The translations under genes and the position numbers were made by a program. Shown piece after piece: positions 1 to 28,654 of a DNA stretch of 28,654 bases. How positions within the stretch are numbered: the first letter of the stretch is position 1; the number at the start of each line of letters is the position of its first letter. Source of the stretch: a virus. The stretch is from the IMG/VR virus record IMGVR_UViG_3300020411_000765, positions 1-28,654 of that record; one strand, 5' to 3'. The notes below the pieces were generated by a model that worked only from the letters and a program-made list of their open reading frames with translations, did no database searches and was not told the DNA's origin.

Positions 1-532
1 AATTTCCAGTTCCATTATGAAAAATCTGTAGGTCTTGACTAGTACCTAACTGTAGTTTTGCTGTGTCACTATCAACAGTTAGATTGCCACTAAAAGTACC
101 AGTAGTACCTTTAAGACCAATACTACTTACAAAAGCATCATCAGCATCAACAAAATTAAAAGTTTTATCTGTATCAGAATCAACTGTAATACCAGCACCA
201 TCGGCAGCTGCATCATTAGCTGATCCTTTGGCAAGAACAATGTTTTTGTCAGCAATCTCTAAGGTGGTTGAATTAAGGGTTGTAGTCGTCCCATCCACTT
301 GAAGGTTACCAGCAATCGTAACAGTACCTGCACCACTGTTAGAGTTGATTGTAAAGGCATTAGGGACTGCTAGAGTAGCACCTGTGAATGAATTGCTTCC
401 ATCCTTCTGAAGATAAGTTCCAGCAGCAGTATCTACTGCTCCTTTTTGAGTCCAGAAATCTTGAGCAAGCAGATTGATTTCTAATCTCTGCTGCTCAAAA
501 GTAAAATTGGTTGCTACATTTCTTTGTGGCAT
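1..532 (-). CDS. tail-fibre-like structural protein, N-terminal part
   Basis: The 177 visible residues begin MPQRNVATNF and run off the left edge, so the C-terminal part is missing. The start is fixed by AGAGGA eight bases before ATG; this ribosome site overlaps the end of the upstream DUF4815-type gene. The sequence is Gly/Thr/Asn-rich and beta-prone. The stretch VDGTTTTLNSTTLEIADKN (residues 79-97), followed by IVLAKG, and a later LQIFHNG (168-174) are signatures I know from cyanophage tail-fibre-like and receptor-binding proteins, in which an N-terminal attachment region is followed by repetitive beta structure. It is the most distal gene of the late operon, as expected for a fibre attached to the baseplate. 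The role in host contact is inferred from family and position. Confidence 0.72.
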   Translation of the reverse strand, partial: MPQRNVATNFTFEQQRLEINLLAQDFWTQKGAVDTAAGTYLQKDGSNSFTGATLAVPNAFTINSNSGAGTVTIAGNLQVDGTTTTLNSTTLEIADKNIVLAKGSANDAAADGAGITVDSDTDKTFNFVDADDAFVSSIGLKGTTGTFSGNLTVDSDTAKLQLGTSQDLQIFHNGTGN

Positions 533-548
533 TGTATTGATCCTCTAA

Positions 549-3500
549 TTAGTATGATGCTACTGCTCTTAAATCTTGTATTTTAGGTACGTAAGCAGGG
601 TTACGAGATTTCATAACAAGTTTCACTGCGAATGATGAAAACTCAGGAAGATCTTCAACGCTATAACTCAATTCTTGATATGATGATTGCTTCTCAGTGA
701 TGCCACTGATAGAGTTCTCTGAGGTAGCAATAGTATCTTTGTCGGGTAAACCTGTTGTATTAAAGTTAACCCATTCAATGTCTTCAAAGTTCTCTTGAGA
801 TGAAGATTTCTTTATTCTATATAGGAGTCCTATGTTGTTTATGTCACTGGTATTAGCAGTGATCTTGACATTGATTCCTGTTGCTGGATTTGATATTGCA
901 ACTTCTTTAGTTACATACTTAGCGATAGTAGAACTATCTTTAGACTTAGTATCAGAAACATAATCAATACCATTAGTATAAGATACTTTAGATACTTGAA
1001 TCCATGATATCTCATCTGCTGCCTGTCCAGTATAAGTGATGATATCATTTACACGGAAAATATCAACTACTTGTGCTGTGTTACTTGAATTTCTAACAAA
1101 TGAACCAGTACCAGATTTAGTTGTATAATCATCATTAATTGGTTGTTTATCATTAGTAACTGTAAGTTCACCTGCTTTATTATCCCAAAGAACAATAGTA
1201 CCATCAATCTTATCAGTATAATTTGTAGAAAAACTATCTGGACTTACAGCAATTACTTTAGTAACAGCTGTAGTATTTGGGAAGGTAGGAATTTGTTCAG
1301 TTATAGAAGCATTAGAAACTGTTACTTTAGGAGTAGTAGGAGTACCTGCATCAGGATTAAGTGCAGTTTGATTACTAAATTTGAGACCTTCTCCTGGAGT
1401 AAATGTATTAGTTGTTTTTACATTAACTGTCAATTCAGATCCATTTACTTTAACAATACTTCCTGAAGCATTACTAGTCATTCCTGTAACAGTCTGTAAC
1501 CCCTGTAGATTGACTCCTGGAGGATCAACATCAGTTCCAGATACTGTATTCGTAATAGTGAAAGAATAGACAGGATAGAACTCAAGTATCTGATCTCTGC
1601 GTCCAAATCTATCTTCTGATCCAGTAGCATGTTCAACTCTATTAGTAATTGTCTTAATAGAAGCTCTTGATAAATCAACTAATGGAGACAGATGAGATAC
1701 TTGACTTGAGAGTTCAAGATTATATGTCAATGATCTACCATCTGCTATAAGGTCTTGCTTTGTATTAAGTGTAGTATTAATTCTTGATGCAATAACCTTT
1801 TGGTTAACAAAGAAGAAATCTTCATTTAAAAAAGTTTTTTCATATGCAGATTGAGTATATGATGCAAATGTACCAACATTATCGTCTACAGGTGCAATAT
1901 TTGTTGTCTTAAGTGTAGAATCTAATTTAGTTTGAGAGAATGAAATATTAGGAACAATAGCATGAATCTTTTCAAATTTTCTATTATATGACGCTAGTAC
2001 ATTTGTACCACCACCAGATATATTTGATGCTGCTCTATTAGATGTTGTAATGATATAATGGTCAACCCCATTATTTGTAACTTGATACAGATCAGAATTT
2101 AATCTAGATGCTGTTATTCCACCAACATTTACAGTTCCTTTAAAGAATACATAAGATTTTCCACTACCATCAAATCCATTATCAGAATGATTTATTTTAA
2201 CTTTTAAATTATTATTCTTGAAAAGACTTGATGTAGCAGCAGTATTTGATCCAGCATTTGTTTCAATTGGATTAACATCAAGTGATTCATATCCAAGATC
2301 TTCATTAGTTAAAAGTAATGATGCTGTTCTAGATGTATCAAATTCAGCACGATACAACTTAAACTTAAGATCCTCAAATAGATCTTCTGTCCAAGCATTA
2401 GTATTCTGAGACTTAAAGAGAGAACCTAAAGCAGGTTGGGTTGTGACAGTTGTGCTAGTGGCAATTTCTGTCTCACCTAACTTAGATGCCCATACAAGGT
2501 AATCAATAGAGTCTGTCTCAAGAACAAGAGCATACTCAGTATCATTCTGTAGATAGACAGGATAATCAAATTCAAATTTAGTTGGAGTTGTAGAATTAAC
2601 AGCAGTAGTTGTTGCATCATCAATTGCAATACCCATTCTAACTGCTGGACTATCAATAGTAACAACAGATTCAATTGTTGCTCCAGCATTTCCAGTTCCT
2701 GTACCAGTAATTATTACAGCAGGAGGTTCTGTATACTCTGAACCAGAAAGAACTAGTTCTGAATGATATACCTTACCACCAGAGACCCTTACAGTAGCAG
2801 TTGCAGTACCACCACCAGGGTTCTGAGGACTCTCAATTGTTACAATTGCTGAATCATATGCAGATCCAGTTGCAGTAACTTTAAGATCTGTTACACGACC
2901 AGAATCTTTAGATATCTTAAGTGTATTAGTAGTATTATTTGTATTATTAGCAAGGGTTAGTGAAGGAATAGTTAAATTCTCATCTTGTTGGAATGAAACC
3001 CCATTATGGTTGTCAAGAACCAATGTATAAACTTGATCATTCAATAGAGTAAATACTCCAGCAGAAGTTGCTGTTAGTTCAAGACCATTCTTATCAAATA
3101 CCCTAGAAATAGGACCAGAAGCATTTGATGTTGCACCAGTCACCTTCTCTGCCTTTGTTACATTAAGATTAGCACTAGCAATTACTCTTAAATAAGTATC
3201 AGGTGTAAGAACTTTCTGTGTACCTGGAATAATATTCTTACCAGGCTTACTATTATCTACATCAGTTAAATAAACTCTAATTGGAATCTTGTCACTCTTA
3301 GTTGAGAAGAATAGATCTAATCCTGTTGTAAATACACCACCATCAAAATTCTCAACTTTAAATGTCTGAGCAAGTGGATTAGGTCTAATTGGATTAGCAG
3401 TATTACTTCCAGTTAACTGTGTTCCTTCATTTGATTTAAAGAAAGAAGGTGAAGTGGAAACAATAGATGATGGATTCTCAGGAATTAAACCAGTAGCATA

Positions 3501-6500
3501 ATATTGAACCTCAGCATATGTTTCTACTTCATCTTTATTATCATTAGTAGAACTTGATGTGAATCTAATTGTCTTAACACCAGTAGTAAATCTAACTTCA
3601 CTAGCAGCACTATCATAAAGAACAGTATCTACATTACCTGTCCAAGTTGTATTTTCTCTAGGTGGTTGACCAGCAGGTATTAAAATAATACCACTAGCAT
3701 TACCATTCTCATCTGTAGTAATAGAACCATTAAAAGCAGATAAAGAATTACCAGCAATACCTGTATATCTTGTATCAGGACATACCCAACGAGCAACATC
3801 CTGTCCTTCCATAAAAGCAAATACTCTTGTATTAGGCTTAAGACGGTTAATTATATACTTAACTGGTACACTTCTTGCAAAGAAAGATAAAGAAGTAGAA
3901 ATTACACTATTACCAATACCCTTAGTATTGATTCCTTTACCAATCTCATTGTTTTGAGGACTAATATTTGAAGAACTAGAAACTGAAGCAGAAGTTACAC
4001 TTGAATCAGCAAGATTGCTATTAGTATCAGCAAATGATCCAATATTAAAGAATGCTCTATTAGCACCTATCCAATTAACTTTATAAGAATTGTAGAGACT
4101 TGATAAAGATTCTCTAACATTACTCTTCGCTAAAAATATAGAATAAAGATTTGTATTATTGTCTGTAACTAATGGTTCAATAGAATTGTCATACCATGAA
4201 TCTACATTAGGTCCAATAAAGGAATCACCAACATATTGAAGAACAACAAATGGGTTAGGATTAATTGTTTTAGTTGCAAATTCATTACCAAGTAATTTAA
4301 GTTCACTATAAGGAAGAGTTACACGATCTCCTTTTCTTCTATAACCAGCAGTAATTCTTTGATCATCTCTTGTATAAACTTCTTCTAATTTAAATGAATC
4401 TTCTTTAGATTCAGGTCTCATAACAGATTGTTGTGTATCAATAGAACATCTGTAATCAGTTGATCTTAATGATCCAATTTTATGTGCTTCAAAGTTATCA
4501 ACAATAAAACCACTCTTATAACGATTAGAACCAGCACTATCAACTAGTTCCATATTAAGTGCTTGCTGTTCAAGAATACTTAATGTTGTGTAATATTCTA
4601 GTCTCTCAATACGTTTCTCCAACTTACCAATGTCACGCATTGTGTAACGACGGTTATCAACTGGAGTAATTCTTACATCTTTATTTGTTTGAGTGTATGC
4701 AGGAATATACAAATATGCTAAAGGAATAGCATCACTAACAGGATCTGGTTTTGATGGGTTAAGAGAAGAATTACCTTCCTTAATAATAAAGGATCCTTTC
4801 TTATTCAAGAAGATACCATCAATTCTATCAAGATATTGTGTCTGTGTGAATGAGAATGTATATTCTAATCCAGCATCAGGAGCAGGTGTACTTGAAATAA
4901 TACCACCTGTACCTGTAAATGATCTAGTATTTGCTCCACCTAGAAGTGAATTATTCTGGAATCCAGAGATAATAGAATCATTATCTACTTTAGGTCTAAA
5001 ATCAAGAACATCTTTCAATGATACATTACCTAAAGCAGGTGAATTATAAGAAGGAATGTCACCAGCATCAATACCAGCTTCATGTAAATATGAATCTACA
5101 GTACAGAAATCCCCAGCTGTATGCTCAAAATAATCAAAAGCAACAACTAACTTTCCTGTTGGTGCATCAGCACCTGGTTTTAATACAATTCTTGAAGTAT
5201 CATATATGGTGTCTCTTTGACCATCATCAAATGTAAATCTACTAGTAACATCAGTACCACTAACAAGAGTACCATTTCTATCTACAGTAGGAGCATCTGC
5301 TGTAGATCCCATATAAACATATCTTAATTTGTAGACATCTGCATAACTGTATACACTAACAGATGTAGTATCATAATCTGTACCACGTAAAGGAATAACA
5401 CTATCACCAGCAGAATCAATAACAATCCTTTTATTAGTAACAGAAGTCTTAAGTCTTGGTTTTGCCTTAGTAACTTCTAATGTAGCTGTTAGTTTTAACG
5501 TCGGATACGTTGGGTTAGATGGCATAGTGCCAAAATACGTATCAGGAAGGTTCAAAGTAACACTACCAGAAGTCAAACCACTAGCAGAATCAACAGAAGA
5601 TGTAATACCTACTTGATCTGAAGTAATATAAATGACATCACCTTTAACAATATTTGGAGCAGATCCTGCATCAAGAATAGTAATTAGGAAATTACTCTCG
5701 GTAAATGAAACGAATCTTTGTGTTCCAAAATCCAACTGAGCAGCAAATGTAATATTTCCACCACTAGCAGATCCAGTACTTACAAAATCTCTTCTTAAAT
5801 AATATGCAATTTTAGAATCTGTACTACTTGCAACAAGTGAACTTACTTGATTAGTTCCTGTTTTATAAAGAAGACTTCCCTGATTAAAATTATCAATTGC
5901 AGGACGAACTCTAACAACACTACTATTACTTACATTAGCAGGAAGAGATCTATCCAAATAAATTCTTGATTTTAATACACCAGATGGTTTTGTAGCTTGT
6001 TGAACAATACCACGAATAGTTGTGTCATTTGTGTCACTAAACTGTATCAAATCTCCTTGTTGTAGTACTTTTGTACTATCGCCACCAAATCCATTACACT
6101 CAATAAACTTTCTACCTATAGAACCACTAAAGGTAAAATCAGTTACTGCCTTAGTTTCAGCATACTTCTCTCTATTAACTTCAACATCAGCAGTATACTT
6201 ATTACCTTGACCAGAACCAAACTCACAAAAGAATGACTTAACATTCTGTGGAGTATATGTAACAATAGAATCTCTTACAAGAACTGGTGTTACCACAGCA
6301 GGATCGCTAATTGCTGAACCACCACTTCCTTGTACTACATTAACAATAGGTGGTCTAGAATATTCTGTGTTAACAAGATCTCTATTTACAATAGCAGCAC
6401 TAATAATCTTTGTTCCACTAATTGTTAAATTAACTTTAGATATATCAAAATCAACACCATCAATTCTGAGTTTAGTTCCTGCTACATAACCAACACCTCT

Positions 6501-8747
6501 ATCATTAACAATAAAGTGTGAAATAGTATTATCTTTAGCAATTCTTAAAGTATTATTTCCTTCGTCTCTAATTGGTTCACCAGACTTAAATGTTCCAAAA
6601 AGAGTTTTTACCATCAAAGTTTTAGTGCTGGTATATGATTTACCAGAAGCACCTTCTACAACACCATATGCTCCACTTTGAAGACCATAAACATACTGAC
6701 CAGGTGTAAAACTATTAGCAACACTAATTGGATCGTCTAAAAGTATTTTAGTAAAGAATTGAGGATCAAAATATGATAATCCAAAAGTACTGTTATAAAC
6801 AGCATCTCCATTATCTTGACGACCTTTAGAAACTACTACATCTACATCTGGATTAAATCCATTTCCTTTTTCAATTAAAGTAACATTACTTGGTTTTGCT
6901 ATTCCAACAACAGGAGTAATTGTCTCATTATAATCAACAATTGTTCCAAATGGAGTAGATCCTGTATTCTTAACAGCTGTTTCTGTTAAATGAATTGCTC
7001 TATTCAGATCAGAAGCACCACTATCATATTCTATAAAGAATTGATCTAGATGATCTTTCTTACCAGTAACAGTAAGTTCAAGGAATGTATTAGATGTATT
7101 TGAATCAACTTCAATTCTATTTACAATGGACAACCCAATAGTAGAAACAGAACCAACTGTAGCAGGTACACCTGATTGATTTCTAGAAATAACAAACCAC
7201 AATGTAGGTATACCAGCTAATCTAGCATCATTATCAGTAGTTGCACTACCACCAAGAGCATCAATATTGATTGAACTATCAAGTTTTACATATATTGTTT
7301 TAATACCAGAATCAATATCAAAATACTGTCCTCTACGATCTAAAGTCTGCTTTATAGCAGTTTTTGTTTCTGTATTGTTTAATCCAATAGAACCATCGTT
7401 AAAGTTAGCACAAAGGAAAACATTTGGATAAGCAGTTAACTCAGAACCTTCAGTATTAAGAGGAACAGTTCCATATACATTATTGACTTTATATGTTGGA
7501 AGTCCAGCAGTCTTTAAACGAATATCAGACCTATCAAGAGTCTGTCTTGCCTTACCAAGTGTTAAATACTTTGTTTCTTTATTAACAATCTCGTATCCCT
7601 TAACATATGCTTTACCAGGACCAATGCTTGTTACTAACTTATCTGCTGCTTCTGTAGTAGTAAATCCATTTACCTTACCAGTAGCATCAGCAGAATATAC
7701 ACCTAAGTTACCACCATCTTGATAATATTCCCTAACGTCAATTGAAAAATTATCAACAACATAATCTCCAGATTCATCATATGTTCTTCTTGCAAGAGTA
7801 TTCTCAAGAAGATTGTAGTCTGTTTGTACTACTTGACTCTGTACAGAACCAGACTTAATACTTAATAATTGGATAAAATTCTTATCTGTAGTTGCAGTAT
7901 AACCATACTTAACTAAAGTAAGTGAAATCTTTAATCTATCTGCACCTGGAGCACTATAATTACTTGATCCAATAGAATTATCATAAAGAGAAGCATCTGT
8001 TTCTGCTGTCTCTAAGGTTTCTGTAATTTTAAATCCTACTTTATTAGATGGTTGATTGTAATAAGGATCAATTACTAAAAGTTGAGCAGCATTCCTTACA
8101 AAATATCCATTAACAAAATAAATTCCTTCTTCTACCTTAACAGCAGAAGCATATCCCATCGCATTGCTTGCTAATGACGACGATACACCTGTGTCAGGAT
8201 CAGTAATAGAAATACTAGTAGGAAGTACGCTTCCATCGGTTCCAACCACCATCAGTGGTGTATTAACGCCATCTACGACCTCTAGGGTCTCACCTTGTCG
8301 GAATGTATCCTCATTACCTGCATCACCACTATTTGTATAGTTAACATACACAACATCAGCAGTTGTATCTGTTGCTTTAGTTGCTTCTATTACAGTTGCA
8401 ATAACACCAGAAGTTAATCCTTTAAGATTCTGCCCTTTTAGTTGTGTAATATCATACTTCTTGTAAACTACATTCCCATCAACATTTGTAGGAATCTCAG
8501 ATACTGAAGATAATTTAACAAAAGGTAATTTTGTATTAAAACCAACCTCACCAGGTATGACAAGTTCACCTTGTTTAAAGGCATACTTACCAAAACTCTC
8601 TATTTGATTTTGCAGGACAGACTGTAACTGGGTTAACTCTCTCGCTTGGATTGAATATCCAGGCCGAAAGAGTACCTTGTAAAAGTTCTTATCCTGTGTA
8701 AAATCGTCGTAGTATGGAGCTACATTAAGGTTTGTCTTCTGAGGCAT
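549..8747 (-). CDS. giant DUF4815-type virion structural protein (2732 aa)
   Basis: The N-terminus (MPQKTNLNVAPYYDDFTQDK, then a conserved 'RPGYSIQARELTQLQSVLQ' segment within the first 65 residues) matches the DUF4815 family of large virion proteins of T4-like cyanophages. A probable coiled coil with Leu/Glu-rich 'EKRIERLEYYTTLSILEQQ' lies near residue 1380. The rest is Ser/Thr/Asn-rich and beta-like, with several G-x-G/A-Y-x-x-x-P-x-V modules near residues 630, 755, 800, 1965 and 2007. The C-terminus is a compact domain ending in 'VPKIQDLRAVASY'. It lies directly after gp8, where T4 carries gp9 and gp10, so a peripheral baseplate or fibre-connector role is likely. ATG at 8747 is preceded only by weak purine-rich sequence. 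No frameshift is seen over 8.2 kb. Confidence 0.78.
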   Translation of the reverse strand: MPQKTNLNVAPYYDDFTQDKNFYKVLFRPGYSIQARELTQLQSVLQNQIESFGKYAFKQGELVIPGEVGFNTKLPFVKLSSVSEIPTNVDGNVVYKKYDITQLKGQNLKGLTSGVIATVIEATKATDTTADVVYVNYTNSGDAGNEDTFRQGETLEVVDGVNTPLMVVGTDGSVLPTSISITDPDTGVSSSLASNAMGYASAVKVEEGIYFVNGYFVRNAAQLLVIDPYYNQPSNKVGFKITETLETAETDASLYDNSIGSSNYSAPGADRLKISLTLVKYGYTATTDKNFIQLLSIKSGSVQSQVVQTDYNLLENTLARRTYDESGDYVVDNFSIDVREYYQDGGNLGVYSADATGKVNGFTTTEAADKLVTSIGPGKAYVKGYEIVNKETKYLTLGKARQTLDRSDIRLKTAGLPTYKVNNVYGTVPLNTEGSELTAYPNVFLCANFNDGSIGLNNTETKTAIKQTLDRRGQYFDIDSGIKTIYVKLDSSINIDALGGSATTDNDARLAGIPTLWFVISRNQSGVPATVGSVSTIGLSIVNRIEVDSNTSNTFLELTVTGKKDHLDQFFIEYDSGASDLNRAIHLTETAVKNTGSTPFGTIVDYNETITPVVGIAKPSNVTLIEKGNGFNPDVDVVVSKGRQDNGDAVYNSTFGLSYFDPQFFTKILLDDPISVANSFTPGQYVYGLQSGAYGVVEGASGKSYTSTKTLMVKTLFGTFKSGEPIRDEGNNTLRIAKDNTISHFIVNDRGVGYVAGTKLRIDGVDFDISKVNLTISGTKIISAAIVNRDLVNTEYSRPPIVNVVQGSGGSAISDPAVVTPVLVRDSIVTYTPQNVKSFFCEFGSGQGNKYTADVEVNREKYAETKAVTDFTFSGSIGRKFIECNGFGGDSTKVLQQGDLIQFSDTNDTTIRGIVQQATKPSGVLKSRIYLDRSLPANVSNSSVVRVRPAIDNFNQGSLLYKTGTNQVSSLVASSTDSKIAYYLRRDFVSTGSASGGNITFAAQLDFGTQRFVSFTESNFLITILDAGSAPNIVKGDVIYITSDQVGITSSVDSASGLTSGSVTLNLPDTYFGTMPSNPTYPTLKLTATLEVTKAKPRLKTSVTNKRIVIDSAGDSVIPLRGTDYDTTSVSVYSYADVYKLRYVYMGSTADAPTVDRNGTLVSGTDVTSRFTFDDGQRDTIYDTSRIVLKPGADAPTGKLVVAFDYFEHTAGDFCTVDSYLHEAGIDAGDIPSYNSPALGNVSLKDVLDFRPKVDNDSIISGFQNNSLLGGANTRSFTGTGGIISSTPAPDAGLEYTFSFTQTQYLDRIDGIFLNKKGSFIIKEGNSSLNPSKPDPVSDAIPLAYLYIPAYTQTNKDVRITPVDNRRYTMRDIGKLEKRIERLEYYTTLSILEQQALNMELVDSAGSNRYKSGFIVDNFEAHKIGSLRSTDYRCSIDTQQSVMRPESKEDSFKLEEVYTRDDQRITAGYRRKGDRVTLPYSELKLLGNEFATKTINPNPFVVLQYVGDSFIGPNVDSWYDNSIEPLVTDNNTNLYSIFLAKSNVRESLSSLYNSYKVNWIGANRAFFNIGSFADTNSNLADSSVTSASVSSSSNISPQNNEIGKGINTKGIGNSVISTSLSFFARSVPVKYIINRLKPNTRVFAFMEGQDVARWVCPDTRYTGIAGNSLSAFNGSITTDENGNASGIILIPAGQPPRENTTWTGNVDTVLYDSAASEVRFTTGVKTIRFTSSSTNDNKDEVETYAEVQYYATGLIPENPSSIVSTSPSFFKSNEGTQLTGSNTANPIRPNPLAQTFKVENFDGGVFTTGLDLFFSTKSDKIPIRVYLTDVDNSKPGKNIIPGTQKVLTPDTYLRVIASANLNVTKAEKVTGATSNASGPISRVFDKNGLELTATSAGVFTLLNDQVYTLVLDNHNGVSFQQDENLTIPSLTLANNTNNTTNTLKISKDSGRVTDLKVTATGSAYDSAIVTIESPQNPGGGTATATVRVSGGKVYHSELVLSGSEYTEPPAVIITGTGTGNAGATIESVVTIDSPAVRMGIAIDDATTTAVNSTTPTKFEFDYPVYLQNDTEYALVLETDSIDYLVWASKLGETEIATSTTVTTQPALGSLFKSQNTNAWTEDLFEDLKFKLYRAEFDTSRTASLLLTNEDLGYESLDVNPIETNAGSNTAATSSLFKNNNLKVKINHSDNGFDGSGKSYVFFKGTVNVGGITASRLNSDLYQVTNNGVDHYIITTSNRAASNISGGGTNVLASYNRKFEKIHAIVPNISFSQTKLDSTLKTTNIAPVDDNVGTFASYTQSAYEKTFLNEDFFFVNQKVIASRINTTLNTKQDLIADGRSLTYNLELSSQVSHLSPLVDLSRASIKTITNRVEHATGSEDRFGRRDQILEFYPVYSFTITNTVSGTDVDPPGVNLQGLQTVTGMTSNASGSIVKVNGSELTVNVKTTNTFTPGEGLKFSNQTALNPDAGTPTTPKVTVSNASITEQIPTFPNTTAVTKVIAVSPDSFSTNYTDKIDGTIVLWDNKAGELTVTNDKQPINDDYTTKSGTGSFVRNSSNTAQVVDIFRVNDIITYTGQAADEISWIQVSKVSYTNGIDYVSDTKSKDSSTIAKYVTKEVAISNPATGINVKITANTSDINNIGLLYRIKKSSSQENFEDIEWVNFNTTGLPDKDTIATSENSISGITEKQSSYQELSYSVEDLPEFSSFAVKLVMKSRNPAYVPKIQDLRAVASY

Positions 8748-8775
8748 CTCACTTTATCTCTAGTTTTGGATAAGA

Positions 8776-10485
8776 TCAGAATTCAATTACGAGTTTGATG
8801 TCCTCAATTTGGTCAGCAGCTCTAGTAATTTGTCTTCTGTTCTCTATGTATACTATATCTCCAGAGTTAGGTGCTATCTCAGGATTTGCTTTACCATCTG
8901 TGAATGAAACATCACTTACGGATGTATCAGCATTAGCATCAATAGGACGTGCAGTTCCACTATCAGCACCAGTCACGTTATTTGTAGCATGATCAAATGC
9001 TAGAACTTTACCATTATGTGTATGGAGGTCAGGGGATTGGAAATACTTTAGTATACCATTGGTTGCATCCCAAGAAACAACTCTTCCCTTGGCAGTACCA
9101 CCAGTAACGGTCTGAGTAATCTCTTCATCAACGGTATAATCACCAGTACCTGTCAACTTTAATGCAGGAGTACCACGAAGAGTACTTGCAGTAGCAACAG
9201 TTGTAGTACCATAGTTATATGGATCTTGAAGAATTCCAATACGACGGAAATCATTATCTACAGGGAAGTCTCCAGAACCCTCATCATAAGTTAGACGAAC
9301 ATTCGTCATAACTCTCTTAGCACCAAATTCTGAAGCAAGATCAGCACCATGACCACCTTCAGGTGATATTACAACTTCAATAGCACCAGTAGCATTAGCA
9401 GCGACTGTAGCAGTTGTTGTAAGACCAGCATCAGTATATACGTTACCATTAACTAGACGTACATTACCATATGTGTATCCAGTACCATCTGCTTCCATTG
9501 ATACAGTATTAATTACACCACCAGCAGTGGTAGTAACTTTAACTTTAGCACCAGATCCATCACCATCAACAGGAACATAAAGTGTTGCAGAAGTTGGGAG
9601 GTTAGCACCACCATCAGTTGTTACAGCAACATGAATTGCTCCATCAACAACAGCAGTACCAGCATATGCACCAATAGGTAAGAAATTGGTAGATAAGAAA
9701 GCAATAACCTCAGCAGTGGTTAAAGTATACATATACTTCCATATGTAACCTGCTGTTCCAGCAGCTTCTGTGAAAATACCATTTGCATAAGTTCCATCAG
9801 CAGCCTGTGGACTTGTTGAAGGCATCTTCTGAGCATTCTGTCCAGTTGCATTAGCAGGAGTCTGCCCATTATACAAACACTTAAACACCTCATAGTTACT
9901 ATTCATTGTATAGAACATAGATGTTGAAAGACTAGTCTTACTCAATGCTGTTGAAGTACCAGTAACTCCACCTGCACTTATAGAATAAGTTGGGCGGTAC
10001 ATATCGTACTTAGGATTAGTTGTCAAACTCCAGTCATAGCGAGTAGTAACTAAACGAGCAAATGTAGATGTAATACGCTTGGCAGCAATCAGATCGTCAT
10101 ATACAGCAGCTTTCTCTCTAGCATTGTCTATTGGTGCAGGAGGAGTATCCTCTGTAGCATATCTGTAAGTTTTTACCTTAGCAGTTGCACCAGATGTTGC
10201 CTGTGTGAGAGTTGATCCCGCAGCTGGTGCGATAGTTGATCCTGAATGACTCAACAGAAGACTGTTAGGATAGGCAGCAATAACTTGAACATTGGTCAAA
10301 CCTCCCCCACTAACAGTATTTGTAGTATTCCATGTTCCAGTTACGTTGTAAATTTCAACATAACTGTACCATTTTTGAGGGCGACCAACAAAGAAATACA
10401 TATTGGTTGCTGACGCTTCACTAAGCGACTCTAGAAATTGCTTCGCATTGAAGATTCTAAACTTTTCTGAAATAATAGCTGCCAT
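8776..10485 (-). CDS. gp8: baseplate wedge subunit gp8
   Basis: The N-terminus MAAIISEKFRIFNAKQFLES, followed by 'ATNMYFFVGRPQKWYSYVEI', matches cyanophage homologues of T4 gp8, a wedge protein that binds gp7 and gp10. At 569 aa it is much longer than T4 gp8 (334 aa). The extra length includes a Gly/Thr/Val-rich central part with one G-x-G-Y beta module near residue 338. The order gp25, gp6, gp7, gp8 supports the call. It has its own late promoter, TATAAATA, 41 bp upstream of the start, so its dose can be set independently of the giant gp7-like gene. It ends 28 bp before the DUF4815-type gene, which probably shares its transcript. Confidence 0.8.
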   Translation of the reverse strand: MAAIISEKFRIFNAKQFLESLSEASATNMYFFVGRPQKWYSYVEIYNVTGTWNTTNTVSGGGLTNVQVIAAYPNSLLLSHSGSTIAPAAGSTLTQATSGATAKVKTYRYATEDTPPAPIDNAREKAAVYDDLIAAKRITSTFARLVTTRYDWSLTTNPKYDMYRPTYSISAGGVTGTSTALSKTSLSTSMFYTMNSNYEVFKCLYNGQTPANATGQNAQKMPSTSPQAADGTYANGIFTEAAGTAGYIWKYMYTLTTAEVIAFLSTNFLPIGAYAGTAVVDGAIHVAVTTDGGANLPTSATLYVPVDGDGSGAKVKVTTTAGGVINTVSMEADGTGYTYGNVRLVNGNVYTDAGLTTTATVAANATGAIEVVISPEGGHGADLASEFGAKRVMTNVRLTYDEGSGDFPVDNDFRRIGILQDPYNYGTTTVATASTLRGTPALKLTGTGDYTVDEEITQTVTGGTAKGRVVSWDATNGILKYFQSPDLHTHNGKVLAFDHATNNVTGADSGTARPIDANADTSVSDVSFTDGKANPEIAPNSGDIVYIENRRQITRAADQIEDIKLVIEF

Positions 10486-10525
10486 TGCTTTTAAGAGCTT
10501 ATGTTTGTATAGACTGAATCTGGTT

Positions 10526-10533
10526 TATTTATA
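10526..10533 (-). promoter_or_regulatory. T4-type late promoter (TATAAATA) for gp8
   Basis: A perfect TATAAATA octamer lies on the minus strand in the 56-bp gap between the gp7-like stop and the gp8 start. This is the late promoter consensus of T4-like phages, recognised by the phage late sigma factor gp55 with the gp45 clamp. No -35 element is needed or seen. It is expected to drive gp8, the DUF4815-type gene and the fibre gene. Confidence 0.8.
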
Positions 10534-10541
10534 CGTATTTA

Positions 10542-13500
10542 TTACGCACTTCTGAAGTAGTCACCTGCGGTATGTGCAATGGCAGTCGTTCCATTAGCAC
10601 CCCGTGTACATCCTGTAAAGCGATCACTTAACTTACCAGTGTAAGTAATCTGTTCGGTTCCTAGTTGTAAGGTTCCCGAAGCAGGGAAATCTGAAGTAGA
10701 TGCTGCATAGACAATAACGTCTCCAGCAACAAGGTTCTGGTTAATCCTACCCATGTAATTATTAATAGATGGGAATGCTACATTGAACGACACTCCACCA
10801 CCAGAAACACCCGAACCTGACCATTCTCTGAAATCTGTTGGATTAAATCCCCAATTAGTAATTTCTGCAATAGTCAATGCGGAAACTGATACACCATTAT
10901 GTAGTATATTACCAGTATCCATAAATTTCGCACTTTCCCACATTAAGAAAGATGGTCTTAATGTTATATCAGCAAATCCAGCAGGAGGATTAGTCCACGC
11001 ACGATGATCAACAAATCCCAAATAGTACTGGAACGATCTTCCAACTTGAATAGTACTTTGTTGACTACTTGCTGAAAGTGTATCTGGTTCAATATGTACC
11101 TTGATAACAGGATCTGTTGATGGGGTAGCAGAAAGATCAATCTGAATATCTTGAGGTGTTATTAATAATTCGTGTGAAACTTCTAATGAACCTGCTGTAT
11201 CTATACCTATAGAATCAACAGTAATAGTAAATTTACTTATTCCCACTCCAGTAGGAGCATATACTACACCAGTAATAGCACCAGTTGGATTAAGAGATCC
11301 ATTAGTAATCTTACTAATATGACTTTCCGCATTAACTGGTCCTGGTTGCGAAACACTAGAAGTTTGATTATGTAAAATTAAATTTACAAAAGAATCAATC
11401 TTTCTATCTTTCCTCTTTATAAGATCATATTGTTTAGCAACAACAACTTTAGGTGCCTTTGTATATCCAGAACCACCATCTACCAATATAATATCAAGAA
11501 TATCTCCACTATTATCAACAATAACTTGTGCTCTTGCTCCACCACCTTGTTGATTCTCAGGAATGAAGTGTAAAATGGGTGCATCAAAATAACCAGATAC
11601 CGATACATTCTTATCCCATGTAATTGTATCTACTTTACCACCAGAAACAGTACAACTAACACTAAGACCTATTCCTCTCTCTTCACCATTATAATTTGTT
11701 GAAGTAACAGATCCAAAGAAATTATGAGATGGGTCATCACCTGCATTATAAGTCTTAGGTGTAAAATATTGAGGTAACTTGTTAATAGTCCTATATTCAT
11801 CCTCACCACTAACTTTAATAAGATCACCAGTATTCAAATTAGCAGAAAGATTATTTTTAACATAGAATGATTCATCTGCCTTTACAGATCCATATAACCA
11901 TCTAGTTGCATTTCTCTGCATCTTATAATCATTATCAGAATCTTTAATAACATCAACTGTAAATGATAGATTAAGTTCAATTTCATCACTAAAATCTTTT
12001 AATCCAGAGAAGTATACCTTACCAGCAGTTGTATCAGGATTTCTTCCCGAAATTTGAATTGTTAAATCATCAGAACTATCAATACTATAAGACTTCATAC
12101 TACCAATTATCTTCTTTTCATCACCAGACTTCTGGTATGCAATCATATCTTCTTCAAAAAACTTACCCCACCAATTTTCAAAAGCAGTGAAAGATCCACT
12201 AGTACCATCAAATTTAAGATTTATCTCATTATAATATTCAGCACCTTCATAATCATATAAAGTTATACTTTGATCAAGGTCTCTACCATAAAGATGTATC
12301 AATTCAACATTACTCTTTGGATATATCTTGTCATCAAAAATAATTGTTGGACCATTAATATTATAAGAATCTTCTCTTTGTAGAACACCGTCTATAAAGA
12401 CCAACATGAATCTACCATCAGTAATATTAACAACTTCTTTATCTGAAGATCTTGAGATTAAGAAAGGACCAACAGATCCTGAAGTAACATCAGAATTATT
12501 AAGTTCACACCTATAATAATTTCCAACACCATATGCAAAAAACTTATCAACTGCTAATGGTTCACCTAAAGTCTTTGTGTTTGGTCCTTGACCCCAAAGA
12601 GGAGGACTTGTAAATACAACCTTATTTGGTACAGATGATCTATCAATACTATAAGCAGAATCATGTTGAATAACTCCAGATATACCAATCAACAAATCTT
12701 CATTAGGATCTAAAGCAACACCTATACCATCTTCATAATACAAATCAAAGATCTTATTCTTACCATCAATATAATCTGGATAAGATAAAGTTACTGATCC
12801 AGGTCCACCACTAAAGATTGATCTTATTACTCCAGCAAGAGTAGTTAGAGCAGATTCAACATCTGCACACTTAGGAGAACTATCTGCTAATATATTAATA
12901 TTGGCATAAGGTGCTACAGTTGTATAAGTTCCAGTTGGCAAATCATTCCGCATTGCCTTTTTAGCAAGTTCAACAGCATACTCATATGCTTCTAGTGTCT
13001 CTTCTTGCTCTCCTTGGATATAATCAAGGATATCATTATTAAAATACTTCTCAATCGCCTCTACGATGCCCTGGTTGCCTCCAAACCTTAAATCATGTGA
13101 TAATGCATCTACAATGAATCCAATGTCTCTAGAACACTTAACAGAAAGAGTACCCCATGTTAACGTAGGAAACTTATTCCTAATATAACCAAGAGTTTCA
13201 CCCTGAATATATGCTCTATTCTGTTCAAGTTGATTAGCAGCATCAATCCATCTACCATTTCTCTGGTATATGTTTCTAATCTTCTTAAAATACCTTGAAT
13301 TTAAACTATCAGTCTTGAACTGATAATTCTTGCCATAGAATCTAACTCCAGGAATTGATTGTGAATTTTTTGTAGATGGTCCAAGTGGTGGTTGAGCAAA
13401 TGTTATATTACTTCCAGATAGAGTATATGCAACTCCAGGTTCTTGGAATATACCATCAAGAGTAATCATCAATGCCTGTTCATTATATGGAGTAACTACA

Positions 13501-16500
13501 TTATTGTTATTATCACGAATTCCAAAAGTTTTAGTTCCTGATAAATTGCCTTTATTAGATAAAGCACCATCAAAAGCAGGAGTTAATTTAATATTCTTAG
13601 ATAATATCTCTGTTGTATTTGCAGAATCAATGGATACAGATCCAACACCCTGTTCAATTAATTGAGATTCTGTTGATACAATATATTGAGTAACTGTTTT
13701 AGTAACACTTTCTACTTTAATATCAGATTTAAGTTCTATAAAACTATTGTGAGTAGTTGTTGAACTATTGCTCATTGGTATTTCAGCAGAAGTTTCAATA
13801 TCAACTTCGCCAAATACTTTAAATCCAGATGGATGTGTTGTTTCTTTTATTAAAGATCTCCAAGTATTAATTGGAGTTTTTGATTTTATAAGATACGAAT
13901 AATCTTGATAGTAATTAGAATCATGTATCCTTTGATTTGCATCACCTACTTTACCAAGATCGGAAGTATACTTTCCAATATTATCAAAATATGTTTTAAT
14001 AACAGGAGTAAATTCAGTGTAACTTATATTATCAAGAGTTGCTCGTTTACCTTTTGCTAAACCAATAATTTGTTGATTCTCTCTAAAGATTCCAGTAACT
14101 CTATCAACAACAAGAATATTAGATCCCTTTCTCCAAGAAGTTACTCTAGCTCTTGCAATTTCAGTTGCTCCAGATCTTTGAACTATTGTTTCACCAACGT
14201 CATAAGAATCACTATCAAATCCAGACAATTTAAAAATATAATTTGATCTAACATTTGATTTTATTGTTTGATCACTATGATAGGAACCACCATTAGTATC
14301 AATTTGAATACTACTTGGTATACCAATATCTGTACTGTTCAAGAAAGCAGATACTGTATTATCAATATTACCATCTTTATCATAAACACCAGTTACAATA
14401 GGAACTTTTTTATAGTCTCTTCCTATATTACTAATTTTTAAGGAATTAATCTCTCCAACAGAAGATGAAGATTTTGAGATATATTTAATTGTTCCTGTAC
14501 CATCATTGAGAGATTTGGTATCTGTTGAATATAGAATTTTAGTTGGAGTCACATATAGAGAAGTTTTTTCTCCTTGCAGAGGATCATTAATAATATTAAA
14601 ATAAGAATGCTCTGAATTAACTACCCCATCTCTATCATAATAATAATATTTCGTATATGATACACCTCTTTTAACACTATAAGTATTAGTTGAAGTTCTT
14701 GTTCCAAACCCCAACTTAAGATCAACAATATTTCCTGATATAGTTCTTTCTGGAGTAACAAGATTAAAGCTTCTACTAGGAGAAATATCAAAACCAACTC
14801 CACTCATTGAAACATGAGATATATCAAAATTATATTTGTAATACTTTCGTACATCAATATTTGGATTTCTTGTAAATGTAGTATTATCAGAAGAGAACTC
14901 AAAATAAGTATCTGGAGCAGTAAATGATACTAATTGAACTAATTTCTTATCAGCACTATTATCATAGAATACAGTATTAAGATCTAACTTATTAATAGTT
15001 GCAGTTGTTTGATCATAATCCCATGCAAAAACTGCCTTTTGTGTAGTTGAATTATATGATACAATTTTCGCATCTTTAGAAGTAGCACCAGTAGCATGAT
15101 TAACTGGAAGTGTATATCCAAAATCATATACAGAAACAATAGCACCATTAAAATGATCAAGTGCTGAGGTAGATTCCTCTGCCCTTCTAACAGTTAATGC
15201 AGTACCACTCTTAGAAAGTACAGTAACAATTTCATTACCAATCTGTAATTTGTCATTAACAGTGATATTATCTGTATTAACAACATTCAAAACTGTGTTC
15301 TGAATGGAGAATCCTACATGATCTACACTTAATTGAAGATCTGGCTTAGTAGATCCTCCTGTTTTACTCAATGCAGTACCAGAAACACTAAGAACATCAA
15401 ACTGTTTATAATCTTTTCCCTTGGAAGTGATATTAATACTATTAACAAGACCAGCAGATGATACAACAATAGTTGCTTTGGCATCTGATCCAGATCCACC
15501 AGATAGTGCAATGTCGGTATATGTACCAGCAGTGTAGTCACCACCACCATTTAAGATACCAACTCTACCAACTCCAGTATCGCTGAGAGTCGTTGATATG
15601 ACTGGGTTCTTAAGGACTGCTTCTTGATAAACTCTCTTTCTTACATACCAAGTTGTTGTAGATTCCGCATCACTTGGATTGATATCAATATTAATCTTTT
15701 CTCCTATAGCAACACCATGTGCATCTGCTGTTGTTAATATAGCGACATTATCCTGAACTTTGAATGGAGTTAAATTTTCACTTAAAGAACTAAAAGAAAC
15801 TATCTTTGATCCAGTAGTATTAACAAGATTAGAACTTGTCAAATAAAGAGTATCAGAAACAGAGAAAATACCAGTTAAGACTTTAATCTTAACACTATTT
15901 TGATCATTGGTTGTTTCAAGAACAGTAGCAGTTGCTGTAGCAGCATTTATACCATCTCCAAATGTAAGAGTAGCACTCTTACTATAAGAAGATTTCTTAT
16001 CCAATATTAAATTTAATACCTTGGTATCTGATGATAGTACATCTGTACTATTAAAGGTTCCAGATACATTTCTAAGAGCAAATTTCTTAGCAGAAAATAC
16101 ATTACCAACTATGCTACCAGTAGCACCAGTATTTGCCTGTGTAATAGTACCACCATCAAATAGATAAGCACTATCACTAAGTTCAATATACAGTGCTTTG
16201 ACAGACTGAGATTCAATAGATGATACAGTTCTTCCTTTAACAGATTCAACTTCTCCAGCAGCATCAGACCCCTCTGTATCAGAATTATCAATTACTAATC
16301 CACCACCTACTGAAAAATTAGATCCACTACTAATAATTGTAGCAGATGATACAGTTCCTCTAGTTACATCCTTAACTTTAGCAAGTGTTTTAACACCATT
16401 TCTGCTAATACCAGAAGTTCTCAATCTATTTGCACTTACTGGCAAATCATCTTGAGTCATCTTAGAATTGTAATTAGAGTCTAATGGCAATGAATAATAG

Positions 16501-18998
16501 TTATTTCCTAGAATATATGGAAATCTAGGATCACCAGAAGAATCTACTGTAATAAAGTATGCGTATGTTCCATCAGGATATTCTGGTGTAACACAGAAAC
16601 GTCCATTATTCTGATCTAATGTTCCCGATCCATCTGTAAATACCCAATCCTGTATAAAAGTTCCAACAGGATATGTTGTAGTAGAAGGACCATCAGGTCT
16701 AGTAGTATTACCAAGATAACTAGAAGTCATCTGTGTGACAGTACTAGAACTGTCTAGTGGGTCTGTATAACCATAGGCACCATATATGGGGTTACCATCA
16801 TATGCAAACCCTAGAATAGGAGAATGATTAGTTCCAGTATCAGTTGTCCTTAATATAGTAGGGGATGCATAATAACCATAACCATATCCTTTAGCAATAT
16901 CAAAGTTATGGAACCTGTAACCATTATTAGCATCTAATAAATTCTTATTCTTGTAATATTTGTCCTTTCTCCACTCTTTAACTGTAGCAATTGCACCTGC
17001 TCCAGATCCTACTGTAAGAACATCAACCTTTATATTCTCTTGTGTATAATAATTACCACCATTAACCTTAATAAACCCAGTAATAGCACCAGCAGTACTA
17101 ACAGTAGTAGTATATTCCGCAAACCTACCTTTTCCTGCGGAATCTGTAATTCTTACAATAGGAGGAGTTGAATAATACTCACCTGCACTGTTAATAGTAA
17201 TACTAGTAACTACTCCATTAGTAACAACAGCAGTACCAGTACCATTTCTGCCAGATACAATTTCTACTGTAGGAACAGCAGTATAATCTCCAGCATCAGT
17301 AATGGTTATAGATTCTACAGTCTCACCAGAACGATGTGATATTGCCTTACCAACGAGACCATTTACTAATACGAAAGGATCATCCTTATATCCACTACCT
17401 TTGGTATTAACAGTAATTTTTTGTAGAGGTCCATCTAAAATGACATCCTCATCCTTATAGCTTACAAAAGGAATACCATTAACAGCGATACCAACATCTC
17501 TATACTTAGTCTCATATATCTCAGTAGTAGAAATTGGATTCTTTCTAATAATCTTTAATTGCTTCTGATCTTTAAGATCAGCAGATGTCATATTATTTGC
17601 AAGATTATGACTTGGTAATCCAGAAGATGCTATATAATAACCTTCCCCGTCTTCATAGATAGCGGATACATTACCATTAAGATCTGCAAGAGTAGCAGCA
17701 TTTCCTCCAATTGTCCATCTAAGATTATTCTGAGCATCAAATAATTTTACATCAGTCGTTGTAAATCCAGGATCAGATATCTCAAGAATATCACCAGGAT
17801 TTGAATAAGGTGCTTCTATCTTATTAACTGCATTATAGAATACACCGTATACAAGAAGAGTTACAGTAGAACCAGATACATTTGCACCATAAGTTACTGG
17901 AGTTCCTATAGCATGAGTTCCAGTACCATCTCTTGTCTTTATAACAAACTGATTAACATTCTTATCTTCAAATGTAAACTTCTCACTACCAATAGTAAAT
18001 TCACCTTTCTTATTCCACCCCATTGTGGATTCTACATCAATCACATCACCAACAGTATCATTAGTAGTGATAGACTCAGTTAATTTAGTTCTCGCAGCTG
18101 TGGAAAACTCTCCATTCACACTTGCTTCGTTAAGTATGATCTCATATAACTCTTCTCCATCATACTTACCATCATAACGTACATTATCAACAACAGCAGA
18201 AGCATATGTACCACTGGTTTGTGTAATCTTTTTACCAATAAGATCTGTTACCGTACCTGATAAAACTTTAACTTTAAGTGAATAGTTATTCACCCAAGTA
18301 GAATCAGAACTCTTTAATGTAAAATCTCGTGGATATGCAATTTCTGGTTCGGGATCATCCTTAACCAAACACTTAAATAAGAATTTAACAGACTTATCAG
18401 TTCCTTTTGATTGATAGAAAGAACCTATGTTTTTAATAAGAGTCCTTTTATCAACTGATGCATTTAAATATTCTTCTGGAAAATCTACTAGATATTCATT
18501 TTCAAAATTCTTAATTAAAGCATACAAAAAGAGATTACTAATATTAAGTACCTGAGATCCATTGGTATGACTGGATGCTTGGGTAGTAACAAATGTACTA
18601 GTAGAATAAAGATCTCCTAATTTTGTATTACCACTTACACCACGACTAATTTCTTTAAACTGAGTATCTGTTCTACTCTTGTAAAAACAGATCTCATCAT
18701 CTATCTTGAAGTATCCACCATTCTTAGGAAATGATGAAGCATCTGCTACTGTTATAGTGGTATCGCTAGAATTTACAAGTCCAATGAGAGTTGTACTTTG
18801 ATTTAAAAGATTATTCTCATAAAAATCAATATCACGATATGTTGAAAGATTCTCAACAATATCATATGGTTGACCTTGTAATTCTAACTGCGCATAATAC
18901 TTTTGTATGAACTTTCCAAACAGTTCATACTCTTCATTGATAAAATCAGGTAATTGCTGATCAACTAAAAAGGAGATCTTATTCGCAGTTTTAGGCAT
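10542..18998 (-). CDS. gp7: giant gp7-like baseplate wedge protein (2818 aa)
   Basis: The N-terminus (MPKTANKISFLVDQQLPDFI, then 'EEYELFGKFIQKYYAQLE') resembles cyanophage gp7, and the gene sits between gp6 and gp8 as in T4. T4 gp7 is 1032 aa, so this protein is nearly three times longer. Near residues 720-860 is a YHYH-type domain ('HSPILGFAYDGNPIYGAYG' to 'FPYILGNNYY'). Near 1900-1975 is a helical segment ('GRWIDAANQLEQNRAYIQGE', then 'CSRDIGFIVDALSHDLRFGG') that recurs in marine phage structural proteins. G-x-G-Y-x-x-P-x-V modules lie near 543, 575, 610 and 2509. A second module ending in an 'RG..GT.A.AH..G' pattern occurs at about 75-150, 310-370, 1235-1290 and the last 60 residues. The gene starts 2 bp after the gp6 stop. 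The gp7 name rests mainly on the N-terminus and gene order. Confidence 0.72.
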   Translation of the reverse strand: MPKTANKISFLVDQQLPDFINEEYELFGKFIQKYYAQLELQGQPYDIVENLSTYRDIDFYENNLLNQSTTLIGLVNSSDTTITVADASSFPKNGGYFKIDDEICFYKSRTDTQFKEISRGVSGNTKLGDLYSTSTFVTTQASSHTNGSQVLNISNLFLYALIKNFENEYLVDFPEEYLNASVDKRTLIKNIGSFYQSKGTDKSVKFLFKCLVKDDPEPEIAYPRDFTLKSSDSTWVNNYSLKVKVLSGTVTDLIGKKITQTSGTYASAVVDNVRYDGKYDGEELYEIILNEASVNGEFSTAARTKLTESITTNDTVGDVIDVESTMGWNKKGEFTIGSEKFTFEDKNVNQFVIKTRDGTGTHAIGTPVTYGANVSGSTVTLLVYGVFYNAVNKIEAPYSNPGDILEISDPGFTTTDVKLFDAQNNLRWTIGGNAATLADLNGNVSAIYEDGEGYYIASSGLPSHNLANNMTSADLKDQKQLKIIRKNPISTTEIYETKYRDVGIAVNGIPFVSYKDEDVILDGPLQKITVNTKGSGYKDDPFVLVNGLVGKAISHRSGETVESITITDAGDYTAVPTVEIVSGRNGTGTAVVTNGVVTSITINSAGEYYSTPPIVRITDSAGKGRFAEYTTTVSTAGAITGFIKVNGGNYYTQENIKVDVLTVGSGAGAIATVKEWRKDKYYKNKNLLDANNGYRFHNFDIAKGYGYGYYASPTILRTTDTGTNHSPILGFAYDGNPIYGAYGYTDPLDSSSTVTQMTSSYLGNTTRPDGPSTTTYPVGTFIQDWVFTDGSGTLDQNNGRFCVTPEYPDGTYAYFITVDSSGDPRFPYILGNNYYSLPLDSNYNSKMTQDDLPVSANRLRTSGISRNGVKTLAKVKDVTRGTVSSATIISSGSNFSVGGGLVIDNSDTEGSDAAGEVESVKGRTVSSIESQSVKALYIELSDSAYLFDGGTITQANTGATGSIVGNVFSAKKFALRNVSGTFNSTDVLSSDTKVLNLILDKKSSYSKSATLTFGDGINAATATATVLETTNDQNSVKIKVLTGIFSVSDTLYLTSSNLVNTTGSKIVSFSSLSENLTPFKVQDNVAILTTADAHGVAIGEKINIDINPSDAESTTTWYVRKRVYQEAVLKNPVISTTLSDTGVGRVGILNGGGDYTAGTYTDIALSGGSGSDAKATIVVSSAGLVNSINITSKGKDYKQFDVLSVSGTALSKTGGSTKPDLQLSVDHVGFSIQNTVLNVVNTDNITVNDKLQIGNEIVTVLSKSGTALTVRRAEESTSALDHFNGAIVSVYDFGYTLPVNHATGATSKDAKIVSYNSTTQKAVFAWDYDQTTATINKLDLNTVFYDNSADKKLVQLVSFTAPDTYFEFSSDNTTFTRNPNIDVRKYYKYNFDISHVSMSGVGFDISPSRSFNLVTPERTISGNIVDLKLGFGTRTSTNTYSVKRGVSYTKYYYYDRDGVVNSEHSYFNIINDPLQGEKTSLYVTPTKILYSTDTKSLNDGTGTIKYISKSSSSVGEINSLKISNIGRDYKKVPIVTGVYDKDGNIDNTVSAFLNSTDIGIPSSIQIDTNGGSYHSDQTIKSNVRSNYIFKLSGFDSDSYDVGETIVQRSGATEIARARVTSWRKGSNILVVDRVTGIFRENQQIIGLAKGKRATLDNISYTEFTPVIKTYFDNIGKYTSDLGKVGDANQRIHDSNYYQDYSYLIKSKTPINTWRSLIKETTHPSGFKVFGEVDIETSAEIPMSNSSTTTHNSFIELKSDIKVESVTKTVTQYIVSTESQLIEQGVGSVSIDSANTTEILSKNIKLTPAFDGALSNKGNLSGTKTFGIRDNNNNVVTPYNEQALMITLDGIFQEPGVAYTLSGSNITFAQPPLGPSTKNSQSIPGVRFYGKNYQFKTDSLNSRYFKKIRNIYQRNGRWIDAANQLEQNRAYIQGETLGYIRNKFPTLTWGTLSVKCSRDIGFIVDALSHDLRFGGNQGIVEAIEKYFNNDILDYIQGEQEETLEAYEYAVELAKKAMRNDLPTGTYTTVAPYANINILADSSPKCADVESALTTLAGVIRSIFSGGPGSVTLSYPDYIDGKNKIFDLYYEDGIGVALDPNEDLLIGISGVIQHDSAYSIDRSSVPNKVVFTSPPLWGQGPNTKTLGEPLAVDKFFAYGVGNYYRCELNNSDVTSGSVGPFLISRSSDKEVVNITDGRFMLVFIDGVLQREDSYNINGPTIIFDDKIYPKSNVELIHLYGRDLDQSITLYDYEGAEYYNEINLKFDGTSGSFTAFENWWGKFFEEDMIAYQKSGDEKKIIGSMKSYSIDSSDDLTIQISGRNPDTTAGKVYFSGLKDFSDEIELNLSFTVDVIKDSDNDYKMQRNATRWLYGSVKADESFYVKNNLSANLNTGDLIKVSGEDEYRTINKLPQYFTPKTYNAGDDPSHNFFGSVTSTNYNGEERGIGLSVSCTVSGGKVDTITWDKNVSVSGYFDAPILHFIPENQQGGGARAQVIVDNSGDILDIILVDGGSGYTKAPKVVVAKQYDLIKRKDRKIDSFVNLILHNQTSSVSQPGPVNAESHISKITNGSLNPTGAITGVVYAPTGVGISKFTITVDSIGIDTAGSLEVSHELLITPQDIQIDLSATPSTDPVIKVHIEPDTLSASSQQSTIQVGRSFQYYLGFVDHRAWTNPPAGFADITLRPSFLMWESAKFMDTGNILHNGVSVSALTIAEITNWGFNPTDFREWSGSGVSGGGVSFNVAFPSINNYMGRINQNLVAGDVIVYAASTSDFPASGTLQLGTEQITYTGKLSDRFTGCTRGANGTTAIAHTAGDYFRSA

Positions 18999-19000
18999 CC

Positions 19001-20809
19001 CTACTCTTCTTTATATGCAACGAATTTACTCTTTGATATATCTACATCCAAATACATCTCACGCTTAACTTCTATATCCTTATTAGCAGGTTTTACTCTT
19101 AATTCAATACGATTATCAGAGAAAGTTCCTTTTAATATAGTGAAGTCAGTCATTGTTATCTCACCTTTATCATAATCTACAATTCCTATTGAATCATTCA
19201 ACAGAATCTTCTCACCAGTAATAGAATCTAGTCTATATAGTACCAATTTACCACTTCTATCCTCTAAGTAAGAAGTGACATTGGGATATTCAAAAACTGT
19301 CATACCAGTTGATGTAACAACTGGATTGTTACAATCAATTAAGAAAGGATTGCCATAACACACTTCATAGTATGAAGATGAATTAATCTGTGCAATAAAA
19401 TCCTTTCTCATAGTAACATCAGTATCATTTGAATTGATAGAACGATCTGCGCTATCAATTACAGTAATAAACTTACTATATCTAAATTTCCCATTAAATT
19501 TTTCGGTTCCAGAGGTCTTAAGATACTCTGTTACTGTAGATGATGCTTTTGCTGCTATTTCTGCTGGGAGAAACTTAGTTTTATTAACATCATAGTAAAT
19601 ATTACTTGTTAATTCCAAATAAAGAATAGAAGGATCAACAAATTCTGGTCTAATAGATGCAACTGTGTGCTTTTTAAGCTTATCTTTTAGATCATTTTTA
19701 GTAAATGCTGACAATGAAGCAGCTTCAGTGGGTTTGATAGAAAGAAATACCTTACCATATGCAGGTGGAACCTGATCTTCCCCACCAAATACAATAATAT
19801 CACTAATAGATGGGTATAAATTCCTAACAATTGCTTTATAATCGTTAGCAGTTACTGCTCTATTCTGAGATCCATAGAATTTAGGAGCATTAAACTTAAT
19901 TTTATCAATACTCTCAATTGCTGCACCACCTGATGCAACTGAAGATGTTGTTATTGAGGTAATTCCGAATGGTGTAGTTACTGGAGTACCGTTTTGATCC
20001 TCTAAAAGACCATTAAATGTAAATGTTCTTGCTCCATTTGTTACATCACCATTAGTAACCACATAACTTATTTGAACTACATTGCCATCATTAAGTTTTT
20101 TACCTAAAACACCATCCCCAAAGAAGATCTCATAGTTCTCATCTTCGGTTTCACTAATAAAGAACACTTTATCAGTAGAACCAATATCTAATATATTACT
20201 TGCAACAGCATAATCATCATATACAGAAGAATTAGCAGATTCAAATACCTTTACACTAACTGTATTAGTATCAACTCCATTATTCTCAATAATAAACCTT
20301 TGATTATTAAGAGTTGAATCAACCGTAGTATTAGTTGTAATTTGAGAACCTTCATATATTGAAAGTTCTGTAAATGATGCTATATTATTAGCAACTGATA
20401 CTTTTGTATCTTCTGTTAATATAAAACGATAGAGAGAACCATCATAATTGCTTACAAACCCACTTCCTGCCTTTAAAGTCACTGATGAAGGAGTATTGCC
20501 ACCAGTAAAGGTAAGCACAAGATCAACAACTGCTTTAGGTGATGTAATTGACTTGGGTGTATATCCTAATTGCTTTGCAAGAGACACTACATTGTCCCTC
20601 AGAGTAGCAGAATCAAGGAACATCTCATTTACTACCATGTTGGTATTAAATGCGGTGTAGTACGTATTATATGCTAGTACGTCAAGTATATTACTTAATG
20701 CAGAACCTTCAAAATCATAATCAGTGAAATCGGTCTGTGCTCTCATATAGTCTCTGAGAGCAGTTTTAATATCTGTGAAGTCTAAATTGTTTAACTGGGT
20801 ATATGGCAT
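19001..20809 (-). CDS. gp6: baseplate wedge subunit gp6
   Basis: This 602-aa protein begins MPYTQLNNLDFTDIKTALRD and continues with 'YDFEGSALSNILDVLAYNTY', the conserved N-terminal region of T4-like gp6 (660 aa in T4). gp6 forms the inner ring of wedges around the hub, linking gp7, gp25 and gp53. The middle ('VTANDYKAIVRNLYPSISDI', about residues 325-345) is the baseplate J-like core. Translation is coupled to gp25: the shared TAATG puts the gp25 stop and gp6 start on one overlapping base. AGGA in the last gp25 codons gives the ribosome site. The full length is open, without defects. Confidence 0.9.
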   Translation of the reverse strand: MPYTQLNNLDFTDIKTALRDYMRAQTDFTDYDFEGSALSNILDVLAYNTYYTAFNTNMVVNEMFLDSATLRDNVVSLAKQLGYTPKSITSPKAVVDLVLTFTGGNTPSSVTLKAGSGFVSNYDGSLYRFILTEDTKVSVANNIASFTELSIYEGSQITTNTTVDSTLNNQRFIIENNGVDTNTVSVKVFESANSSVYDDYAVASNILDIGSTDKVFFISETEDENYEIFFGDGVLGKKLNDGNVVQISYVVTNGDVTNGARTFTFNGLLEDQNGTPVTTPFGITSITTSSVASGGAAIESIDKIKFNAPKFYGSQNRAVTANDYKAIVRNLYPSISDIIVFGGEDQVPPAYGKVFLSIKPTEAASLSAFTKNDLKDKLKKHTVASIRPEFVDPSILYLELTSNIYYDVNKTKFLPAEIAAKASSTVTEYLKTSGTEKFNGKFRYSKFITVIDSADRSINSNDTDVTMRKDFIAQINSSSYYEVCYGNPFLIDCNNPVVTSTGMTVFEYPNVTSYLEDRSGKLVLYRLDSITGEKILLNDSIGIVDYDKGEITMTDFTILKGTFSDNRIELRVKPANKDIEVKREMYLDVDISKSKFVAYKEE

Positions 20810-21201
20810 TATCTCGTCCTACTTAAGAACAGTTCTACAGCAATTGGTGGATCATCTGAACCTACTATTTCATACGTCAGTTCAACTTCAAATCCGTTTT
20901 GATCATAGTTTGGACTTGTATCTATTGATATAACAGTAATTCTTGGTTCAAATTCAGTTAAGGTGTTTTGAATACTGGATGACACCTGACCTGCTGTAGC
21001 ATAATCTAATGGTTCAAACAAATAACTTCTTATATTAGATCCATAATCAGGATTAAAAGGTCTTTCTCCTTTATTGGTCAACAATAAATTTACAATTGAC
21101 TGCTTAATAGCAGAAGCATCCCTACTAACAACTAAGTCATTAGTAACAGGATGCTTCTTAAAAGTAATATTAATGTCCTTGAAGGACAACGTGGCCGCCA
21201 T
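20809..21201 (-). CDS. gp25: baseplate wedge subunit gp25 (lysozyme-like fold family)
   Basis: The length of 130 aa matches T4 gp25 (132 aa). The signature 'GERPFNPDYGSNIRSYLFEP' near residues 45-64 and the 'EFEPRITV' segment near residue 90 are diagnostic of the gp25/TssE family; the EPR triplet is the conserved core that contacts gp6 in contractile systems. It caps the wedge core and helps start sheath assembly. The start is ATG at 21201, shortly after the SET-domain gene ends. Its stop overlaps the gp6 start (TAATG), so the two wedge proteins are made together. Confidence 0.92.
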   Translation of the reverse strand: MAATLSFKDINITFKKHPVTNDLVVSRDASAIKQSIVNLLLTNKGERPFNPDYGSNIRSYLFEPLDYATAGQVSSSIQNTLTEFEPRITVISIDTSPNYDQNGFEVELTYEIVGSDDPPIAVELFLSRTR

Positions 21202-21231
21202 CTACCGACAAATATACGAAGTCAATCTTAT

Positions 21232-21516
21232 TTAGACAGTATAAAACGTATATTTAAGCGTAAGCTCTTCTCCAACGTGTATTTGCTTTAAAGTTTTGAC
21301 GAAATACTTATCCTCTTCTTGCCATTTCACGCAATTAGGGTCGTCACTATGATTAATGAACCCTCCCAAGGGAGTCCTATAGATGACCTCATCAACGATA
21401 AGGTGAGACATACCTAAAACCATCCCCACTGGTATCTCCTCACGTGCAAAGATGCCCTGCCCTGCTATAGGAGAGTCTTTAATATGGAGCCACGAATGCA
21501 ATGCTTGATATGTCAT
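21232..21516 (-). CDS. compact SET-domain protein, probable lysine methyltransferase
   Basis: This 94-aa protein is almost nothing but a SET fold. Visible motifs, in the order expected for the family, are 'IAGQGIFAREEI' at residues 17-28 (AdoMet-binding GxG), 'GFINHSDDPNC' at 52-62 (the NHSxxPN core) and 'GEELTLKYTFY' at 82-92 (motif with the catalytic Tyr region). There is no pre-SET or Cys-rich post-SET region. The small size resembles viral vSET of Paramecium bursaria chlorella virus (119 aa), which methylates histone H3. It sits inside the late baseplate operon, upstream of gp25, so it is expected to be made late. Its substrate is unknown; a virion protein or a basic phage or host protein are possibilities. 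Methyltransferase activity is inferred from the motifs. Confidence 0.8.
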   Translation of the reverse strand: MTYQALHSWLHIKDSPIAGQGIFAREEIPVGMVLGMSHLIVDEVIYRTPLGGFINHSDDPNCVKWQEEDKYFVKTLKQIHVGEELTLKYTFYTV

Positions 21517-21552
21517 GATCTTTCGGAGATTTTCGGCGTTCGGAGCACCGCC

Positions 21553-21690
21553 CTATTTTCCCTGTCCTCTATAACGCTTCCTAGCATGATTCCTAGAAGA
21601 CGCAGAAAGCTTCGTATTCTGCGAATTACCCTGACGAGTCTTCTTAGGTTTAGCAGGTACGTGCAAACTAGAATTATTATATAAAGCCAT
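21553..21690 (-). CDS. small basic conserved cyanophage protein (45 aa)
   Basis: The reading frame encodes MALYNNSSLHVPAKPKKTRQ, then a Ser/Asn-rich middle and 'RNHARKRYRGQGK' at the end. It is strongly basic (Lys/Arg) with no obvious hydrophobic core, so nucleic-acid contact or assembly on an acidic partner is plausible. I recognise similar 'MALYNNS..HVPAKPKKTRQGN' peptides in T4-like cyanophages, always without a known function. The start is 3 bp after the stop of the PAAR-like gene and the end is 36 bp before the SET-domain gene, so it belongs to the late operon. Function unknown. Confidence 0.75.
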   Translation of the reverse strand: MALYNNSSLHVPAKPKKTRQGNSQNTKLSASSRNHARKRYRGQGK

Positions 21691-21693
21691 AAA

Positions 21694-22056
21694 TTAAGGA
21701 TTCTGTATGTTTATTGTAGTATAATTATACGGTCCTGTCAAGGGTCTGTTAGTACCAGGAAATTGTGCTAAATCCCCCGAAACAGCGGGTAACTTTCCAT
21801 TGATAAAAACAGTCGTATTCACGCTAGGAACTATGGTACGTATCCCAGGTTGACACGGTAATGGTACAACAGGATTAATCTTCACCCCATCAACATTATC
21901 TACCTGAGAAGTACTGTCATAATACTCTACCTGTTCATTCTCAAAGTAGACATTAGGAGAAGTATGTGGAGAACCACCTAATGCTTTAGCAGGATACAAA
22001 CAATTACCATCTGTACTTGATGTATCCAAACAATCGCTAGATGCTATATTAGGCAT
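21694..22056 (-). CDS. PAAR-like / gp5.4-like tail-tip protein (tentative)
   Basis: This 120-aa protein is rich in Pro, Asn, Thr and Gly. The C-terminal half contains 'TTVFINGKLPAVSGDLAQ' and 'GTNRPLTGPYNYTT', which resemble the repeated beta turns of PAAR-like proteins that sharpen the tip of contractile tails (T4 gp5.4). Two Cys lie in the first 20 residues and a third lies mid-protein, but a clear metal-binding His/Cys set is not evident. ATG at 22056 has GGAGA eight bases upstream and lies inside the last codons of the 72-aa gene (8-bp overlap), so translation is coupled. The position among baseplate genes supports a tail role. The PAAR assignment is a resemblance, not a firm family match. 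Confidence 0.5.
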   Translation of the reverse strand: MPNIASSDCLDTSSTDGNCLYPAKALGGSPHTSPNVYFENEQVEYYDSTSQVDNVDGVKINPVVPLPCQPGIRTIVPSVNTTVFINGKLPAVSGDLAQFPGTNRPLTGPYNYTTINIQNP

Positions 22057-22267
22057 TACGTTTTATCTCCAACAAACACTCTACTGAATTATGTAGATAG
22101 TTTAGTGTCTCCACTATACTCTCATGTTTCTGTGACTTCGGTGGACGGTACATCAACTGCGGTTGCTCTAGCGAGGATATCGTCCTCTCCAACTTCGTCA
22201 ACCTCTCGGACAACTTCTGGAGTGACTCGTTCAACTCGGTTATCTGTAAGTGGTGCTGTTGAGTCAT
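22049..22267 (-). CDS. 72-aa coiled-coil protein, overlapping gene
   Basis: The protein begins MTQQHHLQITELNESLQKLS and continues with heptad-like Leu spacing ('ERLTKLERTISSLEQ'), then a short basic linker and a second helix ending 'SVECLLEIKRNA'. A good ribosome site, AGGGG, lies six bases before ATG. The first 146 bp overlap the end of the 85-aa gene in a different frame, and the last 8 bp overlap the start of the PAAR-like gene. The strong ribosome site and coherent coiled coil favour a real gene. It could be a small tail chaperone or hub accessory; no family was recognised. Confidence 0.6.
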   Translation of the reverse strand: MTQQHHLQITELNESLQKLSERLTKLERTISSLEQPQLMYRPPKSQKHESIVETLNYLHNSVECLLEIKRNA

Positions 22268-22379
22268 TATCTACCCCTGAAAATCTCTTAGCAGCAGCAA
22301 ATTCAAACTCATCACAAAACTGTTCAAAGTTATTAAGTACTTTCTCATAGTAATTCTCATCTATTGGTAAGTCTCTCAT
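22122..22379 (-). CDS. 85-aa acidic hypothetical protein
   Basis: The N-terminal half ('DLPIDENYYEKVLNNFEQFC', then 'DEFEFAAAKRF') looks like a folded helical domain. The C-terminal half is acidic, Val/Thr/Glu-rich and probably disordered. It starts at an ATGA overlap with the stop of the 162-aa gene, typical of coupled phage genes. The region coding its C-terminal half is also read in another frame by the 72-aa gene, so its composition there may reflect constraint from that frame. No family was recognised. It is likely a late tail-assembly or accessory protein by position only. Confidence 0.6.
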   Translation of the reverse strand: MRDLPIDENYYEKVLNNFEQFCDEFEFAAAKRFSGVDNDSTAPLTDNRVERVTPEVVREVDEVGEDDILARATAVDVPSTEVTET

Positions 22380-22864
22380 GTTCTGTTCTGGTGTGCTACT
22401 ACTTCTGGATAGTCTGCCATAGGATTGTTAGGATCAGGTCCATGTGCTGCATCATGTTCTGCCTCATGCTGCATAATCTTTGCTTCAATTGAGATAACTC
22501 TTGAACATAATTCTTCTAACATGTTAGCAATCTTATTCAGTTGATGCTCATGTGTTGCAATGGCATATGCAGGATCTGCCATCATTTGTGAGTGTGCTTC
22601 CTCTGCTGCATCTGATACTGGCATCTCGGATGGAGGCATTGACTCTACGAGGTTATCTACTGCTGCTGCATATTCTCCAGGTGCTGTTGCAGTGTTTGGG
22701 TCATACCCTGGAATTGCACTGGGCGTTTCTGGAATTAGTCCAGGGGTTTGAGTTACCTCAGTACCTGGAACGGCGTTTCCAGTAGTTTCTGTATTCTCAG
22801 TCATGTTCTCTATAATATTTGGAATATCTTTTGCGGTATATTTTACCTCGTCTTTTTCGGGCAT
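22376..22864 (-). CDS. 162-aa Pro/Thr-rich protein with coiled coil, first gene of late operon
   Basis: The start at 22864 is supported by AGG seven bases upstream; an internal ATG at 22804 is an alternative. Residues 20-90 are rich in Pro, Thr, Ala and Glu ('TETTGNAVPGTEVTQTPG') and probably unstructured. Residues 100-140 ('HEHQLNKIANMLEELCSRVI', then 'SIEAKIMQHEAEHDAAH') form a likely coiled coil with several His. It is the first gene after the TATAAATA promoter at 22923-22930 and its stop overlaps the next start (ATGA). No known family was recognised; a structural or assembly role is inferred from the operon. Confidence 0.68.
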   Translation of the reverse strand: MPEKDEVKYTAKDIPNIIENMTENTETTGNAVPGTEVTQTPGLIPETPSAIPGYDPNTATAPGEYAAAVDNLVESMPPSEMPVSDAAEEAHSQMMADPAYAIATHEHQLNKIANMLEELCSRVISIEAKIMQHEAEHDAAHGPDPNNPMADYPEVVAHQNRT

Positions 22865-22922
22865 TTTTTACCTGGAAAATTTTTTCTAAATTCTAGCATA
22901 CAAATTATGAATTTGCAAATAC

Positions 22923-22930
22923 TATTTATA
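22923..22930 (-). promoter_or_regulatory. T4-type late promoter (TATAAATA) for the baseplate operon
   Basis: A perfect TATAAATA on the minus strand, 59 bp upstream of the 162-aa gene. No other exact octamer was seen in the gaps between here and gp8, so this one promoter probably serves the genes down to the gp7-like protein, about 12 kb. The AT-rich leader carries a small inverted repeat at 22901-22915 (CAAATT-ATG-AATTTG). Confidence 0.82.
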
Positions 22931-23004
22931 GGTCGTTGGGATACTTTTGTAGACTTTTGAATGGATAGGAGTCCCACTCGGCGCACCCCCACGCACCGCA
23001 CCCA
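22931..23004. other. GC-rich gap between late and accessory blocks
   Basis: No gene. Plus-strand bases 22978-23003 are an unusual C-rich run with repeated CGCAC/GCACC units in an otherwise AT-rich window. It lies between the terminator of the accessory block and the late promoter. No function can be assigned. Confidence 0.4.
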
Positions 23005-23005
23005 C

Positions 23006-23033
23006 AAAAAAACCCTGTCATTTCGGACAGGGT
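23006..23033 (-). terminator. intrinsic terminator after the GIY-YIG-like gene
   Basis: Minus-strand stem ACCCTGTC/GACAGGGT (8 bp, perfect, 6-nt loop at 23020-23025) is followed by a T-run of seven. It begins 14 bp after the stop at 23047 and separates the accessory block from the late operon. Confidence 0.88.
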
Positions 23034-23046
23034 GTTGTGCGATTGT

Positions 23047-23721
23047 TCAATCTGTGATAGAGTGACATCCTTCTGGGGCAAATCGGGTCAAGTGCCGATA
23101 CGACCAAGCGAATCTCAACGCTTTTTCTTCAATCGGTCTTCCCTGTCTTCCAGAGATGTCAACACGTGGCAGTCCCTCAGAATCGTATTCAAATTTCACA
23201 GGATCATTTGCGTGTGATTGTCCGATCCATCCATCTGCCCACACTTCAGGAAAACCGCATGATAGTTTTTCTTTTGCTTGCTCAATGAATTTGTCAAGCA
23301 TGGCACGGCGGATAACGAACCACTCGCCGCCACCTTCTTGCAGTTGATAAAATTTCTTGTATCGGTCAGGCACCTTGAAGTCCTTACCGTGAATTGTTGA
23401 GTAACCAGAATCACCGATCACCCTATGGAAAAATGCCTCAGCATATCCAACTCTGTTGACTGGAAGCAGTCGGATAAATTTCAAGTCTCCATCGTTTGAG
23501 GTTTGGTGATTGCACAAAACCTTATATGCCTCTGCCTCGCCACCTGATGCAAGACCGATTTTAACAGCAATCCAATCTGTGTCATCTGATGTAATGGCAT
23601 TGGCAAGACAGACCATGAAATAAATCACACCAGGAATTTGGGGTTGCTTGCCAACTTGCTTTCCTGATTTGCGTTCGGTGGCGAAGGTGTGATTCTTTGG
23701 AAGTGGTTTAAATCCTTTCAT
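23047..23721 (-). CDS. T5orf172/MUG113-like GIY-YIG nuclease-superfamily protein
   Basis: In this 224-aa protein, residues 30-140 show the T5orf172 pattern: 'GVIYFMV' at 31-37 (GIY strand), 'AVKIGLASGG' at 52-61 (YIG-equivalent), 'AEAFFHRVIG' at 94-103 (Glu/His helix) and 'GGEWFVI' at 131-137, the family's closing GEWF. Such proteins are relatives of GIY-YIG endonucleases found in phages and mobile DNA; their substrate is usually unknown. The C-terminal 85 residues are specific to this protein. The gene looks less AT-rich than its neighbours and has terminator hairpins on both sides, suggesting an inserted cargo gene. No own promoter is obvious, so expression may need read-through of 23740-23771. 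The start codon lacks a clear ribosome site. Confidence 0.62.
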   Translation of the reverse strand: MKGFKPLPKNHTFATERKSGKQVGKQPQIPGVIYFMVCLANAITSDDTDWIAVKIGLASGGEAEAYKVLCNHQTSNDGDLKFIRLLPVNRVGYAEAFFHRVIGDSGYSTIHGKDFKVPDRYKKFYQLQEGGGEWFVIRRAMLDKFIEQAKEKLSCGFPEVWADGWIGQSHANDPVKFEYDSEGLPRVDISGRQGRPIEEKALRFAWSYRHLTRFAPEGCHSITD

Positions 23722-23739
23722 AGTTTTGAGTGATGACAG

Positions 23740-23771
23740 AAAAAAAGCGATAGGCGGTTAATGCCTGTCGC
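23740..23771 (-). terminator. terminator or attenuator between the 55-aa and GIY-YIG-like genes
   Basis: Minus-strand stem GCGACAGGC/GCCTATCGC (9 bp with one G-U, 7-nt loop) is followed by seven T. The hairpin overlaps the last codons and stop of the 55-aa gene. Since the next gene shows no promoter of its own, partial read-through is likely. Confidence 0.8.
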
Positions 23772-23925
23772 TGATGTACCAAGTCCCACCCGTGGGAACT
23801 TCAAGCATTTCAAAATTGCGTTTTGCCATTGCGTCAAGGGCAGCACGTACAACTGGATCTTTTGAAGCGGTCTCGTTCATTAAGACCTGTCCGTTGTAGA
23901 ATGATTTGAGTTCTTTGTTGTTCAT
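23758..23925 (-). CDS. 55-aa hypothetical protein
   Basis: The frame reads MNNKELKSFYNGQVLMNETA, then 'SKDPVVRAALDAMAKRNFEM' and ends 'PTGGTWYISDRH'. It looks like a small alpha/beta protein without Cys or membrane segments. It follows a clear TATAAT 6 bp upstream of the ATG, so the transcript may be leaderless or nearly so. Its last codons lie in the hairpin of the terminator. No family was recognised. Confidence 0.62.
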   Translation of the reverse strand: MNNKELKSFYNGQVLMNETASKDPVVRAALDAMAKRNFEMLEVPTGGTWYISDRH

Positions 23926-23931
23926 GGTATT

Positions 23932-23937
23932 ATTATA
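23932..23937 (-). promoter_or_regulatory. -10 element TATAAT for the 55-aa gene
   Basis: TATAAT on the minus strand, 5 bp after the T-run of the preceding terminator. The hairpin occupies the place of a -35 element. The palindromic box at 23967-23989 is centred 41.5 bp upstream. Confidence 0.65.
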
Positions 23938-23942
23938 ACCAT

Positions 23943-23962
23943 AAAAAACCCCCTTGCGGGGG
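23943..23962 (-). terminator. intrinsic terminator after the 47-aa gene
   Basis: Minus-strand CCCCC-GCAA-GGGGG followed by TTTTTT. It lies 8 bp after the stop of the 47-aa gene and abuts the next -10 element. Confidence 0.85.
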
Positions 23963-23966
23963 AAGT

Positions 23967-23989
23967 GTGTTCACTTTGCAGACTGGCAC
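23967..23989. repeat. palindromic early box 1
   Basis: Plus-strand GTGTTCACTTTGCAGACTGG, a divergent copy of the recurrent element with core ACTT-TGCA-GACT centred at 23978.5. It contains the TGA stop of the 47-aa gene and lies 41.5 bp from the -10 at 23932-23937. Confidence 0.6.
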
Positions 23990-24114
23990 AGTGTCGGGTC
24001 AATTTGACAGATCTGTGCGTTACGCTGGTTCGTGACCTCTTTCATGCTTTTGATAGCAGTGTCACCTAGGACAAAACCGCATGAGATGACCAACAAAATT
24101 AGAACGTATCTCAT
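23971..24114 (-). CDS. 47-aa peptide with N-terminal signal or membrane segment
   Basis: The sequence begins MRYVLILLVISCGFVLGDTA: a positive N-terminus and about 14 hydrophobic residues, then a polar tail ending 'QICQIDPTLCQSAK' with two Cys. This fits an exported or membrane-anchored peptide; the Cys at residue 12 lies within the hydrophobic stretch and is not in an ideal lipobox. The start overlaps the stop of the 44-aa gene (ATGA). It is last in a unit with the DUF3574-like and 44-aa genes. The TGA stop lies inside palindromic box 1. A role at the host envelope is possible but not shown. Confidence 0.6.
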   Translation of the reverse strand: MRYVLILLVISCGFVLGDTAIKSMKEVTNQRNAQICQIDPTLCQSAK

Positions 24115-24245
24115 TTTGCTAGTTCGCACCTAATGCCTGCACCTTGATAGAATGCCAACATCTCAAGTGCTTTCGCCACGGTTGAAAATGAAATTGTTCT
24201 TGCGTGGCGTTGGTCGTCTTGTGACCAATAACGGATTGAAGTCAT
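24111..24245 (-). CDS. 44-aa hypothetical protein
   Basis: The frame reads MTSIRYWSQDDQRHARTISF, then 'STVAKALEMLAFYQGAGIRC' and ELAK, a strand-helix-strand pattern typical of tiny phage proteins. The start directly follows the TAA of the DUF3574-like gene (TAAATG) and the stop overlaps the 47-aa gene (ATGA), so all three are translationally coupled. No family was recognised. Confidence 0.62.
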   Translation of the reverse strand: MTSIRYWSQDDQRHARTISFSTVAKALEMLAFYQGAGIRCELAK

Positions 24246-24551
24246 TTAGATAAAAATGGCGTTGGTTTGAACTTGGGAGACAAGAACAGAGTCTTGTCTG
24301 AATTGTTTCCTGTATGCTGCTGCAATACAGTTGAAAGTCAAGAGATGGTCTTCAACTTCAGAGTCTTCAACCTCAAGATAGAAAATCTTGGTTTGCTCTC
24401 GCTTTCCTTTCCATAGACCCTCACCATCTATGAAAGTGCCGTACTCAAAATGGGGCATGATCTCACGTCTGATAAAATCATCCATCATGTGATCGGTGAC
24501 TGTCCCGTTGTCTGGAATGTCCCTCCCCATTGTCAATTCAAGTCGTTGCAT
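24246..24551 (-). CDS. DUF3574-like protein (101 aa)
   Basis: From the internal ATG the protein reads MQRLELTMGRDIPDNGTVTD, then 'HFEYGTFIDGEGLWKGK' and 'AAAYRKQFRQDSVLVSQV'. These match the DUF3574 pattern: an early 'GR', a middle 'FP.G.T..DG.G.W', and a closing 'Y..RF.QDSVL'. I choose 24551 because the family pattern begins there and a -10 (TATACT) plus a palindromic box lie just upstream. A longer frame from ATG 24647 would add 32 residues with a membrane-like segment ('LSLPMLFTLGFLLYYVC'), but it would overlap the previous gene and cover the promoter. Biochemical role unknown. Confidence 0.62.
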   Translation of the reverse strand: MQRLELTMGRDIPDNGTVTDHMMDDFIRREIMPHFEYGTFIDGEGLWKGKREQTKIFYLEVEDSEVEDHLLTFNCIAAAYRKQFRQDSVLVSQVQTNAIFI

Positions 24552-24574
24552 AAAATTCGTTTGAGTACATACGT

Positions 24575-24580
24575 AGTATA
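24575..24580 (-). promoter_or_regulatory. -10 element TATACT for the DUF3574-like gene
   Basis: Minus-strand GCTATACTACG directly after a six-T run. No -35 and no strong hairpin (only a weak stem) lie upstream. The palindromic box at 24611-24629 is centred 41.5 bp upstream of the hexamer. Confidence 0.55.
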
Positions 24581-24610
24581 GCAAAAAACCGAGGGTGAAA
24601 AGCATGGGGA

Positions 24611-24629
24611 GTGACAGTTTGTTTATTGG
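24611..24629. repeat. palindromic early box 2
   Basis: Plus-strand GTGACAGTTTGTTTATTGG: the left arm (ACAGTTTGT) is conserved and the right arm is degraded. It contains the TAA stop of the 61-aa gene. Centre 24621.5, 41.5 bp from the -10 hexamer. Confidence 0.5.
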
Positions 24630-24808
24630 AACAATGGACGCATCCAATCTTTGAATGCTTCACGTTTGAAGTCTGCAAGGTGTCGCATCTCTGCTTCATT
24701 CAATAAGAGGTCTAATCCTTCGCCTCTCATTTCATCATAACACGCTTGAGAAATCCCACTGTTTGTGAGATCGTATTTGTGCAATTGCACGTGCTTGAAA
24801 AATGACAT
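24623..24808 (-). CDS. 61-aa hypothetical protein
   Basis: From ATG 24808 the protein reads MSFFKHVQLHKYDLTNSGIS, then 'QACYDEMRGEGLDLLLNEAE' and ends 'AFKDWMRPLFQ'. It is helix-rich with a Leu/Glu/Met amphipathic segment. A TTG nine bases upstream (24817) overlaps the preceding stop (TTGA) and could be used instead, adding MNF; neither start has a clear ribosome site. It is third in a unit of small acidic proteins. No family was recognised. Confidence 0.58.
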   Translation of the reverse strand: MSFFKHVQLHKYDLTNSGISQACYDEMRGEGLDLLLNEAEMRHLADFKREAFKDWMRPLFQ

Positions 24809-24813
24809 GAAAT

Positions 24814-24972
24814 TCAACTGTAATCAAATGGACTTGGTTCGGACACCTTTTCCCAAAGTGTGTCAAATGCTTCATCCTCCTCTAGGTGTGGCGGCACACC
24901 CAAATCATGAACGAATAAAAAAAGATTGACCAAAGCAGTTTCTTCTGCTTCGGTCAATGAAAGATTTCTCAA
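24814..24972 (-). CDS. 52-aa acidic protein with probable TTG start
   Basis: The frame between two neighbouring genes has no ATG but starts with TTG at 24972, five bases after a near-perfect GGAGG, and overlaps the previous stop (TTGA). It encodes MRNLSLTEAEETALVNLFLF, then 'VHDLGVPPHLEEDEAFDTLW' and ends 'EPSPFDYS'. The tight fit between both neighbours and the strong ribosome site make the TTG start credible. The protein is acidic and helical, function unknown. Confidence 0.6.
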   Translation of the reverse strand: MRNLSLTEAEETALVNLFLFVHDLGVPPHLEEDEAFDTLWEKVSEPSPFDYS

Positions 24973-25115
24973 AGTGCCTCCTCTATTGCTGTATCAAGAG
25001 CGAGGGCGTAAAGTGCTGACTCGTCTAAGTCGGTGAGGTCAACGAAGAAAGATTTTACCCAGTCTTCAAAAATGTCCTCTGCTCGTGCTTCAACGAAATC
25101 GGTGTTGTAGGACAT
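24969..25115 (-). CDS. 48-aa acidic hypothetical protein
   Basis: The frame reads MSYNTDFVEARAEDIFEDWV, then 'KSFFVDLTDLDESALYALAL' and ends 'DTAIEEAL', a short acidic helical protein. It is the first gene of a unit starting at the -10 at 25143-25148; AAGG lies about six bases before ATG. Its last codons contain the GGAGG used by the TTG-started gene downstream. Small acidic phage proteins like this often bind host enzymes, but there is no direct evidence here. Confidence 0.62.
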   Translation of the reverse strand: MSYNTDFVEARAEDIFEDWVKSFFVDLTDLDESALYALALDTAIEEAL

Positions 25116-25142
25116 AAAAACCTTGAATTGCTTTACTCTTTA

Positions 25143-25148
25143 ATCATA
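25143..25148 (-). promoter_or_regulatory. extended -10 GTGTATGAT for the three-gene unit
   Basis: Minus-strand CGTGTATGATTAAAG, 4 bp after the T-run of the preceding terminator. It matches the recurrent GTGTATNATAG promoter core. Box 3 is centred 40.5 bp upstream. Confidence 0.62.
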
Positions 25149-25152
25149 CACG

Positions 25153-25174
25153 AAAAAACCCCCATGTGGGGGTT
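25153..25174 (-). terminator. intrinsic terminator after the 55-aa beta-alpha-beta gene
   Basis: Minus-strand AACCCCC-ACAT-GGGGGTT followed by a T-run. It lies between palindromic box 3 and the next -10. Confidence 0.88.
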
Positions 25175-25176
25175 GA

Positions 25177-25200
25177 ATGGACACTTTGTGAACTGTCTAC
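25177..25200. repeat. palindromic early box 3
   Basis: Plus-strand GGACACTTTGTGAACTGTC, core ACTT-TGTG-AACT centred at 25188.5. It starts 17 bp after the stop of the 55-aa gene at 25218 and is 40.5 bp from the -10 at 25143-25148. Confidence 0.7.
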
Positions 25201-25217
25201 GGGTCAGATGGAATTTC

Positions 25218-25385
25218 TCATAATTCCTCTACACTCTCAATAGACCATTCTGAAACGTACTCATCCTCAACGTCAAATGCGTTAATGTTTGCGTGTGCAA
25301 GTTCCCTTGCTTGCTCTTCGGTGTCTGCTTCAACTAAAATTGTGAAATAGTTCACCTCTGAGCATTCAATACGAAATTGGTTCAT
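25218..25385 (-). CDS. 55-aa small beta-alpha-beta protein
   Basis: The frame reads MNQFRIECSEVNYFTILVEA, then 'DTEEQARELAHANINAF' and ends 'SEWSIESVEEL'. A strand, a strand ending in 'VEADTEEQA' and a helix make a pattern common in small phage and plasmid proteins, loosely like the DpnD/PcfM family; I would not assign it firmly. The start overlaps the stop of the Api92-like gene (ATGA), so it is co-translated. Strongly acidic. Function unknown. Confidence 0.62.
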   Translation of the reverse strand: MNQFRIECSEVNYFTILVEADTEEQARELAHANINAFDVEDEYVSEWSIESVEEL

Positions 25386-25834
25386 TGTCCTAAGTATCCA
25401 GCGAATTGCATTCCTGGTTCATCATAAAACCACGAGACCTCAACATCAGGGTATTGCTCACGAAGTGCATAAAAAATACCCTCAGCAGGTGCCCAGGCAG
25501 TTTCAAACTCACACTCAAAACAGTTTTCCTCTAGTTGGTCACACTCTGGGTCAACATCCCACTTAGTACCCCAGTTGTTGATATTCCAGTCATACCAGCG
25601 GTCATCATGTGAACCATCTGGAAATCTTTGAACAGTTGTGAACACCTCACCGTTTGGATTTTTCATCTCAACTGTGCGTGGTAGTTCACCTTTATCATTT
25701 GGGGTGTTTTTCCAATCTGGTGACGGTAGGATCTTGTTAAAGGCGTTCTCAGAATTAAAGATCTCATAAAGTTTGTTGATGCTCTGTTCATTTTCAGAAT
25801 AGAACGAAACTCTGTTGTTGCACCAATTTGGCAT
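25382..25834 (-). CDS. Api92/YubB ferredoxin-like-domain protein (150 aa)
   Basis: The start at 25834 is set by AGGAGA five bases upstream and by the family N-terminus MPNWCNNRVSF; the frame is open further upstream but without support. The middle 'WYDWNINNWGTKWDV' (about residues 88-102) and the C-terminal 'FETAWAPAEGIFYALREQYP' followed by 'YDEPGMQFAGY' are hallmarks of the Api92-like/YubB family (DUF1281 relatives), found on plasmids and in phages, with a ferredoxin-like fold and no settled function. It is preceded by an 81-nt leader with conserved P1 stem sequences. It is followed by the overlapping 55-aa gene. Confidence 0.8.
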   Translation of the reverse strand: MPNWCNNRVSFYSENEQSINKLYEIFNSENAFNKILPSPDWKNTPNDKGELPRTVEMKNPNGEVFTTVQRFPDGSHDDRWYDWNINNWGTKWDVDPECDQLEENCFECEFETAWAPAEGIFYALREQYPDVEVSWFYDEPGMQFAGYLGQ

Positions 25835-25915
25835 AAATTCTCCTATTGTGTGTATGTGGGAGAGGTTCGCCTTAAAGAGCATTTTCCTCTGGGGTCGCTC
25901 ACCCTTGCCTCCCAC
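25835..25915 (-). promoter_or_regulatory. structured mRNA leader A upstream of the Api92-like gene
   Basis: The predicted transcript begins with GTGGGAG (25915-25909), which pairs with CTCCCAC (25862-25856), enclosing 46 nt. Inside are two possible small hairpins, GGGT/ACCC (25901-25904 with 25892-25895) and AGAG/CTCT. The ribosome site AGGAGA lies outside the closing stem. The same outer stem and nearly the same spacing recur in leader B (27141-27223). Leader or riboswitch-like function is inferred. Confidence 0.45.
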
Positions 25916-25921
25916 TTCTAT

Positions 25922-25927
25922 ATGATA
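25922..25927 (-). promoter_or_regulatory. -10 element TATCAT for the Api92-like unit
   Basis: Minus-strand GCTATCATATAGAAG, 6 bp after a T-run. The overlapping CATATA is an alternative hexamer. Box 4 is centred 42.5 bp upstream of TATCAT. Confidence 0.5.
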
Positions 25928-25932
25928 GCAAT

Positions 25933-25954
25933 AAAAAACCCCCTAGTGGGGGTT
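25933..25954 (-). terminator. intrinsic terminator after the basic-tail gene
   Basis: Minus-strand AACCCCC-ACTA-GGGGGTT followed by a T-run, nearly identical to the terminator at 25153-25174. It lies about 15 bp after the stop at 25969. Confidence 0.88.
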
Positions 25955-25958
25955 GAGT

Positions 25959-25981
25959 GTGTCAGTTCTTAAACTGTCCAC
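25959..25981. repeat. palindromic early box 4
   Basis: The minus strand reads GTGGACAGTTTAAGAACTGA, the same 18-base run as plus-strand box 6 but inverted. The core is centred at 25969.5. It includes the TAA stop of the 108-aa gene. Confidence 0.72.
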
Positions 25982-26295
25982 GCTTTGACTTGTTTTACCA
26001 ATTGAGCGTGATACGGTGTTACTAGGTCAAAACCTTTTCTCAAGTCCTTGCCTAGTTCTTGGATCTCATACTGATGGATTGCCCATCTAGTCTGAATGTC
26101 CTTGACGTAGCGATCAACTGAAATGAGATTTCTTGTTGATGGACGCTTGAGAGTGGTCACCTTAGCAACTGGTTTGCCACCTTTGAAGGTTGTGACTGTG
26201 ACCTTAGAAACTTGAGGTTTCTTCGCTGCTGCTTTTCTTGCCCTTGGTTTGCGTGTTGCTTTCTTAGGGGCAGTTGAAACAGTTGCAGTTGGCAT
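25969..26295 (-). CDS. 108-aa protein with histone-H1-like basic N-terminal tail
   Basis: Residues 1-30 ('APKKATRKPRARKAAAKKPQ') are a Lys/Arg/Ala/Pro tail of the kind found in linker histones and bacterial histone-like proteins such as AlgP or Hc1. Residues 30-55 remain basic, and 55-108 form a probable helical domain ('VDRYVKDIQTRWAIHQYEIQ', ending 'LVKQVKAWTV'). DNA or RNA binding is likely from composition; it could compact or protect phage DNA or alter host transcription. It stands alone behind a strong extended -10 (GTGTATAATAG) and ends within palindromic box 4. The 'ARK' context in the tail is notable given the SET-domain gene in this window. Confidence 0.68.
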   Translation of the reverse strand: MPTATVSTAPKKATRKPRARKAAAKKPQVSKVTVTTFKGGKPVAKVTTLKRPSTRNLISVDRYVKDIQTRWAIHQYEIQELGKDLRKGFDLVTPYHAQLVKQVKAWTV

Positions 26296-26321
26296 GAAGT
26301 GAAATTCATTTGAACTCTTCT

Positions 26322-26327
26322 ATTATA
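26322..26327 (-). promoter_or_regulatory. extended -10 GTGTATAATAG for the basic-tail gene
   Basis: A perfect TATAAT with upstream TGTG on the minus strand, 27 bp from the ATG at 26295. No -35 and no good palindromic box at the usual distance: only a half site AACTG at 26362-26366. Confidence 0.7.
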
Positions 26328-26415
26328 CACAGGCAGCGACCAGATCCAGAAAAACGTAACAAACTGAAACAATAAGAATTACAACAAAAATTCCAGCTGC
26401 CTGGCGGCAGACCAA
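26323..26415 (-). CDS. possible 30-aa membrane peptide (TTG start)
   Basis: Between the terminator of the 46-aa gene and the promoter at 26322, one frame encodes MVCRQAAGIFVVILIVSVCY then VFLDLVAACV, a single membrane-spanning helix. The only start is TTG and there is no ribosome site or separate promoter; it would be reached only by read-through of the terminator. The stop overlaps the next -10. It may be a real mini-protein or chance AT-rich hydrophobic coding. Confidence 0.22.
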   Translation of the reverse strand: MVCRQAAGIFVVILIVSVCYVFLDLVAACV

Positions 26416-26439
26416 AAAAAGAGGTGCCTATTGGCACCT
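26414..26439 (-). terminator. intrinsic terminator overlapping the end of the 46-aa gene
   Basis: Minus-strand AGGTGCC-AATA-GGCACCT followed by C and seven T. The TAG stop of the 46-aa gene lies in the loop, so the last sense codons form the stem. Confidence 0.88.
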
Positions 26440-26568
26440 GTCTTCAAATCGTTTGTAGACCATTTCATCAATCTGGTCTTGGGTCATGAAGAGGAGATCA
26501 GTTCTAAACTCTTCAAGGATTTCTAGATAGCAGTCTTCTAGAATAGACTCGTGATGGAGTGTGCTCAT
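26428..26568 (-). CDS. 46-aa acidic hypothetical protein
   Basis: The frame reads MSTLHHESILEDCYLEILEE, then 'FRTDLLFMTQDQIDEMVYKR' and ends FEDRCQ: two acidic amphipathic helices. It starts at an ATGA overlap with the 57-aa gene and its stop lies inside the terminator hairpin. Function unknown. Confidence 0.65.
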   Translation of the reverse strand: MSTLHHESILEDCYLEILEEFRTDLLFMTQDQIDEMVYKRFEDRCQ

Positions 26569-26738
26569 AGTCCGTTTAAAAACTCGTGCATCTCGTCCAT
26601 GTATTCAGCGTATGTGCCGTTGAACCAATCTGGGGCGACTCGTTCTTGGTGACGCTTGCAAGACTCGTTGATCTCACGGACGCTGTAACCCTTTTGAAGG
26701 AGTGAGGGAAAAAACTCTTGAAGGTTTGATTTATTCAT
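26565..26738 (-). CDS. 57-aa hypothetical protein
   Basis: From ATG 26738 the protein reads MNKSNLQEFFPSLLQKGYSV, then 'REINESCKRHQERVAPDWFN' and ends 'YMDEMHEFLNGL'. It is helix-rich. A GTG five codons upstream would extend it but lies within the -10 region, so ATG is preferred. The predicted transcription start falls almost on the ATG, so the mRNA may be leaderless. It is coupled to the 46-aa gene. No family was recognised. Confidence 0.62.
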   Translation of the reverse strand: MNKSNLQEFFPSLLQKGYSVREINESCKRHQERVAPDWFNGTYAEYMDEMHEFLNGL

Positions 26739-26744
26739 ACCTCT

Positions 26745-26750
26745 ATAATA
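26745..26750 (-). promoter_or_regulatory. extended -10 GTGTATTATAG for the 57-aa gene
   Basis: Minus-strand TCGTGTATTATAGAGG, 7 bp from the ATG. Box 5 is centred 41.5 bp upstream. Confidence 0.62.
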
Positions 26751-26754
26751 CACG

Positions 26755-26783
26755 AAAATGCCCCCACTTCAAGCGAAATGAGG
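26755..26783 (-). terminator. hairpin terminator after the 105-aa gene
   Basis: Minus-strand RNA CCTCATTTC-GCTT-GAAGTGGGG forms a 9-bp stem using two G-U pairs, so it is stable only as minus-sense RNA. A short T-run (TTTT) follows. Confidence 0.6.
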
Positions 26784-26804
26784 ACACCTTGTGAATTGGC
26801 ACAG
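26781..26804. repeat. palindromic early box 5
   Basis: Plus-strand GGACACCTTGTGAATTGGCA, a divergent copy with core centred at 26791.5. It lies 18 bp after the stop of the 105-aa gene. Confidence 0.58.
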
Positions 26805-26822
26805 CAACTCAGCTGAGTTTTT

Positions 26823-27140
26823 TTATTTTGTGTCAGAATGGACTGGAAACGAGAGGGACTCGCCTTCCTTGAGTGAGTAACTGTGATAATCCCGTCCCTC
26901 AATTTCTTGGTCGGGGTCAACGGGATAATTGCCGTAGATGGTTGTGACAATTTCATCATCGTCCTCCATCTCTACGACATGCTCAATTAATTCATGTTCT
27001 GTCATATTCTCATAATAGTCTATGAGAGTCTCACGACAATACTCATATAATGCCTTGGGGTCCTCTGCCAGTCTGTCTGCTACGACATCGGCATACGTCT
27101 CAACAAGGGCATCAAATTGAGAATCAATTTCTTGGGGCAT
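26823..27140 (-). CDS. 105-aa acidic hypothetical protein
   Basis: Residues 1-60 ('MPQEIDSQFDALVETYADVV', then 'DYYENMTEHELIEHVVEMED') are helical and very acidic. The C-terminal third ('NYPVDPDQEIEGRDYHSYSL', ending 'VHSDTK') looks extended. AGG nine bases before ATG is the only ribosome site. It has an 83-nt leader with a conserved outer stem shared with the Api92-like gene, suggesting that its expression is controlled at the RNA level. The net charge could suit a DNA mimic or an inhibitor of a basic partner, but no family was recognised. Confidence 0.66.
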   Translation of the reverse strand: MPQEIDSQFDALVETYADVVADRLAEDPKALYEYCRETLIDYYENMTEHELIEHVVEMEDDDEIVTTIYGNYPVDPDQEIEGRDYHSYSLKEGESLSFPVHSDTK

Positions 27141-27223
27141 GTGGAAAAACCTGTGGAAAAGTGTGGGAGTGTTGCAACCACCATGTTCAATACACGGTCA
27201 TTTAAGGTTCTTACTCCTCCCAC
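27141..27223 (-). promoter_or_regulatory. structured mRNA leader B upstream of the 105-aa gene
   Basis: The predicted transcript starts with GTGGGAG (27223-27217), pairing with CTCCCAC (27169-27163) around 47 nt. Inside is a 6-bp hairpin ACCGTG/CATGGT with a 7-nt loop (27198-27180), extended by AACC/GGTT. From the closing stem to ATG is 22 nt, against 21 nt in leader A. Confidence 0.48.
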
Positions 27224-27229
27224 TTATCT

Positions 27230-27235
27230 AATATA
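27230..27235 (-). promoter_or_regulatory. extended -10 GTGTATATTAG for the 105-aa gene
   Basis: Minus-strand TTGTGTATATTAGATAAG placed 3 bp after the six-T run of the preceding terminator. Box 6 is centred 41.5 bp upstream. Confidence 0.62.
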
Positions 27236-27238
27236 CAC

Positions 27239-27263
27239 AAAAAAGGCACCCTTTGGGGGTGCC
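27239..27263 (-). terminator. intrinsic terminator after the 43-aa gene
   Basis: Minus-strand GGCACCC-CCAAA-GGGTGCC followed by TTTTTT, a 7-bp perfect stem. Confidence 0.9.
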
Positions 27264-27264
27264 A

Positions 27265-27286
27265 GTGGACAGTTTAAGAACTGGAC
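27265..27286. repeat. palindromic early box 6
   Basis: Plus-strand GTGGACAGTTTAAGAACTGG, core AGTT-TAAG-AACT centred at 27276.5. It contains the TAA stop of the 43-aa gene. Confidence 0.75.
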
Positions 27287-27405
27287 GTATAATCCAATTC
27301 TAAAGCAACCATACTGTTAGAATGTGCTTCTATAATATTATCATCCTCCTCTGGATGATCATCGTAATACTTTAACTCTTGTTTGACATATTCTTCAAAA
27401 GTCAT
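27274..27405 (-). CDS. 43-aa acidic hypothetical protein
   Basis: The frame reads MTFEEYVKQELKYYDDHPEE, then 'DDNIIEAHSNSMVALELDYT' and SSS. ATG at 27405 has GGAGG ten bases upstream. The stop lies inside palindromic box 6. It stands alone after a long leader of up to 170 nt containing a perfect 10-bp hairpin. Function unknown. Confidence 0.62.
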   Translation of the reverse strand: MTFEEYVKQELKYYDDHPEEDDNIIEAHSNSMVALELDYTSSS

Positions 27406-27573
27406 TGTTACAAACCTCCATAGGATTAGGTAATAATAGTTATAAGAATAAATGACTATTTGTTACTATTCTTTAACTTGAGATAAAAAAGAATCGCATA
27501 AATGGGCAATTTATGCGAATTCGTAGCAGTTTTAATTAACATTAAATGATAAAATGCGATTTTTTAAAAATAT
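27406..27573 (-). promoter_or_regulatory. AT-rich leader or promoter region of the 43-aa gene
   Basis: No gene is seen in these 168 bp. A TATAAC-like -10 at 27439-27444 (minus) may start the 43-aa transcript. A perfect 10-bp inverted repeat, TCGCATAAAT-GGGCA-ATTTATGCGA, lies at 27494-27518. On the minus strand the hairpin is followed by TTC and six T, so it could act as an attenuator or end a short RNA. AATCGCAT also recurs at 27554-27561. Confidence 0.4.
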
Positions 27574-27606
27574 AAAAAAACCCAGAATTTCACTTTCTGG
27601 GTTTTA
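27574..27606 (-). terminator. strong intrinsic terminator after the 107-aa gene
   Basis: Minus-strand AAACCCAGAA...TTCTGGGTTT (10 bp) with seven T following. The plus strand also has a short T-run, so it may work in both directions. Confidence 0.9.
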
Positions 27607-27619
27607 TCAAAAAACGCAA

Positions 27620-27943
27620 TTATCGTGCTATGTGAAAACCATCAAAAAATGGTGTGTCTAGATCATCAACGTACCACTGAAAGTCTTTCTGGAAAATACT
27701 TGCGCCGTGCAAGAATGTATCAAGAATGGCATTCAATCGTGACTTGGTTGTATTAGTTTCCCAACCACAACTTGATAACCAAAGGTCACCAAATTTGTCA
27801 ACGAATGTGATACGGTTGTTGTGAAGGTAAACAGAAGTGTTGCCCTCATCGTCCTTCTCAACACGTGTGTTGGACTTACTCCAACTCTGTCCATTTGATA
27901 GGTTGCAGATAGCGTTCTGCATTTCTCTTTCAATTTTTCTCAT
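27620..27943 (-). CDS. 107-aa conserved phage protein (GWxTxTTKxRLN family)
   Basis: 'MQNAICNLSNGQSWSKSNTR' near the start, 'SVYLHNNRITFVD' in the middle, 'LSSCGWETNTTKSRLNAILD' and 'ASIFQKDFQWYV' near the end form a pattern I recognise from a hypothetical family found in very different phages. No function is known for it to my knowledge. A downstream in-frame Met at residue 8 is an alternative start; 27943 is the first ATG. It follows the 56-aa gene by 21 bp and is the end of that unit, with a strong terminator after it. No membrane segment or catalytic motif is visible. Confidence 0.72.
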   Translation of the reverse strand: MRKIEREMQNAICNLSNGQSWSKSNTRVEKDDEGNTSVYLHNNRITFVDKFGDLWLSSCGWETNTTKSRLNAILDTFLHGASIFQKDFQWYVDDLDTPFFDGFHIAR

Positions 27944-27964
27944 GATGTTTGGTAAATAGGGTGT

Positions 27965-28135
27965 TCAGTTAAGGGGAGCAGTTTCAGCAGTTAAGGCACC
28001 TTCAATATTGCCTAGTAAGGTCCAAAGGTTAGAACACTCGTCATCATCCTGGATGAATGGATTGTCCAACGCTCTGTTGAGTGCCTCAGCATATGCTGTT
28101 GCTTCCTCTACTGTGAACTCAAGATTTACTGTCAT
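27965..28135 (-). CDS. 56-aa hypothetical protein
   Basis: From ATG 28135 the protein reads MTVNLEFTVEEATAYAEALN, then 'RALDNPFIQDDDECSNLWTL' and ends 'GALTAETAPLN'. It is an acidic helical protein. The frame is open for 41 more codons upstream, but that extension runs through a -10 element and palindromic box 7, so the shorter start is preferred. No ribosome site is evident. It is co-transcribed with the 107-aa gene. Function unknown. Confidence 0.64.
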   Translation of the reverse strand: MTVNLEFTVEEATAYAEALNRALDNPFIQDDDECSNLWTLLGNIEGALTAETAPLN

Positions 28136-28160
28136 TTGGGACTTGATTGGGTGGACATGC

Positions 28161-28238
28161 TTAATTATAAGCGAGATCAGCAACAATGGGGAGAAAAGTG
28201 GACAGTTTGTGAACTGGTTCAACTGATCTCGTTTCCAT
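28161..28238 (-). CDS. possible 25-aa peptide
   Basis: A short frame beginning METRSVEPVHKLSTF and ending IVADLAYN starts 18 bp after the -10 at 28257-28262. It has no ribosome site, and box 7 and the next -10 lie inside it. It may be only a leader region. Confidence 0.15.
   Translation of the reverse strand: METRSVEPVHKLSTFLPIVADLAYN
28164..28169 (-). promoter_or_regulatory. -10 element TATAAT for the 56-aa gene
   Basis: Minus-strand GCTTATAATTAAG, 29 bp from the ATG at 28135. No terminator hairpin lies between it and box 7, yet the box centre is still 40.5 bp upstream. Confidence 0.6.
28198..28220. repeat. palindromic early box 7
   Basis: Plus-strand GTGGACAGTTTGTGAACTGG, the cleanest match to the consensus, core AGTT-TGTG-AACT centred at 28209.5. 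Confidence 0.75.
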
Positions 28239-28256
28239 CGTTGCGTGACCAATATC

Positions 28257-28262
28257 ATTATA
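28257..28262 (-). promoter_or_regulatory. -10 element TATAAT after the 50-aa gene terminator
   Basis: Minus-strand ATTATATAATGAT just after the T-run of the terminator. Box 8 is centred 61.5 bp upstream, about two helical turns further than in the other seven cases. Confidence 0.5.
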
Positions 28263-28265
28263 TAA

Positions 28266-28292
28266 TAAAAAGCACCCCGTTAAGGGTGCTTT
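28266..28292 (-). terminator. intrinsic terminator after the 50-aa gene
   Basis: Minus-strand AAGCACCC-TTAACG-GGGTGCTT, an 8-bp stem, followed by T-rich sequence running into the next -10. Confidence 0.85.
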
Positions 28293-28312
28293 GTAATAAT
28301 CTGAAACAAAAA

Positions 28313-28333
28313 GGTCCAGTTTAATAACTGTCC
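28313..28333. repeat. palindromic early box 8
   Basis: Plus-strand GGTCCAGTTTAATAACTGTC, core AGTT-TAAT-AACT centred at 28323.5; the minus strand carries the GGACAGTT arm. It contains the TAA stop of the 50-aa gene. Confidence 0.68.
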
Positions 28334-28473
28334 TCCTCCCACTTCTCATACTCCTTGAATTTTGCTACCTTCTTTTTCTTACCTTTCTTTACTCCTTTGA
28401 TCTTGTATTCATAAGTTGCAACATTATCAGCATATTCATCGGAATATGTGTTAATATTATGAGATTTACCCAT
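28321..28473 (-). CDS. 50-aa Lys-rich hypothetical protein
   Basis: The frame reads MGKSHNINTYSDEYADNVAT, then 'YEYKIKGVKKGKKKKVAKFK' and ends 'EYEKWEEDSY'. The centre is a Lys cluster flanked by acidic ends. The stop lies in palindromic box 8, and the last codons carry the same AAGTGGGAGGAG 12-mer as leader B. The start is 31 bp after the stop of the partial gene at the right edge. Function unknown; nucleic-acid binding is possible from the charge. Confidence 0.62.
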   Translation of the reverse strand: MGKSHNINTYSDEYADNVATYEYKIKGVKKGKKKKVAKFKEYEKWEEDSY

Positions 28474-28504
28474 TTGTATTAGATAGTGGCGAAACTACAG
28501 ATAT

Positions 28505-28654
28505 TTATTTGTCAGTTAGTACACCATCTTTGCGAGATTGTGATACAAATGACCCGACACTTCCACCATCTTGTTGTAACTCATTACTGATAAGTACAGA
28601 ACACAAGTTATTAGTGAATTCTGGTACATTTTCACAATTATATGCATATTCTTT
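28505..28654 (-). CDS. hypothetical protein, C-terminal 49 residues only
   Basis: The frame is open to the right edge and ends 'LISNELQQDGGSVGSFVSQS' plus RKDGVLTDK. The start is outside the window. The visible part is polar and helical, with two Cys in its first 20 visible residues, and shows no family motif. A half site of the palindromic box (GTCAGTT) lies at 28511-28517 close to its stop. Confidence 0.55.
   Translation of the reverse strand, partial: KEYAYNCENVPEFTNNLCSVLISNELQQDGGSVGSFVSQSRKDGVLTDK

Follow-up and report, generated by a model that had tools for sequence, protein, structure and literature searches.

The window, that is, the whole stretch of 28,654 nucleotides analysed here, carries on its minus strand a run of genes in the order PAAR-like protein, PHROG 516 protein, SET-domain protein, gp25 and gp6, followed by larger genes. 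The SET-domain protein, referred to below as mini SET, is a stand-alone domain whose open reading frame has an ATG start. The features of the locus are given from upstream to downstream.

25969..26295, minus strand: 108-aa protein with a Lys/Arg/Ala-rich N-terminal tail, weakly H1-like, a candidate substrate only (Pfam HC2, 0.0012, below the cut-off; PHROG 27005)
22923..22929, minus strand: ATAAATA resembling a late promoter, located ahead of the gene run to which SET belongs (sequence match)
21694..22056, minus strand: PAAR-like protein (PHROG 11361, by PHROG search; weak PAAR match)
21553..21690, minus strand: 45-aa Lys/Arg-rich protein, PHROG 516 (451 phage records match this family); upstream edge of the slot discussed below
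21517..21552, minus strand: intergenic stretch immediately ahead of SET, containing a CCGA repeat (CTCCGAACGCCGAAAATCTCCGAAAGATC; CCGA counts)
21232..21516, minus strand: mini SET, 94 aa plus stop, PHROG 28741 (Pfam, PHROG, AlphaFold2 model, Foldseek)
21454..21462, minus strand: GQG codons (aa 19-21), SET motif I, the AdoMet-binding GxG (conservation in 61 sequences; alignment with vSET and MLL1)
21346..21378, minus strand: RTPLGGFINHS codons (aa 47-57), family signature including the NHS catalytic motif (conservation in 61 sequences)
21250..21273, minus strand: GEELTLKY codons (aa 82-89), which form motif IV; Tyr89 is presumed to be catalytic (E84 and Y89 invariant)
20809..21201, minus strand: gp25 baseplate wedge, bounding the slot on its downstream side (Pfam GPW_gp25, 6.5e-18; PHROG 261)
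19001..20809, minus strand: gp6 baseplate wedge (PHROG 219, 8e-203)

The gap between SET and gp25 is 30 bp, and gp25 overlaps gp6; both baseplate genes are backed by Pfam and PHROGs, so the placement of SET directly upstream of them, as given in a preliminary description of this DNA, is correct. The cyanophage setting proposed there also holds: the neighbouring genes are of T4-like cyanophage type, and the closest isolate relatives of the window's gp6 come from Synechococcus phages (58-59% identity), which makes a cyanobacterial host likely. The heptamer upstream resembles NATAAATA, the cyanophage late promoter (PMC2984593), and in the window phage SET is probably transcribed late together with the baseplate genes. 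Downstream of gp6 lie two very long genes on the same strand (549-8747 and 10542-18998, encoding 2732 and 2818 aa). The 45-aa reading frame between the PAAR-like gene and SET was missing from the preliminary description. It shares one frame with SET in the window (21235-21690, minus strand), with one TAG and 12 sense codons between them; a PHROG 516-SET fusion made by stop-codon readthrough was considered and rejected, because frame relation and distance differ across loci.

Assignment of the 94-aa protein to the SET family follows from several searches. Against Pfam SET (PF00856; E=4e-12) it reaches 46.8 bits, the curated cut-off being 22.4 bits, and it is matched over its full length by PHROG 28741 (E=2e-43), a family whose listed function is unknown. 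All three motifs named from the sequence alone, GQG, NHSDDPNC (aa 55-62) and GEELTLKY, are present. In an alignment of 61 phage and bacterial relatives G21 is invariant and G19 at least 90% conserved; R47, T48, P49, G51, G52, F53, N55, H56 and S57 are invariant, as are E84 and Y89, and H38 is a further invariant mark of the family. GQG pairs with the GxG of vSET and MLL1, and the HMMER alignment sets N55 against vSET N69 and Y89 against vSET Y105. A profile built from the 61 relatives finds SET enzymes among PDB sequences with E-values down to 6e-10, vSET (1n3j) among them at 3.7e-9.

Structure prediction, proposed in the preliminary description, returned a confident SET fold. The AlphaFold2 model, computed from an alignment of mini-SET relatives with the isolate-phage rows left out, has a pLDDT of 92.9 and a pTM of 0.81, and only residues 92-94 fall below a pLDDT of 50. 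Foldseek returned 244 PDB matches at E <= 0.001, of which the 50 listed consist entirely of SET domains, PR domains and complexes of these; the best are MLL1 SET structures and vSET of a chlorella virus (3kma: TM 0.78 by query length and 0.70, rmsd 2.2, 26% identity). In a viral library the model finds its neighbours among SET proteins encoded by phages and by giant viruses. Fold and catalytic motifs, as modelled and aligned, are thus those of a SET domain, and the earlier reading of an apparently intact, minimal methyltransferase with no flanking domains is borne out by profiles, motifs and model alike.

The comparison with vSET (PBCV-1 A612L; PDB 1n3j and 3kma), also suggested in advance as a precedent for so small an enzyme, is apt in fold: both are tiny single-domain viral SET proteins, and the vSET GxG, N-H-S and Tyr105 correspond to G19/G21, N55-H56-S57 and Y89. 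In length the two differ: vSET has 25 more residues, most of them in SET-I and in the tail at the C-terminus. The segment separating the aligned blocks counts 15 residues in mini SET against 33 in vSET, which leaves SET-I about 18 residues shorter in mini SET, and the post-SET tail is nearly absent, with five residues modelled at low confidence. With SET-I and tail so short, substrate binding would have to differ. The gene is under purifying selection: median dN/dS is 0.179 over 237 pairs, near the 0.157 of gp6, which indicates a working gene.

A scan of IMG/VR found 125 stretches encoding mini-SET relatives, and 80 of these were kept for comparison of loci. gp25 is present on the retrieved stretch at 61 of the 80; eighteen carry no baseplate marker there, and one further locus is cut by the contig end. 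Settings away from the baseplate include sugar-nucleotide and glycosyltransferase genes, a primase with a high-light-inducible protein (a different phage type), ribonucleotide reductase, and 2OG-Fe(II) oxygenases. Some relatives sit on contigs without gp6, and where SET carriers do encode gp6, its identity to that of the window ranges from 35 to 97%. Only a handful of phage isolates carry SET, among them P-RSM6, P-SSM7 and Pelagibacter phage Kolga. No relative was found in the isolates P-HM2 and Syn9. P-RSM6 has the gene in the baseplate slot. In P-SSM7, PHROG 516 at 51.6 kb is followed directly by gp25, with gp6 by 52 kb, and SET lies at 164 kb, after nrdA and nrdB and some 112 kb from gp6. 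The SET tree is built from few columns and leaves many forks unresolved; on it, context switches between baseplate and non-baseplate nine times among phage copies and sixteen times over all classes. One non-baseplate copy (L009) is nested within baseplate copies by a starred branch, and the P-SSM7 copy groups with baseplate copies at 99/99. Across the 80 loci and P-SSM7, then, the SET gene does not stay with the baseplate genes.

The site that SET occupies in the window was surveyed separately by sampling PHROG 516 loci irrespective of SET, which gave 139 unique PHROG 516-gp25 junctions; this sample is biased toward loci resembling the two sequences used as queries and should not be read as a census. 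Junctions of 120 bp or less account for 26 of the 139, and 71 exceed 400 bp. The reading frames within them form 33 clusters, SET being one and occurring in eight junctions; other cargo includes a ferredoxin, a heme oxygenase, SpeD (S-adenosylmethionine decarboxylase), a DUF2470 protein and a 2OG-Fe(II) oxygenase. Near isolates show the same variety: S-H9-1 has a 2OG-Fe(II) oxygenase there, ACG-2014e has a gene annotated as PurM, and in S-RIM44 gp25 comes immediately after PHROG 516. The junction is a cargo site of cyanomyoviruses, and SET follows the pattern of accessory cargo: sporadic, exchanged with unrelated genes at one site, and present at several sites. Mobile cassettes with carbon-metabolism genes are known at other cyanomyovirus sites, and the cassettes of T4-like cyanophages likewise shift among syntenic core genes (PMC3037559); the present case differs in its site, PHROG 516-gp25, and in its cargo, a SET enzyme.

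A CCGA repeat (CTCCGAACGCCGAAAAYTCCGAA) directly precedes both SET and non-SET cargo of this slot, as seen at L165, L191, L206, L194, L148, L151 and L173. Two or more CCGA units occur in 44 of 62 gaps upstream of SET, and none where SET overlaps PHROG 516. The repeat is possibly a cassette boundary or a regulatory tag.

Relatives also occur in cells. A scan of cellular genomes found 25 loci; several lie among ordinary chromosomal genes, and others resemble phage contigs binned with bacteria. One contig assigned to a Euryarchaeota MAG (L090) is a piece of cyanophage-like DNA on which SET, gp25 and gp6 are encoded. Short SET proteins of marine bacteria (L089, L093, L094, L098, L099, L102, L104, L105, L109 and L112) are 38-64% identical to mini SET, belong to the same length class and share RTPLGGFINHS; unlike the phage copy, they are chromosomal and sit in lineage-specific operons. 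Gene names beside the chromosomal copies come from reading the translated neighbours rather than from profiles. On that reading, a SAR11 copy (L089, 93 aa, 64% identity) lies near ccm, ftsY and dapF genes, the Flavobacteriaceae copies (L093, L094, L097) are embedded in an arginine/proline operon, argG-argC-SET-proC-argD-argF, and those of Porticoccaceae (L099, L105, L112) follow fabA-fabB. L089 is the only close relative in SAR11, where most genomes covered by the search (38 of 53 with any match) encode a different, longer SET protein of about 160-185 aa (e.g. L120). Among Flavobacteriaceae, 11 of 251 genomes match at E <= 1e-15. For Cyanobiaceae the figure is four of 251 genomes, one match lying on a phage-like contig and three being weaker; an origin from the cyanobacterial host was rejected, since the family is almost absent there. 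The SET gene moves horizontally between marine phages and bacteria. No characterised member was found among the short SET proteins of marine bacteria.

What does such an enzyme modify? The hosts of mini-SET phages are bacteria without canonical histones. Fold comparison places vSET among the best matches of mini SET, and the full-length sequence relatives are phage and bacterial proteins. vSET, the classic small viral SET protein, methylates H3K27 of its eukaryotic host's histone (PMC3089700). On balance, and with guarded confidence, we take mini SET to be a mobile, single-domain, AdoMet-dependent protein-lysine methyltransferase that would act in trans on a non-baseplate protein, probably one of the host. 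It would bind AdoMet through the GxG and NHS motifs, Y89 would work in the lysine channel, and the target lysine would be methylated in trans. The favoured target would be a Lys-rich host protein, such as a nucleoid or translation protein; a host target is preferred because relatives are also carried by bacterial chromosomes, which offer no phage protein to act on. Against this reading stand the shortened SET-I and tail, the presence of gp25 with most phage copies, and the four bases by which SET overlaps the PHROG 516 stop codon in 12 of 62 loci. The slot could favour genes that act on neighbouring products.

A broader proposal, in which the targets of methylation by mini SET during infection are Lys-rich proteins resembling histone tails, from the phage or the host nucleoid (PHROG 516, the H1-like protein or host HU), seems rather unlikely to us as framed. 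Were it true, it would add a protein-methylation layer to host takeover or genome packaging, a bacterial parallel to vSET in algae. Slightly less likely again is its narrower form, in which the enzyme modifies PHROG 516 or the H1-like protein at 25969-26295 and so alters DNA or protein binding in the virion or the infected cell. Both proteins are Lys/Arg-rich. PHROG 516 lies immediately upstream of SET in most phage copies, in translational overlap at the loci just counted, and its core, PKK[TS]RQG..[HN][TS]K.SA[TS]SRN..KKRYRGQG, keeps several lysines. Relatives of the H1-like protein occur at L061:261-572 and L085:4188-4574 and in AG-345-P14. There is precedent as well: Chlamydia cpnSET is reported to act on the H1-like Hc1 and Methanosarcina Go1-SET on MC1-alpha, both Lys-rich DNA-binding proteins (PMC3980110). 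By description, these enzymes resemble mini SET, as interpreted here, in being lysine methyltransferases of the SET type that belong to cells lacking canonical nucleosomes; the RTPLGGFINHS signature, by contrast, is the mini-SET family's own. Against PHROG 516 as the target, the family is matched by several hundred phage records, yet SET is found in few isolates; its lysines show the same degree of conservation in 87 core sequences from loci lacking SET as in 48 from loci that have it, giving no sign of co-evolution; and the complete genome of Kolga has SET and lacks PHROG 516. Nor do the chromosomal bacterial relatives have a partner of either kind. Both neighbours remain candidate substrates, PHROG 516 without support from co-evolution.

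The preliminary description took the place of SET in a baseplate operon as a pointer to its substrate, and the survey does not support this: the site is a cargo slot that many other genes can fill, and SET lies at a different site in P-SSM7, among the sugar genes of cyanophages, in the primase/high-light-inducible phage type and in bacterial chromosomes. That mini SET methylates gp25, gp6 or their neighbours during baseplate assembly would account for its position directly upstream of the two genes in the window and most relatives. In most phages, however, the slot is short or holds unrelated cargo, SET lies far from gp6 in P-SSM7 or on contigs without it, and the gp6 proteins accompanying SET are widely diverged. 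Occurrence in baseplate-free bacteria and unrelated phage types makes a baseplate substrate improbable, and a baseplate-specific role was dropped as the leading reading after the context tree and the junction survey.

We consider it just as doubtful that mini SET is a catalytically dead fold kept for binding, as an AdoMet sensor, a protein-binding module or a decoy. Shortening of SET-I, the substrate-binding part, and near loss of the post-SET tail would fit such a role, but motif I, NHS and the motif-IV tyrosine are kept almost without exception across 61 diverse members, as would be expected if the enzyme were active. Least credible of all is methylation of a small amine or free amino acid in an active site left open by the missing SET-I, which the short SET-I and two metabolic-operon settings (argC-SET-proC and fabA-fabB-SET) would suit, but chromosomal settings vary by lineage and we know of no precedent in which a SET enzyme takes a small molecule as its substrate.

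Phage SET genes have already been named in public records; a literature search reaching few of the subscription journals found no paper on SET in cyanophages or marine phages. What is new here is the identification of PHROG 28741, a family to which mini SET belongs over its full length, as a compact SET clade with shortened SET-I, together with its mobility between marine phages and bacteria and the PHROG 516-gp25 cargo slot. A function class is thereby supplied for an unannotated marine phage family (T4-like GC 716 in P-SSM7), and a compact SET enzyme is seen to move between phages and bacteria. Because isolates with the gene exist (P-RSM6, P-SSM7 and Kolga), the substrate question can be taken to the bench, and because marine picocyanobacteria nearly lack the family, methyl-lysine that depends on SET would, in infected cells, be the work of the phage and could be detected directly. 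One Cyanobiaceae genome (G225) encodes a 212-aa protein (L115:1477-2115) that looks like two tandem mini-SET units; in the first of them the NHS motif is degraded (FNYSKSKN).

Follow-up and report, generated by a model that had tools for sequence, protein, structure and literature searches.

We found that a two-fold symmetric DNA box recurs at a fixed distance from -10 elements, both in the window (the whole 28,654-nucleotide stretch of DNA analysed here) and in T4-like cyanophages of Synechococcus or Prochlorococcus. Matrix and spacing tests in held-out genomes show that the signal is real and does not arise by chance. The box is probably a double-stranded DNA operator for a dimeric protein, centred at about -53 and most likely activating early promoters that have a -10 and lack a -35 element.

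Eight Boxes in the Window

Judged by the affiliation of its proteins, this stretch is a fragment of a T4-like cyanophage; megablast of positions 10000-28654 against phages gave no match. The first-pass annotation had described eight imperfect palindromes, each assigned to its own -10 hexamer. All eight were found in place, between small minus-strand genes, and the paired promoters read on the minus strand. For scoring we used a 26-column matrix built from other viral contigs, none of which matches any of the phage genomes compared at 95% over 1 kb. The features are listed below, with distances in bp from box centre to hexamer.

23969..23988, minus strand: box 1 dyad, centre 23978/23979, matrix score 14.0, -10 at 41
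23932..23937, minus strand: box 1 -10 hexamer TATAAT, downstream ORF 23758-23925
23948..23966, minus strand: terminator-like hairpin between box 1 and its -10
24612..24631, minus strand: box 2 dyad, centre 24621/24622, matrix score 11.4, -10 at 41
24575..24580, minus strand: box 2 -10 hexamer TATACT, downstream ORF 24246-24551
25179..25198, minus strand: box 3 dyad, centre 25188/25189, matrix score 23.3, -10 at 40
25143..25148, minus strand: box 3 -10 hexamer TATGAT, downstream ORF 24969-25115
25157..25174, minus strand: terminator-like hairpin between box 3 and its -10
25960..25979, minus strand: box 4 dyad, centre 25969/25970, matrix score 26.6, -10 at 42
25922..25927, minus strand: box 4 -10 hexamer TATCAT, downstream frame 25382-25915
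25937..25954, minus strand: terminator-like hairpin between box 4 and its -10
26782..26801, minus strand: box 5 dyad, degenerate, centre 26791/26792, matrix score 12.1, -10 at 41
26745..26750, minus strand: box 5 -10 hexamer TATTAT, downstream ORF 26565-26738
27267..27286, minus strand: box 6 dyad, centre 27276/27277, matrix score 21.5, -10 at 41
27230..27235, minus strand: box 6 -10 hexamer TATATT
27245..27263, minus strand: terminator-like hairpin between box 6 and its -10
28200..28219, minus strand: box 7 dyad, centre 28209/28210, matrix score 24.6, -10 at 40
28164..28169, minus strand: box 7 -10 hexamer TATAAT, downstream ORF 27965-28135
28314..28333, minus strand: box 8 dyad, centre 28323/28324, matrix score 22.4, TATAAT at 61
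28257..28262, minus strand: candidate box 8 -10 TATAAT, 61 bp from centre
28269..28292, minus strand: terminator-like hairpin between box 8 and its candidate -10

These distances, 40-42 bp for seven of the eight boxes, equal the earlier figures minus a half-base convention. The exception was likewise recognised before: box 8 is the outlier at 61 bp, with a hairpin between box and hexamer, and box 7 keeps its spacing where no terminator-like hairpin is listed before the -10. The 5′ ends in the window are predicted positions. On the plus strand, box 6 has a further -10-like hexamer at 41 (score 6.1) and box 3 a weaker one, also at 41 (score 4.4). The ORF behind box 2 resembles, by eye, the first gene behind a P-HM2 box promoter.

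The motif as first defined stood only in part. The short core AGTT-N4-AACT alone is uninformative in the window (26 matches at ≤1 mismatch vs. 26.2 expected), and the exact CAGTT-N4-AACTG occurs 4 times vs. 0 for its reversed control. The matrix returned 10 boxes at a score of ≥9, seven of them with a -10 at 39-42, and 200 shuffles of the window within 100-bp blocks, which do not preserve dinucleotides, never gave more than one box/-10 pair. Two of these, at ~2453 and ~16745, fall within large open frames and have no -10.

Sequence and Symmetry of the Box

The palindrome in the earlier consensus was confirmed, and the full dyad proved longer and more symmetric, TGTGnCAGTT-N4-AACTGnCACA or GGACAGTT-N4-AACTGTCC, with an inner half-site AACTG 3-7 bp and an outer CACA 9-12 bp from the centre. 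Across 344 promoters the two half-sites vary independently: positions -8/+8 form a Watson-Crick pair in 155/344 vs. 151.8 expected (Fisher p 0.64), and pairing of the arms at positions 9-12 is likewise about what independent half-sites predict. Such independence indicates that the box is a DNA site and not an RNA hairpin.

Distribution Among Phages

Random spacing in other genomes would have spoken against the regulon signal proposed earlier; in the 18 phage genomes compared, the proposal was not contradicted. We counted box/hexamer pairs, so that a box flanked by two hexamers enters twice and boxes spanning the borders of 20-kb pieces are missed, and compared them with the mean of 20 block shuffles. 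There were 20 pairs in P-SSM2 (shuffled mean 0.25), 15 in P-TIM40 (0.1), 14 in S-PM2 (0.15), 13 in the freshwater phage S-CRM01 (0.2), 12 in P-HM2 (0.15), 9 in S-H9-1 (0.15) and 5 in S-RIM2 (0.05). Syn9 has 3 strict pairs (0.1) with degenerate cores, and two further weaker sites at 47215 and 48569. Every one of the 8 T4-like cyanophages tested, all from Synechococcus or Prochlorococcus, thus carries 3-20 pairs. The myovirus S-TIM5, which lacks those T4 baseplate genes that were looked for, has 5 (0.1). No pairs were found in T4, Melnitz (OM43), Ma-LMM01, three podophages and two siphophages, and HTVC008M (SAR11) has one, near chance.

The 14-mer core at one mismatch exceeded its reversed control in P-HM2 (19 vs. 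3), P-SSM2 (15 vs. 6) and S-H9-1 (18 vs. 7), and not in Syn9 (10 vs. 12), P-TIM40 (11 vs. 16) and S-RIM2 (16 vs. 15). The short core, being at chance level in the window, was dropped as a test, and the one-mismatch 14-mer is likewise uninformative in several isolates.

Promoter Architecture and Gene Context

Before sites were counted, duplicates of the same downstream stretch, window-derived loci (L001-L004) and sites too near a locus end were set aside. At 109 distinct viral-contig sites of CAGTTNNNNAACTGTCCA, the distance from the centre to the start of a TATAAT-like hexamer was 40-41 bp in 44 cases on one side and in 19 on the other, with any other single distance accounting for 0-6 cases. 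A -10 at 40/41 was a requirement for the matrix training set but not for the spacing test in isolates. Of the 98 boxes in seven isolated T4-like cyanophages, 67 have a -10 at 39-42 (43 matches at exactly 41) and 31 have none in that range. The -10 in the held-out genomes is a TATAAT of sigma-70 type, peaking 41 bp from the box centres.

When 344 promoters were aligned on the -10, an A followed by a T appeared at the expected +1, and the box centre falls at about -53 relative to the predicted start. No -35 hexamer was found in this alignment, in which positions -29 to -6, counted from the hexamer start, carry ≤0.25 bit of information. The phage regulon signal of the first-pass annotation is supported at the DNA level, in its centre near -53 and in its strict phasing, including where no hairpin intervenes.

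Of the loci that include a box promoter, 74/76 are represented by relatives in at least two of the seven isolates, vs. 8/44 of those that have the exact motif without such a promoter. Most boxes are situated in clusters of small genes, and those of S-TIM5 precede genes for an anti-restriction protein and a polynucleotide kinase; on both grounds the box genes look early rather than middle. A switch standing in for the MotA/AsiA middle system, as the first-pass annotation suggested, is a conjecture. Some of their annotations are also early-type in look.

Search for a Candidate Binding Protein

Comparison of 9 positive and 9 negative genomes revealed no DNA-binding-looking phage protein co-distributed with the box. 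Of the S-TIM5 frames, the one present in 9/9 positive and 0/9 negative genomes is glutaredoxin-like. The families phrog_507 and phrog_495, at first found in 8/8 positives and 0/6 negatives, were rejected as the factor because S-CRM01 carries the box without either gene (tblastn). Comparison of an AlphaFold model of phrog_507 (mean pLDDT 73.5) with the PDB gave no match at E ≤0.001.

No core-motif host regulon was found: in the WH7803 family a box with a -10 occurred in 1/151 genomes vs. 4 control hits, and the core-motif host dyad gave 12 sites vs. 21. A relaxed outer-arm dyad is enriched in hosts, with 19 sites in 15/151 genomes vs. 2 control sites; 11/19 were scored, none of which has a -10 at 39-42 (best score 0.3). 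Some of these relaxed-dyad loci flank an HTH/PIN gene pair and some lie behind psbN.

Comparison with Known Systems

A novel early-gene regulatory element, conserved among T4-like cyanophages, was reportedly described in Syn9 and P-TIM40 by Doron et al. in 2016 (ISME J 10:1437). The box probably is that element, and this kind of signal would then already have been reported: a box with a -10 is present in both of these phages, and it is kept in 8/8 T4-like cyanophages tested.

T4 MotA middle promoters combine an activator site with a -10 and lack a -35, as the box promoters appear to do. The MotA box, however, lies near -30 and has another sequence, whereas our 344 promoters have no conserved block near -30. 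Class I and II activators of the CRP type bind sites centred at -41.5 or -61.5. The box shares with their promoters a dimer dyad upstream of the -10 and differs in its centre, ~-53. The half-site itself also differs from CRP, NtcA, Pho and LexA boxes.

A 2010 review (PMC2984593) regards it as unclear how early and middle genes are transcribed in cyanomyoviruses, and states that these phages lack alt, modA, modB, motA and asi. It also mentions a sigma-70-like motif upstream of S-PM2 and Syn9 homologues of early T4 genes that was not found in S-RSM4. A phage MarR paper (PMC9692554) and a psbA motif paper (PMC5931967), considered as prior descriptions of the box, concern other things as far as their available text goes, and no description of the motif was found in the accessible portions of other related literature.

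Interpretation

In the reading that we favour, a dimeric sequence-specific protein would bind the two-fold symmetric box and most likely make up for missing -35 contacts of the host RNA polymerase by touching the alpha C-terminal domain or sigma. The candidate factor may come from the host and have few targets on its chromosome, or it may be a protein of the virion or phage whose divergence prevents recognition. Here we infer that a protein binds, that it activates and that the genes are early. Counting against this reading are the sigma-70-like motif noted in the 2010 review, the one-mismatch 14-mer in Syn9, P-TIM40 and S-RIM2, the 31/98 isolate boxes lacking a -10 at 39-42, the low number of strict pairs in Syn9, and the negative results for a core-motif host regulon and for a co-distributed phage protein of DNA-binding look.

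The box could instead be an operator for early-gene shut-off, at which an early-made phage repressor excludes the alpha subunit or loops neighbouring boxes. A fixed site beside early-type promoters, -53 included, suits repression as well as activation, and many boxes lie close together (8 in 4.4 kb of the window; also at 44-69 kb in P-SSM2). Yet the missing -35 makes these promoters look dependent on help, and no DNA-binding-looking phage protein tracks the box in the genomes compared. Usual repressor positions lie downstream of -53, so the box is further upstream than expected. We regard this role as unlikely.

A lower probability still attaches to the box as a homology tract of a mobile cassette, conserved through gene shuffling and not through protein binding. 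The PeSL of T4-type phages are such promoter-terminator cassettes (Arbiol 2010 and Comeau 2014, as cited in PMC4503421), with promoter and stem-loop likewise packed between small variable genes. A terminator-like hairpin lies between box and -10 in 80/344 promoters vs. 6/344 when the stretch is shuffled, and in five of the eight window boxes, with one more listed terminator-like stem (26755-26790) overlapping box 5. Boxes also occupy variable small-ORF regions, including the S-PM2 region whose deletion PMC4503421 describes; that paper, however, judged PeSL unlikely for its own region. Moreover, 264/344 promoters have no such hairpin, and the constant part here is the added upstream dyad. Little information is shared between box and -10, which argues that cassettes were not simply copied, and recombination alone would hardly preserve two-fold symmetry or 39-42 bp phasing across genera.

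Very improbable is a role at the RNA level, in which a hairpin closing the upstream gene at its 3′ end would serve termination or processing. The box does often overlap the end of the upstream frame; in the window boxes 1, 2, 4, 6 and 8 (5/8) contain the stop codons of frames 23971-24129, 24623-24817, 25969-26295, 27274-27405 and 28321-28473, and folding at the dyad is possible for boxes 4, 7 and 8. Box 6, however, folds into a different hairpin, Rfam gave no match at 20000-28654, positions 8-12 do not covary, and the phasing to the -10 would be left unexplained. A chance or compositional artefact, which the chance-level short core in the window and one-mismatch core in Syn9, P-TIM40 and S-RIM2 might have suggested, is negligible given the matrix and spacing tests in held-out genomes.

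Beyond the operator itself, we tentatively raise the possibility of a cyanomyovirus-wide class of early promoters in which the -53 dyad replaces the -35 and one conserved factor, either a few-target host protein or a virion-borne phage protein, reads it. The class would follow the host, occurring in T4-like phages of marine and freshwater picocyanobacteria and in S-TIM5, and being missing or at chance level in related phages of SAR11 and OM43. The constant -53 dyad can serve as bait for the candidate protein and as a criterion by which early genes of uncultured cyanophages may be called; a factor of host origin would represent a shared dependency of picocyanobacterial cyanomyoviruses.

Box promoters in the window

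The window corresponds to a single IMG/VR virus record (28,654 bases) and, judging by its sequence, derives from a T4-like cyanophage, of which it is a fragment. PHROG baseplate families are hit by its baseplate proteins, which also align by tblastn with Synechococcus phages, with identities reaching about 54% and 59%. Megablast of bases 10000-28654 against the phage collection gave no match. From 23.5 kb to the end the window holds short open frames, mostly on the minus strand, and terminator-like hairpins are frequent at 20-28.65 kb (21 vs. 6.3 expected).

The first-pass annotation had reported eight palindromes with core AGTT-NNNN-AACT at a fixed distance from -10 hexamers. All eight boxes are present, and in the gene direction on the minus strand the -10 lies 40, 41 or 42 bp from the box centre in seven of them and 61 bp in the eighth. 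The short core occurs at chance frequency in the window (26 found vs. 26.2 expected), whereas the longer dyad, TGTGnCAGTT-N4-AACTGnCACA, together with the spacing, does not. These minus-strand boxes are near-palindromes with four unconstrained bases between the inner arms. A 26-column box matrix, trained on 134 sites from other viral contigs, found ten boxes, eight within the last 5.2 kb and seven with a -10 at 39-42 bp; 200 block shuffles of the window never gave more than one such pair. The other two matrix boxes, at 2453 and 16745, are internal to large open frames and lack a -10. On the opposite strand of box 6, and weakly of box 3, a second -10-like hexamer is found at 41 bp. The stop codon of an upstream frame falls within the box in five of the eight cases.

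The downstream products that were scanned either hit PHROG families without a known function, one Kyanoviridae family or DUFs, or had no match, and these predicted genes have no clear function. For a 108-residue protein (25969-26295), the match to Pfam HC2, a family of histone-H1-like nucleoproteins, stayed below threshold at E 0.0012. A 25-codon frame downstream of box 8 (METRSVEPVHKLSTFLPIVADLAYN, 28161-28238) spans box 7 and extends as far as the -10 of the following promoter.

Spacing in other contigs and isolates

Scanning IMG/VR with CAGTTNNNNAACTGTCCA returned at least 120 stretches; the matches listed contain 109 distinct sites, selected blind to any -10. In these listed sites, a TATAAT-like hexamer starting 40-41 bp from the centre occurs 44 times on one side and 19 on the opposite one, and any other single distance holds 0-6. 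Among the matches listed, 76 of 120 loci carry at least one box promoter (a box paired with a -10), and protein relatives in at least two of seven isolated cyanophages were found for 74 of these 76 loci vs. 8 of the 44 without one.

The seven T4-like test isolates were Syn9, P-HM2, P-TIM40, S-PM2, S-H9-1, S-RIM2 and P-SSM2, six filed as Kyanoviridae and P-HM2 in no family. None was used in matrix training, and no 95% matches over 1 kb were found between them and the training contigs. At a score of 12 or more they hold 98 boxes, 67 with a -10 at 39-42 bp, showing that the motif-to--10 spacing is non-random in other genomes too. Over distances 15-119, -10 counts were 3, 11, 43 and 16 at 39, 40, 41 and 42, and 0-3 elsewhere. 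The bare 14-mer is a poor box detector: with one mismatch it rose above the reversed control in P-HM2, P-SSM2 and S-H9-1, and not in Syn9, P-TIM40 or S-RIM2.

Distribution among phages

We counted box/-10 pairs at 39-42 bp in 18 genomes, with the mean of 20 shuffles as background.

Genomes with box/-10 pairs (pairs; shuffle mean)
Syn9: 3; 0.1
P-HM2: 12; 0.15
P-TIM40: 15; 0.1
S-PM2: 14; 0.15
S-H9-1: 9; 0.15
S-RIM2: 5; 0.05
P-SSM2: 20; 0.25
S-CRM01 (freshwater): 13; 0.2
S-TIM5: 5; 0.1

No pairs were found in T4, Melnitz (OM43 host) or Ma-LMM01, nor in the podoviruses P-SSP7, Syn5 and P60 and the siphoviruses PSS2 and S-CBS4. HTVC008M (SAR11 host) has one (shuffle mean 0.2, maximum 1). HTVC008M and Melnitz, both filed as Kyanoviridae, encode relatives of window gp6, gp8 and gp25; S-TIM5 matched none of these three, which fits a separate lineage. 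The pair counts across the 18 genomes therefore show that the element tracks picocyanobacterial hosts in two lineages of myoviruses. The podo- and siphophages of such hosts that were tested, five in all, do without it.

Promoter anatomy and nature of the site

We aligned 344 box promoters, 267 of them from contigs and 77 from isolates, on the -10, whose strength follows from the way the set was selected. The box-to-hexamer stretch carries little information, and no -35 hexamer was found there. A followed by T is favoured 12-13 bases past the hexamer start, the expected +1 position, which would then place the box centre at about -53 relative to the predicted +1. In the 320 of 344 promoters with a start codon within 160 bases, it lies a median of 31 bases past the hexamer start. 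In 80 of 344, a terminator-like hairpin separates the box from its -10, vs. 6 of 344 with that stretch shuffled. In 216 of 344, an open frame on the same strand, at least 60 codons long, has its end in the stretch from 60 bases upstream to 40 bases downstream of the box centre, and 125 of these 216 end between -15 and +4. Thus a gene end, sometimes a terminator, and the next promoter are packed in about 60 bp. Tested as a competing explanation, the PeSL, the promoter-terminator cassette of T4-type phages, accounts for the hairpins, not for the dyad.

Pairing of the arms as RNA should show matched changes in both. Position 8 takes T or G freely in either arm (pairing possible in 155 of 344 vs. 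151.8 expected if independent, Fisher p 0.64), and positions 9-12 behave likewise; this independent variation in the 344 boxes argues against an RNA hairpin. Each half-site appears to be read separately, as by two subunits of a dimer. The half-site centres are 9 bp apart for the inner arms and 20 bp for the outer TGTG/CACA blocks, roughly one and two helical turns, so contacts would fall on about one face of the DNA.

Genes under box promoters

Box promoters of four isolates cluster, in small-ORF regions where annotated.

Clusters among the box promoters listed
P-SSM2: 16 of 20 at 44-69 kb
P-TIM40: 10 of 15 at 45-55 kb
P-HM2: 8 of 11 at 33-40 kb
S-PM2: 8 of 14 at 2-19 kb

One lies just 5′ of an annotated peptidase gene in P-HM2 and one at the start of the same gene in S-PM2, whose annotated start codon precedes the predicted -10. 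This peptidase is among the commonest first-gene clusters, as are a helicase (so annotated in Syn9) and a family read by eye as CobS. Of the five S-TIM5 pairs, four (165-171 kb) stand in front of genes for anti-restriction and polynucleotide kinase and of two genes of unknown function, and the remaining one, at 17332, may have arisen by chance. By their annotation, box-promoter genes look like early genes.

PMC4503421 describes loss on passage of the S-PM2 'ORFanage' (ORF 017-050) and stem-loops at 11369 and 16829, the former adjoining the box at 11358. By our estimate the 'ORFanage' spans about 5-17 kb and seems to hold box promoters 5087, 8584, 9864, 11358 and 16520.

Candidate binding factors

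In the Synechococcus WH7803 family, the core box with a -10 was found in 1 of 151 genomes vs. 4 control hits and the dyad GNCAGTTNNNNAACTGNC at 12 sites vs. 21 control; no host regulon with the core motif is apparent. The relaxed outer-arm dyad occurs at 19 host sites in 15 genomes vs. 2 control sites, and this enrichment offers the main lead to a host factor. We scored 11 of these relaxed-dyad sites, in ten loci, and found a -10 at 39-42 in none; two of them flank an HTH/PIN gene pair and another two lie behind psbN. In the former cyanobacterial locus (L363), TGTGnCA-N10-TGnCACA dyads at 2976-2999 and 4248-4271 flank two genes that by eye resemble those for an excisionase-type HTH antitoxin and for a PIN-domain toxin, and the upstream dyad recurs exactly in two further genomes. 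In the latter (L353 and L354, both 1501-1524; two genomes), the dyad, with differing inner sequences, lies just 3′ of putative psbN and is perhaps a terminator.

We screened S-TIM5 frames of 45 or more codons (tblastn, E 1e-3) against nine positive and nine negative genomes, and the sole frame found in 9/9 and 0/9, respectively, is glutaredoxin-like. Photosynthesis-type genes also match box-negative P-SSP7, and the candidate phage factors phrog_507 and phrog_495 were not found by tblastn in box-positive S-CRM01. Phages show modest differences in their preference at position 8 (p 0.018), due mainly to P-SSM2. The near-constant specificity across unrelated phages and the need for immediate action fit a host protein with few targets; the putative factor may also be a diverged virion or phage protein.

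Relation to known systems

In 2016 Doron et al. reportedly described a novel element that controls early genes in Syn9 and P-TIM40 and is shared by T4-like cyanophages as a conserved feature. By that description, the box in Syn9 and P-TIM40 is most likely this element. The portions of the openly licensed literature searched do not describe the motif. Review PMC2984593 lists alt, modA, modB, motA and asi as lacking in cyanomyoviruses; it also cites reports of sigma-70-like motifs upstream of early-gene homologues in S-PM2 and Syn9, with none found in S-RSM4, and calls control of early and middle transcription unclear.

Near-perfect palindromes such as AGTGGACACTTTCTAAACTGTCCACT lie directly 5′ of TTGACA-type promoters in two further loci, L018 (4421, 5847, 6261) and L023 (1566, 1893, 2324); in the single case counted, the centre and the -10 are about 46 bp apart. 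Protein relatives in the phage set were none for L018 and only P-SSP7 for L023. Could these be a related operator in another promoter architecture?

The box is a real, widespread regulatory element, correctly spotted by the first-pass annotation as a candidate regulon signal and found here in a new phage; it is probably an already known element, read by a putative protein.
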